From the NCBI RefSeq assembly GCF_036511935.1, contig NZ_AP028878.1, forward strand, positions 1,364,001 through 1,428,000: 64,000 bases of DNA, read 5' to 3'. Positions 1-64,000 of this stretch are shown here, piece by piece. The notes under the pieces are model-generated. The model was given only the letters and a program-made list of their open reading frames with translations. It had not been told where the DNA came from and searched no databases. The position numbers and the translations under genes are program-made. This stretch comes from Marinobacter nanhaiticus D15-8W. GTDB lineage: Bacteria > Pseudomonadota > Gammaproteobacteria > Pseudomonadales > Oleiphilaceae. Numbering within the stretch: the stretch's first letter is position 1; the number at the start of each line of letters is the position of its first letter.

Positions 1-1115
1 ATGGTTTGGCTAATCACCGATCTAGGCAACCGCTGGGTCGTGCCGTATTCGGCGGGCCAGTGATCCTTTGGAAAGTGATAGGTATTGAATAGCCAGTCGA
101 ACAAGGGCGTGTGGGCGGAGTAATTTGTGTCGATGGCGGGTTTTTCGGAACTGTGGTGCCAATGGTGAAACTGCGGTGTGACCAACACATACTTTAAAGG
201 GCCGAAAGAAAGTCCCAGGTTGCAGTGGATCAGCACCGCCTGTAAAGCGGCAAAGGTCACGTAGAGGTTCAGGGCATCCTGCCCGACGCCCAGCAGGTAG
301 AGAGGCACCATCACCATCGCTCTCTCGGAGAACACCTGGATGAAATGACCCCTGGAGCCTGCAAGCCAGTCGATATTTTCGATGGAGTGGTGAACGGCGT
401 GGATTGGCCACAGCGTTTTGAACTCGTGGTAGGCGCGATGCTCCCAGTAGAGAACGAAGTCGGCACAGATAACAATCACGAGGAATTGAATGGGAAGCGG
501 AACTGACCCGATAAAGTCCTGGGCCGAAGCGCTGATAGCCCAGTCGAAGTGGCTGACATGGTAGTTGGCGAAAATAATAATGGCCGATATCGCCAGATGA
601 TTGAACGCAAAATAGAAAAGATCGACGCCCCATTCCGGCCTCAGAATGAGCTGGTCCTTATATTTAGGGAACAGTTTTTCCAGGGTCAGAAAGATCACGA
701 TCGAACCGAGAAAAGCGAGGATGAGCCAGTCAACACCGATGGAAAGTTTTCGTGGCTCAACCGGACCAACCGGGATGGAGTACCCGCCAAGAGAAAACGC
801 CACGAGGGTAAAGCAAATGCCCGTCAGGCCGTGGAGCTTATAGCGCCCGTTGTTCTTAAAGAAGGCTAGCGCGCCCAGGATGAGGGACGCGTACATGGCG
901 TATTTCAGAACGATTTGCAGTTTCTCCGCGTCGTACAACTGCCGGAGTTCTGTCGTTGTCAGTAAAGAGGGATACAGATACGCAAAGACGGCAAGCAGGC
1001 TCAGGATACCCAGAGTAGCGGACAGGTAGCCGCTAACCCTGCCTTCCCCCAGGCGAAATTCTTTGTCGGGGTTTTTAACGACGATCCTGTCCCGATACTG
1101 GTACGGCTCTTCCAT
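1..1115 (-). CDS. Sterol desaturase / fatty-acid hydroxylase family membrane protein (3' end off window)
   Basis: A membrane di-iron oxygenase of the fatty-acid hydroxylase superfamily. The frame stays open from the ATG at 1113-1115 to the left edge, so the C-terminus lies outside; about 371 residues are visible. The family's histidine clusters are present in order: HRAYH (HX3H, near 426-440), HAVHH (HX2HH) and, further on, HHWHH (HX2HH) around 160-170. These ligate the two irons. Several hydrophobic segments fill the N-terminal two thirds, as expected for an inner-membrane protein. An AGGA lies about 11 nt before the start. The substrate cannot be read from sequence: members act on sterols, fatty acids, ether lipids or carotenoids, and bacterial members of this size are often uncharacterised. 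No neighbour indicates a pathway. Family call is strong; substrate unknown. Confidence 0.85.
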   Translation of the reverse strand, partial: MEEPYQYRDRIVVKNPDKEFRLGEGRVSGYLSATLGILSLLAVFAYLYPSLLTTTELRQLYDAEKLQIVLKYAMYASLILGALAFFKNNGRYKLHGLTGICFTLVAFSLGGYSIPVGPVEPRKLSIGVDWLILAFLGSIVIFLTLEKLFPKYKDQLILRPEWGVDLFYFAFNHLAISAIIIFANYHVSHFDWAISASAQDFIGSVPLPIQFLVIVICADFVLYWEHRAYHEFKTLWPIHAVHHSIENIDWLAGSRGHFIQVFSERAMVMVPLYLLGVGQDALNLYVTFAALQAVLIHCNLGLSFGPLKYVLVTPQFHHWHHSSEKPAIDTNYSAHTPLFDWLFNTYHFPKDHWPAEYGTTQRLPRSVISQT

Positions 1116-1504
1116 ATTTTTTGATTCCTGTCTTCCTTGATTAATGCTGGCCGCAATCATACCGGACTATCGGACATTGCGAACCATCTCGACCTTCCAC
1201 TGGCTTGACAGCCCGTTCGCGATTTTCTGTTCGGCACCGGCCAGTGTAAACATCCCCGTCGATCCGACCTCGCCCGAAGTCAGCAGACGCGAGGTATGGT
1301 CTTGCCGGTTGCCCCATACTACGACCGTCGCCTCCAGCTTCGGGCAGGTAAGACCTGACCCTTTGCCGTGCGCGAGTTTAACTGCCCAAAGAATATGAGC
1401 TATCGTTACAAGGACGCGGCAGCCCTTCAGTTATTCCAACCGTAGCGAGCGCGAGCGAGGGCTCGAACACATTGCCATCACTTATCAGTGGAGGAGACGT
1501 GCGC
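1116..1504. other. Intergenic region, 389 nt, no gene seen
   Basis: This gap separates the leftward desaturase gene from the rightward membrane-protein gene and must hold both promoters. I see no convincing coding frame. A GC-rich stretch of alternating GCGAG units (about 1443-1460) lies shortly before the downstream gene. The only clear signal is a GGAGGAGA ribosome-binding site at 1490-1497. Confidence 0.5.
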
Positions 1505-1996
1505 ATGAACCGGTATCTCGCGGGTGCACTTGGTGGATTGCTTGCCACCGTGCCGATGACCATCGCAATGGGAAGGTTGCACAAAAGGCTGCCCCGGGAA
1601 GAGCAATACCCGCTCCCACCGCGGGAAATCACCGAAGACGTTGTCGAGCGTATGCCGGTCAACAAGCCCCGCGGTGACACGTCCTTAACGCAGCTTACCC
1701 TGGCTGCGCACTTCGCCTATGGTGCGGCTGCGGGAACACTGTGGGGCGCACTCGCACCCAAGAACCAACGGCCCGTGGCCGGGGGTATGGCGTTTGGGCT
1801 CGCTGTCTGGGCTGCCAGTTATCTTGGCTGGATACCTGCCGCAAAGGTATTGCGGCCAGCCACCCAACATCCGGCTCGCCGGAACCTGTTGATGCTGGCT
1901 GTGCACTGTATTTGGGGCGCTTCTACTGCGGGTTGGACGCGATTACTGACCGAACCTCGTACGCACGGGTTTGCGCGGAAAGCTAACCGCGGGTAA
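1505..1996 (+). CDS. Small integral membrane protein, DUF1440/YagU-like
   Basis: A 163-residue protein of unknown function. The ATG at 1505 is chosen over an upstream ATG at 1472 because GGAGGAGA ends 7 nt before it. Hydrophobic stretches lie at about residues 4-22 (AGALGGLLATVPMTIAMG), 60-80, 88-110 and 125-145, so three to four membrane helices are likely, with a charged, proline-rich loop (PREEQYPLPP) after the first. The glycine/alanine-rich first helix followed by a RLHKRLPREE segment resembles small inner-membrane proteins of the DUF1440/YagU type, but that assignment is tentative. It stands alone between a leftward desaturase and a leftward PilJ-domain gene. Confidence 0.6.
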   Translation: MNRYLAGALGGLLATVPMTIAMGRLHKRLPREEQYPLPPREITEDVVERMPVNKPRGDTSLTQLTLAAHFAYGAAAGTLWGALAPKNQRPVAGGMAFGLAVWAASYLGWIPAAKVLRPATQHPARRNLLMLAVHCIWGASTAGWTRLLTEPRTHGFARKANRG

Positions 1997-2135
1997 AAAA
2001 GTTGTCAGAGCATATGTCTGCGCGCCGACCCAGCACATCCGCTATCAGTGCGGCTTCTGAAGCGTGAAGCGCGACGGATAACGGCTCATGCGCCAGTCCC
2101 GGTCGACGCAAATCATATGGCTCTGGAAGGGCCAT

Positions 2136-2975
2136 TCAGGAGGAGCCAAGCGACGTATACAGGTTAGTGATCGCGTCCATTTTTTTCAGAATGGATTCAG
2201 TAGTGACCTGGATAACGAAGGGTACATGGCGACCACTCTCGTCCAATTCGAATCCTGACCGTGAGAATTGCCATTGGCTCACCACGTCACTCAGGGCCTG
2301 ATTGATCTCTTCGGTGTTAAGAGGGGATTGGGTCAGGAGGCCCAGGGCACTGTCGAAGTCTTTCATTGCCAGGGCGAATCCTTCCTCAACGGTCTGGTCG
2401 TCGATTCTCCAACTCTTTGCGACGTATAACATGCCGATACGTTGGGACAGCATACGCTGACGCCCCGCGAGATTAATCAGCTCGCCCTTTCGACCGCCAG
2501 AATATGTTTCAAACAACTGAACGTTTTTATCGCACAGCTCAAGCAAGCGCGAGGCCTGTTTGATCACGGAAAGCGCCTGGTCACGCTTTGGCTGGCTAAT
2601 AGCCGACTGACGAAACTGGTTCCACGAGTCGCGAATATCCCCCAGGGAAGCCGTAATTTCTCGTGTAGGAGAAAAGTCTTCCAGCTCGCCGAGGTTTTGT
2701 TCGAAAAGCGCGACACTCCCATCCAGCTGCTTCAGTGCCGTGTCTGTCGCTACGTCCTGACCGATCAATAGATAGGACTTGGCGATCCGCTGGGTCAGCA
2801 TGCGTTGCATTCCAGCCTTGTTGATCGCTGCGTCAATATTCAGTATGTCCGCAGTGCCCGTGGTTGGCGTCAAGAATAGCGTAATCATGACTATTGCGAG
2901 CGTTACGAACGATGAAATGATTGCTTGTAACGCGTTCTCGAGGCGTGGGCTGTACGGGCCGTGGTTGCGTCGCAT
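2136..2975 (-). CDS. Secreted or membrane-anchored protein with two PilJ-type sensor domains
   Basis: A 279-residue protein with an N-terminal hydrophobic segment (residues about 17-37) that acts as signal peptide or anchor. The rest is helical and contains two copies of the type IV pili methyl-accepting-transducer N-terminal (PilJ) signature: AGMQRMLTQRIAKSYLLI near residue 54 and LAGRQRMLSQRIGMLYVAK near residue 168. In PilJ and NarX-type receptors this motif forms a four-helix periplasmic sensor. Here no HAMP, methyl-accepting, kinase or other output domain follows, so the protein must act through a partner or as a ligand-binding protein. No chemotaxis or nitrate genes are adjacent. Domain call is good; role unknown. 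Confidence 0.8.
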   Translation of the reverse strand: MRRNHGPYSPRLENALQAIISSFVTLAIVMITLFLTPTTGTADILNIDAAINKAGMQRMLTQRIAKSYLLIGQDVATDTALKQLDGSVALFEQNLGELEDFSPTREITASLGDIRDSWNQFRQSAISQPKRDQALSVIKQASRLLELCDKNVQLFETYSGGRKGELINLAGRQRMLSQRIGMLYVAKSWRIDDQTVEEGFALAMKDFDSALGLLTQSPLNTEEINQALSDVVSQWQFSRSGFELDESGRHVPFVIQVTTESILKKMDAITNLYTSLGSS

Positions 2976-3486
2976 TTTGTGTTCCCTGGTGGATAATGAG
3001 CGAGGCTCTTGCGTCAGAAACGTCGTCTGCTTCTGTCTTTCAAGAACCTGACCTTACACTGGGTCCCGGGAACACATCTTTGACGATAATCATGGCGCGG
3101 CAGAGCATGGGGATCAGCCCGAATATTTGGTGGCTAATGAATTCGGGAAGCACACATCATTCGCCTGTCGCGGACAGGAGGCAAGTCGTCTCCCTGTACG
3201 CTTCCTGTGCAGTTTCAGCGCTGTAATCTGATCGTATGGCTCGGCCCGTATACCTCAACTAAGCTTTCCCTTAGAGTAACGAAGGAAGCCACCAACACAT
3301 TTCACTAACGCGCTGATACGTAGCACCGAACAACGCTGGAACCGCAGTACGAGGCTCGGCAGTTCTGCCCTCGATATCATTCCATCTGTGCACCGATAGT
3401 CCACCCGTTACTGTCCCGGTGGGCTTTTGATCGACATGGCCTATGCGGGCGACACGCCCCGCGAGGATGGATAGGAGGACTTGATC
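2976..3486. other. Intergenic region, 511 nt, small hairpins only
   Basis: This divergent gap separates the PilJ-domain gene and the acyltransferase gene. I see no credible gene. A 6-bp hairpin, CCTGTC-GCG-GACAGG, lies at 3164-3178. A weaker CCACC/GGTGG hairpin followed by GCTTTT lies near 3401-3428. A strong AGGAGG at 3473-3478 serves the downstream gene. Confidence 0.45.
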
Positions 3487-4299
3487 ATGCCCGCACACTC
3501 TTCATCCAATAATGAAGAACGACGTTCAACACCCTCCGGCCAAACCGAGAACCTCAGCGAGATCTTCAACTCTTTTTTCCATATTGAGGTCGCCTCGAGT
3601 GAGGAAACGGTCAACAAGGTCTTTGAGGTCCGGTACCAGGTTTACTGTATCGACAGACCCTTCGAAGACCCCAACCAGTTTCCCGACAAAAGAGAGCATG
3701 ATGCTTACGACCCCCGCTCGGCGCATGCCTTGATCCAGCACCGGCGGACCGGGGATAGCGTCGCGGTCGTTCGACTCGTCATGGCGGGCGATGACCCGGA
3801 GCAGTCGGACTTTCCTATGGAAGGGCCCTGTATGCACAGGATGGATCAGCAAGCACAGGATGCGGTTGCGGCGGCGCCTCGGCAGCACATGGCCGAGATC
3901 TCCAGAATGGCGGTCAGCCGGGAATTTCGCCGCCGTCTCAACGAGTATGAATCACCCACGGGTGTTACGGACGAAAGCAGCTACGCCGATGCTGAGGGCG
4001 GTAGACGCGCCATGCCCTATATCAGCCTGGGCCTGTTCGCCGCTATCCTGCGGATGTCGGTCAAACACGGTATCACGCACTGGATGGCCGTCATGGAGCC
4101 GGCGCAATTGCGATTATTAAAACGTTTTGGTGTGGAGTTTGATCACGTCGGCCCCGTCATGGAGTACCACGGCCTCCGCCGGCCCGCTTTCACCGAGGCG
4201 GCCTCGCTGATCGATGGCATTCTCCAACGCCGCCCGGATGTCTGGGAGTTGATCACCGAATCAGGGCGTTATTTGCCCCCGAGACCCGGTAAGCGGTGA
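3487..4299 (+). CDS. PEP-CTERM/exosortase-associated acyltransferase (N-acyl amino acid synthase fold)
   Basis: A 270-residue protein. The ATG at 3487 is preferred to an in-frame TTG at 3481 because AGGAGG (3473-3478) stands 8 nt before it. The region SEETVNKVFEVRYQVYCIDRPFE near residue 40, with its RYQVYC core, is the hallmark of acyltransferases found next to exosortases, related to N-acyl amino acid and autoinducer synthases with a GNAT-like fold. A later AEISRMAVSREFRRR segment near residue 135 fits the acyl-CoA/ACP-binding core. Family members are thought to transfer an acyl chain to an amino-group acceptor; the product is unknown. No exosortase or PEP-CTERM substrate gene is in this window, but an EpsA-type regulator of the same genomic context lies at 37.1-38.0 kb. 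A hairpin follows the stop. Confidence 0.8.
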   Translation: MPAHSSSNNEERRSTPSGQTENLSEIFNSFFHIEVASSEETVNKVFEVRYQVYCIDRPFEDPNQFPDKREHDAYDPRSAHALIQHRRTGDSVAVVRLVMAGDDPEQSDFPMEGPCMHRMDQQAQDAVAAAPRQHMAEISRMAVSREFRRRLNEYESPTGVTDESSYADAEGGRRAMPYISLGLFAAILRMSVKHGITHWMAVMEPAQLRLLKRFGVEFDHVGPVMEYHGLRRPAFTEAASLIDGILQRRPDVWELITESGRYLPPRPGKR

Positions 4300-4304
4300 A
4301 CCTC

Positions 4305-4333
4305 TGCCCCGCTGTGAAATAGACAGTGGGGCA
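4305..4333. terminator. Hairpin terminator between convergent genes
   Basis: Arms TGCCCCGCTGT (4305-4315) and ACAGTGGGGCA (4323-4333) pair over 11 positions with one G-U wobble and a 7-nt loop. It sits between the acyltransferase (rightward) and the GH114 gene (leftward), so it may serve both. There is no clear T-run, which lowers certainty. Confidence 0.55.
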
Positions 4334-4353
4334 GGTGTCAGAGCAAATAATCG

Positions 4354-5205
4354 CTAATTGCAGCTGTAACGGAACGCGTCGTCCAGATCCAGCGGTAGCA
4401 CCAGCGTACTGAATTGTCGGTTGACGCTATCGGTGCACAATTGATTCCGCCGCGAGGCGTCGTTTACGTATCCGTCGAGATATTCTGCGCTCAGTACGGC
4501 CTTGTTTGCGTCAATGAACGGCTGCAGTCGATCGCACTCGTCGTACTCAAAGCATTGTTCGTTGACGGCGAAATCGAAGTAATCCACGAGCTCTTCGACC
4601 TGGTCGAGGTCATTCTTCAAGCCAATGGCCAGTTCGCGGCTGTGGGCTTCATTAGCCATCCAGCGGTTATAGGCAAGCTGATCAGCCGCGGTGAAAGCGA
4701 ACCCTGGGTCGTTGATATAGCCATCCATATTATCCGGCTCGACACCGTCACAGCCTTTGCTGACTGCCATATCGAGCCGCTTTTCCATCACGTCGCGAAC
4801 GTTCGTGCTGCGGATATCCAGCCAGTGTTCGTCCTCCCAGCCATCGAGTGTATGCCCCAGGTCTGCCGGGCTAAAGTCCGCCGCGTCGTCCCTCCATTCT
4901 TCATAGGAACCTCCGGAGAAGTAGCAGATCACCTTCTTCCCCGTCGCCTGGATCGATTGTATTAGGGACACCTCAGCGTCAAATAGATCGATGTCGTAGA
5001 TCTGCACGGCATACCCGGTATTGACGGTGCCCTGTAGCTGCCACTGCCAGGTCACCAGCGGTTTCGGTCGATACCAATCACCTTCGGTGACCGGGTCGAC
5101 CGCAGGCTCGAGTGGCGTGCTTTCACCTGAATTGCCGGAAGAGGAGCTACCACCCCCGCAGCCTGAAAGGAAGGCCATTAGCACCACGATCTTTACTGCT
5201 CTCAT
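4354..5205 (-). CDS. GH114-like lipoprotein (endo-alpha-1,4-polygalactosaminidase family)
   Basis: A 283-residue lipoprotein. The signal peptide ends in a lipobox LSGC at residues 13-16 and is followed by a GGGSSSSGNSG linker. From residue 45 the sequence follows the GH114/TM1410-like TIM barrel: WQWQLQG, YDIDLFD, KKVICYFSGGSYEEWRDD, WLDIRS, GCDGVEPDNMDGY, AIGLKND, FAVNEQCFEY. The aspartates in YDIDLFD and the EPDN segment are the conserved acidic positions expected at the active site. The founding enzyme cleaves galactosaminogalactan-type alpha-1,4-galactosamine polymers; the substrate here is not known. It is likely anchored to the outer membrane, facing a hexosamine-containing polysaccharide. 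No polysaccharide genes are adjacent; the nearest EPS locus is 22 kb away. Confidence 0.82.
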   Translation of the reverse strand: MRAVKIVVLMAFLSGCGGGSSSSGNSGESTPLEPAVDPVTEGDWYRPKPLVTWQWQLQGTVNTGYAVQIYDIDLFDAEVSLIQSIQATGKKVICYFSGGSYEEWRDDAADFSPADLGHTLDGWEDEHWLDIRSTNVRDVMEKRLDMAVSKGCDGVEPDNMDGYINDPGFAFTAADQLAYNRWMANEAHSRELAIGLKNDLDQVEELVDYFDFAVNEQCFEYDECDRLQPFIDANKAVLSAEYLDGYVNDASRRNQLCTDSVNRQFSTLVLPLDLDDAFRYSCN

Positions 5206-5350
5206 AATTCACTGCCGTGATAGATTCGCTGACAGGATTATAGAGTCGAGCCATTGCAAGGATGGTGTTATTTTTGGGGTTCATTACAAAAATACACACT
5301 GACGCGAATAGTTAACGTCAGGGCACGTCATTGGGAAGAATTGTTGGAAT

Positions 5351-5806
5351 ATGTCAGCGCAAATGACCGTTAGCTTCCGTCAGGCCAGGGATTCGCACTA
5401 TGCGGAGCGTTTGATCCACCAGAATATGGCTGCTTACTACGCGAAGCTGCAAATTCGCTGGGATTCGGCCTCATTCGAAAGGAATTGGAGCGCTTTTGAG
5501 AATTACGAGATATGCGTGAACGGCCAAGCCGTAGATGTTCTTTGTCTCAGCCACGACGACGTCGCCTGCTACATTCGAGACCTTCACGTCGAGCCGGCCT
5601 GGCAGGGCCGGGGGCTGGGTACTGAGGCTGTTCACTATGCCACGGGCATCGCGAAGGAATCCGGTATCCGTACCCTGCGCCTACGGGTCTTCGAAGGCAA
5701 TCCTGCGGTTAGCCTGTATGAGCGTTTGGGGTTCCGCATCGTCAAAAGCGAGGATGATACGCACTATATGCAATGGATGCTCTCACCCCAGGTCGTTCCA
5801 GAGTGA
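5351..5806 (+). CDS. GNAT family N-acetyltransferase
   Basis: A 151-residue single-domain acetyltransferase. The acetyl-CoA pyrophosphate loop is clear near residue 85 (LHVEPAWQGRGLGTEAV, carrying Q-x-x-G-x-G), followed by the helix ATGIAKESGIRTLRLRV and the typical GNAT end, NPAVSLYERLGFRIV, near residue 120. The start is the ATG at 5351; a second ATG lies four codons in. The acceptor cannot be inferred. It is divergent from the GH114 gene and shortly upstream of the YcaQ-like gene, with which it may be co-transcribed. Confidence 0.85.
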   Translation: MSAQMTVSFRQARDSHYAERLIHQNMAAYYAKLQIRWDSASFERNWSAFENYEICVNGQAVDVLCLSHDDVACYIRDLHVEPAWQGRGLGTEAVHYATGIAKESGIRTLRLRVFEGNPAVSLYERLGFRIVKSEDDTHYMQWMLSPQVVPE

Positions 5807-5881
5807 TTCGGTCAAGGGCACGGCAATCAGTCCTTAATGATGGGCCGCGCTTTTCCAGCAACACCACGAATAAGCATACGA

Positions 5882-7096
5882 ATGATCGAGATTAGACGCC
5901 CAAAGGACCTGTCCCGCATACGCCGTCTTGCCCTGGCTGCCCAGGGCCTACTCCATGCGCAGCCCTTTGGGCGTGGGTTGAAGGGGTGCCGGGAGGCGAT
6001 TCATCACATCGGTTATGTGCAGGTCGACACCATATCGGTCGTGGAGCGAGCGCATCACCACGTTTTGCATTCCAGGGTTCCTGGCTACGACCCAGCCATG
6101 ACGAACCAGATGTTGGTTGATGGCGACATCTTCGAGTATTGGGCCCACGCGGCGGCCTTCCTGCCCATGGCCGATTATCGCTTCTCGTTGCCCTACAAGC
6201 ACGCTATCAAAAACGGCCAGACCCACTGGTTCAGAAACCCGGACAAGAAACTCATGGGAGAGCTGCTTGCACGCATAAGGTCGGAGGGGCCGCTCCGTTC
6301 CCGCGATTTAGAGAGCGGCGAAGCGAAACGGGCAGGCTGGTGGGATTGGAAGCCAGCCAAGAAGGCGATCGAGCAGCTGTATATGCAGGGCGACCTGATG
6401 GTCAGCGACCGTACGGGCTTCCAGAAAACCTATGACTTGACCGAGCGGGTGCTGCCATCGCAGGTGAATACCACATTCCCCACTACAGACGAATTTGCCG
6501 CACACCTGGTCGATCAGCAGTTTCGCTGCCATGGGATTGCGTCACTCAAGGGCATCACCTACCTGCGCCGCAATGCCGCTCTTCGCAAAGCGGTTAAAAG
6601 GTTGGTGAATGAACGATTGGCAACAGGGGCATTAGAGCAGGTCAAACTCCCGAGCGGCGACATATTATTGGTGGAAGCGGGAGCCCTAGAGCGTCCGATG
6701 CCGCGTTTGAGAAACCGCATGCTTATTCTCTCTCCATTCGATAACAGTGTTATCCAGCGAGAGCGGCTCAGAGCGCTGTTTCAGTATGACTATCAAATCG
6801 AATGCTATGCGCCGGCAGCCAAGCGCCAATATGGCTATTTTTGCCTGCCGCTACTCTACCGCGATGAGTTCGTCGGACGGATGGACTGCAAGGCCCACAG
6901 GAAGGATCGACTGCTGGAAATTAAGTCGCTCCACTTTGAGCAACATCGCTTTGATGAAGCGCTGATCATCGCGGCATTCGTGGAGGCTATCAGAACGTTT
7001 TGCCAGTTCCAGGGCTGCGACAGGGTGAGTTTGACTGAGGCCTATCCCAAGTCTTTGGAGCAACGTTTGCGTGATGCATTGGGCTTTCTGGCCTAA
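5882..7096 (+). CDS. ycaQ: YcaQ-like winged-helix DNA glycosylase (crosslink repair family)
   Basis: About 404 residues from the ATG at 5882, where family similarity begins; in-frame ATGs at 5837 and 5840 would add a 15-residue tail without known counterpart, and neither has a clear ribosome-binding site. The signature QVDTISVVERAHHH near residue 45 holds the Q-x-D motif that is catalytic in E. coli YcaQ (AlkX) and in Streptomyces AlkZ, which unhook interstrand crosslinks and remove alkylated bases. A second family motif, LSPFDNSVIQRERL, and the downstream YGYFCLPLLYRDEFVGRMD segment are intact. Three winged-helix repeats are expected. The protein probably acts alone in the cytoplasm. It follows a GNAT gene at short distance. 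Confidence 0.87.
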   Translation: MIEIRRPKDLSRIRRLALAAQGLLHAQPFGRGLKGCREAIHHIGYVQVDTISVVERAHHHVLHSRVPGYDPAMTNQMLVDGDIFEYWAHAAAFLPMADYRFSLPYKHAIKNGQTHWFRNPDKKLMGELLARIRSEGPLRSRDLESGEAKRAGWWDWKPAKKAIEQLYMQGDLMVSDRTGFQKTYDLTERVLPSQVNTTFPTTDEFAAHLVDQQFRCHGIASLKGITYLRRNAALRKAVKRLVNERLATGALEQVKLPSGDILLVEAGALERPMPRLRNRMLILSPFDNSVIQRERLRALFQYDYQIECYAPAAKRQYGYFCLPLLYRDEFVGRMDCKAHRKDRLLEIKSLHFEQHRFDEALIIAAFVEAIRTFCQFQGCDRVSLTEAYPKSLEQRLRDALGFLA

Positions 7097-7261
7097 GCGA
7101 TGGGCACGTCGTCAGTAGATTTTCTGGCAATAGTCTGGCCGTGATTTACGGTTGCGTGGTCCGGACGCGACCAGTGGTTCCCGCGTGAATAAATGCCCGG
7201 GCGTGGGTTGTTGTTTTTTAGCTCCGGCCCTGGAGCACGGCATAGGCCAAAGAGGACTCAG

Positions 7262-7660
7262 ATGATGGCAGTCATTTGTAGAAATTTGCTGGTTGCTATG
7301 TTTTTAAGCGTAGTCGCCGGATGTTCAACCGCCCAGCCTGGTGTGGAAGATGACTGGGTGGGTTTCACCGAAACCGGAAAAGCGTCGTTCTATGCGGACG
7401 CATTTCAGAATAGGAAGACAGCCAGCGGTGAACTCTATAAGCATGATCTGCTGACCGCAGCCCACAAGAAGATACCGCTAGGTTCCACCGTAGAAGTGAC
7501 CAACGTCAGGAATGGCAAAAGCGTCGTCGTCAGGATCAACGATCGTGGTCCCTTTTCTAAAGGCCGCATTATTGATCTGTCGAAATCAGCCTTTAGCCGT
7601 ATTGGTCGCCCATCCCAGGGTTTGGTTAATGTAGAGATTGAAGTGGTGAAGTCGCCATAG
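7262..7660 (+). CDS. rlpA: RlpA-family septal ring lipoprotein (double-psi beta-barrel)
   Basis: A 132-residue protein from the ATG at 7262 (another ATG follows at once at 7265), with GAGG at 7252-7255 as ribosome-binding site; an upstream ATG at 7193 lacks one and would bury the signal peptide. Lipobox VAGC is near residue 20. The mature part is one double-psi beta-barrel: GKASFYADAFQNRKTASGE, HKKIPLGSTVEVTNVRNGKS and VVVRINDRGPFSKGRIIDLS, the last carrying the conserved D-R-G-P. RlpA proteins cleave naked glycan strands at the septum. This one is short: it lacks the C-terminal SPOR domain that recruits the longer RlpA to division sites, so its localisation and activity are uncertain. Confidence 0.83.
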   Translation: MMAVICRNLLVAMFLSVVAGCSTAQPGVEDDWVGFTETGKASFYADAFQNRKTASGELYKHDLLTAAHKKIPLGSTVEVTNVRNGKSVVVRINDRGPFSKGRIIDLSKSAFSRIGRPSQGLVNVEIEVVKSP

Positions 7661-7747
7661 CCGGTGCGAAGGGTTGGATCTCACAGCTCACGCTTCCAGT
7701 CGAAGGGCGGCAAAGCAAAGACGCGTTGGGTCTATTAAAGCGGAAAG

Positions 7748-7764
7748 CGGCTCATCCCTGAGCC
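7748..7764. repeat. Small hairpin element, copy 1
   Basis: CGGCTCATCCCTGAGCC forms a GGCTC/GAGCC stem with a 6-nt loop. The same 17-nt element with one base changed is at 10728-10744. This copy lies just after the leftward lipase stop and the rightward rlpA stop, where a terminator would be expected. Confidence 0.45.
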
Positions 7765-7789
7765 TCGTTGCTCCTCGCGTCAGGTCCGA

Positions 7790-8878
7790 TCAGTTATCGA
7801 GCGTGCTGTACACCAGGTTCGACATGTCAGTCTGGTCGGAGCCGGGCACTTCGATGTACTGGTCTCCGGAACCCCAGAGTTGCCACCAGGCGCGTTGGTT
7901 GTAGGTGCGGCTGGCGAAGTCCACCTGCAGACCGCCAAGGCTCGTATTGTTGACCACCGGCACCGAGATGTTTCCGGTTTCGGAACCGAGTACACCGCTG
8001 TGGCTGACGCCTTCGTTCATCAGAACGGGATAGTGGTTGTAGTACAGCGCACCAGGGCCATTCTGGCTGGTGACCTTGCCCGCGAGGCTGATGCCCGAAG
8101 TGCAGGACTCGATACCCTCGGCTGAGGTTGCACCACAGGCCGAGTGGGTGGGCACCACACCATCGTCGGTGCCGGCAATGAACGGCTTTGTAATGCCCCC
8201 ATAGGAAGAACCACCGGCCACGAACCGCAACCTCGGGATGGCATTGGGACTGACGGCCAGGTTGCGGGCGGCGTTGGTTTGCAGATCATTCACCACGCCC
8301 AGCTTGCCCGGTTCCGGCTCGATACCGGTGAAAGCCTGTACGGCTTGCCGCAGGGGCCAATTATACCAACTGTCATTGTAGGCAAGGCTCATGGCGAGGT
8401 TTGCCAGTTCTGTCCCGCCGCCTGCACCTGAATAGTCCAGGGTCGCCAGGATCTTCAGCGGTTGCAGTCCTTCGGATTGGAGCCAGCGGGCCTGGTTCTC
8501 CAGCAGGTAACGGGTCACCAAATCCCCGGTGGAGTGAGAGACTACGATACAGTAGTTGTCGCACAGGCCCTGCTGGCTGATCTCGCGAAGCTGCTGGTAG
8601 GCCTGCTGGGCGATATTGCCCTCGACGCGACCATCACTGCCCCAGTCTATGCGCGCTTCCGATCGCGACAGCCAGAAGGTTCGCCAGTAGTCCTCGCCGG
8701 CGCTCTTCACGGCCTCCATATTGGCCGGCGGATTGGCCAGGTCTTCCTGCTGGAAACCATGCACCAGTATGACGTTATGCCCGGCCAGGTTGGCCTGGGC
8801 GGTTCCGGCAAACAAGCTGCCGGTGAGGGCGACCGCCAGGGCGGTCTTACAGGCATTTTCGATCCTTGTCGTTTTCAT
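7790..8878 (-). CDS. Secreted lipase-like alpha/beta hydrolase
   Basis: A 362-residue protein with a Sec signal peptide (cleavage near AQA-NLAGH, residue 29). The oxyanion loop VILVHGF is followed, near residue 112, by the nucleophile elbow VVSHSTGD, so the serine sits in S-H-S-T-G instead of the usual G-x-S-x-G. Likely acid and histidine residues are the aspartates in AGTDDGVVP near residue 240 and the histidine in NEGVSHSG near residue 295. This order matches bacterial triacylglycerol lipases and related esterases. Four cysteines (CDNYC, CGATS...ESC) suggest two periplasmic or extracellular disulfides. It lies 101 nt downstream of the DUF4785-like gene on the same strand, probably in one transcript. 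Substrate chain length cannot be read. Confidence 0.8.
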   Translation of the reverse strand: MKTTRIENACKTALAVALTGSLFAGTAQANLAGHNVILVHGFQQEDLANPPANMEAVKSAGEDYWRTFWLSRSEARIDWGSDGRVEGNIAQQAYQQLREISQQGLCDNYCIVVSHSTGDLVTRYLLENQARWLQSEGLQPLKILATLDYSGAGGGTELANLAMSLAYNDSWYNWPLRQAVQAFTGIEPEPGKLGVVNDLQTNAARNLAVSPNAIPRLRFVAGGSSYGGITKPFIAGTDDGVVPTHSACGATSAEGIESCTSGISLAGKVTSQNGPGALYYNHYPVLMNEGVSHSGVLGSETGNISVPVVNNTSLGGLQVDFASRTYNQRAWWQLWGSGDQYIEVPGSDQTDMSNLVYSTLDN

Positions 8879-8979
8879 GGTTGCTCCGTCTTTGCTGAAT
8901 TATTGTTGTCCCAAGACGTTTCTCCGCCGGTCCGGCGGTTCTTCCCGGCCTTAGCCGGCGCAGAGCCATAGCCCTGCCA

Positions 8980-10050
8980 TCAGAACTTGTCGGCAAGCTG
9001 CCTAAGCAGAGCCGCACGTTGTTCCGATTCGGGGTTCACCGCCGGGGTATCGGTCAGCCCATCAAGATCCGGTGGTGTAAATGAATAGCCTTCCTCAGGA
9101 CCGAAGGCATGGTTGGTGCGGTCGCCGGGTTTTGCGGGCAGCTGACGTAGCTGCAAAGCCTTTAACTGGAGCCGCCCTTTCAGGGATCGGTCGGCCAGCA
9201 CGGTGCCATGCGCTCGCAGGTTGATAGTGCCTGTGGTGCTGTCCAGGCGCTGCTCCGCCTGCAGTTGGGCAATAGGTTGCTGCCCCGAATAGAGCTGGGC
9301 GGAGAGGCTATAGAACCCGGATTCTTCCGCTGAAAACTGCACCGGGATGATCAGGTTGTTATCGCTGATGTGCGGATCGCCAACGCCCTCGAAATCGCCG
9401 AGGTAGGGTTCGATGCTCAGCGAAGACGCATGGCGGACCGGTCGTCCGTCGATTGTCGCTTCGACAATCAGGCGGTACTCGCCAGGAGCTTTGTCGGCGC
9501 TCAGCGTACCCTCGAAGTACCCTTGCGAACCCGCTTCCTGGAGACTTGTACTGGCAACCGCATCGCGGCTATCCGGCGCCTCAAGGGTTGCTTCAAGCCT
9601 GTTACCAACCACTTGCGGACCCTTTATGGCGGCGGCAATCAGGATGTCATCGCCCCGGGTGAAGCGAAACTTCTCGAGGGTAACGGTGAATTGTCCGTCA
9701 CCTGGGAGGCGCAGGGTGGTTGGCTCGTAGTGATTGCCCCGGTACGCGCTTGCCTGTTCTGGGCTAAGAGGTACGGACCAGACCGGATACCGGCTGGCTT
9801 GTTCGTACTGGTCAGCAACGCGGGCCAGCATGAAACCGAGGGCGTTTTCTGGCGGTGGTTCGGGCTGAGATGGCTGAACTGCATCCAGGGCATGCTGGAC
9901 TGACGGCTTGGATGCGGCGTTGGAGGGCCCGCCGCTACTCATACCGGCCACAGGGTCAGCGTCCTGAGGTACCGCGGTAGCCAGCAGATAGCCCGTGCCA
10001 AACACGACAGCCAGTACCACTGTCAAAACGAGTAGTGCCTTACCGAACAT
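8980..10050 (-). CDS. Membrane-anchored periplasmic protein (DUF4785-like), lipase neighbour
   Basis: A 356-residue protein: one N-terminal transmembrane anchor (residues about 5-27), an alanine/proline-rich linker to about residue 75, then a mostly beta-stranded periplasmic part of two or three Ig-like modules (for example FTVTLEKFRFTRGDDILIAAAIKG and YRLIVEATIDGRPV). It resembles DUF4785 proteins; I hold that name loosely. The layout (anchor, flexible linker, periplasmic domain, lipase next door) recalls lipase-specific foldases, but I see neither their helical architecture nor their conserved RxxFDY-type motif, and foldase genes usually follow the lipase. It may still assist export or folding of the lipase encoded 101 nt downstream. 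No enzyme motif seen. Confidence 0.6.
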   Translation of the reverse strand: MFGKALLVLTVVLAVVFGTGYLLATAVPQDADPVAGMSSGGPSNAASKPSVQHALDAVQPSQPEPPPENALGFMLARVADQYEQASRYPVWSVPLSPEQASAYRGNHYEPTTLRLPGDGQFTVTLEKFRFTRGDDILIAAAIKGPQVVGNRLEATLEAPDSRDAVASTSLQEAGSQGYFEGTLSADKAPGEYRLIVEATIDGRPVRHASSLSIEPYLGDFEGVGDPHISDNNLIIPVQFSAEESGFYSLSAQLYSGQQPIAQLQAEQRLDSTTGTINLRAHGTVLADRSLKGRLQLKALQLRQLPAKPGDRTNHAFGPEEGYSFTPPDLDGLTDTPAVNPESEQRAALLRQLADKF

Positions 10051-10303
10051 ACGGCAGGTCCCTGTATTGTTGTTGTATCTTTAAACATAACGAGATTTCG
10101 GACACATCCCAAAAATTTGGCCTGCTTGTGTAACAAAATGTTTCCATGCTGTGCGGTGGGTCACATTGCAGGTGTCGTGGGTTCAAGGAGCATCTCACCG
10201 AGTACCTATATGTATGCACTACCCGAATGCAGCCCGGTGATGTCCTGTCACTTACGCAAATCCAGCCCCGAGTAAATAGCCCGTTCGAGCCATATCGGCA
10301 TAG
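10051..10303. other. Intergenic region, 253 nt, nothing recognised
   Basis: AT-richer sequence upstream of the leftward lipase operon. It should hold that operon's promoter, but I cannot point to convincing -35 and -10 boxes, and there is no gene-like frame. Confidence 0.35.
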
Positions 10304-10666
10304 GTTGCCATTGAGATAAAAGACCAGGGTGGGGAGGTTGGTAGGCGTCGTGAGAGAAACGGGTTAGACCTCTGGCTGAATTGGAGTAGCCGCCAGCACT
10401 ACGCATTTCCTCATTTTAGTGCAGCTAGATACTTAGGTAAATTGCTGCAATTCGGGCATGTCAGGGAGCCCGGCGTCGACTATTTCGATCGTTACAAGGT
10501 GATTTTCGATAAGGTGGATATCTGGGAGTCGTCCCAATTTGACCCCGAATTCCAGCTTTATACATACGAAAATCGCACGCGTTATCCCTCAAGCACGTCG
10601 CCTCTTAAGCTGCCTATGGACGGCGAGCGGTTTAGCGACTATGTGCCCGTTTGTTTCAAGTGTTAG
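10304..10666 (+). CDS. Uncharacterised ORF, possibly a gene remnant
   Basis: An open frame runs from just after a stop at 10301-10303 to the TAG at 10664-10666. It reads as protein-like from about 10364 (LDLWLNWSSRQHYAFPHFSA...), rich in aromatic and acidic residues and ending in DYVPVCFKC. The only ordinary start is a TTG at 10442, giving 74 residues, but the protein-like character begins earlier, so the gene may have lost its 5' end or may start at a rare codon. I recognise no family. It lies in a stretch of lower GC next to the QueC-like gene and could be part of acquired DNA. Whether it is expressed is unknown. Confidence 0.3.
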   Translation, partial: VAIEIKDQGGEVGRRRERNGLDLWLNWSSRQHYAFPHFSAARYLGKLLQFGHVREPGVDYFDRYKVIFDKVDIWESSQFDPEFQLYTYENRTRYPSSTSPLKLPMDGERFSDYVPVCFKC

Positions 10667-10727
10667 AAAACCACTAGCGGCATTCGAATAGAAAAGAAGG
10701 CGCAGCCAGAACTGCCAAGGTAGGAGA

Positions 10728-10744
10728 CGGCTCGTCCCTGAGCC
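10728..10744. repeat. Small hairpin element, copy 2
   Basis: CGGCTCGTCCCTGAGCC, one base different from the copy at 7748-7764, with the same GGCTC/GAGCC stem. It lies between the ORFan and the end of the leftward QueC-like gene. Confidence 0.45.
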
Positions 10745-10843
10745 CTAATGATCCAAGCACAAATTCCGCCACAACCGGTTCCCCTAGGATGGCCCATGAC
10801 CGGGCCGGTTCAACTACCCTAAGGGTCGATAGGGGGCATTCAC

Positions 10844-11950
10844 TTATAGTACGCGGCGTTTAAGCTTGATAAACGACCCTTTGAAGAAAAATTCATCAAA
10901 CTCCTTTAGTACGTTACGGCGCCTATAGCGCATGAGCGCCTCGCCGATTGCACCTTCCAGTTCTGCGTGTCCTTTTTGCTGCGCAAGGCGGTAGTTGTCA
11001 CGCCAGAATGAGTGTTGACTATGGTTATCCAGTCGCAACTTGCGAATCCGTTCGACACTATCGAGCGCGGGGAGTGAAGGACTGGACGCCTCAAACAAGC
11101 GGAGAGCTACCGATGTACGCAAGCACTTCTCGCATTTTCCACAGTTGTAATCGGAATAGACATTGCACACGCGAAGCTCGTCGAGTCCATGCTTTAGCTC
11201 AATAATCGCTTTGGTTTTTTCGGTTCGATGGACATTGCCGTGGTGAATGGTTTGTGTCGTACCGTTGCTAAGCAGCGGATCGGTCGCAGGGTGGCTGCCC
11301 CAGGGAAACAGTTCTTCCCAGGAGTGCGACGCCGGTACGAATAGCTGTTTGAATCCGAGGCTGATGCCGTTGCTGATTAGGATGGCTCCGTGGTTGTCTG
11401 CCACACGAGTTCTTAGATTACTTATGTTCGTCTTGACCTGTATGAGTTTAAGGTCCAAACCATCCGCGAACTGTTGTGCGAGCGTAACCGTTTTGTTCCA
11501 CCGATCTGTTTCACGGTGTGCTATATCTAGGCCCCACACCAGGATGAGATAGTCCAGCTGTCCCTTGATTTTGGCAACGGTATAGATGCTGTCGACTCCG
11601 CCGCTATAAAAGCACGCGGCCAACTGGCCCTCGTCACGCTTTAGCTGGTTTTCTGCTTCTACTGCGATTTCAGGAAGGTCAGGGTGCCAGTGACGGTAGA
11701 CTTCCTGATATTTCGGTAATTGCTCCAGCAACTGTTGGCTTACCGGGACCGATGGGTCGATGACGAGCGATTCTTTACGCATCATCGAGGGGACTAGAGC
11801 AGATATCACAAAGGCGTCCCCAACCAGTTGGCTCTTATCAGGGCGGGCTATTCCCTTGAACGTAAAATATATCTCTTCCTTATCTACCTTCGCGGAAAGC
11901 GTCCATTGGCCGCTTTCATGGTCTTCCCATCTGAAATCCGTGATGAACAT
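10844..11950 (-). CDS. QueC-like PP-loop ATPase of unknown pathway
   Basis: A 368-residue protein. The ATG at 11950 is preferred to one at 12007 because AAGGA lies about 6 nt before it. A PP-loop FYSGGVDSIYT near residue 118 marks an N-type ATP pyrophosphatase that adenylates a carboxyl or carbonyl substrate. Near residue 275, VCNVYSDYNCGKCEKCLRT gives four cysteines spaced almost as the zinc site of QueC (7-cyano-7-deazaguanine synthase), with the following arginine. It is longer than QueC (about 230 residues), with an extra N-terminal beta-rich domain, and no queD, queE or queF gene is near. Similar proteins occur in polysaccharide, natural-product and defence loci. Its GC looks lower than its neighbours', suggesting transfer. 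Biochemical class fairly sure, role unknown. Confidence 0.65.
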   Translation of the reverse strand: MFITDFRWEDHESGQWTLSAKVDKEEIYFTFKGIARPDKSQLVGDAFVISALVPSMMRKESLVIDPSVPVSQQLLEQLPKYQEVYRHWHPDLPEIAVEAENQLKRDEGQLAACFYSGGVDSIYTVAKIKGQLDYLILVWGLDIAHRETDRWNKTVTLAQQFADGLDLKLIQVKTNISNLRTRVADNHGAILISNGISLGFKQLFVPASHSWEELFPWGSHPATDPLLSNGTTQTIHHGNVHRTEKTKAIIELKHGLDELRVCNVYSDYNCGKCEKCLRTSVALRLFEASSPSLPALDSVERIRKLRLDNHSQHSFWRDNYRLAQQKGHAELEGAIGEALMRYRRRNVLKEFDEFFFKGSFIKLKRRVL

Positions 11951-12198
11951 TGTTGATCCTTTGATTGCTAAAGCTCTGAAAGAGGGGGGTGAGGAGATAA
12001 GACGCACAGTAAACGATTGAGCTACATTCCGTTATCGATTCCTTTCGAGCGGGCGGGTGCTTGGTGACCCGTAATACGTCAATCCATAAAGGGTGTCAAC
12101 GCGACCGGTCCATTCGTTGTCGCGCTTCGATCGTATTCCCGTCGCCCCGGATATCAGATTGCTGTTTCAGTTTCCTGCGAGGCCGGTCGTCAGCTTCT

Positions 12199-12235
12199 AT
12201 AGCTTACCCCTATCAAGGCTAAAGCCATACCGCTT
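12199..12235 (+). promoter_or_regulatory. Candidate OxyR-binding site upstream of katG
   Basis: ATAG-N7-CTAT-N7-AAAG-N7-GCTT. The first half matches the OxyR pattern ATAG-N7-CTAT exactly; the second half is degenerate but keeps the 7-nt spacing. A TTGACG at 12237-12242 directly follows, in the position expected for an OxyR-activated -35 box. It lies 158 nt before the katG start. No good -10 could be placed. Confidence 0.5.
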
Positions 12236-12392
12236 CTTGACGGTTCAGTGCCGGAATCCTTCACTGTATGGGTACGGCTTGGGGGAGTTCTCCATGCCTT
12301 CCCGTAGAACAATAAAGGCCGCAGGAAAACTGAGGCGGATTTGCTGTTTTGGCTCAGGTGCCTGTTGCCTCCATCCAGCCAAGGAGACGACC

Positions 12393-14591
12393 GTGACAGA
12401 TCCAAAACCTGCACGCCCCGAATGGGGTGCGCGTACCACGCCACGCCTGCAAGGAAATGAGCACTGGTGGCCCGACCAGCTTACCCTCCACATTCTTCAC
12501 CAGAAGCATCCCGACGCCAGCCCATTTGGCCCTGACTTCCGCTATGCCGATGCGTTCTCGCAGCTCGATGTGGATGAACTCAATGCCGACATCGATGCTT
12601 TGATGACCGATTCGCAGGAGTGGTGGCCCGCGGACTGGGGACACTACGGTCCGTTCTTTATCCGCATGTCCTGGCACGCGGCCGGCACCTACCGGGCAGT
12701 CGATGGCCGCGGCGGCGGCGGCACCGGGGCACAGCGCTTTGCACCACTGAACAGCTGGCCCGATAACGGCAACCTGGACAAGGCACGCCGCTTGCTCTGG
12801 CCGATCAAGAAGAAGTATGGCGAGAAAATCTCCTGGGCCGACCTGCTAGTGCTTGCCGGCAACCGGGCGCTCGAAACAATGGGGTTCCGCACACTGGGGT
12901 TCGGATTCGGTCGTGCCGATATCTGGGCGCCTGAAGACGACATCTACTGGGGGCCCGAGACCGAGTGGCTGGCGACCAAGGACGAGCGCTATACCGGTTC
13001 CTTCGAGGACGGCAACCGCGTTCTGGACAACCCGCTCGCCGCCGTGCAAATGGGGCTGATCTACGTCAACCCGGAAGGCCCCAATGGTATTCCTGACGCA
13101 ATGAAGTCTGCGCAGGACGTCCGCGAGACCTTCGCGCGCATGAGCATGAACGACCGCGAGACCGTTGCTTTGACCGTGGGTGGACATACCTTCGGTAAGA
13201 TGCACGGCAACGGACCTGCGGATGCGGTTGGTGAGGCGCCCGAAGGGGCGAAGATCCACCAGCAAGGCATCGGCTGGGCAAACAAGCACGAGACCGGCCT
13301 TGGTGAATACACCGTGACCTCCGGGCTCGAAGGCGCCTGGACGCCGACGCCGACCAAGTGGGACAACACCTACCTGAATACCATCTTTGCCCACCAGTGG
13401 GAGGTGAAGAAGTCGCCCGCTGGAGCGAACCAATGGGAGCCGGTCGAGGTCAAGGAAGGGTACTGGGTGCCGGATGCCCACGTTGAGGGCAAGAAGAACC
13501 CGCCGGTGATGAATACTGCCGACATGGCGATGATCACCGACCCCGCCTACCTGGAGATTGCCAAGGAGTACCACGAGAACCCGGACGTGCTTGCCGACGA
13601 GTTCGCCCGAGCATGGTACAAGCTGCTGCACCGCGACATGGGCCCACGCGACCGCTATCTTGGCCCGCAGGTTCCCGACGAGGTTTTTGTCTGGCAGGAT
13701 CCTGTGCCCGAGCAGGACGGTCCGTTGGTCAATGATCAGCAGATCGCCAAGCTGAAGCAGGAGATCGCCGATTCTGGCCTGTCCGCCAAACAGCTGGTGG
13801 GAACGGCATGGGCTTCGGCCTGCACCTATCGCCAGACTGACTATCGTGGAGGTGCCAACGGTGCGCGTATCCGGCTTGAGCCTCAGGCCGGCTGGGACGT
13901 CAATGTGCGCACCGGTGTATCTGAAGTGATCGATCGGCTTGAGCAGATCAAGAACGGCTCCGATGCGAATATTTCGCTGGCGGACCTGATTGTGCTGGGT
14001 GGTAACGTCGGGGTCGAAATGGCAGCGAAGGCGGCTGGCCACGATATCACCGTGCCGTTCACCCCGGGGCGTACTGATGCGACCCAGGAAATGACCGAGG
14101 TCGACACGCAAGCCCACCTCGAACCGAAGCACGATGCGTTCCGCAACTACATGCAGACCCAGACGACCTCTATCCCGGCCGAGCACCTGATGGTCGACCG
14201 GGCATTCATGCTCAACCTCAGCGTACCGCAGATGACAGCTTTGCTGGGCGGCATGCGGGCGATCGGTGTCAATGCCGGTGACAGTGAAGAGGGCATCCTC
14301 ACCGACCGTCCGGGGCAACTGACGAACGATTTCTTCGTCAACCTCGTCGATATGGGTATCGTTTGGGAACCGACCGACGACGAGGAAGAACGCTTTGTCG
14401 GTAAGAGCCGTAGCACGGGCGAGAAGAAGTGGACAGCGACCCGCGTGGATCTCATCTACGGTTCCAACTCCCAGTTACGTGCCATTGCGGAAGAGTACGC
14501 CGCAAACGGTGGCGAGGAGCGGTTGATCGACCGTTTTGTCAAGGGATGGGTCAAGGTCATGGAGAATGACCGCTTCGACTTGCACCGTTAA
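12393..14591 (+). CDS. katG: Catalase-peroxidase KatG
   Basis: A 732-residue bifunctional haem enzyme that dismutates hydrogen peroxide and oxidises small donors. The start is GTG at 12393, with AGGAG at 12382-12386 six nt before it; the frame is open 300 nt further upstream but that part does not look coding. Distal-side [10 protein letters not shown] carries the catalytic R, W and [12 protein letters not shown] carries the tyrosine and [21 protein letters not shown] the methionine of the Met-Tyr-Trp adduct needed for catalase activity, and also the proximal haem histidine (GGHTFGK). The C-terminal haem-less duplicated domain is complete. Length and motif order are normal. A candidate OxyR box is upstream and a strong hairpin follows, so it is probably monocistronic. 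Confidence 0.97.
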
Positions 14592-14605
14592 GAAAGATCT
14601 AAAGA

Positions 14606-14640
14606 GCGGAATCAGAGGGGGTTGTAAGCTCTGATTCCGC
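14606..14640 (+). terminator. Terminator hairpin after katG
   Basis: Arms GCGGAATCAGAG (14606-14617) and CTCTGATTCCGC (14629-14640) form a perfect 12-bp stem with an 11-nt loop, 15 nt after the katG stop. It is followed by a pyrimidine-rich but not pure T tract. Confidence 0.75.
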
Positions 14641-14836
14641 GCCCCTTCCCCTTATTTGCCAGAATACCTGAACCTGTCTGTCCGACAGGGCATTACATAC
14701 GGCAGGCCGGCCATTTACCTTCAATTTTGTGTTTACTGGAATACTTTCTGTACGCTGGCGTCAGAGCGGTGAACGGATACGTTTGGTGTCGATTCCGGTA
14801 CAATCGCGGCCAATTCTCTACGAAAGGCCTTGCTTG

Positions 14837-15997
14837 ATGGATAAATTGCCTCCGAAGTTGATCGATCTTGTGGCGAGGACCAGGCGAGTAATCGAGCAGG
14901 ACATGGCTCCCCTCGCCGGGCAGGTTGATCGTGACTGCATGTGGCCCGAGCACTCGATGCGCGCCCTGGCGGACGAGGGGCTTCTCGGCTTGCAGGTTCC
15001 GGAGGAGTTCGGTGGGCACGGCCAGGGCCTGCTCAGCCTTACTGTGCTGACCGAGCTTGTAGGGCAGGTTTGTCCGTCTTCGGCACTTTGCTTTGGCATG
15101 CACTGCGTCGGTACGGCCGTCATTGCCGCCAAGGCTACGAAGTTCCAACAGGACGAATACCTGCGGCCAATCGCCAGGGGAGAGCACATTACGACGCTCG
15201 CTCTCGCGGAGTCCGGTACCGGATCGCATTTCTATCTCCCGGAGACGAGCTTCGCCGCCAGCGACAGCGGCTATGTGCTGAATGGTACGAAGCAGTTCAT
15301 CACTAACGGCGGACATGCCGACTCCTATGTGGTATCCACCGCTGCTTCAGACGATCACGCTGCGCCCGGCGATTTCAGTTGCCTTATTGTCGATCATGAC
15401 ACCTCGGGTATGCAGTGGCTGGAGCCCTGGCAGGGGTTCGGTATGCGAGGCAATTCATCCAGGGGGCTACGCTTAGCCGACGCCCATGTGCCGCAAACGA
15501 ACTTGTTGGGCGAGGAGGGCGACCAGGTCTGGTACGTCTTCGAAGTGGTTGCACCGTATTTTTTAATGGCGATGGCGGGTACCTACCTGGGTATCGCCCA
15601 GTCTGCCGTGGATATCACCTCCGAACATTTACGCACCCGCCAGCACAGCCACTCAGGCGAGTCGTTGGCCGATGTAGACGCCTTGCAGACAAAGTTTGCG
15701 GATATGTGGATCGCGGTAGAGAAGACGCGCAGCCTGATTCATGAAGCAGCGTCACGCGGTGATCTCGGCAGCCCCGATGCGTTACCTTTCATCCTGGCCT
15801 GCAAGGCTGATGCGGGCGAGACCGCCGTCCAACTTGCCAACGAGGCTATGACGATCTGCGGTGGCCAGGCTTACCGGGAAAACAGCCGCGTCGCACAGAT
15901 GTTGCGGGATGCCCGTGCAAGTCATGTCATGGCACCGACGACGGATTTGCTGCGCACCTGGACCGGACGTGCGTTGCTGGGAAGGCCAATGCTATGA
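14837..15997 (+). CDS. Acyl-CoA dehydrogenase
   Basis: A 386-residue flavoenzyme that introduces a 2,3-double bond into acyl-CoA, passing electrons to ETF. The start ATG at 14837 is where family similarity begins and has AAAGG upstream; an ATG at 14729 has no support. Domains in order: N-terminal helical (to about 115), beta domain with [12 protein letters not shown] and [18 protein letters not shown] (FAD/substrate contacts) near residues 130-165, and C-terminal helical domain with [24 protein letters not shown] near residue 345. At the usual catalytic glutamate region I read QAYRENS, so the base may lie elsewhere, as in some subfamilies. The substrate is unknown. Its TGA overlaps the ATG of the next gene by 4 nt, implying translational coupling to a c-di-GMP enzyme. 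Confidence 0.88.
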
Positions 15998-18600
15998 GTA
16001 ATGCCCAGGCGCCGTGGCAGGTTCTGATCATAACCTCCGGCAATGCTGGGGAAGGCGAGATGTTGGAGTCAACTTCCCGCGAGGTCCAAGCCAAGGGAGC
16101 GAAGGTTCTGTTGGCTGCGGAGTCTGATGCGGTGGCGCAGGTCAATCAGGCCGAAGCCTCGAAGGATCGCTTCGCGGTAGTCGTGTTCGGACCAGGCCTT
16201 CGCGACGCGCTCTCCCTTGCCAGAAAGATTCGTGTCTTCTGTCCCGAGGCCCACTTTCTCTTCGCTCCGAATCGCACGGAGGTGCACTCGTTGAAGGGCG
16301 AACTGCAACGGGCTCCCATGATCGGTAAGAGCTGGTCTGTAGCTGATTTTGACCAACACGTTTTGCCAGACCTGATCGTCGAGGCGGCCAACACGAACCG
16401 GCGTCGACTGCAGCTTCACACGACCCTTGACCGGGCCAATCGCCAGATTGGCACGCCCAAGCCGATCGAGAGCCATAGCTATCGACGGCTCGTTAACTCC
16501 GATTACTACCTGAAAAGCTTCCTTTCCCAGGCCCATGAAGCCGTGGTTTCGCTGGATGCCGCGAGCAGGGTCTTATACTGGAGCGATGGCGCCGAACGCC
16601 TTTTCGGCCTCCGCTTGGACGATGTTGCTGGTCGGCAGGTCAGCCAGCTCCCTTTCTGGAATGAAACCCTGGCCTCGTATCTCGATCAGGTGCGCGCCGG
16701 TGACGAAACTGTCAAAACGGAGATTGAAGTTTCCGGACTCCAGGGTGTGGCCCAGGTTGAAGCCGTTATTTCGAAAGTTCGGGAAGATTCCGGTGCACTA
16801 ATAGGGTTTTCGCTTTTCTTGCGAGACGTAACCGAACGCAACCGGGCTCTTAAAGCGGAACGTAAAGCACAGCACGACTTTACGCTGGCCGTTGCTGAAA
16901 AAGAGTACCAGCGAAGGCTTTTCGAATCGGCGCTTTCGTCCTCGCTCGATCAAGTCTATGTGCTCGATCTCGATGGCCGCTTTCTTTATGCGAACCAGGC
17001 TTTGGCCGATCAACTGGAACTGGATCTCGATTGGGTTATTGGTAAGAAGACCGCCGACCTGGGCTTTCCTGAGGAGACCGTTCGTCAGATATGGGATCAC
17101 ATCCAGCAAGTCATCACGACGTGCGATTCTGTCCGGTCGGAAGTGCCATTTACGGCTGCCTCAGGCAAGCGATGGGTGTTTGATTACATCTTCGTGCCGG
17201 TGCTGGACGAGCAAGGCCGCATAGAGGCGGTTGCCGGTAAGACCCGGGATATTACCGAGCATCGGGAGACCAGCGAGCGGGTCTGGAAGGAAGCCAACTA
17301 TGACAGCCTGACCCAGCTGCCCAATCGTAGACTGTTTCGCGACCGCCTTGAGCTCGAAGTAAAGCACGCCGAGCGCAATGGGGCCTCCCTCGCACTTTTC
17401 TTTATCGATCTTGATCGGTTCAAGGAGGTCAACGATCTGTATGGGCACGGTGCGGGCGACGAATTGCTCAGGGAAGCTGCGACACGCATACATTCCTGTG
17501 TTCGTGAATCCGACACGGTAGCGCGACTGGGTGGCGACGAATTTACCGTGATCCTGACCGAGCTGGACGATGAGCATGTCGAGCGCACAGCGCAGAAGAT
17601 CCTGGACGAGTTGGCTCGCCCTTTTCGCGTCCAGGAAAACATTTGCCATGTCTCGGGCAGTGTGGGCATCACCCTCTATCCCTCAGATGCCGTTGAACCG
17701 GCCGATCTGATCAGGAACGCCGACCAGGCCATGTATAACGCCAAGAACAGCGGTCGCAGCCAGTTCAGCTTCTTTACCCGGTCGTTGCAGGACGAGGCGC
17801 TGACCCGCCTGCGGTTGATGACGGACCTGCGCCATGCGGTTTCGGAGAAGCAGCTTCGGGTGTATTTCCAGCCGATTGTACGCCTGGCCGACAGCGCGAT
17901 TGTCAAGGCAGAAGCACTGGTGCGCTGGGAGCATCCCGCCCGAGGACTGCTGCTCCCGAATGAGTTTATCCAGCTTGCTGAGGAAAGCGGCCAGATCAAG
18001 CGTCTGGGTAACTGGGTATTCACCCAGGCGGCGCAATGGTCGAAGAGATGGAGCCAGCTACTGGGGCGCACTTTCCAGATCAGCATCAATAAGTCACCCG
18101 TCCAGTTCGAGGGTCGAGGTCATAAGATGAACTGGGCAGCCCACCTTAAGGAAAAGGGCATGGCTGGGAATAGCATCTCGGTGGAGATTACCGAAGGTGT
18201 CATCCTCAACGCTACTGCGACGACGTCGGACAAGCTTCTGGAGCTTCAGGAGGCGGGCATGGAGCTGGCCATCGACGACTTCGGTACGGGCTACTCCTCG
18301 ATGGCCTATCTCAAGAAATTCGATGTCGACTACCTCAAGATAGACATGTCGTTCGTGCAGGACATGGCGAGCAATGCCAGTAGCCGTACGATTGCTGAAA
18401 GTATCATCGTCATGGGGCACAAGCTGGGGCTCAAGGTCGTTGCCGAAGGTGTCGAAACGGAGGATCAGCGAGAGTGGCTACGTTCGGCCGGGTGTGATTA
18501 CGCGCAGGGCTTTCTCTTCTCCAAACCATTAACGCCGGAAGCGTTCGAAGCGTGCCTGAAAAGCCAGGCTGAAGGTGTGCAAAAAACGGATCAGGTTTGA
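15994..18600 (+). CDS. PAS-PAS-GGDEF-EAL composite c-di-GMP protein
   Basis: An 868-residue cytoplasmic protein with no transmembrane segment. Residues 1-150 form a receiver-like or unknown domain without a clear phospho-acceptor context; PAS domains lie at about 170-280 ([25 protein letters not shown]) and 310-425 ([21 protein letters not shown]). The GGDEF domain (about 435-600) has an intact LGGDEF and an RESD inhibitory site five residues upstream. The EAL domain (about 615-860) keeps AEALVRW, the NKSP asparagine, [17 protein letters not shown] and EGVET, so phosphodiesterase activity is predicted too. Net activity cannot be read. It starts inside the stop of the acyl-CoA dehydrogenase gene (ATGA overlap), an unusual pairing. 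Confidence 0.92.
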
Positions 18601-18649
18601 TCGTATGGCCCGTCGGTCTGAGGGCTATAAAAAACGGTTCATCGCACTT

Positions 18650-18832
18650 TGACGGGAACCCGTGTAACGGAAGCCATTCTGGAAATGGGCAACCCGGCGG
18701 GCTGCTCCGAAGCTGAAGCGTCGGCTACATTTTCCAGATCACTCGAGCATGTAGCAGATGCTTCAGCTTCTGAGGCGCCGAAGGTGCCCCGTGGTCTGAA
18801 GGCTCTTGCGGAGAACTCCCGGCTCCCCGTCA
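18650..18832. repeat. Imperfect inverted repeat between convergent genes
   Basis: The core arms are 18709-18730 (GAAGCTGAAGCGTCGGCTACAT) and 18749-18770, pairing at 20 of 22 positions around an 18-nt loop. A further 7-nt pair, TGACGGG (18650-18656) and CCCGTCA (18826-18832), lies outside. Because of the symmetry, both strands carry short open frames with similar sense (both contain SEAEASAT and VADASASE), which I read as a by-product of the palindrome, not as genes. Confidence 0.6.
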
Positions 18833-18857
18833 CGCTAATCCGTGATGAACCATAAAA

Positions 18858-18887
18858 AAACCGGGGCCAATTGCCGAGCCCCGGTTT
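18858..18887. terminator. Bidirectional rho-independent terminator after the TonB receptor gene
   Basis: Arms AAACCGGGGC (18858-18867) and GCCCCGGTTT (18878-18887) with a 10-nt loop. Read leftward, the stem is followed by a run of T (A-run at 18854-18860 on the plus strand), typical of a terminator for the receptor gene ending at 18920; rightward it ends GGTTTCTTTG. Confidence 0.85.
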
Positions 18888-18919
18888 CTTTGAAGGTAAG
18901 TGCCTGGTTGATGGGGTGC

Positions 18920-21058
18920 TTACCAGCTATAACTCACCTTTGCCACGATCTCACGGCCAGGATTGTAGTAATTCGCCGTGCCGGTGCCGACTACGTGCTG
19001 CTCGTCGAACAGGTTGCTGACGTTGGCAGTGAGGTTGACGTTGCGAACGACCTCATAGCTGAAGGCCGCATCGAAGAGCGTTGTGCCGTCGCTTTTGCCA
19101 GTATTGGAGGCATCAAAGTAGTAGGAGCCGATATAGCGGGCGCCCAGGCCGAAGCTCATAGGCATGCTGGACAGGGTGTAGTAACTCCAGAGCGAAGCCG
19201 TGTGTTTTGGCGCCGCGCTGAACTCGTTGCCTTCAAGCGAAGTGCCATCCCGCAGTGCGCCGCGAACCACTTCCGAATCCATATAGGAGTAGCCACCGCT
19301 CAGGCTCAGGTTACTGGACAATTCGGCCCTGGCTTCCAGGTCCAGCCCGCGTACCCGTGACTTGCCAACCGTCTCCCGCTCGATAGTGCCGTTGTCCTGA
19401 ACAACCGCGATGGTCTCGTCATCCTTGGTGAGGTCATAGACTGCTGCAGAAAACAGGGCATTCATTCCCGTCGGCGCGTATTTCACACCAATCTCGTATT
19501 GTTCACCACGTTCGGGCGTAACGCCGATCGACGGCGGTGCGACGGATTCCACCTGGCTGATATAGGTGGAGATTTCCTCATTGACTCGGTAAGTCAGCGC
19601 GCCGCGGATTGAAGTCTCGGAGAAGTCGTCGGAAGACCTTACGCCGCTAATATCTTTGCTGGAAAGATCCAGTAAGTCATGCCGTACCCCCGCGGTGACG
19701 ATGAATCGGTCGTCGAATGAGAGGTTCTGCGTCAGGAAAGCGGACTCGGTCGTGTAGTCCTGATCATTAGCACTGTAGACGTTAAGGCTGGTTGGGGCGC
19801 CGCTGTATTGAGGATTGGCTAAATCGATTGAGGTTGTATCCCCGTAGGCGGAAATGTCTTCACTGGACGCATCGCGATACTCAATGCCAACGAGAGTGCT
19901 GCTATCGATCCGATCAAAGCGGATGTCATATTGCAGAATCGCGTTACCAATCAACTCTTGGGCTTCACTGTCGGTACCGAAGTAGTCGCGTTCCACTACA
20001 GTGCCTTCTCGCCCGGCAAAGTCAGTGATGTAGACATAGCCGAACTCGTCTTTCAGGTCGCTGTAGCGTAGGTTACCGCGCAGGATCAGGCCGTTATCGA
20101 AATCATGGGTGAGTTTTGTTGTGACACTTGTACGCTCGACATTGTGTTCGTTGAAATCGGGTTCACCGAAGAATTTACTTCGGTCGTATTCCTTGTCGAG
20201 TGCGTAGCCACCGCTATTGGGTGTGTTTTCGCGATTAAGGTAATCCAGAATTAACGTGGCAGACGTGTATGCCGTTGGTTCCCAGGTCAGGCCACCCATT
20301 ACGAACTCGTTGTCGTCTTCGGAATGTTCGTATTCGCGTTCGCTGTCTGTAATTTTGCCGGTTAAACGATAGGCCACTGTTTCGCTGGCGTTCAGCGTGT
20401 CGCCGAAATCAAGGCCTAGCTCCTGACGCTCAAATGAGCCATAGGCCTGATAGATTTCACCGAATGACTCAAACCGTGGCCGCTTGCTCACGAAGTTTAC
20501 TGAACCGCCCGGATCTGCTGGGCCAAAGAGGGTGGAGTTGGCGCCACGCAACACCTCTACACGCTCGTACGCATAAGGTTCCTCGCGAACGCCGCGCATG
20601 GAACCCAGTGTCATACCGTCGCGGTAGGTCGTGGCCTGGAAACCGCGAATCTTGAAATAGTCGTTGCGGTCATCCGTACCGTAGTAATCGGTGATAACAC
20701 CCGGGGTGTATTGCAGGACTTCCTCAGTCGTATTGGCATCCCGCTGTTCGATTTCCTTTTCGGTGATGACTGAAACGGAGGCTGGAGTATCCTGGAGACT
20801 GGTCGCGACCTTGCCGCCCACCCATAGCTCCCGGGCTACGGTCGTGTTCGCGTTGTCATCCGCTGCTGCGGTCGCGTTGACGATAATCGGCGCGAGGCGG
20901 TAAGCCTCACCATTGTCGTTGCTTTCGCCTGCCTCCTGCGCGTTCCCGATCATGGGAACGGCAACCAGAGCCGTGCCACATAGAAGTGCGGTAGTCGTAC
21001 GTTGCCGCTGCATCCATGCCGCGCTAACCCTGGTTTTGCTATCAGTCATTGTTGACAC
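18920..21058 (-). CDS. TonB-dependent siderophore receptor (FhuA/FpvA-like)
   Basis: A 712-residue outer-membrane receptor. The signal peptide ends near IGNAQEAG (residue 42). The plug domain (about 75-220) shows DTPASVSVITEKEIEQRDANTTEEVLQYTPGV and the typical siderophore-receptor line RGFQATTYRDGM...ERVEVLRGANSTLFGPADPGGSVNFVSKRP. The remaining residues form the 22-strand barrel, ending in the terminal aromatic of VSYSW. It imports a ferric siderophore, most likely a hydroxamate by resemblance, using TonB energy. A near-consensus Fur box lies about 105 nt upstream and a strong terminator follows. The ABC importer genes upstream on the same strand (21.2-25.1 kb) should carry the ligand across the inner membrane. 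Confidence 0.93.
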   Translation of the reverse strand: MSTMTDSKTRVSAAWMQRQRTTTALLCGTALVAVPMIGNAQEAGESNDNGEAYRLAPIIVNATAAADDNANTTVARELWVGGKVATSLQDTPASVSVITEKEIEQRDANTTEEVLQYTPGVITDYYGTDDRNDYFKIRGFQATTYRDGMTLGSMRGVREEPYAYERVEVLRGANSTLFGPADPGGSVNFVSKRPRFESFGEIYQAYGSFERQELGLDFGDTLNASETVAYRLTGKITDSEREYEHSEDDNEFVMGGLTWEPTAYTSATLILDYLNRENTPNSGGYALDKEYDRSKFFGEPDFNEHNVERTSVTTKLTHDFDNGLILRGNLRYSDLKDEFGYVYITDFAGREGTVVERDYFGTDSEAQELIGNAILQYDIRFDRIDSSTLVGIEYRDASSEDISAYGDTTSIDLANPQYSGAPTSLNVYSANDQDYTTESAFLTQNLSFDDRFIVTAGVRHDLLDLSSKDISGVRSSDDFSETSIRGALTYRVNEEISTYISQVESVAPPSIGVTPERGEQYEIGVKYAPTGMNALFSAAVYDLTKDDETIAVVQDNGTIERETVGKSRVRGLDLEARAELSSNLSLSGGYSYMDSEVVRGALRDGTSLEGNEFSAAPKHTASLWSYYTLSSMPMSFGLGARYIGSYYFDASNTGKSDGTTLFDAAFSYEVVRNVNLTANVSNLFDEQHVVGTGTANYYNPGREIVAKVSYSW

Positions 21059-21117
21059 CCTCGATGTTTGGCAGCCTCAACGGCCCGCCTTATGCCTTTT
21101 GATTACGAGAACGTTAC

Positions 21118-21146
21118 ATTCTGTGAGGATATCGTTATAGTGTCAA
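21118..21146 (-). promoter_or_regulatory. Candidate promoter of the siderophore receptor gene
   Basis: Read leftward, TTGACA (complement of 21141-21146) is followed after 17 nt by CAGAAT (complement of 21118-21123), giving a perfect -35 and a 4/6 -10 box. It starts about 60 nt before the receptor ATG, and a Fur-like operator lies just upstream at 21164-21180. Confidence 0.5.
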
Positions 21147-21163
21147 TCTATATGCGAATTATG

Positions 21164-21180
21164 ATGATAATATTTATCAT
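21164..21180. promoter_or_regulatory. Fur box upstream of the siderophore receptor
   Basis: ATGATAA-TAT-TTATCAT is a perfect 7-3-7 inverted repeat. Its inner 15 nt match the 7-1-7 Fur consensus TGATAATNATTATCA at all but one position. It lies between the end of the ABC ATPase gene and the receptor start, consistent with iron repression of the receptor. Confidence 0.8.
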
Positions 21181-21213
21181 TTGTGTATTCGGGAGGTTGT
21201 CGGTTTAACTAAC

Positions 21214-22020
21214 CTATTGCTCCTCCACCCGATGACGCCCGATAGGCAGCATCATCGGCTTGCCAGAGATCGGATCGCGGATGACCCGGCTACGCAGGCC
21301 GAAGACCGACTGGATGACGTCTTCCTTCAACACCTCCTCGGGCTGGCCATGGGCGTACAGCCGGCCCCCATGCATTGCCACCAGGCGGTCTGAGTAACGC
21401 GCGGCGAGATTGAGATCGTGCAGCACCATGACGATGGTGATTCCACGGCTGTGGTTCAGGTCGGTGAGCAGGTCCAGAACCTCGACCTGATGGTTGACGT
21501 CAAGGAAGGTGGTCGGTTCGTCCAGCAGCAGCACATCGGTTTCCTGTGCCAGTGCCATCGCGATCCAGACCCGCTGGCGTTGTCCGCCCGAGAGTTCGTC
21601 CACCTCCCTGTCCGCCAGATCGGCTGTCTTGGTGACCTCCAGTGCGTTGGCGACAGCCTCGTCGTCAGACGTTGTCCAGCGCGACATCAGGCCGTGATGC
21701 GGGTGACGGCCGCGGCTGACCAGGTCGGCGACACTGATGCCTTCCGGTGCTATCGGCGATTGCGGCAACAAGCCGAGCGTACGGGCCAGTTCACGCGTCG
21801 GGCTGCGATGTACGGATTTACCATCGAGTAGCACCTGGCCCTTGCTGGGCGACAATAAACGGGAAATAGTGCGGAGCAATGTCGACTTGCCACAGGCGTT
21901 GGCTCCAACGATCGATGTGACCTGCCCGGGAGCGATGTCCAGATTAAGTTCGTCGAGAATGATGCGCTCGCCGTAGCCGGCGGACAGGTCTTCGACGACG
22001 AGATGGTGCGAGGCAGTCAC
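21214..22020 (-). CDS. Iron-siderophore ABC transporter ATP-binding protein (FecE/FhuC type)
   Basis: A 268-residue ATPase that powers siderophore import. The start is GTG at 22020, which shares GTGA with the stop of the upstream permease; a longer frame to 22158 would overlap that gene deeply. Walker A GANACGKSTLLRT (near residue 40), Q-loop LLPQSPIAPEG, signature LSGGQRQRVWIAMAL, Walker B DVLLLDEPTTFLD and the H-loop VLHDLNLAARYSD are all intact. Last gene of the import operon. Confidence 0.94.
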   Translation of the reverse strand: MTASHHLVVEDLSAGYGERIILDELNLDIAPGQVTSIVGANACGKSTLLRTISRLLSPSKGQVLLDGKSVHRSPTRELARTLGLLPQSPIAPEGISVADLVSRGRHPHHGLMSRWTTSDDEAVANALEVTKTADLADREVDELSGGQRQRVWIAMALAQETDVLLLDEPTTFLDVNHQVEVLDLLTDLNHSRGITIVMVLHDLNLAARYSDRLVAMHGGRLYAHGQPEEVLKEDVIQSVFGLRSRVIRDPISGKPMMLPIGRHRVEEQ

Positions 22021-23060
22021 AGCGAGCCTCCTTTGCGGTTCACGCGAATGATCAGATAGATGAGATAGGGCGCACCCAGGGCGCCGGTAACAACCCCAAC
22101 CGGATAGCGGCTCGGCATCAGGAACTGCCCGATGTAATCTCCGACGAGCACCAGGCAAGCACCGATCAATGCTGACGGAATGAGGATCGAACCGTTGGGG
22201 CCAATAAGACGGGCGGCAATCGGCCCTGACAGGAAGGCCACGAAGGCGATGGGGCCGGCTACTGCGGTGGCCACGGCGATCATGCCAACAGCGCAGATAA
22301 TCACCGTGATGCGGGTCAGGCCAACGCGAACGCCGAGGGCGGCTGCCGTGTCGTCGCCCATGCGAAGGGCTTCGAGATCACGCCCGCGACTGAGGAGAAG
22401 GCCCCCGAAGACGATCAGCGCCACGAGCACCAGCGAGGCCTGGTCAAGTTGCGCAGCGTTGACGCTACCGGTCAGCCAGCGCATGGCTTCCTGTAAATCC
22501 CACGCGGGCGCACGGGCGAGGATATAGGCAATGAAGCTCTCGATCATCGCCGAGATGCCAATGCCGATCAGGATCAGCCGGGTCCCCGCGACGCCATTCC
22601 TGGAGGCAAGGCCATAAACCAGCAGCGCGATCCCAAGCCCGGCGACAACCGCGAACATAGATACCGCGGGGCCATCCAGCTGCAGGATCACGATGGCGAA
22701 CACAGCTGCCGCGCTGGCGCCGAAACTCACACCGATAATGTCGGGGCTGGCGAGCGGGTTGCGCAGCATGATCTGGAAGGCCACGCCGCCCAAACCGAAA
22801 CTCATACCGACCAGGACCGACAGCAGGGCCCGCGGAAGACGCAGGTGGCCGACGGTAAAGCTGGCGCCGGGTACGTTCTCACCCATCAGCACGCGCAGGA
22901 CATCCTGGGGCGGCGTAAATGATTGGCCCAGCATCAGCGTCACGGCGATGCCGGCGACGACAATCAGCACGAGTACTGACGTGATGCCATACCAGAAGCG
23001 GGAGCGGCGCTGACGGCTGGTCTTGACGCGGGAGAGAATCCTGGACGTTTCGGTGGTCAT
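22017..23060 (-). CDS. FecCD-family siderophore ABC permease
   Basis: A 347-residue inner-membrane permease. About ten hydrophobic segments follow the BtuC/FhuB fold, with the family markers HLRLPRALLSVLVGMSFGLGGVAFQIMLRNPLASPDIIGVSFGA near residues 75-115 and a C-terminal PVGVVTGALGAPYLIYLI that packs against the ATPase. It starts within the stop of the upstream permease (ATGA overlap at 23057-23060) and pairs with it to form the channel. Confidence 0.93.
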   Translation of the reverse strand: MTTETSRILSRVKTSRQRRSRFWYGITSVLVLIVVAGIAVTLMLGQSFTPPQDVLRVLMGENVPGASFTVGHLRLPRALLSVLVGMSFGLGGVAFQIMLRNPLASPDIIGVSFGASAAAVFAIVILQLDGPAVSMFAVVAGLGIALLVYGLASRNGVAGTRLILIGIGISAMIESFIAYILARAPAWDLQEAMRWLTGSVNAAQLDQASLVLVALIVFGGLLLSRGRDLEALRMGDDTAAALGVRVGLTRITVIICAVGMIAVATAVAGPIAFVAFLSGPIAARLIGPNGSILIPSALIGACLVLVGDYIGQFLMPSRYPVGVVTGALGAPYLIYLIIRVNRKGGSL

Positions 23061-24097
23061 AAGTCCCGGACCCGTTGCCGTCGCACGATCCAGATGAAGA
23101 ACGGCGCACCGATGAAGGCAGTGACTACGCCGACCTCGAGTTCACTTGGCCGCGCGATGATGCGCCCAACGACGTCGGCAAGTAGCAACAGGCTGGCGCC
23201 GCTCAGTGCTGAGAAGGGCAGGAGCCAACGGTGATCAACGCCGACCAGCAAACGGCAAAGGTGGGGTACGACCAGACCGACGAAACCAATGGGTCCACAG
23301 ACCGCCGTTGTTGCCCCGCAGAGGAGAATCGCGCCAATGCCGGCCGAGGCACGAGCCAGTGCGACCTTCTCGCCGAGGCCAGCGGCCAGGTCGTCGCCCA
23401 GCGCCAGCGTATTCAGTTTCCGCGCCGAGAGCAGGCTGATCACGAAACCCACGACCAGGAATGGGATTACGAGCTGGATGGAGTCGAAGGTGGCCCCGCC
23501 GACGCCGCCGATTTGCCAGGAACGCACGCTGCCTGCGATATCGTTCCGGGGCAACACGACGGCAATGGTGAAGCTGGATAGGGCCACCGAGGTCGCTGCG
23601 CCCGCCAGCGCCAGTTTGAGTGGGGTAGCGCCGCCACGCCCCATTGATCCGATGGTATAGACGAAGACCGCCGTGACGGCGGCACCAAAGATAGCCGTCC
23701 AGACATAGGCATTCGCCATGCTCATCCCGAACCAGGCAAGGCCAATCACCACCGCGAGGGATGCGCCCATATTGATGCCGAGGATGCCCGGATCGGCCAG
23801 GGGGTTGCGGGTCACACCCTGCAAAATGGCCCCGGCGAGCCCCAGTGCACTCCCTGCAATGGCGGCCAGGAGGGTGCGGGGAATCCGCATCGCGACCGCC
23901 GCTTCACCGATACTGTTCACGTGCCCCTGTAGGGCGGCGGTGATCTCGCCCCAGGATACGTCGCGGGTACCTATGGCAATCGACAGTAGGCAAAGTGACG
24001 CCATGAGCACGACCAGCGCCACGAGACTGGCGGCTTTCATCCGATTACTCTGTTTCCAGGGTGGAGCTCCGCTTGAACCTTCCGAGAGGCCTGTCAT
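23057..24097 (-). CDS. FecCD-family siderophore ABC permease
   Basis: A 346-residue inner-membrane permease, paralogous to the next gene. Markers include MRIPRTLLAAIAGSALGLAGAILQGVTRNPLADPGILGINMGA (residues about 70-110), VPHLCRLLVGVDHRWLLPFSAL and the C-terminal EVGVVTAFIGAPFFIWIV. The start overlaps the stop of the binding-protein gene by 4 nt (24094-24097), so translation of the whole operon is coupled. Confidence 0.93.
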   Translation of the reverse strand: MTGLSEGSSGAPPWKQSNRMKAASLVALVVLMASLCLLSIAIGTRDVSWGEITAALQGHVNSIGEAAVAMRIPRTLLAAIAGSALGLAGAILQGVTRNPLADPGILGINMGASLAVVIGLAWFGMSMANAYVWTAIFGAAVTAVFVYTIGSMGRGGATPLKLALAGAATSVALSSFTIAVVLPRNDIAGSVRSWQIGGVGGATFDSIQLVIPFLVVGFVISLLSARKLNTLALGDDLAAGLGEKVALARASAGIGAILLCGATTAVCGPIGFVGLVVPHLCRLLVGVDHRWLLPFSALSGASLLLLADVVGRIIARPSELEVGVVTAFIGAPFFIWIVRRQRVRDL

Positions 24098-25095
24098 TCT
24101 GACTTGCGGGCGGCTTCCGCCAACATCGCGACGTAATCGTCCAGCACCCAGGCGATCGACAGGGGCGTCGGATTGGCAGCCGTGGCTGCCGGGCCGCGCC
24201 CCAGCATCACCACAGAACCATTGGCAATCGCGCGCATCCTGGACGTCAGCGGATTCGCCTTGAGGGGATCGAGCAACTGCTCATTGCCGTAGGTCACGAA
24301 GATATCGACGTCATTGAAGGCGTCGATCTGTTCGATGCTGACCTCGCCGGAGAACTGGCCTCCCCCGGTTGCCTGCTCAACGCTTTCCGGGGAGTGCATT
24401 CCGAGGTCTTCGAAGAATTTCACCCGTGTATCGTTGGCGGTATAGAAACGCATGATGCTCAGGTTGGTGGGGTCGAGATGCGTAATGAACATCGCCGACT
24501 TGTCCTCGAGGGCGGGGTGCTGTGCGACCGTATCGGCGATCCGGGCTTCAAGCCTTTCGATCAGGACCTCGCCTTCAGCCTTCATGCCGAGCCCAGTGCT
24601 GTTGATGCGGATCATCTCGCGCCAGTCCGTGGACCAGGGCGACTCGGGATAGGCAACAACCGGGGCGATCAGGCTGAGTGTGTCGTAATCCGCCTGGCTA
24701 AGGCCGGAATAGGCAGCCAGAATGACATCCGGTTGCGTCGCGGCCACAGCCTCGAAATCAATGCCGTCGCCTTCATCGAACAGGGCGGGCGGGTCGGCAC
24801 CCAGTTCCTCAAGTCTTGCGCTGACCCAAGGCAGTAGCCCATCGTTATCGTCGTCCCCGAACGCGGCGGCGGCAAAGCCTACGGGAACGATGCCCAGCGC
24901 CAGGGGGACCTCGTGGTTGGCCCAGGCCACCGTTGCCACCCGCCTGGGCTTCTGCTTGATTGTCGTGGTTCCGAAGGCGTGTTCGATGGTAATGGGGAAG
25001 GACTGTTCAATCTCTTGCGACCACCCGGTTACAGGAATGGTCAGCGACATGGCAAAGGTGAGGGCAACAGCAAACGTCCGGGAAATTTTATGCAT
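24094..25095 (-). CDS. Iron-siderophore ABC transporter substrate-binding protein
   Basis: A 333-residue periplasmic protein with a Sec signal peptide (residues 1-26, ending near TGWSQ). The mature part is a class III (FhuD/BtuF-like) fold: a HAFGTTTIKQKPRRVATVAWANHEVPLALGIVPVG strand-helix unit, the central FDEGDGIDFEAVAATQPDVILAAYSGL, and the C-terminal ADDYVAML helix. It delivers ferric siderophore to the two permeases encoded downstream. First gene of the operon; I could not find a Fur box just upstream, so iron control of this promoter is not shown. Confidence 0.92.
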   Translation of the reverse strand: MHKISRTFAVALTFAMSLTIPVTGWSQEIEQSFPITIEHAFGTTTIKQKPRRVATVAWANHEVPLALGIVPVGFAAAAFGDDDNDGLLPWVSARLEELGADPPALFDEGDGIDFEAVAATQPDVILAAYSGLSQADYDTLSLIAPVVAYPESPWSTDWREMIRINSTGLGMKAEGEVLIERLEARIADTVAQHPALEDKSAMFITHLDPTNLSIMRFYTANDTRVKFFEDLGMHSPESVEQATGGGQFSGEVSIEQIDAFNDVDIFVTYGNEQLLDPLKANPLTSRMRAIANGSVVMLGRGPAATAANPTPLSIAWVLDDYVAMLAEAARKSE

Positions 25096-25292
25096 GTCGT
25101 AATATCAAATTTAAATGTGAAGTATTCGTGTTTGCGACAATCTTACCGATCCCCCGCAGGGAGGCAAGCAGGAAAGTGCTTTGGGCGACTATGTCGGAGA
25201 ATATGGAGGTAAAAGGTATCGCGTGAGCCTATGCTTTAAACCTGACCGCCAAGCTTTGTTTGGGGCCCTGAACGCAGTTAATGGAGAAACTG

Positions 25293-25886
25293 ATGGCTAG
25301 AGGTAAGGACGAGTGGCTGTTCGCCGTGAACTTCGTCAAGCATCCCACCATGTTGGGTTCGGTGATCCCAAGCTCCCGGTGGCTCATACGGAGTCTGCTG
25401 GCGCAGGTGGATTGGGACCGGGCTCGCTACTTTGTCGAGTACGGCCCCGGTGTCGGTACCATTACCCGGCATATCCTGAAACGAATGCGTCCCGATGCCA
25501 GGCTCCTGGCATTGGAGATCAATGACGACTTCGTACGCCATCTCAACGCCGCTATCGACGACCCTCGACTGGTGATTCGAAGCGATTCCGCCGCGCGACT
25601 GGGGGCGGTACTCGACGAACTGGACTGGCCCCATGTCGATTATGCCGTTTCCGGCATCCCGTTCTCGACCATGCCGCCGGCCGATGTTGAAGCGGTGCTG
25701 GATGAGACTCGCGCCCGACTCACGCCGCAAGGCGAGTTCCTGGTCTATCAGTTCTCCAGGCATTCCGCCCAGTACCTGCACCGCAGCTTCGACGATGTCA
25801 GTCGCGAGTTCGTGTTGCGTAACGTGCCACCGGTGAGTTGTTATCGGGCCCGTAGTAACGGGGTGGTGGCGAAGGGCAAGCCCTGA
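25293..25886 (+). CDS. SAM-dependent methyltransferase, PmtA/KsgA-like
   Basis: About 197 residues from the ATG at 25293, which has GGAG six nt before it; an ATG at 25281 is the alternative. The SAM-binding motif I is FVEYGPGVGTIT near residue 47, with an acidic second motif ALEIND. Further on, VDYAVSGIPFSTMPP resembles the motif IV region of rRNA adenine dimethylases and phospholipid N-methyltransferases (PmtA-like), a size and pattern typical of small bacterial phospholipid methyltransferases. The N-terminal KHPTMLGSVIPSSRWL segment also fits that group. The substrate is therefore likely a phospholipid head group but is not proven. Followed 40 nt later by a SnoaL-like gene, probably co-transcribed. 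Confidence 0.75.
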   Translation: MARGKDEWLFAVNFVKHPTMLGSVIPSSRWLIRSLLAQVDWDRARYFVEYGPGVGTITRHILKRMRPDARLLALEINDDFVRHLNAAIDDPRLVIRSDSAARLGAVLDELDWPHVDYAVSGIPFSTMPPADVEAVLDETRARLTPQGEFLVYQFSRHSAQYLHRSFDDVSREFVLRNVPPVSCYRARSNGVVAKGKP

Positions 25887-25926
25887 CCCCAACCATCCAG
25901 ATCCATCTTCGTCCGAGGGGTAGGCA

Positions 25927-26343
25927 ATGACGAGACAGGAACTTATCGGTATCTATTCGAATTACCTCGATTGCCTGAACGCGCAGGACTGGTCGTCGCT
26001 GGGGCGTTTTGTCAGCGCTGACGTCGAGCATAACGGCAGGGCGCTTGGGGTACAGGGTTACCGCCGGATGCTCGAAGATGATTTCGAGGCCATCCCGGAT
26101 CTGCACTTCCAGGCGGAGCTACTGGTTGCTGATCCGCCGCGGATCGCCAGCCGTCTGCGTTTCGATTGCTCGCCTAAGGGTAAGTTTTTCGACCTCGAGG
26201 TGAACGGAAAGGCTGTCTCGTTTACCGAGAATGTGTTCTATGAGTTCAAGGGCGACAAGATTGCCCGAGTCTGGTCCGTCATCGACCTGGCGGCGATCAA
26301 AGCGCAGTTGCAGGCGGACGGCAAACCCGACGCTGGCAGCTGA
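25927..26343 (+). CDS. SnoaL-like / ester cyclase family protein
   Basis: A 138-residue cone-shaped alpha+beta barrel protein of the NTF2/SnoaL superfamily. It shows the usual pattern: helix with NYLDCLNAQDWSSLGRFVSADVEHNGR, then GYRRMLEDDFEAIPDLHFQAELL, and strands ending FYEFKGDKIARVWSVIDL. GAGGGG precedes the start at good distance. Members range from polyketide cyclases to proteins of unknown activity; nothing here indicates which. It follows the methyltransferase gene closely. Confidence 0.78.
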   Translation: MTRQELIGIYSNYLDCLNAQDWSSLGRFVSADVEHNGRALGVQGYRRMLEDDFEAIPDLHFQAELLVADPPRIASRLRFDCSPKGKFFDLEVNGKAVSFTENVFYEFKGDKIARVWSVIDLAAIKAQLQADGKPDAGS

Positions 26344-26773
26344 TTATCCTTGGCGTTGAACCGTCGGCGGCGGCTGATGGCCTCGGAACCGCATTACGGT
26401 CTCCAGACGTCCTGCGAGGCGCCTGGATCGCGGCCAGTTGAACCTCCATGATTAGAGCCACCTTGCCCCTCTCCTGCAGCTACCGGGTGCGCCAGCCGCC
26501 TCCCGGTATCTGCAATTTTTCCTTTATTCGTTAACGGTCTCATTGGGCAGCACCAAACCCGGCCTTGGTGCTTGCAGGATCGCTGCCTTTCCCGACGCCC
26601 ACCATTAGCCCTTTTGCGCCCTTTCGGGCGAAGTTTTCGCTGATATATAAATTCTTCCGTGAGCGGCCAACGGGCGTCACAACCTAAGGCGTTGGCCTGT
26701 CCCATTGCACGGCTTCCAGGGTGTCCGGCCGGGCAGTGGGACCGAGAGGCCCATCACTGACAAGGAGCTGGTT
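26344..26773. other. 430-nt leader region of the exopolysaccharide locus
   Basis: Non-coding region before the EPS genes. A CGCCC-TTTC-GGGCG hairpin at 26617-26630 may end upstream transcription. TATAAA at 26646-26651 is a possible -10 box with no clear -35. Two consecutive hairpins (26665-26697 and 26700-26741) would fall in the 5' leader. I see no match to known c-di-GMP riboswitch cores. Confidence 0.45.
26665..26741 (+). promoter_or_regulatory. Two tandem hairpins in the EPS leader
   Basis: First stem: GGCCAACG (26665-26672) with CGTTGGCC (26690-26697), 8 bp perfect, 17-nt loop. Second stem: TCCCATTGC (26700-26708) with GCAGTGGGA (26733-26741), 9 bp with one U-G pair. They lie 33 nt before the first EPS-locus start and are separated by only 2 nt, suggesting a structured leader RNA. 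No T-run follows, so they are not an obvious terminator. Confidence 0.5.
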
Positions 26774-27187
26774 ATGAAAACGAACTGCCGCTTTTTCTAT
26801 CGGGGCGCGGTGATGGCCCTCTTTCTTCTGTTTGCCTCGGGACCAGGCATTGCGGGCCCCGCCGATAAAGGGAAACAGAAGGTTGCCCCGCCCAAACGAG
26901 CCAACGCGATGCCGGAGGTCGTGCTGATGCGTGAGCAGGTCCGCCCCCAGGGCGAGTCGGTGCAAAGCAAGAAAATCCGGGGCGCGAAGAAGCATCCCGG
27001 CAAGAAAGGATTCCGGAGCGAGCGGGGCCTGCGGTCTGAGCGTCCCCAGATGACGCGCAATCGCATCGTTGTGGTGCCTGGTGAATTCAGCCAAATCGTC
27101 GAAGTGCGCGCGGTACCTCCGGGCAAGGGCAAGCCGGACAAAGGTAAGCCGAAGATCGGTAACAAGTCAGACAAATCGGCGCCCTAG
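26774..27187 (+). CDS. Secreted, highly basic protein of unknown function
   Basis: A 137-residue protein; ATG at 26774 with AAGGAG seven nt before it. A signal peptide (residues 1-27, ending near GIAGPADK) is followed by a low-complexity, lysine/arginine-rich chain (KGKQKVAPPKR, KKIRGAKKHPGKKGFRSERGLRSERP) and a C-terminal GKGKPDKGKPKIGNKSDK repeat. Only RNRIVVVPGEFSQIVEVRAVPPG looks like an ordered beta segment. I recognise no family. As first gene before a DUF2334, wecB, nfrB and nfrA series it could bind or neutralise an anionic surface polymer, but that rests on charge and position only. Confidence 0.65.
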   Translation: MKTNCRFFYRGAVMALFLLFASGPGIAGPADKGKQKVAPPKRANAMPEVVLMREQVRPQGESVQSKKIRGAKKHPGKKGFRSERGLRSERPQMTRNRIVVVPGEFSQIVEVRAVPPGKGKPDKGKPKIGNKSDKSAP

Positions 27188-27226
27188 CGAAGTCGTTTCC
27201 GACGCTCGCTAACCCAGGACCCGATC

Positions 27227-28918
27227 ATGCCATGGAGAAACCAGGCAATGTTCAGCAAACTCCCTCTCACCATTCGTACACTCTCTCTGGTCTTGTTGTT
27301 CGTTTTCTCCGGCGGCGCCGCAACGACGTCGGCTGCCTCGGTGCAGGCTCTGGTTCTTTACGATTCCGAGCCCGGCAGCAGTTACAACAAGCTTGGCAAA
27401 GCCTATGCCATCATGCTTCGCAATCTGCTAGGGCACTTCGATACGTCCGTCGAGATGAAGCCGGTAGAAGAATACGTAGCGGGCCAGATCGAGGCCAAGG
27501 ACATCACTTTCTATGTAGGTTCCTACTACGATAATGCGCTGCCCACGGCCTTCCTTAACGATGCCTCGACCACCACGCGCAGCCTGGTATGGTTCAAGTA
27601 CAACCTTTGGCAATTGGCCTGGAACCCGGCTTTCAATTTCGAGGCGACGCGCGGCTTCCGGTTTGATGGCGTCGTCAGCCTAAACGCGGCTCCATCGGCA
27701 CAGAACCCGGCGCCGGGGTTCTATGACACCGTGCTGTACAAAGGACGCAGCATGGTGAAGTACTACGATTATGACCCCCAGACAAACTCGGTTTTTGCCG
27801 ACCCCGAAACGGGTGCGACCGCCATTACCAACCCAGCGACGGCCACCACCGTTGTCGAGGTCGAGAATGGCGACACCGGCCAGCGCCTGCCTTACGTCGT
27901 CCGCGCCGGCAACTTCTGGTATGTCGCGGACATTCCGTTCTCGTACATCGGGCCACGGGACCGCTACCTGGTTATTGCAGACCTTCTGCACGATATGTTG
28001 GGCGTGAATACGCCGACCCAGCGGCTTGCCATGATCCGTCTGGAAGACGTGGGCGCGCTCACCGACTACGACGCGATGGAGACCCTGACGGACTATCTCT
28101 ACGGCCAGGGGATCGAATTCTCGATTGCCGCCATCCCCATGTATCGCGATCCGCTGGGTCAATGGAATGGTGGCGTGCCGCAGGAAATCCCGCTCGCCGA
28201 TGCTACAGAGTTCCGCGACGGCCTTGCCTATGCCATGGCCCGTGGCGGTAACGTGGTGCTGCACGGCTATACCCACCAGTATGGCGAAGTGCTTAATCCG
28301 TGGACCGGGGTCAGCGGTGACGACTTCGAGTTCTGGGATATCGTCAACAACCGGCCTGTTCCTGAAGATTCGACGACGTGGGTATTGAATCGGCTCAATG
28401 CGGGTATGGCCGAATTCCTGGCCTACGGCATTTACCCTTATGCCTGGGAAACACCTCACTACCATGCCTCTGCGACCGCCAGTCGGGCCTTTGCACAGCG
28501 CTTCGATACCACCTACAACCGCGTCGTTTATTACACCGCTGACGTTCCCGACTTCGCGGGTGCGAACGGCGACCCGGACTTCGCGGTGGGCCAGTTCTTC
28601 CCGTACATCATCGAGCAGGACTACTACGGCCAGCGCATCCTGCCGGAGAACCTGGGCAACATCGAGTATGACATCAGCCATATCGATCCGGCGTCCTACT
28701 TCGACTACACCTGGCAAGACCTCTACCTGAACGCCCAGTACGCCCTGGTCGTCCGGGACGGGTTTGCCTCCTTCTTCTTCCACCCGTTCTGGCTCGAGCC
28801 CAGCCTGGGGACCCCGGGCCTTGCGGACCTGCAGAACCTCGTGAACGGCATTAACCAACTGGGCTTCACCTGGATAGACGGGAGTGACCTGAGTCCTCCC
28901 CCGCCATTAACGAAATAG
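27227..28918 (+). CDS. Secreted DUF2334 polysaccharide-deacetylase-like protein
   Basis: A 563-residue exported protein. ATG at 27227 has AGGA seven nt before it; a second ATG at 27248 is possible and leaves the signal peptide (ending near TTSAAS) intact. The N-terminal part (about 35-250) is beta-alpha and resembles the glutamine-amidotransferase-like domain often fused here. The second half (about 265-550) is DUF2334, related to carbohydrate esterase 4: RLEDVGALTDY (metal-site aspartate), VLHGYTHQYG (HxxxH metal ligands) and ETPHYHAS. Such enzymes are expected to remove N-acetyl groups from polysaccharides. Its place before wecB and an NfrB-like synthase suggests it trims the exported polymer in the periplasm. 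Confidence 0.8.
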   Translation: MPWRNQAMFSKLPLTIRTLSLVLLFVFSGGAATTSAASVQALVLYDSEPGSSYNKLGKAYAIMLRNLLGHFDTSVEMKPVEEYVAGQIEAKDITFYVGSYYDNALPTAFLNDASTTTRSLVWFKYNLWQLAWNPAFNFEATRGFRFDGVVSLNAAPSAQNPAPGFYDTVLYKGRSMVKYYDYDPQTNSVFADPETGATAITNPATATTVVEVENGDTGQRLPYVVRAGNFWYVADIPFSYIGPRDRYLVIADLLHDMLGVNTPTQRLAMIRLEDVGALTDYDAMETLTDYLYGQGIEFSIAAIPMYRDPLGQWNGGVPQEIPLADATEFRDGLAYAMARGGNVVLHGYTHQYGEVLNPWTGVSGDDFEFWDIVNNRPVPEDSTTWVLNRLNAGMAEFLAYGIYPYAWETPHYHASATASRAFAQRFDTTYNRVVYYTADVPDFAGANGDPDFAVGQFFPYIIEQDYYGQRILPENLGNIEYDISHIDPASYFDYTWQDLYLNAQYALVVRDGFASFFFHPFWLEPSLGTPGLADLQNLVNGINQLGFTWIDGSDLSPPPPLTK

Positions 28919-29042
28919 GGCAGCGCCCATGGCCCGGCAAAGGCGGCATACGGCTGTATCGCCGCCGCCCGGGCCGCTCTCAGGGGAAAGAACGCTTATT
29001 CAGCAGGCAGCGCAAGCGCGCAACCAAAAGGCAGGACGCATA

Positions 29043-30185
29043 ATGAAGAAAATACTGGTGATTGCGGGGACCCGACCGGAAGTCATCAAGCTGGCTCCGG
29101 TCTACCTGGAGGCGGTCGATCGGTTTGGTACCGATGCTGTGGAATGGATCAACACGGGACAGCATACCGCGCTGGCGGACCTGGCCCTCCAGGCGTTCGG
29201 TGTCAGTCCGGGGCGGGTGCTCGAGAGTATGGCTCCAGGCGGCTCGCTGGGCGTACTCACCCGCAACCTGGTCAGCGAGCTCGATGGTTTGTTTACCCAG
29301 TCGCCGCCCGAGGCTGTCGTCGTGCAGGGTGATACGACGACAGCCTTTGCGGGCGCGCTGGTGGCCTTCTACCACCGGATTCCCAGCATCCATGTCGAGG
29401 CCGGATTGCGCTCGTTCGACTGTGCCAATCCGTTTCCGGAGGAGGCCAACCGCCGGATGATCAGCAGCCTCGCGACCATCCATTGCGCGCCAACACCCCG
29501 GGCGGCTGAAAACCTGCGTCGCGAGGGGGTATCGGAAGCACAGATCCTCATTACCGGCAATACGGTGGTGGATGCGGTGCATCACGTTCGAGACAAGTTG
29601 CTGCACCTTTGCCGGCCGGTGGACGAGCACAAGCGTCGGATTCTCGTGACCATGCACCGTCGGGAAGCCTGGGGCGACGAGATGGAGAAGATGTGCATCG
29701 CGTTGCGCACGCTCGCCGATAGCCGTTCCCAGGTGGAGATTCATTTTCCGGTCCATCTGAACCCGAGAGTACGGGAACCTGTGCACCGGTTACTCGGGCA
29801 TCATCCCCGGATCCATCTGCTTGATCCGTTGGACTACCTCAGCCTGCAAAAGGTGTTGAGCCAGAGTTACCTGGTGCTCACGGACTCCGGCGGCATCCAG
29901 GAAGAAGCGCCCAGCTATGGCGTGCCGGTATTGGTGTTACGCCGCTTGACCGAACGGCCGGAAGCCGTAGAGCAGGGTTCGGCGCAAGTCACCGGAACCG
30001 ATCCGGATATCGTGGTCAGCGCCGCGCAACGTTTGATCGACGACCATGCGGCCTATCGATCGATGGTGAAGAACGTCAATCCGTTTGGGGATGGCTACGC
30101 GGCGGCCCGGATCGTCCAGCGCATGGCCGAGTTCCTGTCGCAGCAGCCGGCGAAGACCGAGCGCGCGTCCCACGTTGCGGCCTAG
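29043..30185 (+). CDS. wecB: UDP-N-acetylglucosamine 2-epimerase (non-hydrolysing) WecB
   Basis: A 380-residue enzyme interconverting UDP-GlcNAc and UDP-ManNAc. The ATG at 29043 begins the conserved MKKILVIAGTRPEVIKLAPV; the frame extends to 28929 without similarity. Diagnostic segments are intact: VVVQGDTTTAFAGALVAFYHRIPSIHVEAGLRS (catalytic D and E), PFPEEANRRMIS, ILVTMHRREAWG, and LTDSGGIQEEAPSYGVPVLVLRRLTERPE. A stand-alone copy directly before an NfrB-like synthase suggests it supplies UDP-ManNAc for this polymer, as WecB does in E. coli, where the gene is in the ECA cluster instead. Confidence 0.94.
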   Translation: MKKILVIAGTRPEVIKLAPVYLEAVDRFGTDAVEWINTGQHTALADLALQAFGVSPGRVLESMAPGGSLGVLTRNLVSELDGLFTQSPPEAVVVQGDTTTAFAGALVAFYHRIPSIHVEAGLRSFDCANPFPEEANRRMISSLATIHCAPTPRAAENLRREGVSEAQILITGNTVVDAVHHVRDKLLHLCRPVDEHKRRILVTMHRREAWGDEMEKMCIALRTLADSRSQVEIHFPVHLNPRVREPVHRLLGHHPRIHLLDPLDYLSLQKVLSQSYLVLTDSGGIQEEAPSYGVPVLVLRRLTERPEAVEQGSAQVTGTDPDIVVSAAQRLIDDHAAYRSMVKNVNPFGDGYAAARIVQRMAEFLSQQPAKTERASHVAA

Positions 30186-30206
30186 CTGGATACGAGGAGT
30201 CAGGGA

Positions 30207-31844
30207 ATGGATTGGGTAGACAGCATCGCGATTTACTGGTTCCTCGTAAAGCTGCTGCTTATTACGACGGCCGTACTGATCGCCATCAGTAGTTTCGATG
30301 ACCTGTTCATCGACATCTGCTATTGGTGCCGGCGGACATACCATCGGCTGACCGGCATCGAGGCCTCCGAAACACCTACGCTGGAGAGCCTGAGGGCGTC
30401 CGAGGAGCGACCCATCGCCCTGATGGTGCCGGTCTGGCAGGAGGCGGACGTTATCGCGCAGATGTTGCACAACGCGCTGACGGTGTTCGACTACAAGAAC
30501 TTCCACATCTTCGTCGGCACCTATCCCAACGATCCCGACACCCAACGGGAAGTCGACCGGGTGGCCGCCTCGCAGCTCAATATCCATAAAGTGGTTGGCG
30601 CCCGGCCGGGGCCCACCTGCAAGGCGGACTGCCTGAACGAGGTGATCACTGCGATACTCGCGTTCGAGGAGAAACAGGGCATCGAGTTTGCCGGCTTCGT
30701 GCTCCAGGATGCCGAAGATGTCGTGCATCCCCTCGAATTACGGTTGTTCAACCACATGGTCTCCCGCTACGACCTGGTGCAGATTCCGGTTCTGCCCCTG
30801 CCCAGACCCTGGCGGGAATTTACCGGGGGGCATTACAAGGACGAGTTCTCGGAGTGCCATTCCAAGGATGTTCCTGTCCGGGCGGCGCTCACCGGGATCG
30901 TTCCCAGTGCAGGGGTGGGCACCGCGTTCAGCCGGCACGCCATCCTGGCACTGCATCGCGAGCGCGATGGCGAAGTCTTCAATCCCAAAAGCCTCACGGA
31001 AGACTACGACATCAGCCTGCGGCTGCGGGAGCTGGGCATGAGGCAAGTGTTCGTGCGCGTTCGGGTACCCATCGAAAGCCCGAGTGAGCGCAGGAACCCG
31101 GGCCATGCGGATGAGTACATCGCCGTACGCGAGTATTTCCCCAATCGTTTCCGCGCTGCCTACCGCCAGAAAGCCCGCTGGATACTCGGTATTGCCTTGC
31201 AGGGCTGGGCGAACGTGGGCTGGAAAGGTGACCTGGCCACCAAGTACATCCTCTTTCGAGATCGCAAGGCGCTGGTCACGTCGCAAGTTGGCTTCCTGGC
31301 TTATTTCGTCGTGCTTAACGTGGTGGCCATGGAGGTTGTCCACCTGCTGCTTCCCGATAGCTACTGGTTCCCGCAACTGGTTCCGGTCGACAGCTGGTTG
31401 TGGTGGCTGATGATCGTCAACGCACTGCTACTCAGTAACCGCGTCCTGCATCGGATTGTTTTCATGACGCACCTCTTCGGTTGGCGCCAGGGGCTACTTT
31501 CTGCACCCCGACAGATCTGGGCCAACGTGGTCAATTTCTTCGCCTGTAACCGCGCCCTGCGACAGTTTGCCGGGCACCTGTTGCACGGCCGTCAGTTGGG
31601 CTGGGACAAGACCCAGCACGCGTTTCCCGTGGCACCCGGGCTGGGCGCCCAGCGCAGGCGGCCTTTGGGTGAGTTGCTTTTGGACCTCCACGCCATTGCC
31701 TCCGAACAGCTGCACGCGGTGTTGGCCGAACAGCGCCAGGACCCGCGTCCCCTGGGGCATCTCCTGCTGGATCGCGGTTGGTTGAACGAGCAGACCCTGG
31801 AACGGGCTTTACGGATGCAGGAAGGCTTTGAAAAAGCCGCATAA
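30207..31844 (+). CDS. nfrB: NfrB-like glycosyltransferase with C-terminal MshEN c-di-GMP domain
   Basis: A 545-residue inner-membrane synthase; GAGGAG seven nt before ATG. One N-terminal transmembrane helix (residues 9-29) precedes a GT2 domain: MVPVWQEADVIAQML, VLQDAEDVVHPLELRLF (DxD-like), SLTEDYDISLRLRE (catalytic base region) and RQKARWILG (QxxRW, the processive-synthase motif, near residue 325). Three or four membrane helices follow. Residues 486-538 show the MshEN pattern: two 24-residue PLG-x2-LL...L-x3-L-x2-Q motifs separated by exactly five residues, a known c-di-GMP-binding module. E. coli NfrB has the same build, is activated by c-di-GMP and is needed for a ManNAc-containing exopolysaccharide used by phage N4. 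Direct context with wecB and NfrA-like genes supports the same role. Confidence 0.88.
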   Translation: MDWVDSIAIYWFLVKLLLITTAVLIAISSFDDLFIDICYWCRRTYHRLTGIEASETPTLESLRASEERPIALMVPVWQEADVIAQMLHNALTVFDYKNFHIFVGTYPNDPDTQREVDRVAASQLNIHKVVGARPGPTCKADCLNEVITAILAFEEKQGIEFAGFVLQDAEDVVHPLELRLFNHMVSRYDLVQIPVLPLPRPWREFTGGHYKDEFSECHSKDVPVRAALTGIVPSAGVGTAFSRHAILALHRERDGEVFNPKSLTEDYDISLRLRELGMRQVFVRVRVPIESPSERRNPGHADEYIAVREYFPNRFRAAYRQKARWILGIALQGWANVGWKGDLATKYILFRDRKALVTSQVGFLAYFVVLNVVAMEVVHLLLPDSYWFPQLVPVDSWLWWLMIVNALLLSNRVLHRIVFMTHLFGWRQGLLSAPRQIWANVVNFFACNRALRQFAGHLLHGRQLGWDKTQHAFPVAPGLGAQRRRPLGELLLDLHAIASEQLHAVLAEQRQDPRPLGHLLLDRGWLNEQTLERALRMQEGFEKAA

Positions 31845-31886
31845 CCGTCAGCCGGAATCGAACGCCAAGCAAGGAACCGCGGTGCC

Positions 31887-34800
31887 ATGGGACGACGTAT
31901 TTTTGCGGCCGGTCGGTCTGACGATCATCACGGCCATTTCAGGGTTATCCAAAACCGGCTTCTATTCGTCGCACTTATTGCTTTCAGCCCACTCAGCGGG
32001 GCGCAGCAAGCCGAGCCGCCGACACAGGCTGAGGTTGCAACCGGAAGCGACAGCGAAGCGTCGACCTGGGCAGGCCGCCAGAGCTGGCTTCAGCAGGAAC
32101 TGGCGAAATTCCGTAAATACCCCTATCTCGAGCGCGCCGAACGGCTGATTGGCGCAGGGCAATCGGAAGCAGCCGCTGACGAGCTGGAGCGGGTCCTGGC
32201 CCTGGATCCTGACGATGTCGATGTCCGGCTGCGCCTGGTCGTGCTCTTGCTGGGACCGCTGGATAAACCCGGCCTTGCCGGCGAACAGGCGTCGAAGCTG
32301 ATCGAACGGGATCGCGAGCTGGGGCTGGCATACCACTACCGCGCCCTGGCCAAGCTTTACCTCGAAGATACCGATGGGGCGGTCGCAGACTGGAGGCGCG
32401 CGCTCGACACCGGGGAATTGAGCAAAGACCGCAGCCGGTATATCCGGCGTCAACTTGCGGATATCGCAATACAACGTGGCGACTTTGCAGCGGTGCCTCC
32501 ACTGCTCGAAGACGATGGCGCCGACCAGCCCTTCGAGGACCGGATGCGGCTCACCCGGGCTTACCTGGAACTTGACCGGCCGGCAGAGGCATCGCAAATA
32601 CTTTTCCAGGCGGTGCTCGAAGTTGAGGATGTTCCGCCCGGTGGATGGCTCACGATCGCGCAGTACCAACTGGAACTGGACAAACCCGCGCTTGCGGCTG
32701 TCACGATCAATCGCGGGCTGGAAGTCGAGGAACCCGCAGCCCTCAGACGCGAGCTGGCGACGTCCCTGGGTCATCTCCATATGCAGCGGGGCAGACCGGA
32801 CCTTGCCGCCCGGGCTTTTGCCCAGGCGGCCGAGGAGGGTGAGCCGGATGCGGCGCTGTACCTGGCCTGGGCCCAGGCCTTGGCAGAGTCCCAGTCAACC
32901 GCCCAGGCGCTGGACGTCATTGAGACTGTCGAGCAGACATCGCCCTACGGCCGTCGTCTACACGCCCAGTTGCTCGCGGATATGGGGCGGCCCGAGGATG
33001 CGGCGCGTGTATTGACGCGACTTACTGAGGATCCTTCACAAGGAGAGAACGCCGGTGTAATAGCGCTGGAAATAGCGGATCTGTATGCCCGGGCGGGGGA
33101 ATCGGAGGCCCAGATGGCGGCGCTGGAACGCGCGGTGTCGCTCATGCCGGACTACTCCCCGGCGTTGCGGGCATTGGCCGAGCGGCAGATTGGCGCCGGC
33201 GAGTTGGCGGCTGCCTCGGCCACGCTCGAGCGGCTCGTGGCGATTGAAGACTCGCCGTCAGCCCGATTACGGTTGGTGGACGTCTTGTTGGCCTCAGACG
33301 ATTACCCGACGGCCCTGGTGGAGCTGCGTTTGCTCGCGGAGAGTCTCCCGTCTGGTCATCCCGAGCGGATGCGTGTGTTGCGTCAATGGGCGATTGTGGC
33401 CGAAGCCGAACAGCAATGGCCGGATGCCGCCCGCGCCTGGGAGGGCTTGTACCTGGCGGACAACAACAGGCCGCCGGAACTGCTGCTACAGGCGGCCCGC
33501 GCTGCGCGCCTTGGGGATCAGCCGGCGCTGGCAAGGCAGTTTCTCGACCAGCTCGCCAGCGACGATTTCGACAATGACGCCCTGGCTCCGGGCGTGCGTG
33601 CCGCGCTCTTCGAAGAGCGCGCCCAGCTGGCCCTTTTGGAGGGCGACCGCATTGCAGCCGCCCAGTCGCAGCAGCAGGCAGTAATCGCTCAACCTACGGC
33701 AGCGCGTCACTATCAGATGGCCCAGATCTGGAACGAGGTGGGGGAAACCGGTAATGCCCACCAAGCGCTCCAGCAGGCGGTCATGATGGCGCCGGACAAC
33801 GCCGAATATCAGGCCACCCTCGGCTATGCCTATGTGGAAGGAAACGATGACCAGCGCGCTGCCGAACATTTCGAGGCGGCGCTGGCGATCGATCCGGGCC
33901 GGTTGTCGCTGTACGAGGAGTTAGCGTATACCTACCGACGCCTTGGTCGGGACGAAGCCGAGGCCAGGATGTTCGGTGAGCTTGTCCGCCGGCAGGCCGG
34001 GGGCGCGCGATCCCATGATGACTTGACTGCAGGCGCCGGACCGAAACCGGGTGGCGTCGCAAGGCTACGGCTGGAGCAGGCGCAAGCGTTGAGGCGGGCA
34101 GGACTGCCGGCTCAGGCGCTGGAAGTACTTGAGTCCAGTGATGATCTCACCATTTACGGTACGCGGCTTAAGGTCCAGCTTCTCATGGAGATGGGCCGGC
34201 TAGAGGACGCAGAGCGTGAGCTGAACAAGCTGCTCGATAGCTCCTCCCGCCAGCAGGCACCGGGACCTGTCGCGCTGGAGATTGCCGAAATGCACGCCAG
34301 GGCGGGAGACACGGATGCCCAACTGGCGGCTCTTGAGCGGGCGGTTGCACTTGCACCGGACTATACACCGGCCCTGAATGCCCTGGTGGAACGGCAGGTC
34401 GGGGCCGGAGACCTGCAAGGGGCCGCGAACACCCAGCGACGACTGGTCGAGCTGGAGGGCGGGACGGACGCACGCGCCAGACTGGTGGATATATTGCTGG
34501 CGGCCGAGAACTTCGATGCGGCATCGGTCGAATTACAGCAGCTTGTGGAAGACCTTCCGCCAGAGAATCCAGACCGGGCCAGGGTAATGCGACAGTGGGC
34601 GGGCGTAGCGGAAGCCGAGGGCCAATGGGCCGCCGCAGCACAGGCCTGGGAGGCACTCTACCGGACAGACGATACCCAGTCGGAGTCGTTGATGCTGCAT
34701 GCGGGGCGTGCGGCGCGGCTTTCAGGCCAGTTCGCGAAGGCCGACCAAATGCTGGCACAAGTCAGCGAGGACGAGTTGACACGTGGCGACCAGGCGCTGC

Positions 34801-36020
34801 TGTATGAGGAACGCGCCCGACTTGCGTCGCTGGAGGGGGATACACAACGAGCTGCGGAGGCACAACGCAGGGCGGTCTGGGCTGATCCCACGGCGGAACG
34901 TCACTATCGGCTTGCCCAGTACCAGTTGGAGCTCGATGAACTGGCCAGTGCCCGCAGCGAACTGCTGCAGGCCGTGATGCTCGAACCCGACAACGCCGAA
35001 TTCCAGGCCAGCCTGGGTTACGCCCACCTGAACGCCGGGGAAGAGGCGCTCGCGGCGGATCACTTCGAAGCCGCCCTGGCCGCCGAACCCCAGCGCCTGC
35101 CGCTGTATGAGGAACTGGGCTACGTTTACCGACGGCTAGGGGAAGATGAAGCCGCTGCCAAGGCTTTCCGAGCGCGTATCGATCTGGCGCAAGCCGGCGT
35201 AGCCAACGGCTTACGGGGGGACTCCAAAAGTGACAATGTCGTCGGTACCGGCACCGATGAGGCTGGCTATGAATTACGCCGAGAGGTCCAGCAGTTGGAG
35301 GATCGGCTACGGATAGGCGCGGGCTTGTTCGTCCGTCGCATGAATGGGGACGGCACATCGGCGCTAGATGCGCCCCTCGGCCTCGCCGGGTTCCAGAGTC
35401 AGGCCGGTGTGGATATCGGGTACCGCCTCGATGATGTCTCGGATGGCCGCTTTGTCGAGGTGTTCGGGCGCAGCCTCTGGGCGTTTGAGGAAGATACGCT
35501 ATCACCCGAAGGGAGCGAGACCCAGGGTGGCGTCGGGTTGAGGGTAAAACCCTTTGCCCCGGTCAATTTTTTCCTCTCTGGCGAGCGACTGGTGGCGTTG
35601 GGAAGCGATGCGAGGAACGACTGGATGCTGCGTGCGAGTGCCTCCTTCAACCGCGGGTCCGCCTATGTTCCGGACCAGACATACCAGCACTACCGATCGG
35701 TCTATCTGGACGCGGCTCTGGTCGTGGATGACAGCGCCGAATTTCTCGTGGGAGAGTGGCGTGAGGGGCTCGCCATCCGCGTAGGGCAGGGCTTGGGTGT
35801 CGCTCCCTATGCTGTTGCTGCCGTGAGCTATACCGATGATGCTGAAACCGAACGCCGCTACGAGATCGGTCCGGGCATCGCCCTACGTGGCTGGTTTGGC
35901 GGTGACGCCTACCATACCCACAGCAGTGAGCTAGAATTGGGGTTGGAGTATCGGGAGGTGGTGGGTGGAAACACGGACGAAGATTCGGGCGTTGTCGTGC
36001 GCCTGTATGTCGGTTTCTGA
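31887..36020 (+). CDS. nfrA: Giant NfrA-like TPR protein with C-terminal outer-membrane domain
   Basis: A 1377-residue protein; AAGGAA precedes the ATG at 31887. A signal peptide ends near PLSGAQQ (residue 40). Residues about 60-1110 are tetratricopeptide repeats. Within them a block of about 400 residues is duplicated: YGRRLHAQLLADMGRPEDA near residue 354 reappears as YGTRLKVQLLMEMGRLEDA near residue 757, and the similarity holds to LYEELAYTYRRLG / LYEELGYVYRRLG. Residues about 1140-1377 are a beta-rich domain ending in VVVRLYVGF, a terminal phenylalanine typical of outer-membrane barrels, as in NfrA. E. coli NfrA is about 990 residues, so the duplication explains the extra length. Role: periplasmic scaffold and outer-membrane exit for the polymer made by NfrB; in E. 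coli also the phage N4 receptor. Confidence 0.85.
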   Translation: MGRRIFAAGRSDDHHGHFRVIQNRLLFVALIAFSPLSGAQQAEPPTQAEVATGSDSEASTWAGRQSWLQQELAKFRKYPYLERAERLIGAGQSEAAADELERVLALDPDDVDVRLRLVVLLLGPLDKPGLAGEQASKLIERDRELGLAYHYRALAKLYLEDTDGAVADWRRALDTGELSKDRSRYIRRQLADIAIQRGDFAAVPPLLEDDGADQPFEDRMRLTRAYLELDRPAEASQILFQAVLEVEDVPPGGWLTIAQYQLELDKPALAAVTINRGLEVEEPAALRRELATSLGHLHMQRGRPDLAARAFAQAAEEGEPDAALYLAWAQALAESQSTAQALDVIETVEQTSPYGRRLHAQLLADMGRPEDAARVLTRLTEDPSQGENAGVIALEIADLYARAGESEAQMAALERAVSLMPDYSPALRALAERQIGAGELAAASATLERLVAIEDSPSARLRLVDVLLASDDYPTALVELRLLAESLPSGHPERMRVLRQWAIVAEAEQQWPDAARAWEGLYLADNNRPPELLLQAARAARLGDQPALARQFLDQLASDDFDNDALAPGVRAALFEERAQLALLEGDRIAAAQSQQQAVIAQPTAARHYQMAQIWNEVGETGNAHQALQQAVMMAPDNAEYQATLGYAYVEGNDDQRAAEHFEAALAIDPGRLSLYEELAYTYRRLGRDEAEARMFGELVRRQAGGARSHDDLTAGAGPKPGGVARLRLEQAQALRRAGLPAQALEVLESSDDLTIYGTRLKVQLLMEMGRLEDAERELNKLLDSSSRQQAPGPVALEIAEMHARAGDTDAQLAALERAVALAPDYTPALNALVERQVGAGDLQGAANTQRRLVELEGGTDARARLVDILLAAENFDAASVELQQLVEDLPPENPDRARVMRQWAGVAEAEGQWAAAAQAWEALYRTDDTQSESLMLHAGRAARLSGQFAKADQMLAQVSEDELTRGDQALLYEERARLASLEGDTQRAAEAQRRAVWADPTAERHYRLAQYQLELDELASARSELLQAVMLEPDNAEFQASLGYAHLNAGEEALAADHFEAALAAEPQRLPLYEELGYVYRRLGEDEAAAKAFRARIDLAQAGVANGLRGDSKSDNVVGTGTDEAGYELRREVQQLEDRLRIGAGLFVRRMNGDGTSALDAPLGLAGFQSQAGVDIGYRLDDVSDGRFVEVFGRSLWAFEEDTLSPEGSETQGGVGLRVKPFAPVNFFLSGERLVALGSDARNDWMLRASASFNRGSAYVPDQTYQHYRSVYLDAALVVDDSAEFLVGEWREGLAIRVGQGLGVAPYAVAAVSYTDDAETERRYEIGPGIALRGWFGGDAYHTHSSELELGLEYREVVGGNTDEDSGVVVRLYVGF

Positions 36021-36035
36021 TGTGGTCAAAGACTC

Positions 36036-37034
36036 ATGTCGGTGAAGCATCGCTACTTGTGGCTACTGCTGGCAATCTCTCTTCCCGCCTACGCGAACGA
36101 GTGCCCCGACGCGCCCTTTCGCTCAAGCTTTCTTCAACCCCTGGCTTCCGACCTCGAACGTCCAGCTCAGGAATGGCAGGCCAAGTTGGCGGGTATCGCA
36201 GCGACCGGCATTGAGACCCTGTACCTGCAGTGGAGTGTCTATGGTGACCTGGATCTTAGCCAGGACACCGGTATCGGCTTTCTCACCGGGTGGCTCGACC
36301 AGGCCCATTCAAGCGGACTGAGTGTCCACCTGGGATTGGTCGCGGATGCGGACTTCGGTACGCGCATCACCGAGCCTGCTGATGCACTGTCTGCGTACCT
36401 CTCAGATCTTCGTGCCCGCTCCCTGGCGGTGGCAGGTCGACTCGATGCCAGGATAGGGGGGCATCCTGCCTTTGCCGGCTGGTATCTTCCCGAAGAAATC
36501 GACGATCGCTCGTGGGCCGATGCCTGGCAGGTGGATATGCTGCGGGAACATCTGCGGGCGCAGGTCGAGACTCTTGCGCGCTTGAGCCCTGCAAAGACGG
36601 TGAGCATCTCGACCTACGTGAGTGGCGCCAGATCGGCGGACCAGTTCGAGGACCTCTGGCGGGCGCTATGGGCCGCAGCGCCCCACCTCCACCTCCTCCT
36701 GCAGGACGGAGCCGGTGTAGGCGCTTTACCGCGTGCGGAGTTCAACGAATACGCGCAAGGCATCAACCAGATAGCCGCTGGACAAGATCGGTATTGGGGG
36801 ATGATCGTCGAGCTCTTTTCCCAGGAAAGCGGACCGCCGCTGGATGATGCGCCGTTCAGCGCGACAGCGGCGCCCATCGAACGGGTGCGGCAGCAGCTGG
36901 ATGCGGTCGCCGCGCTCACTCCCGGCCCTGACGAGACCATCGCCTTCTCGGTCCCCGAGTACTTACTTGACCCCACACGGCCAGGCCAGGACGAGCTGCT
37001 CAGCGCGTATAGACGCCTATACTGTCGACTTTGA
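36036..37034 (+). CDS. Secreted DUF4434-like putative glycoside hydrolase
   Basis: A 332-residue exported protein with signal peptide MSVKHRYLWLLLAISLPAYA. The mature chain reads as a TIM barrel of the DUF4434 kind: FLQPLASDLERPAQEWQAKLAGIAATGIETLYLQWSVYGD, LSVHLGLVADADF, FAGWYLPEEIDD (acidic cluster at the expected catalytic strand), KTVSISTYVSG, HLHLLLQDGAGVGALP and WGMIVELFSQ. Members are predicted glycosidases without proven substrate. It starts 15 nt after the NfrA-like stop and is the last gene of the EPS series, so it may cut or release the polymer in the periplasm. DUF number given from memory of the motif pattern. Confidence 0.68.
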   Translation: MSVKHRYLWLLLAISLPAYANECPDAPFRSSFLQPLASDLERPAQEWQAKLAGIAATGIETLYLQWSVYGDLDLSQDTGIGFLTGWLDQAHSSGLSVHLGLVADADFGTRITEPADALSAYLSDLRARSLAVAGRLDARIGGHPAFAGWYLPEEIDDRSWADAWQVDMLREHLRAQVETLARLSPAKTVSISTYVSGARSADQFEDLWRALWAAAPHLHLLLQDGAGVGALPRAEFNEYAQGINQIAAGQDRYWGMIVELFSQESGPPLDDAPFSATAAPIERVRQQLDAVAALTPGPDETIAFSVPEYLLDPTRPGQDELLSAYRRLYCRL

Positions 37035-37127
37035 AAGCGACCGTTGACTTCGTAAGGCCGAGACTCGACACAGTGAGCGTCATAAGCCAGGTCACCGTCA
37101 CGGGATAGTTGCAACCAGCCACGGACT

Positions 37128-38024
37128 TTACCCTGAATCGTTCCGGGGCCTGACATCAGAGCGCACATGGATCTTGTTCACGGCCTGGGCCCGGTTCGAG
37201 ACGTCCAGTTTCCGGAAAATGCGCTTCACGTGATTCTTCACGGTGAACGGGCTGATATCCAGAATGACGCCAATAACCTCGTTGGTTTTCCCGGCCCTTA
37301 CCCAATCCATAATTTCGCGCTCGCGTTGGGTTAACCCGAATTCCAGGTAGGGTTTCGCCGCGCTATTGAGGTTGGGCTGTAGCCGTAAAGGCGTCAGCTG
37401 TCGCAAGGCGGTGTCCACGTGAGGCAACAACAGCTTGAAATAGTACTGAACCGACCGGGGCGGGGTCAGCGCCTGACTGAAGACGATGTAGAGTATATGG
37501 TTTTGCCCCCGCTCATCCTTTATGCCATGAACAATTGCCGACCGCATACGCTTGAAGGTCGCAGACACCGAGCCCGGCGTGTCGACCTTGTTAAGGTCCA
37601 GCGCAAACCCCCGTTCGTTCCGAAGCCAGAAAAGCTGTGCCCCACCGTCGTTCCAACGTGTTAGCAGGTTCTTGAGAAAGGGCATCACGTCGGCACTGAC
37701 AACGTCCGATGTACGCATGCCCGGGAGCGCGGAAACGACATCCACTTCGAGGGCATCCGTACCCGGTATGCTCCATGCCGCGAGCACAATCTCATGGGGT
37801 AGGTACGTTTGCAGATCTCCCTGTAGCCAATGAAAGAGATCGGCATGGCTTTGAATCTTAAGGGCCTCCTGTATCACTCCCAGGAACTGACTGTGTTTGA
37901 CAAAAATGGCTTCGGGGGACTCGAAAAAGTGTGCCACCTTTTCGTCCTTTTGCCGTCTGTTTAAGAGATCTGTGCTGGGACACTGACTACTTGAACGGGA
38001 AAGGGAGTCGCCAACAAAAAACAT
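37128..38024 (-). CDS. epsA: EpsA-type LuxR-family transcriptional regulator
   Basis: A 298-residue regulator facing the EPS locus. Residues about 40-215 are a sensor-like domain (FLGVIQEALKIQSHADLFHWLQGDLQTYLPHEIVLAAW) with no recognisable autoinducer-binding signature. Residues about 230-290 are a LuxR/GerE helix-turn-helix: LTQREREIMDWVRAGKTNEVIGVILDISPFTVKNHVKRIFRKLDVSNRAQAV. The whole matches the EpsA regulators found in XrtB/PEP-CTERM-associated exopolysaccharide loci. The start codon is uncertain: the ATG at 38024 lacks a clear ribosome-binding site and the family core begins about 30 residues later. It probably controls the convergent EPS genes or the acyltransferase at 3.5 kb. Confidence 0.82.
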   Translation of the reverse strand: MFFVGDSLSRSSSQCPSTDLLNRRQKDEKVAHFFESPEAIFVKHSQFLGVIQEALKIQSHADLFHWLQGDLQTYLPHEIVLAAWSIPGTDALEVDVVSALPGMRTSDVVSADVMPFLKNLLTRWNDGGAQLFWLRNERGFALDLNKVDTPGSVSATFKRMRSAIVHGIKDERGQNHILYIVFSQALTPPRSVQYYFKLLLPHVDTALRQLTPLRLQPNLNSAAKPYLEFGLTQREREIMDWVRAGKTNEVIGVILDISPFTVKNHVKRIFRKLDVSNRAQAVNKIHVRSDVRPRNDSG

Positions 38025-38535
38025 GATGTTGGCTAACCAGATTCATGCCGTGGCGTAATAATGAACATGATTTCAAATATTTGTTTTTATCAACTGTTGT
38101 CACTTTCTGGTGAACTGTAAATTTACCCGACGAGTCGCGTGCGGCCTTGTGAGGCCCGTAATCTGAATGCCTACCAATATATTTTTGTTGGCATAAAGAA
38201 GACCCGTTTAGATCCGGAAGCTTATTATACGGCCATCGCGTCGCCTCACTCATGCCTTCGTGCGTAAAACGGATTGACACTTGAGAATATTCTCAAGTGT
38301 TGGTCTGTCGCATTTGGTCATGCAGGCCCCTGCATTGGTTTCTTCCGGGCATACAGGCTGTTGAACGCTGTTGCGCTCAAACAATTCTGGTGCTCTTTCC
38401 CTTGACCCCCACGCAAACAGGCTTAGGGTTAGCAGAGACAGCTCCATTTTTCCGACGACCAATTTCCAGCGCAAAGGACAGGCGCCGGCTATCAGGCAAC
38501 AGCCGGCTTACCGGAACAACTGAAAGGAGAACGCG
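38025..38535. other. 511-nt divergent regulatory region
   Basis: Between epsA (leftward) and the IDH-family gene (rightward). It holds a CAAATATTTG palindrome (38074-38083) close to epsA, the perfect 24-bp palindrome (38277-38300), and a GCCGGCT/AGCCGGC hairpin (38484-38507) just before the AAAGGAG of the downstream gene. No gene recognised. Confidence 0.5.
38277..38300. promoter_or_regulatory. Perfect 24-bp palindrome, candidate operator
   Basis: The half-site ACACTTGAGAAT is followed directly by its exact reverse complement with no spacer. A TTGACA (38274-38279) overlaps its left end, so a bound dimer would occlude that -35 box. It lies about 236 nt before the IDH-family gene and about 250 nt before epsA. 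It does not match the LexA, Fur, OxyR or typical LuxR-box patterns I know. Confidence 0.65.
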
Positions 38536-40269
38536 ATGGACAACACGATCCGGGTGGAATCGCCACTGGTCATCCTCCATGGTGACGAGATGGCCCAGGT
38601 AGCTTTTGAGGAACTCCTGAAGACGTTTGTCACGTCGCGGCTGGAGATCGAGCTTAAGGAAATCGATCTCTCTGCAGAAAATCGACTGGCGACCAATGGG
38701 CAGGCAGTCACCGAAGCTATTGAGGCGATCAAAAAATACGGCATCGGCATCAAGAACGCAGGGATCACCGTCAACCGTAGCCAGCTCGAAGCGCTTCTCA
38801 AGAAATACCCTGACGTCGATGGCAACGCCCTGGATCCGCTGGCCACCAAGTCGCCCAACGGCGCTATCCGTAAAGGCATCGGCGGCAACATCACCCGGGA
38901 GGACATCCAGTTCCGCAATCTCCGCGTCCGTCGACCCGAGTGGATCGACCGTGATATTGAAGTCATGACCATGGATAACGGTGGCATCAAGGACAGCTTC
39001 AACGAGCTGGCTCGCGCCACAGGCATCATCAAACTGCTGTTCGTCGGCAGCAGCGGCGATCCGGAAGAACTTCATCGCCGGGAGATCAACAAGGGCGATC
39101 CCCTGTTATTGGCCACCAACGACCTGGGCGACATCCGGGATTGGGCACATCGGTTCTTCCAGCGCGCCATCGACGAGAAACGGGATATCTACCTGGGCCT
39201 GAAGGATACGGTGATCCCCGGCTATGACGGTGCCATGCGCTCCGCCATCGAAGACATCTACCAGAGTGACTATCGGGAAAAGGTGGAGGGCCTCGGACTC
39301 AACTTCTATTACGAACTGATTGACGCGCAGGCAGCGCGAATCGTGTCCAACCCGCCGGAGCGAGCCCTGTGGGGCGTGCCGGACAACACCACAGGCCGTA
39401 AGCTCTTCAAGTTGGTCAACCAGTTGAAACGCTACGGCATACCCGATCGCAGTGCGCATGTCTCCATTTCGCGTATGAGCGCGGGCGGCGGCGACCAGTA
39501 CGGCAGCTTCAACGCGCCGGCGAGGGAAGACGGGATCGTCAAGGTGGTTGTCGATGGCGAGGAGCGGCACGCCAGGCACGTCAAGAAAGGCGACCCCATG
39601 CTGCTCATGTCCAACGACCGTGAGGCTATCAAGGACTGGGTCAGCCAGGTTTTCCGGGATGCGTCCCGTAAGGATAAGGAAGTCTACTTCGGCCTGAAGC
39701 GGGAATACATGGAGTACGACGAAGTCTTCAGCAATGTCATCACCGAGGTGCGCCGGGAGCTGGCGAAGCAGCATACGCCGCCGCCGTCCTTCATGATCAT
39801 GCGACCGTCCAGACAATTGCGGAAGATGATTACAGATCCGCCCCGCAATGCCCTCTATCCCTCCCAGAACCTGGACGGCGATATCTTCTCCGATATCTCC
39901 GCCGCCCTCGGGGGCAGCCTCGCCACGGCCAGCTCGATCATCGAAAGCAAGGACGGCGCGATGCTTTTCGAGGCGCCCCACGGTACCGCACATGACCTCT
40001 ATGTGAAGTATCAGGAGAGCGGGGGCAAGGAGGCGCATTTCAATCCTTCCGCATTAATCTATGCATTGGGCAACGCGCTGGAAACCTTGGGCGAAAGGGA
40101 TGGAAACCGCGAGCTGGCGGATTATGCGGGACGACTTAAACAGGCACTCAAGGATACCGTGGCCGACGGTATCGTTACTGCCGACCTGAAAGGCAAGATC
40201 ACCAACAAGGACGCCGAGAAAGTGGTGGATCTGTATGGGTTTATCGACGCGCTGAAGGCGCGCATGTAG
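38536..40269 (+). CDS. Atypical isocitrate-dehydrogenase-family protein with internal duplication
   Basis: A 577-residue protein; AAAGGAG precedes the start. It follows NADP-isocitrate dehydrogenase of the eukaryote-like family: LHGDEMAQVAFEELLKTFV (usual DGDEMTR), ENRLATNGQAV, IKKYGIGIKNAGIT, SPNGAIRKGIGGNITRE (two substrate arginines kept). The next segment is present twice. Copy 1 (about 155-285): MDNGGIKDSF, NDLGDIRDWAHRFFQRAIDEK, YLGLKDTVIPGYDG, YYELIDAQAARIVS. Copy 2 (about 305-430): SRMSAGGGDQYGSF, NDREAIKDWVSQVFRDASRK, YFGLKREYMEYDE. Then NLDGDIFSDISAALGGSLATASS and EAPHGTAHDLY complete the fold. The GRHAYGDQY-type site is lost in copy 1 but partly kept in copy 2; the lysine of GLKDT and the NLDGDIFSD aspartates remain. 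Activity as a dehydrogenase is uncertain. Normal homologues have about 410 residues. Confidence 0.75.
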   Translation: MDNTIRVESPLVILHGDEMAQVAFEELLKTFVTSRLEIELKEIDLSAENRLATNGQAVTEAIEAIKKYGIGIKNAGITVNRSQLEALLKKYPDVDGNALDPLATKSPNGAIRKGIGGNITREDIQFRNLRVRRPEWIDRDIEVMTMDNGGIKDSFNELARATGIIKLLFVGSSGDPEELHRREINKGDPLLLATNDLGDIRDWAHRFFQRAIDEKRDIYLGLKDTVIPGYDGAMRSAIEDIYQSDYREKVEGLGLNFYYELIDAQAARIVSNPPERALWGVPDNTTGRKLFKLVNQLKRYGIPDRSAHVSISRMSAGGGDQYGSFNAPAREDGIVKVVVDGEERHARHVKKGDPMLLMSNDREAIKDWVSQVFRDASRKDKEVYFGLKREYMEYDEVFSNVITEVRRELAKQHTPPPSFMIMRPSRQLRKMITDPPRNALYPSQNLDGDIFSDISAALGGSLATASSIIESKDGAMLFEAPHGTAHDLYVKYQESGGKEAHFNPSALIYALGNALETLGERDGNRELADYAGRLKQALKDTVADGIVTADLKGKITNKDAEKVVDLYGFIDALKARM

Positions 40270-40282
40270 GGGGTTAAGATAA

Positions 40283-40324
40283 GTCGGGCGAAGATGAGGC
40301 TGCGATTGCCCCTTCCCGCCCGAC
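40283..40324. terminator. Bidirectional hairpin between convergent genes
   Basis: GTCGGGCG (40283-40290) pairs perfectly with CGCCCGAC (40317-40324) over 8 bp, with a 26-nt loop, between the IDH-family gene and pxpC. No T-run, so termination is only inferred. Confidence 0.45.
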
Positions 40325-40344
40325 GGCCGATATACAGCCTACGC

Positions 40345-41286
40345 TTACAGGTAAAAGAAGCGCAAAAACGTTCGCTCCTGCTTCTGGGCCTCATGCAGTG
40401 AAATGGGCCGGAATTGAAGTGAACTCCCCGGGACACATTGGGCCAGGGTGTCGAGACTGCGTGGTGTCACGGCGCCAAGTTTGGGGTAGCCGCCGATCGT
40501 CTGGCGATCATTCAGCAGGATGATCGGTTGCCCGTCTGCGGGCACCTGGATTGAGCCCAGACTGATACCCTCGGAAATCAAACGCTCCCCTTTAACGGCC
40601 AGGGCGGGGCCATTGAGTCGCGCCCCCATTCGGTCGCTCTGCGCGCTGAGTTCGTAGGCGTGGCTGAAGAAGTCATCCAACGCACGGCTCGGAAAGCGGT
40701 CGACCTGCGCCCCGAGAACGACGTCCAGGGTGGCTGCCGCGGTGTATTCGGGAATCCATTGCGCCGGTACTTTCCGGTTGGGGACGTAGTCAGATGTCTC
40801 CGGGCACGGGAGGATATCGTCCGTCTGCAACGGCTTGCCGTCATGATGCAGCCCCCCGGTCTTCTCTCGCGTAAAGGTGGCGCAGCTGCCACCAAGCCCT
40901 GGTTCGACCAGGAAGCCACCACGAACCGCCAGGTAAGCGCGCAACCCCGACTTGGGGGCACTGAGCGCGATCTCGTCGCCGCGCGATACGCTGATGGTCG
41001 CCCACAGCGGCTGTGTTTCCCCGTTGACGGTGCAGGTGACTGCGGCGCCTGTGACGGCGATCTGCGTATCCAGGGTGCAGGTGAATTCGCTGCCGCCAAA
41101 GGTGATTTCCAGTGCGGGCGCACCGTAGCGGTTGCCGAGGAGTTGATTCCCCCAGGCCCAGGCGTGACGGTCCATCGCGCCCCCGGTGGCGAGGCCAAGA
41201 TGCATCACCCGTTCGCGCCCCGCGTCCTGCAGCAGACTGAGGAAACCGGGCTTGCGAACGATAAGACCCTGTTGCCGAGCGGTCAT
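40345..41286 (-). CDS. pxpC: 5-oxoprolinase subunit PxpC
   Basis: A 313-residue protein of the biotin-dependent carboxyltransferase-like (KipA, allophanate hydrolase subunit 2) family. Typical segments: KPGFLSLLQDAGRERVMHLGLATGGAMDRHAWAWGNQLLGN at residues 11-51, ALEITFGG, LRAYLAVRGGF, SDRMGARLNGPAL and ISEGISLGSIQVPADGQPIILLNDRQTIGGYPKLGAV. With PxpA and PxpB it hydrolyses 5-oxoproline to glutamate using ATP. Its ATG overlaps the pxpB stop by 4 nt (41283-41286). Confidence 0.92.
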   Translation of the reverse strand: MTARQQGLIVRKPGFLSLLQDAGRERVMHLGLATGGAMDRHAWAWGNQLLGNRYGAPALEITFGGSEFTCTLDTQIAVTGAAVTCTVNGETQPLWATISVSRGDEIALSAPKSGLRAYLAVRGGFLVEPGLGGSCATFTREKTGGLHHDGKPLQTDDILPCPETSDYVPNRKVPAQWIPEYTAAATLDVVLGAQVDRFPSRALDDFFSHAYELSAQSDRMGARLNGPALAVKGERLISEGISLGSIQVPADGQPIILLNDRQTIGGYPKLGAVTPRSLDTLAQCVPGSSLQFRPISLHEAQKQERTFLRFFYL

Positions 41287-42032
41287 GAACGTTCCCCCGT
41301 CGTTGATGCCGTTGTGGTTTCGCGCTCCCAGGGGAGGTCGTCCAGCCTGCCGCCAAGCTCGATGTACTCCGCTTCGTCGATGGCCCTGAAACGAACCTGC
41401 TGCCCGGCTTCCAGGAGACCGGGACGGTCGCGCTCAGGATCGAACAGGGTGAGTGGCGTGCGACCGATCAGGTTCCAGCCTCCCGGTGACGTGATGGGGT
41501 AGATCGCCGTCTGGGTATCCGCGATGCCCAGGGTGCCCACCGGTACTTTCTGGCGAGGGGTGGAAAGCCGTGGCGTCGCCAGTTCGTCGACCACCTGACC
41601 CAGATAGGCGAAACCCGGTGCGAAACCAATGGCGAACACATGGTATGTATTCGCGGTGTGGCGTTTAACAACATCGTCGATGCTCAGATCCGCCCGTCTG
41701 GCAATGCGCTCGAGGTCAGGCCCGACGCGGACATCGTAGAACACAGGGACCTCCACCACATCCGGCTCCACCTCGCTTTCCCCGCCTTCGGGGGAAAGGG
41801 TGTCGAGTGCTGGCCGAACGTCGGCAACCAGGCTTGCGAGGTCGTCCTGGCGCAAGTCATATCTGAGCAACAGCGTCGTGTAGGAAGGCACGGCGTCCAG
41901 CAGCCGCTCCCCGAGTGTTTCCCGAAGAACGGCCGCGGCCTTGTGGATGCTATCCACCAGCGCCACGTCGATCTGTTCGCCGAAATGCAGGGTGATGGTA
42001 TCCACGCCGGTGATTTCATAGCGCCAGAACAT
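41283..42032 (-). CDS. pxpB: 5-oxoprolinase subunit PxpB
   Basis: A 249-residue protein of the KipI / allophanate hydrolase subunit 1 family. Conserved lines: PVFYDVRVGPDLERIARRADLSIDDVVKRHTANTYHVFAIGFAPGFAYLGQV (near residues 95-145), TPRQKVPVGTLGIADTQTAIYPITSPGGWNLIGRTPLTLFDPER. It works as a complex with PxpC, and its start shares the A of TGATG with the stop of pxpA, so the three genes are one tightly coupled operon. Confidence 0.92.
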   Translation of the reverse strand: MFWRYEITGVDTITLHFGEQIDVALVDSIHKAAAVLRETLGERLLDAVPSYTTLLLRYDLRQDDLASLVADVRPALDTLSPEGGESEVEPDVVEVPVFYDVRVGPDLERIARRADLSIDDVVKRHTANTYHVFAIGFAPGFAYLGQVVDELATPRLSTPRQKVPVGTLGIADTQTAIYPITSPGGWNLIGRTPLTLFDPERDRPGLLEAGQQVRFRAIDEAEYIELGGRLDDLPWERETTTASTTGERS

Positions 42033-42769
42033 CAGGCGGACTCCGGCAGGGCATCCCGGATGGCGCGCACGGCGGCAATCGATTCGGGATTGTCTCCGTG
42101 GACGCAGAGGGTGTCGGCCTCCAGGGTCAACGATTGGCCGTCTATGGTCTGAATCGGCTCGTGCCGCGCGAGGGCGATAGCCTGTTGCACGATCACATCC
42201 GGATCGTGATGGACCGCCCCGGGCTGGCTGCGCGAGACGATATACCCTGCGCTGTCGTAAGCCCGGTCGGCAAAGGCCTCGAGCATGAGTTCGACACCCT
42301 GTTCCGCGCAGCTTCGCTTGAGGGGCGCGTTGTCTGCCGTGGCCATGGCCATCAGAGCGAGTGGTTGAGGTGACTTGCGCAGGGCCGTGAGTACAGCATG
42401 CAGTATGGCGTCGTCCCGCATCATGCTGTTGTAGAGCGCGCCGTGCGGTTTCACGTAGGCCAGGTGACCGCCTTCGGACGCGGCAATCTGGGTGAGTGCC
42501 CCGACCTGGTAGAGAACCATGGCGGTAATCTCTTCGGGTTTGCAGGCCATGGCCCTGCGGCCGAACCCCTGGAGGTCGGGGTACGCCGGATGCGCGCCAA
42601 GGGTAACGCCATGGGTGAGCGCGAGACGCACGGTCCTGGTCATGACGCTTGGGTCGCCGGCGTGGAAGCCGCAGGCAATGTTGGCCTGATCGATATAAGG
42701 CATGACCTGTTCGTCCAGGCCCATGGTCCAGGCGCCGAAACTCTCGCCAATATCACAGTTCAGTCGCAT
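42032..42769 (-). CDS. pxpA: 5-oxoprolinase subunit PxpA
   Basis: A 245-residue LamB/YcsF-family protein. The opening [26 protein letters not shown] and [15 protein letters not shown] (near residue 32) hold the family's conserved acidic and histidine positions; [21 protein letters not shown] and [10 protein letters not shown] follow. Its job is cleavage of 5-oxoproline in the PxpABC complex, a salvage step for damaged glutamine/glutamate. First gene of the operon, divergent from a TRAP transporter. Confidence 0.95.
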
Positions 42770-42856
42770 GTCAGCCTCCCGCCGCTGGCCATTGTTCCAT
42801 GAGGGCTATGGTCAGCATGCGTCAGTCAGTTGTATTTGTCATTTCTCTGTACAAGC

Positions 42857-42877
42857 AAATTATCGATAAATTATCGA
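42857..42877. promoter_or_regulatory. Tandem 10-bp direct repeat, candidate operator for pxp/TRAP region
   Basis: AAATTATCGA occurs at 42857-42866 and again at 42868-42877, start-to-start 11 nt, i.e. one helical turn apart, inside an AT-rich stretch. It lies about 88 nt before pxpA and about 205 nt before the TRAP binding-protein gene. The first copy forms part of a TTATCGATAA palindrome. A regulator binding here could control both operons. Confidence 0.5.
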
Positions 42878-42918
42878 CAAATAAAAGTAAAAATACCTAT
42901 ATCATCTAAACAAAAAGT

Positions 42919-42936
42919 TTGACAGCGAATTCTGTC
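42919..42936 (+). promoter_or_regulatory. TTGACA with GACAG/CTGTC inverted repeat before the TRAP genes
   Basis: A TTGACA (42919-42924) overlaps the left arm of GACAG-N6-CTGTC (42921-42936). This could be a promoter with an operator on its -35 box, directed at the TRAP operon. No convincing -10 follows at 16-18 nt. Confidence 0.35.
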
Positions 42937-43081
42937 GCCGTTAGTTTGATTAGATAACGCACAGATCTTGCATGATCGAATCTCAACAGGGGCGCGCCTT
43001 AAAGATGCGTCAAAACAACGGGCTAATCGGTGTCTGCGTGGCGCATCGCGACCGCAAGAGCAGTCACCAGGAGGGCACAAC

Positions 43082-44059
43082 ATGCGAATGAAACACTTTT
43101 GGGCTTCTCTGGCGGCTGTCTCGTCGTCGCTGGTGATCGGTGGCGTCCAGGCAGCGGATTGGGATATGCCGACACCCTATGGGGATTCCAACTTCCACAC
43201 CGTCAATATCCGTCAGTTTGCCGAGGACGTTAAGACGGCGACCGACGGGGAACTGAACATCACGGTCCACAGTGGTGGGTCGCTGATCAAACACCATGAA
43301 ATCAAGAATTCCGTGCGCCGTGGGCTGGTTCCGATTGGCGAATTGATCATGTCCCGCCTGGCGAACGAGGACCCACTGTTTGAAGTGGATTCCGTGCCTT
43401 ACCTAGCCAGCAATTACGACGAAGCCTGGGAACTCTGGCAGGCCTCGAAGGATATCCTGGCCAAGCGTCTCGAAAGTCAGCGGCTGAAGCTGCTGTTTGC
43501 GGTGCCTTGGCCGCCCCAGGGCATCTACACCAAGTTCCCGGTAGAAACGGGCGAGGAGCTGCAGGGCGTAAAAATGCGGGCCTACAATAAGTCCAGCGAA
43601 CGTTTGGCTGAACTGCTGGGGGCGATTCCCACACAGGTGGAGGTGCCGGATATCCCCACAGCATTCGGGACAGGGCGCGTCGATGCGATGATCACCTCAC
43701 CGTCCACTGGCGCCAACACGCGGGCCTGGGACTACCTCTCGAACTTCAACCACGCCCAGCTGTGGTTGCCCAAGAATATGGTCGTCGTGAACGCGCGCGA
43801 ATACTCGCGGCTCCCCGAAGAGGTGCAGGCTGCCATCGAGAAGGCTGCCGCTGACGCTGAAAAGCGTGGCTGGGAAGCGAGCAAAGAAGAGACGGATGCC
43901 AAGATTGCGATCATGCGCGAAAACGGCATCGAGATCTCCGAACCGTCCGAAGCGCTGTCAAAACGCCTGGAGAAGGTGGGTAAGACCATGACGGACGAGT
44001 GGCTGGAACGTGCCGGTCCTGACGGTCAGAAACTGATCGACGCCTATCGCGAACAATAA
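43082..44059 (+). CDS. TRAP transporter substrate-binding protein (DctP family)
   Basis: A 325-residue periplasmic protein; ATG at 43082 with AGGAGG about 8 nt before it. Signal peptide ends near GGVQAAD (residue 24). The DctP fold is clear: NFHTVNIRQFAEDVKTATDGELNITVHSGGSLIKHHEI, the conserved arginine in ELQGVKMRAYNKSSERLAELLGA (binds a substrate carboxylate) and VPDIPTAFGTGRVDAMITSPSTGANTRAWD. With the DctQ and DctM proteins downstream it forms a sodium-driven importer for an organic acid. The divergent pxpABC operon suggests pyroglutamate or a related lactam acid. Confidence 0.92.
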   Translation: MRMKHFWASLAAVSSSLVIGGVQAADWDMPTPYGDSNFHTVNIRQFAEDVKTATDGELNITVHSGGSLIKHHEIKNSVRRGLVPIGELIMSRLANEDPLFEVDSVPYLASNYDEAWELWQASKDILAKRLESQRLKLLFAVPWPPQGIYTKFPVETGEELQGVKMRAYNKSSERLAELLGAIPTQVEVPDIPTAFGTGRVDAMITSPSTGANTRAWDYLSNFNHAQLWLPKNMVVVNAREYSRLPEEVQAAIEKAAADAEKRGWEASKEETDAKIAIMRENGIEISEPSEALSKRLEKVGKTMTDEWLERAGPDGQKLIDAYREQ

Positions 44060-44086
44060 CCGGTTAACGGAAGGCGAGGGCGACCC

Positions 44087-44626
44087 ATGCGTAACGCTCT
44101 GAATGGGTTCTACCGGTTAGCTGGCGCACTGTCTGCACTGCAACTGACGGCCATCATGGTGATGGTGGTATTGCAGGTCCTGGGTCGCGTTCTCGATCGT
44201 CTCCTGGTCTGGGTCGGTGCCGATGCCCTGGGGCTGAACATCCCGGGGCTGGCCGAACTGGCGGCCTTCCTCCTCCTGGGGGCGACCTTCTTTGGTTTGG
44301 CGTACACGTTCTGGCAGGGCGGCCATATCCGGGTCACCCTGCTTTTGCAGCGCCTGCCTGTGAGCGTCCAGCGTTACTTCGATATGGCGATGGTGTTGGT
44401 TGCCATTGCCATTACAGCCTTTGCCGCGTGGTACAGCGCCTGGCTCGCCTATGACAGCTATGACTTTGGTGACCTGTCGATCGGTATGGTGCCCGTGCCG
44501 TTGTGGATCCCCCAGCTGGGTATGGTACTCGGACTCGTCTGGCTGCTGATTGCTTTGCTCGATGCGTTCGTCTCGCTCGTGACCGGCCGTCTCCAGACCA
44601 TCCCTACTGAAGACCCTCAGGAGTAA
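44087..44626 (+). CDS. TRAP transporter small permease (DctQ)
   Basis: A 179-residue inner-membrane protein with four hydrophobic segments (about 18-40, 60-85, 98-120 and 140-165). The motif GLAELAAFLLLGATFFGLAYTFWQGGHIRVTLLLQRLP is the usual DctQ signature. It anchors the large permease. Six nucleotides separate its stop from the next start. Confidence 0.9.
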   Translation: MRNALNGFYRLAGALSALQLTAIMVMVVLQVLGRVLDRLLVWVGADALGLNIPGLAELAAFLLLGATFFGLAYTFWQGGHIRVTLLLQRLPVSVQRYFDMAMVLVAIAITAFAAWYSAWLAYDSYDFGDLSIGMVPVPLWIPQLGMVLGLVWLLIALLDAFVSLVTGRLQTIPTEDPQE

Positions 44627-44631
44627 ATCGC

Positions 44632-45936
44632 ATGGATATGATCTGGATGAGTCTCATCCTCCTCGCCGTGCTCCTGGCGCTGCTGGCTGCGGGTCTTTGG
44701 GTGGCCTTTTCGCTGACGGCGATTGGCTGCGTGGCGTTGTATTTCTTCAGTAGCATCCCTGTCGGTGACAGCCTGTCCACAGCCTTCTACAGCGCGAGCG
44801 TATCCTGGGAGCTGGCTGCGCTTCCCATGTTCATCTGGATGGGGGAGGTGCTGTTTCGTTCCCGCCTCTCGGAAGAGATGTTCAGCGGGATTGCGCCCTG
44901 GGTTGGCAAGGTACCCGGGCGTCTCTTGCATACCAATATCGTGGGGTGCGGCATCTTTGCTGCGATTTCCGGTTCGTCGGCCGCAACGGCGGCGACGATC
45001 GGCAAGATGTCGATCCCGGAGCTGACCCGTCGCGGCTACGACCAGAAGCAGGTCCTGGGAACGCTGGCGGGCTCGGCGACGTTGGGGCTGCTGATTCCAC
45101 CTTCGATTATTCTTATTGTCTATGGTGTTGCCACCGAGCAGTCGATTGCCCGGCTTTTCGTCGCCGGCATCCTGCCCGGTATCCTCCTGATGGTGCTCTT
45201 CGCGGGCTACGTCATGATCTGGTCAATGATGAATCCTGCAGCCGTGCCCAAGGGCGAGTCGGAGTCCTTCTCGTTTGCCGCGAAACTCCAACGCAGCCGT
45301 CCGCTGATTCCGGTGGTGCTATTGATCATTGGCGTGATCGGCTCGATCTACGGTGGCCTGGCGTCGCCGACCGAGTCCGCCGCGATCGGTGTTGCCCTGG
45401 CTCACCTGCTTTCCTGGCGTGGCGGTTCCATGAGTCGGCAGACCTTTATCAGTGCGTTGATGGGCACGGTTAAAACGTCGTCGATGATTGCGTTTATCCT
45501 GGTGGGGGCCCATTTCCTGACCACATCCATGGGGTTCACCGGGATCCCCCGGGAATTGGCAGCCTGGATCAACACGCTGGATCTTTCGCCCTACATGCTG
45601 CTGGTGGCGTTGACCCTGTTCTTCATCCTGCTGGGCTGTTTCCTCGACGGTATTTCTGTGGTCGTGCTGACGACTTCGGTCATCCTGCCGATGGTTCAGG
45701 CCGCGGGTATCGATCCGCTCTGGTTCGGGATCTACCTGGTGATTGTGGTGGAGATGAGTCAGATTACGCCGCCGGTCGGGTTCAACCTGTTCGTCATCCA
45801 GGGCCTGACGGGCGAGAACATCCTGCGGGTGGCTTGGGCGGCCCTGCCGTATTTCCTGCTGATACTGGCCGGCGTGGTGTTGATTACGCTGTTCCCGGAA
45901 ATCGTGACTTACCTGCCAGGCAAGATGGGCAACTGA
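44632..45936 (+). CDS. TRAP transporter large permease (DctM)
   Basis: A 434-residue inner-membrane protein with about twelve hydrophobic segments. Family lines include VGCGIFAAISGSSAATAATIGKMSIPELTRRGYDQKQVLGTLAGSATLGLLIPPSIILIVYG, ASPTESAAIGV and EMSQITPPVGFNLFVIQGLTG. It is the sodium-coupled transport channel of the system. Confidence 0.94.
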   Translation: MDMIWMSLILLAVLLALLAAGLWVAFSLTAIGCVALYFFSSIPVGDSLSTAFYSASVSWELAALPMFIWMGEVLFRSRLSEEMFSGIAPWVGKVPGRLLHTNIVGCGIFAAISGSSAATAATIGKMSIPELTRRGYDQKQVLGTLAGSATLGLLIPPSIILIVYGVATEQSIARLFVAGILPGILLMVLFAGYVMIWSMMNPAAVPKGESESFSFAAKLQRSRPLIPVVLLIIGVIGSIYGGLASPTESAAIGVALAHLLSWRGGSMSRQTFISALMGTVKTSSMIAFILVGAHFLTTSMGFTGIPRELAAWINTLDLSPYMLLVALTLFFILLGCFLDGISVVVLTTSVILPMVQAAGIDPLWFGIYLVIVVEMSQITPPVGFNLFVIQGLTGENILRVAWAALPYFLLILAGVVLITLFPEIVTYLPGKMGN

Positions 45937-46001
45937 TAGACTGCCCGTCGCCCGGCCGGTGTCGCGCCGGATGCCACCGATAATCGACCAAAGATACGTG
46001 T

Positions 46002-46559
46002 ATGAAAAAGAATACGGATACTCAGGTGCCAGAAACGTCCGAAGAGAGATCACACCGGGTGGGGCCGATCGTGTCCTCCGCCCATCTGGCGGCGGGTAAA
46101 TCGGCGGAGTTGTCAGAGCTGGAATTTGGCCTCATTGTCGCCAGCAATGCGTTCAACCGCTGGATGGTGCGTTGCATGACAGCGGCGGGATTGCCTGACC
46201 TCAGCCCCCTGGATGTACTGGTGCTCCACAGCGTCAACCATCGCAACCGGCCCAAGAAGTCGGCCGATATCTGCCTTGTGTTGAATGTCGAGGACAGCCA
46301 CACGGTGACCTACGCCCTGAAAAAACTACTCAAACACGGCGTGGTGGGCTCGGAGAAGCGGGGGAAGGAAACCTTCTATACCGTGACCGACAAGGGCGAG
46401 GCTATCTGCAAAAGCTACAGCGAGATCCGTGAGGACTGCCTGGTGGACTCGCTACGGACCCTGGGTTTCTCGAACGCGGACCTGGGCTCCATCGCGAGTT
46501 TCCTGCGCGGTGTCTCCGGACTGTACGACCAGGCCGCACGGTCGGCGGCATCACTATAA
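46002..46559 (+). CDS. MarR-like winged-helix regulator
   Basis: A 185-residue predicted DNA-binding protein. The first 40 residues are polar and unstructured. Residues about 45-140 carry a winged helix: LPDLSPLDVLVLHSVNHRNRPKKSADICLVLNVEDSHTVTYALKKLLKHGVVGSEKRGKETFYTVTDKGEAI, in the style of MarR-family predicted transcription factors (COG5631-like). It follows the TRAP large permease by 65 nt on the same strand and is the natural candidate to control the TRAP and pxp operons. No ligand can be inferred. Confidence 0.78.
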   Translation: MKKNTDTQVPETSEERSHRVGPIVSSAHLAAGKSAELSELEFGLIVASNAFNRWMVRCMTAAGLPDLSPLDVLVLHSVNHRNRPKKSADICLVLNVEDSHTVTYALKKLLKHGVVGSEKRGKETFYTVTDKGEAICKSYSEIREDCLVDSLRTLGFSNADLGSIASFLRGVSGLYDQAARSAASL

Positions 46560-46593
46560 GCCATGCCGCATAAGTTATGCTACGGACGGCAGG

Positions 46594-46621
46594 GCTGGAG
46601 CGGTGGGACCCGATCTCCAGC
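46594..46621. terminator. Hairpin between the MarR-like and deaminase genes
   Basis: GCTGGAG (46594-46600) and CTCCAGC (46615-46621) pair perfectly with a 14-nt loop, between two convergent genes. No T-run on either side. Confidence 0.4.
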
Positions 46622-46629
46622 GCACCGGC

Positions 46630-47883
46630 TCAGAAACGGGTCGTCAGGTAATCCTTCACTCGGAAGTTCTCATCAGCCAGGGCGATAAAACGCCATTTGT
46701 CGAAGGTCAGGCAGGGATGCGAACTGCCGAAGGCCACGATGTCCCCCACGCGCACGTCTTCATCGGCAGGGACCGCAATGAACGCGTGCTGATCCATGAT
46801 GCCTGTGACCGTCCATCCGTTGACGGACAACGCGCTGTCGTCCCCGCCCGCGCGGCAGCGGCGCAGTGGTATGGGGAGGTCGGCATCGTAGGCGATGTCG
46901 CGTTTGCCGATGCCCGCCACGACCAGACCCGGTTCTGGAATCGAATGGATATGGGCCCAAACCTCCAGGGCCGGCATCAGCCCGTCTCCGGGGTCGCTGT
47001 GAAGGCGAGCCAGAATGTCGGCATGAGCACGGCGGTAGAGGCCGTGGTCGTGGGCAACGTAGCAGCCCGGGCGTAGCAGCGGCAGGAACCGGTCCCGCGC
47101 CCCTGATTCGGTGAAGGCGGCGGCGATAACGTCGTACCAGGCGGAGCCGGAGGCTGTAATGACGGGACGCTTGACGGCTGTCAGCCCGCGTTCGACCAGC
47201 GCCGCTGTGGTGGCGATCAGCTCGTCGGCGTAGGCGCGGATACGATCCGGCAGATCGTCACCATGAATGATGCCTTCGTAGCCCTCGACGCCGGCCACCT
47301 GAATGCCGGGACAGGTATCGATCAGCTCAGCGAGTGCAAGGGCCTCCTCCTGCGAGCGACAGCCGCAGCGCCCTCCCGGCACACCCAACTCGATGAGCAC
47401 CTGAACGGTCTGGTTCCGGGCGGCAAAGAAGTGGCTCAGGGCCCGCACGTTGTCAACCGAATCCACTGTGCAGTAATAGGTGACCTCAGGGTCGGCGATA
47501 AGCGCCGAGACGATAGCCATGTTACCCGCGCCGACCAGTTGGTTGGCCATGAGCAGATGTCGCACGCCGGCTTCCCTGTAGGCGGCGCGGCATTGGGCTG
47601 CGGTGGCCAGCGTAATTCCCCAGGCACCCGCTTCGATCTGGCGCCGGAAGATCGCGGGTGTCATCGTGGTCTTGCCATGTGGCGCAAGTGCCAGACCCCG
47701 CTCATCGACGAACCGTTGCATCCAGCGGATGTTGTGTGCCAACGCCTTTTCCCTGAGCACCATGGCCGGCAGGCTGAGTTCGTCATCTGGCAGGGACGCG
47801 TTACTGGCCTGAGACGTCGCCACGGGCAGTCCTTTGTCACCTCTTGCGATGGCCGTCTGTATATCGGCGGTGTTCGAACTCAC
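46630..47883 (-). CDS. PLP-dependent amino acid deaminase (D-serine dehydratase / D-threonine aldolase fold)
   Basis: A 417-residue alanine-racemase-fold enzyme. LALAPHGKTTMTPAIFRRQIEAGAWGITLAT near residue 68 carries the PLP lysine in the family's HxK context. A zinc-type site is seen at the end (FGSSHPCLTFDKW, the H-x-C pair). The group includes D-serine dehydratase DSD1, D-threonine aldolase and the D-glucosaminate dehydratase-like enzymes of pseudomonads, all acting on beta-hydroxy D-amino acids. Here it is the last gene of a ridA-rpiR-deaminase operon, divergent from TRAP, M81 and KDG-kinase-like genes. This context favours an amino sugar acid such as D-glucosaminate over D-serine, but that is inference. 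Confidence 0.85.
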   Translation of the reverse strand: MSSNTADIQTAIARGDKGLPVATSQASNASLPDDELSLPAMVLREKALAHNIRWMQRFVDERGLALAPHGKTTMTPAIFRRQIEAGAWGITLATAAQCRAAYREAGVRHLLMANQLVGAGNMAIVSALIADPEVTYYCTVDSVDNVRALSHFFAARNQTVQVLIELGVPGGRCGCRSQEEALALAELIDTCPGIQVAGVEGYEGIIHGDDLPDRIRAYADELIATTAALVERGLTAVKRPVITASGSAWYDVIAAAFTESGARDRFLPLLRPGCYVAHDHGLYRRAHADILARLHSDPGDGLMPALEVWAHIHSIPEPGLVVAGIGKRDIAYDADLPIPLRRCRAGGDDSALSVNGWTVTGIMDQHAFIAVPADEDVRVGDIVAFGSSHPCLTFDKWRFIALADENFRVKDYLTTRF

Positions 47884-47897
47884 GGTTGTCTCCTTGG

Positions 47898-48782
47898 TCA
47901 GTCACCGAGCGGCTGTGTGTCATCGGTATCACGGTGTGTGACGAGCTGGTACTTGATGCGTCTCATATTCTCGACCGCTGCTTCGCCGCAGCGCCCGGCA
48001 AGTTCCGTCGCAAGTATGTCCATCATCGCCAATAGCCCGTAGCGTGATGCCGTGGGTTTCAACACCTCTTCGGTCTCGGGCACATCGACACCCAGGAGCA
48101 CGTCCACCGCTTGGGCGAGTGCGGAACCTGGCCTCGTGATCGCCACGGTTTTCGCGCCGTAGGTGCGTGCGATCTCCACCATGCGTAGGCTTTCTGGATA
48201 GCGCCCCGACGTGGAAATGGTCAGGAGTACGTCATCAGGCGAAAGGGTGGCTGCGATCATCTGCTGCAGTTGGGTGTCGATGCAGGCGTGGACGCTCAGT
48301 CCAAGGCGGAACAACCGATTCTCGCCTTCTTCGGCGACCATACTCGAGCCGCCGCCACCGCCAAAGATCGCGATGCGTCGGGCGCCGCCCAGCCATTCCG
48401 CCGCGCGGGTCAGTGCTTGTTCGTCGATCTGGCCCGATACCCGTTCAAGTGCGTCATGGGCGGCGCCGATCACCGAGGTTACCGCCTTGATCGGGGTTCG
48501 TTCGACCTGTTGGGGGCCCAGGTAACGATGGCCGACTGCCGTAGCCTGCGCGAGGCGAAGCTTGAAATCGCGCAGGCCGTCGCAACCCAGGCGGCGGCAG
48601 AAACGGGTGATGGTCGGGGTACTGGTGCCCGTGCGCTCGGCAAGCTCTGTCGTCGTGGATTTCACGGCCCAGGACAAGTCGGCCAGTATCATATCGGCGA
48701 TGCGTCGCTCGGACTTGCTCATCGACGATTGGTCCCGCATGAGCGAGACGATGTCCTGGGTCTCTACGGCTCTTCTGGCCAC
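47898..48782 (-). CDS. MurR/RpiR family transcriptional regulator with SIS domain
   Basis: A 294-residue regulator. The N-terminal helix-turn-helix is TTTELAERTGTSTPTITRFCRRLGCDGLRDFKLRLAQA (residues about 40-78). The SIS sugar-phosphate domain follows (RRIAIFGGGGGSSMVAEEGENRLFRLG, near residue 135; LLTISTSGRYPESLRMVEIARTYGAKTVAITRPGS). RpiR proteins sense phosphosugars; the KDG-kinase-like protein of the facing operon could produce such a ligand. Only 14 nt separate it from the deaminase gene. Its likely operators are the inverted sites at 49292-49370. Confidence 0.92.
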   Translation of the reverse strand: MARRAVETQDIVSLMRDQSSMSKSERRIADMILADLSWAVKSTTTELAERTGTSTPTITRFCRRLGCDGLRDFKLRLAQATAVGHRYLGPQQVERTPIKAVTSVIGAAHDALERVSGQIDEQALTRAAEWLGGARRIAIFGGGGGSSMVAEEGENRLFRLGLSVHACIDTQLQQMIAATLSPDDVLLTISTSGRYPESLRMVEIARTYGAKTVAITRPGSALAQAVDVLLGVDVPETEEVLKPTASRYGLLAMMDILATELAGRCGEAAVENMRRIKYQLVTHRDTDDTQPLGD

Positions 48783-48831
48783 GCGTCAAACTCCCGTTAA
48801 TTGCGGATAGCGGCTTCGGTTAGCAGTCTGT

Positions 48832-49218
48832 CTACTTCGGCTCGCGGTAGGCGATGAGGTCGATCTCGACCTTGCCATCGACCATGAGCGCCGAGTGTAC
48901 CGTAGAGCGTGCCGGGGGCCGACCATCGAAATATTCCTTGAATACGCGATTGAATCCCGCGAAATCCCGGGTGTCGTCCAGCCACGCGTTTACCTTCACC
49001 ACGTCGTCGAAGGTATATCCGGCTTCATCGAGGATAGCCTGCAGGTTTGCGAATGTTTGTCGGGTCTGCACTTCGATCCCCCCCGGTACCACTTCACCGT
49101 CACGCATTGGGGTCTGACCCGAGATGTAGAGAAATCCGCCCGCTTCGGTAGCTCGTGCGAAAGGCATGGTTTGTCCGCCCACGCCAGTGACCGGTCCTGC
49201 ATAACGTTTGATCGACAT
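48832..49218 (-). CDS. ridA: RidA family enamine/imine deaminase
   Basis: A 128-residue trimeric-fold protein of the YjgF/YER057c/UK114 family: TMPFARATEAGGFLYISGQTPMRDGEVVPGGIEVQTRQTFANLQAILDEAGYTFDDVVKVNAWLDD, and the catalytic arginine in RSTVHSALMVDGKVEIDLIAY. It hydrolyses reactive enamines released by PLP dehydratases, which fits its place as first gene of the operon that ends with a PLP deaminase. Confidence 0.92.
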   Translation of the reverse strand: MSIKRYAGPVTGVGGQTMPFARATEAGGFLYISGQTPMRDGEVVPGGIEVQTRQTFANLQAILDEAGYTFDDVVKVNAWLDDTRDFAGFNRVFKEYFDGRPPARSTVHSALMVDGKVEIDLIAYREPK

Positions 49219-49291
49219 TCGTTGGCCTCCTTAGAGATTGCCTTGCTGTACTGGGGTTTGTTCGTGGATTGATGGCTTCGCTCGTCAATAC

Positions 49292-49370
49292 ATGAAGATT
49301 TTGTACATTATGAGCTTGACTGGTGGTCAAATCTAGCACAGTATCCAGTCATAATGAAAATAATCTTCAT
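49292..49370. promoter_or_regulatory. Paired inverted operators in the divergent ridA/TRAP promoter region
   Basis: ATGAAGATT-N5-CATTATG occurs at 49292-49312 and, in opposite orientation, at 49350-49370 (16 of 16 fixed positions identical, the five central bases differ). The 37 nt between them hold TTGACT (49316-49321) and a weak CAGTAT (49339-49344) for the rightward operon and TTGACC on the other strand. The arrangement suggests cooperative binding by the RpiR-type regulator encoded at 47898-48782. Confidence 0.7.
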
Positions 49371-49393
49371 AAATAGATGCAAGGAGAAGACGC

Positions 49394-49915
49394 ATGCAGC
49401 GCGCGCAATATGCCGCCTCGTGGCTGGCTCTCCGACTCGACCGGCTGAATCGGCTGGCCGTCGGGGTGCTGATGGCTGTGCTCATCATTGACGTCTGGGT
49501 GGGCGTCGTCGACCGTTATCTGCTCCACTGGCAGATCAACTGGGTCGAAGAGGCGGCCCGCTACTTCATGATATGGGCGATCCTGCTCGCCGTACCCAGT
49601 TGCACCTACCATCGCCAGCACATCCGTCTCGAACTCCTCTGCGATGCATTACCGCGGCCGGTACGCGTCCCCCTGGCGCGCCTGGCCGAGGTGGTCACCT
49701 TCGCTTTCTTTACATACCTTGCGATCGCCGGCCAGGCGCTGGTCGCCGATGGTTTCGAACAGTTCTCAGGGTTGTTTGGCATGCCGATGGCGGTGCCTTA
49801 CGCCGCGATTCCGGTGTCGTTCGGGCTGGCGGCGGTGCAATCGCTCCTGACCTTCATCACCGGGTTCTATAGCGATCCACGTGATCCACAGACGCTGGAG
49901 GAGCTCGAGGCATGA
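49394..49915 (+). CDS. TRAP transporter small permease (DctQ)
   Basis: A 173-residue inner-membrane protein with four hydrophobic segments. NWVEEAARYFMIWAILLAVPSCTYHRQHIRLELLCDALP is the DctQ signature. A purine-rich AAGGAGAAG (about 49381-49389) precedes the start. It overlaps the next gene by 4 nt (ATGA, 49912-49915). Confidence 0.9.
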   Translation: MQRAQYAASWLALRLDRLNRLAVGVLMAVLIIDVWVGVVDRYLLHWQINWVEEAARYFMIWAILLAVPSCTYHRQHIRLELLCDALPRPVRVPLARLAEVVTFAFFTYLAIAGQALVADGFEQFSGLFGMPMAVPYAAIPVSFGLAAVQSLLTFITGFYSDPRDPQTLEELEA

Positions 49916-51189
49916 CGGTTGCGATCATTCTGTTGGTGCTGCTCCTCGCCGGCGTCCCCATTGGCGTGACGCTGGGTGTGGCGGGACTGGTCGGTATGTA
50001 TGCGCTGGGTGGGACGAACTTTACCGAGCTTGCACCGAGCAAGATGTTCAATGGCTTGAATATCTTCCCGTTTCTGGCCATGCCGCTGTTCATCCTTGCC
50101 GGCGAGATCATGAACCACACAGGTATCACCTCCCGTGTCGTTGCTTTCGCGCAGGGACTGGTCGGTCATTTCCGTGGGGGACTGGCACACACCAACATGG
50201 TGGCCTCGGTGTTTTTCGCCGGCATCACCGGCGCCGCTACGGCCGACGCTGCGGCGTTTGGCCGCACGCTGGTTCCAGCGATGGTCAAGGAAGGGTACTC
50301 GCGACCCTATGCCTGCGCCGTCACAGCGGCAGGTTCCATCATCGGTCCCACTATTCCGCCGTCCGGTCTCATGGTCCTCTACGGATCGCTTATGGGAGTG
50401 TCCATCGGTGGGTTGTTTGCGACCGGCGTACTACCCGGTGTGCTGATCTGCCTGGTCTGCATGATCATTATTGCGGTGAGTGGCCGCGCCAAGGGGTTGC
50501 CGAAGCATGAACGGCGGCAATCGTTGCGTGAACTCGGTCGTCTGTTCCGCCGTTCCTTTCTGGCCCTCGTCATGCCGGTGCTCATCCTGGGTACGATCCT
50601 GCTGGGTATCGCCACACCGACAGAGGCGGCTGCTATTGCCGTGGCGTATGCACTCGTCCTCGGGGCTTTCGTGTATCGATCGCTCCAGTGGCGGGACCTT
50701 TTCGCGATGCTGGTGCGCACGGCGCAGATCTCCGGCGTGATCTACCTGATCATTGGTGCCGCCGCCATTCTAGGCTGGTGGTTGAGCTTCGAGCGGGTAC
50801 CGCAGGCGCTTGCGGAACTCGTCATGGGTGTGTCACAGAACCCGGACATCGTGCTGCTGCTGATTATCGGGTTGCTGCTGGTGGTCGGCATGGTCATGGA
50901 TATCAATGCCATGTTGATCATCCTGGCGCCGGTGCTGGTACCGCTTACCCAGCAGATCGGCATGGACCCGTTGCATGCCGGCATCGTCTTCGTACTCGCA
51001 TTGAATATTTCGTTGATGAGCCCGCCGATAGGGGCGTGCCTGTTCGTGCTGTCGTCGGTGACGGGTGAGCGGGTCGGCCGCATCGCCTATGAGCTCATGC
51101 CCTTCCTGATCGGCGAAGTGTTGCTGCTTCTGCTGATCGCCTATGCCCCGGCGTTCACCCTATGGGTGCCGCGCGCGCTGGGATTCTGA
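49912..51189 (+). CDS. TRAP transporter large permease (DctM)
   Basis: A 425-residue membrane protein with about twelve hydrophobic segments and the family lines PLFILAGEIMNHTGIT, ASVFFAGITGAATADAAAFGRTLVPAMVKEGYSRPYACAVTAAGSIIGPTIPPSGLMVLYG, ATPTEAAAIAV and NISLMSPPIGACLFVLSSVTG. It forms the transport channel with DctQ; the binding protein is encoded next. Confidence 0.94.
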   Translation: MTVAIILLVLLLAGVPIGVTLGVAGLVGMYALGGTNFTELAPSKMFNGLNIFPFLAMPLFILAGEIMNHTGITSRVVAFAQGLVGHFRGGLAHTNMVASVFFAGITGAATADAAAFGRTLVPAMVKEGYSRPYACAVTAAGSIIGPTIPPSGLMVLYGSLMGVSIGGLFATGVLPGVLICLVCMIIIAVSGRAKGLPKHERRQSLRELGRLFRRSFLALVMPVLILGTILLGIATPTEAAAIAVAYALVLGAFVYRSLQWRDLFAMLVRTAQISGVIYLIIGAAAILGWWLSFERVPQALAELVMGVSQNPDIVLLLIIGLLLVVGMVMDINAMLIILAPVLVPLTQQIGMDPLHAGIVFVLALNISLMSPPIGACLFVLSSVTGERVGRIAYELMPFLIGEVLLLLLIAYAPAFTLWVPRALGF

Positions 51190-51225
51190 AATCACGCGAC
51201 CGATATACCCCTTGGAGGAAAAAGC

Positions 51226-52284
51226 ATGCGAAGTCTGTGTAAACACCTCGTGAGTGCCGCTCTGGTCGGCGCGCTCAGTCTGACCGTTCCGCTCGCCGGC
51301 CATGCCGCGAAGACGATTCGCTTTGGCCATGATAACAAGGCCGATATGACCGAGAATCCCGCGCAGGCATTCACCGGCGTGTTTGCCAACCTGGTGAAGT
51401 CTTCCACCAACGGTGAAGTGACGGTCGAAGTTTTTCCCAATAACCAGCTGGGAAGTGCAAAGGAGCACATCCAGATGGTGCGTGACGGGATTATCCAGGG
51501 CACGCTCGCCTCCGTCGGCGCGCTTGCCAGCTACTACCCGCGGATCGGCGTCCTTAACCTGCCGTTCGCATTCGACGATATCTCCGCGACCTACGAGGTC
51601 TTCGATGGCAAGTTCGGCAGGGCGTTGGCCGCCGATATCGAGGAGAAACTGGGCAACGTGAAGGTGCTCGGGTTCCCGGATACGGGGGGATTCTTTTCGA
51701 TCACCAACTCGGTACGACCGATCGAGTCCCTGGAAGACTTCGAGGGCATCCGTATCCGTACGATGACGTTGCCCGCTCACCAGAAGCTCATCCAGTCGCT
51801 GGGTGGCGAGGCCTACCCACTTGCCTGGGGTGAGGTTTATTCGGCCCTGCAAACCGGTGCCATCGACGGCCAGATGAATCCTGTCCCAACGGTGTCGTTT
51901 GCAAAGTTCGACGAGGTCCAGGACTACCTGACCCTGACAAACCACCTGTTCTCACCCTACATCCTGCTGATCAATCGAGATTTCTACGACAGTCTCACCG
52001 AACATCAGCAGAACGTTCTGCGTGCGGCCGCCCGCTCGGGTATCGCTGCTTCGAGGGGTATGTCGCGGATTATCGAGGCGTCCGAGGACCGTGGACTGGC
52101 CGGATTGTCAGAGAAGATGGAGGTCAATGCGCTCTCGCCCGACGTCAGGGAGAAGTTTCGCGAGGTGGCCCAGCCGGCCGTTCGCAAGTATCTCGAGGAC
52201 AACCTGGACGAGCAGGGTCAGGAGCTCCTCAAGCTCTTCATCGAGGAATCGCAGGCTGCCAACAACGACCACTATTTGCAGTAA
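51226..52284 (+). CDS. TRAP transporter substrate-binding protein (DctP)
   Basis: A 352-residue periplasmic protein; TTGGAGGAAA precedes the ATG. Signal peptide ends near LAGHAAK (residue 28). DctP markers: TNGEVTVEVFPNNQLGSAKEHIQMVRDGIIQGTLASVGALASYYPRIGVLNLPFAFDD and SLEDFEGIRIRTMTLPAHQKLIQSLGGEAYPLAWGEVYSALQTGAIDGQMNPVPTV, with the conserved arginine of RIRTM for a carboxylate. The substrate is likely the acid handled by the surrounding catabolic genes. Confidence 0.93.
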   Translation: MRSLCKHLVSAALVGALSLTVPLAGHAAKTIRFGHDNKADMTENPAQAFTGVFANLVKSSTNGEVTVEVFPNNQLGSAKEHIQMVRDGIIQGTLASVGALASYYPRIGVLNLPFAFDDISATYEVFDGKFGRALAADIEEKLGNVKVLGFPDTGGFFSITNSVRPIESLEDFEGIRIRTMTLPAHQKLIQSLGGEAYPLAWGEVYSALQTGAIDGQMNPVPTVSFAKFDEVQDYLTLTNHLFSPYILLINRDFYDSLTEHQQNVLRAAARSGIAASRGMSRIIEASEDRGLAGLSEKMEVNALSPDVREKFREVAQPAVRKYLEDNLDEQGQELLKLFIEESQAANNDHYLQ

Positions 52285-52337
52285 TCCGGTAACTGCCTTC
52301 CGGGTAATGGTCCCGGGAGGCTTCCACAGGAGTATTC

Positions 52338-53801
52338 ATGAAGGCTTTCGTTGCATCCATCGCCACCGAGACCAATACGTTCTCACCGGTGTATACGGAT
52401 ATGAGTTCGTTTCGGGCGAGTCTCTATGCGCCTCCTGGCCAACACCCCGAGACCCCCACGTTGTGTAGCGCGCCCTTCATTGCCGCTCGCCGGCGTTTTG
52501 CGGAACTGGGCTGGGAGCTGGTCGAGGGCACTGCAGCCTGGGCTGAGCCCGGCGGGTTGGTTAACCGCCGGACCTATGAGCACTTGCGCGACGAAGTGCT
52601 TGAGCAACTGCGTGCAGCGATGCCGGTCGACGGTGTCCTGCTTGGTCTGCATGGCGCGATGGTGGCAAACGGTTACGATGACTGCGAGGGTGATATCCTC
52701 GAGCGGGTGCGCGAAATTGTCGGCCCCGACGTGACGGTCGCCGCTGAGCTGGACCCGCACAGTCACCTGACCCAGAAGCGCCTCGACAATGCGGACCTTC
52801 TTATCGCGTTCAAGGAATTTCCCCATACAGACTTCCTGGACCGGGCAGAGGAGCTCGTCGAACTGGCCGTTCGACACATGCGCGGTGAGATCAAGCCGGC
52901 GATGTCTGCATTCGACTGCCGGATGATCGAGGTCCTGCCTACCAGCATCGACCCCATGCGTTCGTTCCTGGAGCGCGTACGCCGTATCGAGGCGGACAAT
53001 CTCAATGTGCTGTCCATTTCCGTCATCCATGGTTTTATGGCCGGCGACGTTCCTGATATGGGAACGCGGGTGCTGGTCATCACCGATGACGCGGGGACAC
53101 TGGGTGACGCTATCGCCCGCAAGCTCGGCATGGAGCTGTTCTCGTTCCGCGGTCGTGCCAGGCCCCCTTATCGGGGCCCGGCGGATGCCGTGGCCCGCGC
53201 GAAAGCCAGCCCCGAGCGGCCGGTTGTTCTTGCGGATGTTTGGGACAACCCTGGAGGCGGGGTAGCCGGTGACGCGACGCTTATCCTGCGGGAACTGGTT
53301 GCCCAGGGCGTAACAGACGCTGCGGTAGGTACGATCTGGGATCCAGTCGCCGTGCAATTGTGTGTCGCAGCCGGCGAGGGCGCCCACATTCGTCTGCGCT
53401 TCGGCGGCAAGACCGATGAAAAGGCCGGCTATCCCTACGATGCATGGGTGACCGTAAAGCGTGTGGTGCGTGATGCCCACCAGAGTTTTGGCGAAAGCCG
53501 GGTGCCGTTGGGTGATGCCGTCTGGATTGCCATGGACCAGGGTATCGATGTCATCCTGAATTCGGTGCGCTCGCAATCCTTTTCTCCGGACCTGTTCAGT
53601 AACCTGGGGATCGATCCGATGGACCGCCATATCCTCCTCATCAAGTCCACCAATCATTTTCACGAGGCCTTCGCCCGTATCAGCAACGAGATCATTTACG
53701 TGGACGCCGGTGCGCCGTATCCAAGCGATCCTCGCACCACGAAGTACCGCAAGTTGCGTCGCGATATCTGGCCGATTGTCGAAAATCCCCATGGCAACTG
53801 A
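52338..53801 (+). CDS. M81 family metallopeptidase / MlrC-like amidohydrolase
   Basis: A 487-residue cytoplasmic protein. The opening MKAFVASIATETNTFSPVYTDMSSF is diagnostic for the microcystinase C (MlrC) family. Metal-site segments are seen at LDPHSHLTQKRLDNADLLIAFKEFPHTDF (aspartate and histidines) and VLADVWDNPGGGVAGD, with ILLIKSTNHFHEAF near the end. Despite the name, most members sit in catabolic clusters and probably cleave amide bonds of small molecules. Between the TRAP genes and a sugar-acid kinase it may deacylate an imported substrate before deamination. Confidence 0.88.
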   Translation: MKAFVASIATETNTFSPVYTDMSSFRASLYAPPGQHPETPTLCSAPFIAARRRFAELGWELVEGTAAWAEPGGLVNRRTYEHLRDEVLEQLRAAMPVDGVLLGLHGAMVANGYDDCEGDILERVREIVGPDVTVAAELDPHSHLTQKRLDNADLLIAFKEFPHTDFLDRAEELVELAVRHMRGEIKPAMSAFDCRMIEVLPTSIDPMRSFLERVRRIEADNLNVLSISVIHGFMAGDVPDMGTRVLVITDDAGTLGDAIARKLGMELFSFRGRARPPYRGPADAVARAKASPERPVVLADVWDNPGGGVAGDATLILRELVAQGVTDAAVGTIWDPVAVQLCVAAGEGAHIRLRFGGKTDEKAGYPYDAWVTVKRVVRDAHQSFGESRVPLGDAVWIAMDQGIDVILNSVRSQSFSPDLFSNLGIDPMDRHILLIKSTNHFHEAFARISNEIIYVDAGAPYPSDPRTTKYRKLRRDIWPIVENPHGN

Positions 53802-53868
53802 GCGTGGCTTCGATACGCTGTGGGGAGCCCGAACAACGCGGGTTAGTACCAAACCGGGAGAGGGAATC

Positions 53869-54831
53869 ATGACGCCATGCGCATATACATTGGGTGAACC
53901 TTTGCTGCGCTTCAGTGCAGATCACCAGGGGTTGATTGAGACTGCGGGCGCATTGGGCGTACATGTCGGCGGGGCTGAGGCCAACGTGGCGGTGGGGCTC
54001 GCTCGCCTGGGTACACCCAGCGCAGTGCTCACCCAATTACCGGACAACAGTCTGGGAAGTCGGGTCCGTGGTGAACTTGAGCGCTTTGGCGTCGATACGA
54101 GTCTCATCACGACCGTAAAGGGTGCCCGTATGGGGCTGTATTTCCACGAGGAAGGCCCGGCTCCGCGTGGGGGGCGGGTGATTTATGATCGTGCGGGTTC
54201 CGCCATGGCGAATCTGACGCCCGCCGATCTACCGCTCCACCTGTTCGCGGATGGCGCTGCAGGCCTGCTCCATACCACGGGAATTACGCTGGGGATAGGA
54301 GATGGGTCGAGGGCTGCGGCTATGGAAGCCATGGATGCGGCCCGGCAAGCCAATGTGCCGGTCAGCTTCGATATCAATCACCGAAGCGGGCTTTGGGACT
54401 GTGCTACCGCTCGTCCGCACTATGAGGCGGCTATCGCTGCTGCCGATGTCGTATTCGTTGCCGAACGGGATATCAAAGCCATCTGGCCGGAGCTGGATGG
54501 TCCCGAGGCACTGCACCGTCACTTTGCTATGCCGTTGCTGGTCGTCTCAAGGGGCGCCGCCGGCGCCCTGGCCATCAGGGCAGGTTGCCCGACGGCACAT
54601 CATCCGGCCTTTCCGGTCAGCGGGTCCGCCTGTCGGATCGGTCGTGGTGACGCCTTCGCCGCCGGATTCCTTCACGCCTGGCTAAACGGAATGGGAACGG
54701 ATGACGCGCTGGCCTGGGGCTGCGCGAGCGCTGCCTTCAAATACACTTTGCCAGGCGACCTCCCGTTGCTGGACGCCAGCTCTGTTGCCAATCTCGTGGC
54801 AACGGGCTTTGGCGATGAAATCGTCCGCTGA
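53869..54831 (+). CDS. kdgK: PfkB family sugar kinase, KDG-kinase-like
   Basis: A 320-residue kinase; ATG at 53869 with GGGAGAGGG upstream, while the frame extends back inside the MlrC-like gene. Segments: CAYTLGEPLLRFS, GGAEANVAVGLARLG (N-terminal PfkB signature), PDNSLGSRVRGELERFGVDTS, PVSFDINHRSGLW and VVFVAERDIKAIW, all as in 2-keto-3-deoxygluconate kinases, which make KDPG for the Entner-Doudoroff route. The C-terminal anion-hole motif, normally G-A-G-D, reads RIGRGDAFAAGF, with arginine for alanine; the catalytic aspartate is kept. Whether this changes activity is unknown. Last gene of the operon. Confidence 0.82.
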   Translation: MTPCAYTLGEPLLRFSADHQGLIETAGALGVHVGGAEANVAVGLARLGTPSAVLTQLPDNSLGSRVRGELERFGVDTSLITTVKGARMGLYFHEEGPAPRGGRVIYDRAGSAMANLTPADLPLHLFADGAAGLLHTTGITLGIGDGSRAAAMEAMDAARQANVPVSFDINHRSGLWDCATARPHYEAAIAAADVVFVAERDIKAIWPELDGPEALHRHFAMPLLVVSRGAAGALAIRAGCPTAHHPAFPVSGSACRIGRGDAFAAGFLHAWLNGMGTDDALAWGCASAAFKYTLPGDLPLLDASSVANLVATGFGDEIVR

Positions 54832-55041
54832 ACTTCTATCTACCTGGCACCAGCACGGGTTAACAGCAGCGGTATGGGCTCGTCGACAAGCATTTGCTCG
54901 GGCCTCCGATAACCATACTGAGGAAGACGTGGACGGCCAAAATCTGGACAATAGCGGCATCTGATCCCAGGAATTGACAACCAGGCCTTAATCAGAGGCC
55001 GATCAAACCTGCCAACATTCTCCAAGCCCGGTACCCCAGTA

Positions 55042-57249
55042 ATGGAAATCAACGTCCGCTTCCTCGAAAACCTCAGGCTCGAAGCCAAGTTTGACGATTT
55101 CAGCGTCATCACCGATCAGCCGATACGCTACAAGGGCGACGGCTCTGCGCCCAGTCCTTTCGACTACTTCCTGGCCTCGTCGGCGCTGTGTGCGGCCTAT
55201 TTCGTGCGGGTGTATTGCAAGGCCCGGGATATTCCGACGCACAACATCCGCCTGTCGCAGAACAACATCGTCGATCCTGAAAACCGCTACAACCAAATCT
55301 TCAAGATCCAGGTAGAGCTGCCGGAGGATATTTCCGAGAAGGACCGGCAGGGCATCCTGCGTTCGATCGATCGCTGTACCGTCAAGAAGGTGGTGCAGAC
55401 GGGCCCCACGTTCGATATCGAGACGGTGGAGAATATCGCCGAGGATGCCCAGGCACTGTTGATGACAATGCCTGCGGACGGCAACAAAACCTATATCGAG
55501 GGCAAGGACCTCCCGTTGGAGCAGACCATCGCCAATATGACGGGCATTCTGGCGGAGCTCGGCATGAAGATCGAGATCTCTTCCTGGCGCAATATCGTGC
55601 CCCACGTGTGGTCCCTGCATATCCGTGACGCCGCCTCGCCCACCTGCTTTACCAACGGTAAGGGAGCATCCAAGGAAAGCGCCCTGTGTTCTGCGCTGGG
55701 CGAGTTCATTGAGCGCCTGAACTGCAACTTCTTTTACAACGACCAGTTCTTCGGCGAGGAGATCGGCGACAGCGCGTTCGTGCATTATCCGAACGAGAAG
55801 TGGTTCAAGCCGGGGCCTAATGACGAATTGCCGCAAGAAATCCTGGACGACCACTGCCGGGCGATCTACGACCCGGAAGGCGACCTGCGCGGGTCCAACC
55901 TGTTCGATACCAACTCAGGACGGCCGGACCGTGGAATCTGCTCACTGCCGTTCGTTCGTCAGTCGGATGGCGAAGTGGTGTATTTTCCGTCGAACCTGAT
56001 CGAGAACCTGTTCCTCAGCAACGGCATGAGTGCCGGTAACACCATCAATGAAGCTGAGGTGCAGTGCCTGTCGGAAATCTTCGAACGGGCAGTAAAGAAG
56101 CAGATCATCGAGCAGGAAATCGTGCTGCCGGACGTGCCGAAAGCGGTACTCGACAAGTATCCGCACATCGTCGAAGGCCTGGAGGGGCTGGAGAAGCAGG
56201 GCTTCCCGGTACTGGTCAAGGATGCGTCCCTGGGCGGCCAATTCCCGGTCATGTGCGTCACGCTCATGAATCCTCGGACGGGCGGCGTATTTGCCTCCTT
56301 CGGGGCGCATCCAAGCTTTGAAGTGGCGCTAGAACGCAGTCTCACCGAGCTGTTGCAGGGCCGCAGTTTCGAGGGGCTGAACGATGTGCCGCCACCCACC
56401 TTCAATAGTCTGGCGGTGTCAGAACCCAACAACTTCGTCGAGCACTTTATCGATTCGACGGGCGTTGTGTCCTGGCGTTTCTTCAGTGCCAACCATGATT
56501 ACGAATTCTGTGAGTGGGATTTTTCAGGTACGAACGAAGAGGAAGCCGCGCGCCTGTTCGGCATCCTCAAGGACATGGGTAAGGAAGTCTACGTGGCCGT
56601 CTATGAGGACCTGGGCGCACCGGCCTGCCGCATCCTGGTGCCGGGTTATTCCGAGGTCTATCCGGTCGAAGACCTGATCATGGACAATACCAACATGGCC
56701 CTGGACTATCGCGAGGATATTCTCAACCTCCATACCCTCAGCGACGAACAGTTGGCAGATCTGGTCGAGCGGCTGGAGGCGAGCCAACTCGACGATTACA
56801 TGACGATCATCACGTTGATCGGTGTCGAGTTCGATGAGAATACCGTCTGGGGCCAGCTCACGATCCTGGAGCTGAAGGCGCTGATTTGCCTGGCCCTGCG
56901 ATGGCACGAAGAAGCGCTCGAGTTCGTCGAAGCCTTCCTGCAGTTCAATGACAATACCGTCGAACGTGGACTGTTCTACCGCGCGGTATGCGCCGTACTG
57001 GAAATTGCCCTGGACGATGAGCTCGAGTTGGACGACTACCTGTACAACTTCCGCCGCATGTTTGGCGATGAGACGATGGACTCGGTGGTTGGCACGGTTA
57101 ACGGCACCGTACGTTTCTATGGTCTGACGCCGACCAACATGAAGTTGGAGGGCCTCGATAAGCACCTCAGGCTGATCGAGAGCTACAAGAAGCTGCATGC
57201 TGCTCGGGCGGCGAGATCGGGACATCCGGTGGCCCGGGTCGCGCAGTGA
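55042..57249 (+). CDS. ycaO: OsmC-domain / YcaO-domain protein
   Basis: A 735-residue three-part protein. Residues 1-150: OsmC-like fold with ALCAAYFVRVYCKARDI and IDRCTVKKVVQTG, which hold the two cysteines of the peroxidase-type site. Residues about 160-570: YcaO ATP-binding domain (ESALCSALGEFIERL, NEAEVQCLSEIFERAVK, SFEVALERSLTELLQGR with its clustered glutamates). Residues about 590-735: helical C-terminal domain. YcaO enzymes phosphorylate peptide amides to drive cyclisation or thioamidation; the E. coli protein affects RimO-dependent methylthiolation of ribosomal protein S12. No peptide precursor or RiPP partner is adjacent, so a housekeeping role is more likely. The fused OsmC domain is absent from the E. 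coli protein. Confidence 0.9.
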   Translation: MEINVRFLENLRLEAKFDDFSVITDQPIRYKGDGSAPSPFDYFLASSALCAAYFVRVYCKARDIPTHNIRLSQNNIVDPENRYNQIFKIQVELPEDISEKDRQGILRSIDRCTVKKVVQTGPTFDIETVENIAEDAQALLMTMPADGNKTYIEGKDLPLEQTIANMTGILAELGMKIEISSWRNIVPHVWSLHIRDAASPTCFTNGKGASKESALCSALGEFIERLNCNFFYNDQFFGEEIGDSAFVHYPNEKWFKPGPNDELPQEILDDHCRAIYDPEGDLRGSNLFDTNSGRPDRGICSLPFVRQSDGEVVYFPSNLIENLFLSNGMSAGNTINEAEVQCLSEIFERAVKKQIIEQEIVLPDVPKAVLDKYPHIVEGLEGLEKQGFPVLVKDASLGGQFPVMCVTLMNPRTGGVFASFGAHPSFEVALERSLTELLQGRSFEGLNDVPPPTFNSLAVSEPNNFVEHFIDSTGVVSWRFFSANHDYEFCEWDFSGTNEEEAARLFGILKDMGKEVYVAVYEDLGAPACRILVPGYSEVYPVEDLIMDNTNMALDYREDILNLHTLSDEQLADLVERLEASQLDDYMTIITLIGVEFDENTVWGQLTILELKALICLALRWHEEALEFVEAFLQFNDNTVERGLFYRAVCAVLEIALDDELELDDYLYNFRRMFGDETMDSVVGTVNGTVRFYGLTPTNMKLEGLDKHLRLIESYKKLHAARAARSGHPVARVAQ

Positions 57250-57372
57250 GCACTAGTGCAAATGACAGGGACGTCGATAGCGAGTGACAGCCAGCGGGAA
57301 TACGTCCAGGTAGGAAGCGGAGTTCCCTAAGGGGAATTTCGAACTGCTTTTCATTCTTCAAGGAACGTCAAT

Positions 57373-57990
57373 TTGAAAAGCTCACAACAATTCTGGGACA
57401 AGGCCGCACCCCGCTACGCCAAAAGCCCGATCCGCGACGAGAAAACCTACCAGAAGAAGCTCGCCGTCACCCAGGGTTACTTCCATCCTGACTGGCAGGT
57501 GCTGGAATTCGGTTGCGGTACTGGCAGCACGGCGATCATCCACGCGCCTCACGTCGAACACATTCTGGCAACCGATGTGTCCAGCAAGATGCTAGAGATC
57601 GCCGAGCAGAAAGCACGCGATGCCCATGTCAGCAATGTCAGTTTCCGACAGGGGACGTTAGAGACTCTTGAGTTGGCGACGGAGAGTTTCGATGCCGTGC
57701 TTGGGCTCAATATCCTGCATCTTCTTGAGGACGTTGAGTCGGCTATCGTCAGGGTGGGGGAGGTACTCAAGCCGGGCGGTATATTTGTCTCCAGCAGTGC
57801 ATTGATCGCCGACCTGAAAGTCCACTGGCGCATACTGATCCCAATCATGCAACGGTTGAATTTGGCTCCGCCTGTAAGCCGCTTCAACAAGACTGGGCTC
57901 ATCAACCTTTTGACTACGGCGGGTTTTTCGATCGAATACGTGTGGCAGCCAAAGAGGGATTCGGTTTTTATTATTGCCAGGAAAAAGTGA
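57373..57990 (+). CDS. Class I SAM-dependent methyltransferase
   Basis: A 205-residue enzyme. The start is TTG at 57373: AAGGA lies about 9 nt before it and no ATG is near. Motif I VLEFGCGTGSTAI near residue 44, motif II ILATDVSSKMLEIAEQKA, motif III AVLGLNILHLLEDVESAIVRVGEVLKPGGIFVSSS. This is a typical small-molecule methyltransferase (UbiE/Methyltransf_11 type) with unknown acceptor. It stands alone after the YcaO gene. Confidence 0.87.
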   Translation: MKSSQQFWDKAAPRYAKSPIRDEKTYQKKLAVTQGYFHPDWQVLEFGCGTGSTAIIHAPHVEHILATDVSSKMLEIAEQKARDAHVSNVSFRQGTLETLELATESFDAVLGLNILHLLEDVESAIVRVGEVLKPGGIFVSSSALIADLKVHWRILIPIMQRLNLAPPVSRFNKTGLINLLTTAGFSIEYVWQPKRDSVFIIARKK

Positions 57991-58239
57991 TTGTGACCTC
58001 CGAAGCCCCCAGTTCGCAAGTTCGGTCAGTGCTCAGAGAAGCGGTATCTCGATGGGGCATGTGCGGCTGGTCGCTCAGTCAATTGTTTTATGTATTCGCT
58101 CGGATAAACCTGTATGGTGGATGCGGACGTTGGCGATCCTTTCCGCGAGGTCCGCTGGAGCGATCGGGTTTCATGCCGGAGAAGGTGAGTCAAATCTGTA
58201 ATCAGCGGTCGTTATTGGACGCAGTTCGGGCCCCCCTTT

Positions 58240-60768
58240 ATGACTGACTTGCGGCCATTTCTTCCCGAATCGGCATTCTCCCTCTTCAGCGAGGCTCGTT
58301 CCGCGCCGGTTTTCATCGTGCTTGATATCGATGGTTTTGTAGTGGCCTGGCCCGTCGGTGCAGAGGCCTTGCTGGGCTGGTCTGCAGAAGAAGCTCAGGG
58401 GCACTATTGGACTGAAATCCTTGACGGTCGTGATCCCCTGCCTACGCCTTTGTCCTATCCATCCGCCGAATCCTGCCACGAGGCCGAGACCAGCGCGAGG
58501 TATTGGCAGCGCTGTTGGGGTGGGGCTGAGATCTTCATCGAGGACATAACCTCTCCGCTCTATGGCAAGTACAACGAACTTGTCGGCTTTGGCAAGAGCC
58601 TGCGTCGGGTGACCGACGAATCAATTGGTGAAACGATCTCTTCCGGCGATGACGTGCTCATCGAGCAGCGTCAGCTGGAGGCTGCTATCGCCCACGCCCC
58701 TGTAGGGGTGGTGGTTGCTGATGCGCGGGGCGTGGTGTTGAAGATGAATGACGCGCATCAACGTCTGTGGGGCATTGAGCCGCCGGTAAACGTCGATCTT
58801 GGTCAGTTGCCTAATTTCCGGGCTTGGCACCTGGAGCGCCCAGGTAGACCCCGCAGGCCGCTTGAGCTGGACGAATGGCCCTTGGTTCGGGCATTGAAGG
58901 GGCAAACCGTCACGAATGAAATATTCGAAATCGAAACGTTCGATGTGCCGCCTGAGCGCAAGATTGTGCAGGCTTCCTCGGCGGCTGTTCGTGACAAACA
59001 GGGCAACATCGTCGGTGCGGTTATTTCAGCGGTCGATGTTACTGCCCAGCACAAAGCGGAAGCCATCGAAAGGGACACGTCCGCGCGTTTGAAGTTTGTC
59101 ATGGATGCCAGCCGCATTGGCGACTGGGATCTCGACCTGGTGAACGACACGGCACAGCGCTCCCTGATTCACGACCAGTGCTTCGGCTATCCCGAGGGTG
59201 CGCCTCACTGGGGACGCGAGACCTTCCTTGAACATGTCCATCCGGGCGACAGGGCCTGGGTCGAAGGTGAGTTTGCCAAGGCGGTTGCAGAGGGCAAGGA
59301 TCTGGATGTCGAGTGCCGGGTCGTCTGGCCTGATGGAAGCATTCATTGGATTCACGCACAGGGCCGCTTCTACGCCAGCCAGGGGCGTTTAACGCGGATG
59401 ACCGGTATTGTGCAGGAAGTCACCGAGCGGAAGCTGGCGAGTCAACAGATCCTGCACGCCTCATTACACGATCCCCTGACTGACCTGCCCAATCGCGCCA
59501 AGCTCTTTGAGTATTCAAGCCATCTCCTTGCCCACAACCATCGGTCGGGGCAACAAGCCGCCACCTTCTTTCTGGACCTGGACCGATTCAAGCAGATCAA
59601 TGATTCTCATGGCCATGCGGTCGGCGACGCGCTACTCCAGGAGGTGGCGCTCCGGCTACGGCAGTGTGTCCGTGCCGAAGATTTCCTGGTCCGCCTGGGC
59701 GGGGATGAGTTCCTGGTTCTGTACCCTGAGATTGCCGACGATGAAACCGCGGCTGAGATGGCGCGTAATTTCATCGAACGCGTCAGTGCCCCATACCGCA
59801 TTCAGGGAAAGTCGCTGACATTGGGGATATCGGTTGGGATCAGCCTGTTCCCAAAGGATGGCACGGATATCGATACGCTGATCAGCCATGCGGATCTGGC
59901 CATGTACCAAGCCAAGCAGAGTGGCCGTGGCCAGTACAGTTTCTATTCTCGCGCATTGGCTGCGGATGCTCGCTTAAAGCACATAATCGAGCATAAGCTG
60001 TCGGAGACGATCCGGGACAAGGGCTTCCATCTCGCCTACCAGCCCATTTTCGATCTGACGTCCGGTGAGATCGTTAGCGTTGAAGCCCTTCTGCGCTGGA
60101 GCGACACGAATATCGGGCCGGAACAGTTTGTGCCGGTCGCGGAAGCCACCGGTATGATCGGGGCGGTCGGGGGGTGGCTGCTTGACGAAGTAGCCGATCA
60201 GTATGCGGCGTGGCAGAACATGAACCTGCCTCCGCTGCCCATTGCCATTAATATTTCCGTGGTCGAGTTGCGGGATCACGAATTTGTCGACCGTTTTTTC
60301 GAGAGCTTGGCGAAGGCGGGGCTTCCGCCCGATGCCATACAGGTTGAACTCACCGAAACGACGGCCATGGACGACATCGAATTTAAGATAGGACAGTTGT
60401 CGAAGCTGAGAAGCAGGGGAGTAACAATCGCACTGGATGATTTCGGCACCGGACACTCCAGCTTGACTTACCTTGCCCGTCTGCCGGTGAACAAGGTAAA
60501 GATCGACAAGTCGTTTATTACCGGTCTTGGATCGAATAGCGTGAGCCAGACGATAACGGGGGCAATCGTCGCGCTATCTCGTAATCTGGGGCTTGATGTG
60601 GTCGCCGAAGGTGTAGAGACGCAAAGTACGCTTGAGCACGCGCGCGCCTTGGGCTGCCAGCAGGGCCAAGGCTTTCATCTTGCGCGGCCAATGACGTGCG
60701 ATGATTTTGACGCGTGGTACCGGAAGTATCTACGTAGGGATAAAACGCTACCCTTATTCTCCTCATAA
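58240..60768 (+). CDS. Multi-PAS GGDEF-EAL composite c-di-GMP protein
   Basis: An 842-residue cytoplasmic protein. PAS domains at about 15-130 (VFIVLDIDGFVVAWPVGAEALLGWS), 145-275 (APVGVVVADARGVVLKMNDAHQRLWG) and 285-400 (FVMDASRIGDWDLDLVND, a PAS_3-type fold). GGDEF domain (about 405-570) with intact LGGDEF and an RAED inhibitory site five residues upstream. EAL domain (about 585-835) with VEALLRW, NISVVEL, ELTET, LDDFGTGHSS, KIDKSF and EGVET all present. Both activities are possible. No ribosome-binding site is obvious, so the start could be off by a few codons. Second such protein in the window. Confidence 0.9.
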   Translation: MTDLRPFLPESAFSLFSEARSAPVFIVLDIDGFVVAWPVGAEALLGWSAEEAQGHYWTEILDGRDPLPTPLSYPSAESCHEAETSARYWQRCWGGAEIFIEDITSPLYGKYNELVGFGKSLRRVTDESIGETISSGDDVLIEQRQLEAAIAHAPVGVVVADARGVVLKMNDAHQRLWGIEPPVNVDLGQLPNFRAWHLERPGRPRRPLELDEWPLVRALKGQTVTNEIFEIETFDVPPERKIVQASSAAVRDKQGNIVGAVISAVDVTAQHKAEAIERDTSARLKFVMDASRIGDWDLDLVNDTAQRSLIHDQCFGYPEGAPHWGRETFLEHVHPGDRAWVEGEFAKAVAEGKDLDVECRVVWPDGSIHWIHAQGRFYASQGRLTRMTGIVQEVTERKLASQQILHASLHDPLTDLPNRAKLFEYSSHLLAHNHRSGQQAATFFLDLDRFKQINDSHGHAVGDALLQEVALRLRQCVRAEDFLVRLGGDEFLVLYPEIADDETAAEMARNFIERVSAPYRIQGKSLTLGISVGISLFPKDGTDIDTLISHADLAMYQAKQSGRGQYSFYSRALAADARLKHIIEHKLSETIRDKGFHLAYQPIFDLTSGEIVSVEALLRWSDTNIGPEQFVPVAEATGMIGAVGGWLLDEVADQYAAWQNMNLPPLPIAINISVVELRDHEFVDRFFESLAKAGLPPDAIQVELTETTAMDDIEFKIGQLSKLRSRGVTIALDDFGTGHSSLTYLARLPVNKVKIDKSFITGLGSNSVSQTITGAIVALSRNLGLDVVAEGVETQSTLEHARALGCQQGQGFHLARPMTCDDFDAWYRKYLRRDKTLPLFSS

Positions 60769-60884
60769 CGTCGTGGCTCGCCGGGTTGGTGGCCTTCTTT
60801 ATAGCGACTTTCCTGCCAATAGCGATCCCCTTTAAACAACGTGATCGTCAGTATCGGTGACGACTCAGTCGGCCCTTGCTGGAG

Positions 60885-61871
60885 CTAACCCACTGTCAGC
60901 ACGGCCGAGCCGGTAAATCGGCCGTGACGCAGATCCTCCAGTGCCTCGTTGGCCTTCTCCAATGGATAGGCGTTGACGGTCGTGTTGATGGGAATGCGTG
61001 CGGCCAGCGGCAGGAATTTCTCGCCATCGCACCGGGTGAGATTTGCGATAGAGCAGATTTCCCGCTCGCCCCATAGGATGTCGTAGGGGAAGGAAGGGAT
61101 GTCAGACATGTGAATGCCGGCGCATACGACGCGTCCGCCCTTACGTATGGCTCGGAGTGCTGCGGGCACCAGTTCGCCGCTCGTCGCGAAGATGATGGCT
61201 CCGTCCAGGGTATCGGGCGGCGTGCTGGTCGAGTCCCCGGCCCAGACAGCGCCGAGGGAGCAGGCAAAGGCCTGTGCTTCGGTGTCCCCGGGCCGAGTAA
61301 ATGCGTAGACCATTTGGCCTGCATCGCGAGCCACCTGGATCAGGATATGCGCCGCCGAGCCGAACCCATAAAGTCCTATTCGTTTGCTGTCCCTGACTTT
61401 CCGGTAGGCGCGATAGCCGATCAGTCCGGCGCAAAGTAATGGGGCCGCCTGCAGATCGCTGAAATCCTGGGGGATAGGGAAGCAATACCGCGCGTCGGCC
61501 ACAGTGAACTCCGCAAACCCCCCATTGATCTGATAGCCGGTGTAACGGGCCTGGTCACACAGGTTTTCCTGGCCATGGCTACAGAAGTCACAATGGCCAC
61601 AGCTGCTGCCCAGCCACGGCACGCCTACCCGTTGGCCCAGTTCGAAGTCCGTAACATGGGCACCGATCTGTGTGACCTCGCCCACGATCTGATGCCCGGG
61701 AATAAGCGGTAGCACGGGCTCGGTGAGATCAGCGTCCAGCACATGTAGATCCGTTCGGCAAATACCGCAAGCGGTGACGCGAAGTTGGAGCTGGTGCGTC
61801 TCCGCCTGAGGAATGGGGATATCGGTGAGCTCAAGGGGTTGGCGCTGATGGCGGAGAATCATGGCTCGCAT
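60885..61871 (-). CDS. Zinc-dependent alcohol dehydrogenase (MDR family)
   Basis: A 328-residue medium-chain dehydrogenase. Catalytic zinc site: CGICRTDLHVLDADL (Cys near residue 36) and PLIPGHQIVGEV (His near 60). Structural zinc site: CGHCDFCSHGQENLC, four cysteines. The cofactor loop is GLYGFGSAAHILIQVA, a G-x-G-x-x-A variant. The overall pattern, with CDQARYTGYQINGGFAEF, matches the AdhA/zinc-binding alcohol dehydrogenases that oxidise short-chain alcohols or reduce aldehydes. No operon partner. Confidence 0.9.
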   Translation of the reverse strand: MRAMILRHQRQPLELTDIPIPQAETHQLQLRVTACGICRTDLHVLDADLTEPVLPLIPGHQIVGEVTQIGAHVTDFELGQRVGVPWLGSSCGHCDFCSHGQENLCDQARYTGYQINGGFAEFTVADARYCFPIPQDFSDLQAAPLLCAGLIGYRAYRKVRDSKRIGLYGFGSAAHILIQVARDAGQMVYAFTRPGDTEAQAFACSLGAVWAGDSTSTPPDTLDGAIIFATSGELVPAALRAIRKGGRVVCAGIHMSDIPSFPYDILWGEREICSIANLTRCDGEKFLPLAARIPINTTVNAYPLEKANEALEDLRHGRFTGSAVLTVG

Positions 61872-62182
61872 GGCGGCTCTCCAGTGGCGTTTCTATTAGC
61901 GTAACCCAGTCGCAACGGATCGTTTTGTCGTGAATCAATGCGGACGTAAACCCTGTGTTCCGGTTTGTTGAAACCGGGCGCCGGTCGGGAAATAGGCGCC
62001 CGTTTTAATGGTCTGGTGCGATCCCTCGCGCTTGGCGGGAAAACACATCGTCTGCCATATCCTTATGTTATCGGGCCACGTCCGTATCTCATACGCCCGA
62101 TCCATAATTGCGTCTGCGTCCATACTCCACGATTATCAAATGCCCGCAGGAGTTCACGATGACGGATGCGGAGACGCTCGCG
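61872..62182. other. 311-nt gap, holds one terminator
   Basis: Non-coding region between two leftward genes. Apart from the hairpin at 61975-62002, I see no gene and no clear promoter for the alcohol dehydrogenase, which must start here. Confidence 0.4.
61975..62002. terminator. Rho-independent terminator hairpin
   Basis: CGGGCGCC (61975-61982) pairs perfectly with GGCGCCCG (61995-62002), 12-nt loop. Three further A-T pairs lie beyond one mismatch, and TTTT follows on the plus strand (62003-62006). Probably ends the leftward AI-2E-family permease transcript before the alcohol dehydrogenase gene. Confidence 0.65.
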
Positions 62183-63211
62183 TTACGGCAGGCGTATCGA
62201 GTCTCCCAACACTTTGCGGATATAGAGCAAACGCACCAACACCAACGCGACAACCGTAAGCGGCGTTGCCAGCAGTAGGCCCAGCACGCCGAACATCAGG
62301 CTCATCAGCAATTGCACGGCCAGAAGTAGTGCCGGGGCGATAGCCAGGTTGCGCTGCTGAATGAGTGGCGTTATCAGGTAACTTTCCAGGGTCTGGATAG
62401 CAAGGTAGAGCAGCACGACCCACAGGGCCATTGAGGGGCTTACGGACCAGCCGACCAGGACGGCTGGAATGACTGACAGGATCGGTCCGATATTGGGAAT
62501 GAATGAAAGCGCAGCCGCTACGAACGCCAACGCGGCAGCTGAAGGAATACCGAGGGCGAACAGGCCAATCCAGGTCAGTATCCCGACGACACTCAGAGAC
62601 AGCAAGCGTCCTAATAGCCACCAGCGGAGGGCGTGACCCAGTTCATCGAGAAGTCGCTCTGCGACATCCCTGCGGCGCGGTACGACGAGCTGTATCACAC
62701 CGCTCTTGTACAGACCCGGTGTCGCCGCGAAATAGGTGCCGGTGACCATGATAAAGAGAAGTGCAGTAATCGCACCCAGGGTCGAAGAGAACATACCGGC
62801 GATTCGGCTGAAGTTTTCGGCAGTCAACAAGGCTCTACTCTGCTGCTCGGAGAGCCGGAAAGCCTCACTCAGGAACGTATGCTGATGCACTTGCGACTTC
62901 AGCTCCTGCAGTATCTCCGGCAATAGTTGTTGCAGTTGCTGAACACCGCTGAGCACTTTGGGGCCAAACTGCCAGATTATCAGCGCGACCACGGCCAGCG
63001 AAGACAGGAGCGAGAGCACCACCGCCAGCCGATACGGGACATGGGCATGCCGACTTGTAAAGCCGGCGACACCGCTCAACGCGAGCCCCCAAAGCATGCC
63101 TCCGAAAAGCAGCAGGAAGAAATCTGAATAGAACCAGAAGCCCAACAGCAGGAGGACTGTGGCGGTAACCAGGCCGATGATCTTGAGGCTGTTCAGGATC
63201 AACGAATCCAT
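62183..63211 (-). CDS. AI-2E transporter family (PerM/YdiK-like) permease
   Basis: A 342-residue inner-membrane protein with about eight hydrophobic segments. The central part has the family's long amphipathic stretch (VLSGVQQLQQLLPEILQELKSQVHQHTFL), followed by a DVAERLLDELGHALRWWLLGRLLSLSVVGILTWIGLFALGIPSAAALAFVAAALSFIPNIGPILSVIPAVLVG region, where SFIPNIGPILS is the usual hallmark. Members export small metabolites or ions; the name derives from one autoinducer-2 study and does not define the substrate here. Confidence 0.9.
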   Translation of the reverse strand: MDSLILNSLKIIGLVTATVLLLLGFWFYSDFFLLLFGGMLWGLALSGVAGFTSRHAHVPYRLAVVLSLLSSLAVVALIIWQFGPKVLSGVQQLQQLLPEILQELKSQVHQHTFLSEAFRLSEQQSRALLTAENFSRIAGMFSSTLGAITALLFIMVTGTYFAATPGLYKSGVIQLVVPRRRDVAERLLDELGHALRWWLLGRLLSLSVVGILTWIGLFALGIPSAAALAFVAAALSFIPNIGPILSVIPAVLVGWSVSPSMALWVVLLYLAIQTLESYLITPLIQQRNLAIAPALLLAVQLLMSLMFGVLGLLLATPLTVVALVLVRLLYIRKVLGDSIRLP

Positions 63212-63341
63212 TAACTATCCTTGTCTTTGGCGTAGTCGACATTCTGTGCCAACCCTCACTGTGCCGTTTCCGGTATGGTGAGATCAATTAACACGGGTTA
63301 CTGAGAGGAAGGAGCGTACGTTGACGTCATGTTTATCACGA

Positions 63342-64000
63342 TTACGGCGTCAGTATCTTTATCTCCCGGTTCCATCGATCCATAAACGCCTTACGGCGCA
63401 TGGGATCGACAAAAGCCAGCAACGAGGCGTCGATAGGAATCGGGTAGAGGCGTTCGCCCACCTGGTCGCGCAGGCGTTGAGCGGTGTAGGGGCCGATGAC
63501 GTCAGGCAGCACACTGAATAGCGGCGTACTTCCGGCGAGGGTCTTCTGACCTTCGACGCTGAGCAGGAAATCCACGAAGATCCTGGCGGCGACCGGATGT
63601 GGGGCGTCCCGGTGTACGAACGCCATACGCATCATGACCAGGGCATAGTCCTGGGGGATCTGGACGATCAGGTCAGGGTGACTGCGTGCCCAGTGCATGG
63701 CGTAGGAACCCAGAAGGTTATAGCCCACCCAGTAGGTGCCATCAGTGAGGCCTTCGAGCATGTCCCGGGTGTTGTTCTCGAGGATGACTCCTGCGGCACC
63801 CATGGCGGCCACGAGATCCCAGAACCGGGGGGAATAGCGGGCATCCTGCTGGAAAAGTGTATAGCCGATCCCGCTCCCCGAAGGTGAATAAGTGGTGACG
63901 CGCCCTTTGAGCAAGTCCTGGTGGCTCTCGAGCAGGGTATGAAGGTCCGCATGTGTGGTCGGCGGCATCATGTGACGCGCCAGGTCGAGCCGATACACGG
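63342..64000 (-). CDS. Iron/solute ABC transporter periplasmic binding protein, C-terminal part (5' end off window)
   Basis: The frame is open to the right edge; about 219 residues are visible and the N-terminus, with any signal peptide, is outside. Segments such as VTTYSPSGSGIGYTLFQQDARYSPRFWDLVAAMGAAGVILENNTRDMLEGLTDGTYWVGYNLLGSYA, PQDYALVMMRMAFVHRDAPHPVAARIFVDFLLSVEGQKTLA and PDVIGPYTAQRLRDQVGERLYPIPID follow the AfuA/FutA-type extracellular binding proteins for ferric iron and related solutes. The ligand is not certain. The partner permease genes are not in the window. Confidence 0.78.
   Translation of the reverse strand, partial: VYRLDLARHMMPPTTHADLHTLLESHQDLLKGRVTTYSPSGSGIGYTLFQQDARYSPRFWDLVAAMGAAGVILENNTRDMLEGLTDGTYWVGYNLLGSYAMHWARSHPDLIVQIPQDYALVMMRMAFVHRDAPHPVAARIFVDFLLSVEGQKTLAGSTPLFSVLPDVIGPYTAQRLRDQVGERLYPIPIDASLLAFVDPMRRKAFMDRWNREIKILTP

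Follow-up and report, generated by a model that had tools for sequence, protein, structure and literature searches.

The 64,000-nucleotide window from Marinobacter nanhaiticus D15-8W, the whole stretch of DNA analyzed here, contains an Nfr-type locus, predicted to be c-di-GMP-controlled, that was probably acquired horizontally. On balance, we favor the reading that the product of this locus is a ManNAc-based exopolysaccharide that loses part of its N-acetyl groups in the periplasm, in a Pel-like manner. The observations behind this reading are gene content, spacing, synteny, protein families, conserved residues of the catalytic and c-di-GMP sites, the finding of just one WecB in the genome, and a recurrent DUF2334-nfr linkage. 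From these we infer the sugar, its deacetylation and hydrolysis, the order of the periplasmic steps, activation by c-di-GMP in this organism, and EpsA control, if any. WecB would convert UDP-GlcNAc to UDP-ManNAc, and the NfrB-type synthase would polymerize and translocate the chain once its minimal MshEN tail has bound c-di-GMP. The DUF2334 protein would remove N-acetyl groups via a metal-dependent CE4-type site, in the place that PelA holds in the Pel system. The DUF4434 protein may cut stray or finished chains, and the chain would leave through the TPR array and beta-barrel of NfrA. Pel export also uses a TPR/beta-barrel.

Open reading frames and family scores bear out the gene order of the preliminary description, with a basic protein, DUF2334, WecB, a GT2 synthase, a TPR/outer-membrane protein (NfrA), and DUF4434 encoded on the plus strand at 26774-37034 (Table 1). 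The gaps between these six genes, 5' to 3', are 39, 10, 21, 42, and 15 bp. The module is collinear with a locus in a relative whose genus we take to be Halopseudomonas. The described extent holds for the genes, but the unit kept in this relative is larger. The blastn block runs from about 26604 to 37916, and the upstream region and the EpsA gene are therefore part of the conserved unit. Within the upstream region, TATATAAA lies in one conserved stretch of the alignment with Halopseudomonas laoshanensis. The promoter scan listed no site in this region, and neither the promoter nor the terminator scan gave anything exceeding shuffles. The basic protein contains 31 K/R against 10 D/E residues and matches no family in Pfam and NCBIfam profile searches; its Halopseudomonas counterpart is 71% identical over 80 aa. 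A cationic polymer would be unexpected company for a secreted basic protein, and this pairing counts against a deacetylated product.

Table 1. Features of the Nfr-type locus and its flanks, in window coordinates.
Feature	Position	Strand	Basis
Upstream region, likely operon promoter and leader	26604..26773	+	conserved with Halopseudomonas laoshanensis; start of blastn block
Secreted basic protein, 137 aa	26774..27187	+	N-terminal hydrophobic segment
DUF2334 protein, 563 aa, candidate periplasmic polysaccharide de-N-acetylase	27227..28918	+	PF10096; predicted model
WecB, non-hydrolyzing UDP-GlcNAc 2-epimerase, UDP-ManNAc source	28929..30185	+	TIGR00236
NfrB-type membrane GT2 synthase, 545 aa	30207..31844	+	NF012033; TED and QxxRW motifs; trees
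Minimal MshEN c-di-GMP motif pair, residues 486-538, synthase C-terminus	31662..31820	+	NF053729
NfrA-like outer-membrane export protein, 1377 aa	31887..36020	+	TPR array and C-terminal NfrA_C
DUF4434 protein (YbcH family), candidate clan GH-A glycosidase	36036..37034	+	PF14488; predicted model
EpsA-type LuxR regulator	37128..38024	-	tail to tail with operon; TIGR03020

The synthase scores 689 bits against NCBIfam NF012033 (PRK15489; cut-off 537), and carries the GT2 motifs TED (residues 264-266) and QxxRW (residues 321-325). Against the E. coli NfrB equivalog model NF008411 it reaches 665 bits over model positions 3-538 of 723, below the cut-off of 1170, which is why we file it under NfrB-type homologues and do not treat it as the E. 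coli equivalog. The preliminary description depended on this GT2 being NfrB-like and not a cellulose or PNAG synthase, a question that pairwise blastp answers in its favor (E. coli NfrB, 47%, E 3e-167; BcsA, E 0.28; PgaC, E 7e-4). On these values and the profile scores, a cellulose or PNAG synthase origin was rejected. In trees, the synthase falls outside the E. coli clade. The NfrA-like protein has several TPR families and an NfrA_C domain (PF13283, residues 1211-1372) at 118 bits (cut-off 25), while its score against the E. coli model NF007302 is 141 bits, below the cut-off of 1223.

The c-di-GMP motif pair scores 51 bits against NF053729 (cut-off 38). L487, G488, L502, L506, L516, G517, L531, and L535 equal the E. 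coli residues at 490-537, and 13 of 13 compared active-site and MshEN positions are identical to E. coli NfrB. Downstream, the EpsA-type regulator scores 224 bits against TIGR03020 (cut-off 170). A 61% identical EpsA homologue occupies the same place in Halopseudomonas, and a related LuxR gene is found at a Nitratireductor nfr locus. The linkage in the window and in these two relatives suggests that an EpsA-type regulator may stand in for the E. coli control. It is conceivable, but very unlikely in our estimate, that the locus is silent or run mainly by EpsA, with c-di-GMP minor because the MshEN region has been cut down. Most NfrB proteins in the comparison set are about 180-200 residues longer than this synthase, which does end 7 residues past the second motif; MshEN is wholly missing from two DUF2334-linked NfrB proteins (Comamonadaceae, G203), and conservation of the module extends to the EpsA gene. 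However, the two 24-residue motifs are complete, the residues studied in E. coli are retained, and two GGDEF-EAL proteins are encoded within the same window.

WecB scores 414 bits against TIGR00236 (cut-off 210) and 347 against Epimerase_2 (cut-off 30.6), and is the single match in the genome at E up to 0.001. Its position within the operon and its status as the only copy found speak for ManNAc, as does the occurrence of wecB close to nfrB in 48 of 50 loci from a family we take to be Pseudomonadaceae. In Streptomyces, wecB lies near DUF2334 even though the synthase is not NfrB. These points make it improbable that the deacetylated polymer consists of another UDP-HexNAc sugar or a mixture, with WecB feeding it only in part. 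What sustains this alternative, besides the place of the window's NfrB outside the E. coli clade, is that even for E. coli the identity of the NfrB sugar was derived from genetic evidence, according to passages of PMC8669469 and PMC8669472. Moreover, parts of PMC13274460 report that the EPS of the B. subtilis operon bearing YdaL is recognized by a Gal/GalNAc lectin, so DUF2334 need not mean ManNAc.

The most striking addition to the locus is the DUF2334 protein, a candidate CE4-type deacetylase judging from its predicted model. It scores 157 bits against PF10096 (cut-off 26). The model (pLDDT 90.5) begins at about residue 39 with an alpha/beta domain, which is followed by a CE4-type domain. 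Its fold matches include CE4 enzymes and residues 281-776 of PelA, part of which aligns over 364 of 563 residues at an rmsd of 6.0; the fold is thus CE4-like. No polysaccharide deacetylase family matches by sequence, and since Pfam at E up to 0.01 gives DUF2334 only, the protein is described as CE4-type and not filed as CE4. It likewise lacks the PelA hydrolase domain, as there is no further Pfam match and the model starts at the alpha/beta domain. A profile search of PDB sequences with DUF2334 retrieved no solved structure above noise and no CE26/CBM114 chain, although 9ZAU may lie outside the database copy. Kinship with phage tailspike deacetylases was rejected, with no match in 50,697 phage records.

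The candidate catalytic residues E273, D274, H346, H350, R432, and H519 are invariant in 37 aligned sequences. This invariance of metal and catalytic positions across distant relatives argues against an ordinary Nfr locus that makes the fully acetylated E. coli-type glycan, with DUF2334 carried along by linkage as an inactive protein, an O-deacetylase, or a helper in export or binding. We regard such a locus as unlikely, though less so than a polymer of another sugar. All core Nfr genes are present, as expected for it, and DUF4434 is their normal third gene. The base position is Glu where CE4 enzymes, PelA, and PelADA have Asp, and CE4 pseudoenzymes exist, with BA3943 among the fold matches of the DUF2334 model.

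The DUF4434 protein scores 126 bits against PF14488 (cut-off 30) and 139 bits against NF007404, short of the cut-off of 344. In clan GH-A, the catalytic Glu residues lie on strands 4 and 7. The model is a (beta/alpha)8 barrel with Glu154 on strand 4 and Glu259 on strand 7, its fold matches are consistent with a clan GH-A barrel, and both residues are invariant, including in YbcH. E. coli YbcH may thus be a glycosidase. The models and invariant residues therefore lend support to both the deacetylase and the hydrolase that had been proposed from the sequence.

The module is sporadic, with nfrB in 1 of 121 genomes of the window's family, and it was probably acquired from outside this family. The preliminary description suggested testing whether DUF4434 and DUF2334 accompany nfrAB. 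The former does so in 42 of the 50 Pseudomonadaceae loci; the latter appears in 1 of 50 within the fetched stretch, which excludes it as a general nfr gene and suits an ordinary Nfr locus, yet it recurs at nfr loci of other lineages. DUF2334 was found in 1 of 27 plasmid records with NfrB, was absent from three of six non-own NfrB genomes in a gammaproteobacterial draw, and occurred in 1 of 398 genomes of a phylum-wide draw, namely the window's own; these co-occurrence counts are small and ignore phylogeny. Three of eight drawn non-own DUF2334 genomes had no nfr gene beside it, two of them on short contigs. The draw around G640 is presumably alphaproteobacterial, being of the same phylum and another class. 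A search for further plasmid-borne relatives of the DUF2334 proteins from Streptomyces and Phenylobacterium returned the same three records only, and scanning the collection with one NfrB sequence yielded 4 loci only. Neighborhoods cover the fetched stretch, mostly 20 kb. Neighbors were labeled by blastp against a set from the window, E. coli, and annotated loci L021, L022, L023, L026, and L032, a limited reference that leaves unrelated neighbors without names.

The DUF2334-nfr linkage is scattered over the NfrB tree, with 5 label changes, at least 3 of them forced. A single clade of DUF2334-bearing NfrB proteins is unsupported (0 of 200 bootstrap trees), although the label is still clustered beyond chance expectation (as low in 8 of 500 shuffles). 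G203 has two DUF2334 copies and G1464 has three in tandem. Hitchhiking does not predict this scatter or these copies, which weighs against an ordinary Nfr locus. The first tree was built from 71 rows after dropping 28 Pseudomonadaceae rows for thinning and a broken nfrB (L087); for the second, the remote rows L005 and L031 were also dropped and G1464 was added. G163 and the Phenylobacterium rows form long branches of unsure placement.

The preliminary description regarded the locus as an enlarged Nfr system. Of its additions, DUF2334, a minority variant, stands out. As novelties, the other two are rejected: the classical nfrBA-ybcH operon already has a DUF4434 family member, ybcH, and wecB adjoining nfrB is already published for Pseudomonas and others (PMC8669469, section 11). 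We tentatively propose, at somewhat less than even confidence, that DUF2334 proteins of this kind are dedicated de-N-acetylases of WecB-fed polymers. They would yield a partly deacetylated, cationic poly-ManNAc/ManN, a class apparently undescribed. The functional set of epimerase, synthase, DUF2334, and GH-A hydrolase would have come together on more than one occasion, Streptomyces included, where the synthase is unrelated; in E. coli, the matching glycosidase would be YbcH.

The Nfr polymer is the surface sugar chain of E. coli that phage N4 uses as its receptor. A locus that combines precursor supply, synthase, export, and deacetylase and hydrolase candidates offers a compact system for isolating this polymer and working out its chemistry. 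If the deacetylase acts on the polymer, the cationic biofilm polymers PNAG and Pel would gain a companion in partly deacetylated ManNAc, with possible consequences for phages that depend on the acetylated chain. With the DUF4434 result, the so far unexplained third gene in the E. coli operon can be tested directly.

Among known systems, PgaABCD shares the logic of a partly de-N-acetylated HexNAc polymer, but blastp places neither PgaC nor PgaB of E. coli close to the window proteins. The ydaJKLMN operon of B. subtilis is alike in placing a DUF2334 protein, YdaL (a name attached to PF10096 matches), in a c-di-GMP-controlled EPS operon (PMC5422440, PMC13274460). It differs in being Gram-positive, with five genes and a separate c-di-GMP receptor, YdaK; the relevant passages of these papers name no WecB or NfrA and do not call YdaL a deacetylase. 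PelA (CE21) and B. cereus PelADA (CE26) also have an alpha/beta domain followed by a CE4-like deacetylase with an Asp-His-His metal site, in a system for a c-di-GMP-controlled HexNAc polymer (PMC12022489, PMC13254593). The Pel system, however, has a different synthase and epimerase, and the window's DUF2334 protein, with Glu at the base position and without the hydrolase domain, could not be linked by sequence to a solved deacetylase. The wecB-linked nfr loci of Pseudomonas and others (Junkermeier and Hengge 2021, PMC8669469) likewise have wecB beside nfrB and no other wecB in the genome; section 11 of that paper names DGC genes and an alginate-type acetyltransferase cluster, and neither DUF2334 nor a deacetylase. 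The locus also resembles E. coli NfrBA-YbcH with WecB (N4 glycan receptor, NGR) in its NfrB-type GT2 with MshEN, NfrA-type TPR/outer-membrane protein, DUF4434 third gene, and WecB as precursor source. In contrast to E. coli, it carries wecB inside the operon, adds DUF2334 and the basic protein, has a synthase of a separate NfrB lineage that is 200 residues shorter after MshEN, and lies next to an EpsA-type gene.

The six open reading frames of the locus lie head to tail on the same strand with intergenic gaps of 10-42 bp, and an EpsA-type LuxR gene, the seventh, lies tail to tail with them. DUF2334, WecB, the NfrB-type GT2 with its c-di-GMP motif domain, the TPR/NfrA_C protein, DUF4434, and the EpsA-type LuxR protein each exceed at least one Pfam or NCBIfam model cut-off. 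The small basic protein encoded by the first gene has no match in either collection. The locus of the preliminary description is real, with its gene run and family matches in place, and part of it is ordinary. The NCBIfam E. coli-specific equivalog models of NfrB, NfrA, and YbcH, from the N4-glycan (phage N4 receptor) system, are matched with scores under their cut-offs. Because these cut-offs are not reached, the three proteins are regarded as homologues and not as strict E. coli-type orthologues.

Features of the window and their coordinates
Feature	Position	Strand
GH114 protein	4357-5205	-
PAS-GGDEF-EAL protein	15994-18597	+
Left flank common to G409	25263-25861	
Methyltransferase	25281-25886	+
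Block collinear with Halopseudomonas	26604-37916	
Six-gene run	26774-37034	+
Basic protein	26774-27187	+
EpsA-type LuxR gene	37128-38024	-
Right flank common to G409	38397-40262	
OsmC-like domain fused with YcaO and YcaO_C	55042-57246	+
PAS-GGDEF-EAL protein	58240-60765	+

The GT2 protein had been proposed to resemble NfrB and not PNAG or cellulose synthases, and pairwise blastp scores agree: it shares 47% identity with the E. coli NfrB sequence across 547 columns (E 3e-167), versus E 7e-4 for PgaC and 0.28 for BcsA. Residues mutated in E. coli NfrB include D169, D267, W330, L490, G491, and L537 (PMC8669469, PMC8669472). All 13 E. coli NfrB positions compared are conserved in the window protein. 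The window synthase has 545 amino acids and ends 7 residues past the second 24-residue MshEN motif, whereas 54 of 71 NfrB rows (starts chosen by script) have 702-745 residues. The DUF2334-linked synthases of a Comamonadaceae plasmid (515 aa) and of the sampled genome G203 (512 aa) lack the MshEN motif pair. Each of two trees pairs the window protein with the Halopseudomonas one at 100% bootstrap, outside both the E. coli-type clade and a second, BcsB-associated clade. In the latter, 12 of 13 rows come from loci with BcsB, the exception being locus L030.

The linkage of DUF2334, a candidate CE4-type de-N-acetylase, with nfr genes recurs across genomes. Evenly drawn gammaproteobacterial genomes, 369 in all, include seven with NfrB (E up to 1e-60) and seven with DUF2334 (E up to 1e-20). 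Four carry both, always in a single neighbourhood (the window's own genome, G152, G163, and G203, the last with two DUF2334 genes); G024, G065, and G274 have NfrB without such a DUF2334. The hypergeometric P is 5e-5 with the own genome excluded and phylogeny ignored. A second draw of 367 genomes from another class, presumably Alphaproteobacteria, added two DUF2334 genomes. In G1464 (L147/L148), a tandem of three DUF2334 genes precedes bcsB-nfrB-nfrA, with a DUF4434 gene also present. The nfrB gene adjoins DUF2334 in four of the eight non-own genomes of both draws. In G131, on a short contig, DUF2334 adjoins NfrA-like and DUF4434 genes; no nfr gene was found beside it in G1148, G036 (contig of 5.6 kb), or G114 (13.5 kb). 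A phylum-wide draw of 398 genomes yielded no further DUF2334 genome. Outside the draws, the linkage is seen in Halopseudomonas laoshanensis, Phenylobacterium aquaticum, and the Comamonadaceae plasmid. On a Burkholderia vietnamiensis plasmid (L022, 6483-17276), two diguanylate-cyclase genes flank DUF2334, with no annotated nfr gene there. A Streptomyces sp. NBC_01237 plasmid (L032, 4646-11659) carries, in a row, genes for a protein annotated as GH16, WecB, a PgaC-like GT2, DUF2334, and GH113. Its GT2 is nearer PgaC than NfrB; the row matches the functional set of the nfr locus except in its synthase.

When mapped on the tree of NfrB proteins, the DUF2334 label (8 of 41 rows) requires 5 changes, at least three forced by well-supported branches, with gain and loss not separable. 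Shuffled labels average 7.5 changes and are as low as 5 in 8 of 500 shuffles, so the label is partly clustered. The expected co-occurrence with nfr genes recurs in the draws, but just one of the 50 Pseudomonadaceae nfr loci (from 47 of 298 genomes) has DUF2334, as does one of 27 NfrB-bearing plasmid records. The deacetylase candidate accompanies nfr genes recurrently, though in a minority of cases, and is a new, testable point. In the literature searched, which was covered in part, no deacetylase gene is tied to an nfr locus; the deacetylases discussed with NfrB there are those of phage tailspikes.

The co-occurrence of DUF4434 with nfrB was borne out more broadly. DUF4434 is present at 42 of the 50 Pseudomonadaceae loci and BcsB at the other 8, the two being mutually exclusive. 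They occur together elsewhere, in G274 (L015), Variovorax (L024), and G1464 (L148). This second nfr architecture, with bcsB ahead of nfrB, is seen at L073, L076-L079, L086, L089, and L091 in Pseudomonadaceae and at L023, L024, L026, L027, and L015. At L087 (G1048, Pseudomonadaceae), an in-frame stop codon interrupts nfrB.

The locus had been described as an enlarged nfr system. DUF4434, of the YbcH family, is a standard nfr gene, and so is linked wecB, which lies in the fetched stretch at 48 of the 50 Pseudomonadaceae loci and follows a published rule. By that rule (PMC8669469, section 11), wecB lies beside nfrB where the genome has no other wecB. The own genome agrees, since no second WecB was found in its 5.4 Mb at E up to 0.001. 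Two nucleotide-sugar dehydrogenases there exceed the TIGR03026 cut-off. For one of them, the score on the TviB UDP-GlcNAc dehydrogenase model is over the cut-off as well; for the second, UDP-glucose dehydrogenase models come nearest, with scores under their cut-offs. Neither reaches the UDP-ManNAc dehydrogenase cut-offs, which, with the single WecB, fits a UDP-ManNAc pool that may be reserved for the locus.

Among 121 genomes of the window's family, five of the others being of the same genus, only the own genome has nfrB. Of 37 genomes of the Halopseudomonas genus, one has DUF2334. The Halopseudomonas locus is collinear with 26604-37916 of the window at 72-75% nucleotide identity (blastn), with unmatched flanks. 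In the same-genus genome G409, the two flanks lie about 5.0 kb apart, versus 12.5 kb, with other DNA in between; in G391, G397, and G403, also of this genus, the right flank alone is common near the locus. The left flank is marked by the methyltransferase gene, whose product is closest to OlsG, an ornithine-lipid N-methyltransferase, far under the cut-off (104 vs 350 bits). The simplest reading is that the module was probably acquired horizontally, and its sporadic distribution is a new, testable point.

Elsewhere in the window, an OsmC-like domain is fused with YcaO and YcaO_C. Two distant PAS-GGDEF-EAL proteins, on either side of the locus, are possible c-di-GMP sources or sinks. The GH114 protein (PF03537, 307 bits), about 22 kb from the locus, belongs to a family known for polygalactosaminidases and is possibly a second exopolysaccharide link.

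In the proposed mechanism, WecB would supply UDP-ManNAc, and the synthase would assemble and thread the chain with c-di-GMP bound. The DUF2334 protein would deacetylate the chain in the periplasm, the DUF4434 protein would trim it, and NfrA would export it. The scheme is a proposal; what is established is the anatomy of the locus. The predicted clan GH-A membership of the YbcH family is a further new, testable point. EpsA control is a guess from gene linkage. The secreted basic protein (31 K/R in 137 residues), whose sole counterpart at the compared loci is in Halopseudomonas, sits awkwardly beside a cationic polymer. The NfrB product is deduced from genetics (PMC8669472), and the N4 glycan is termed enigmatic (PMC11990801). 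The proposed scheme would follow the same logic as Pel, with other parts.
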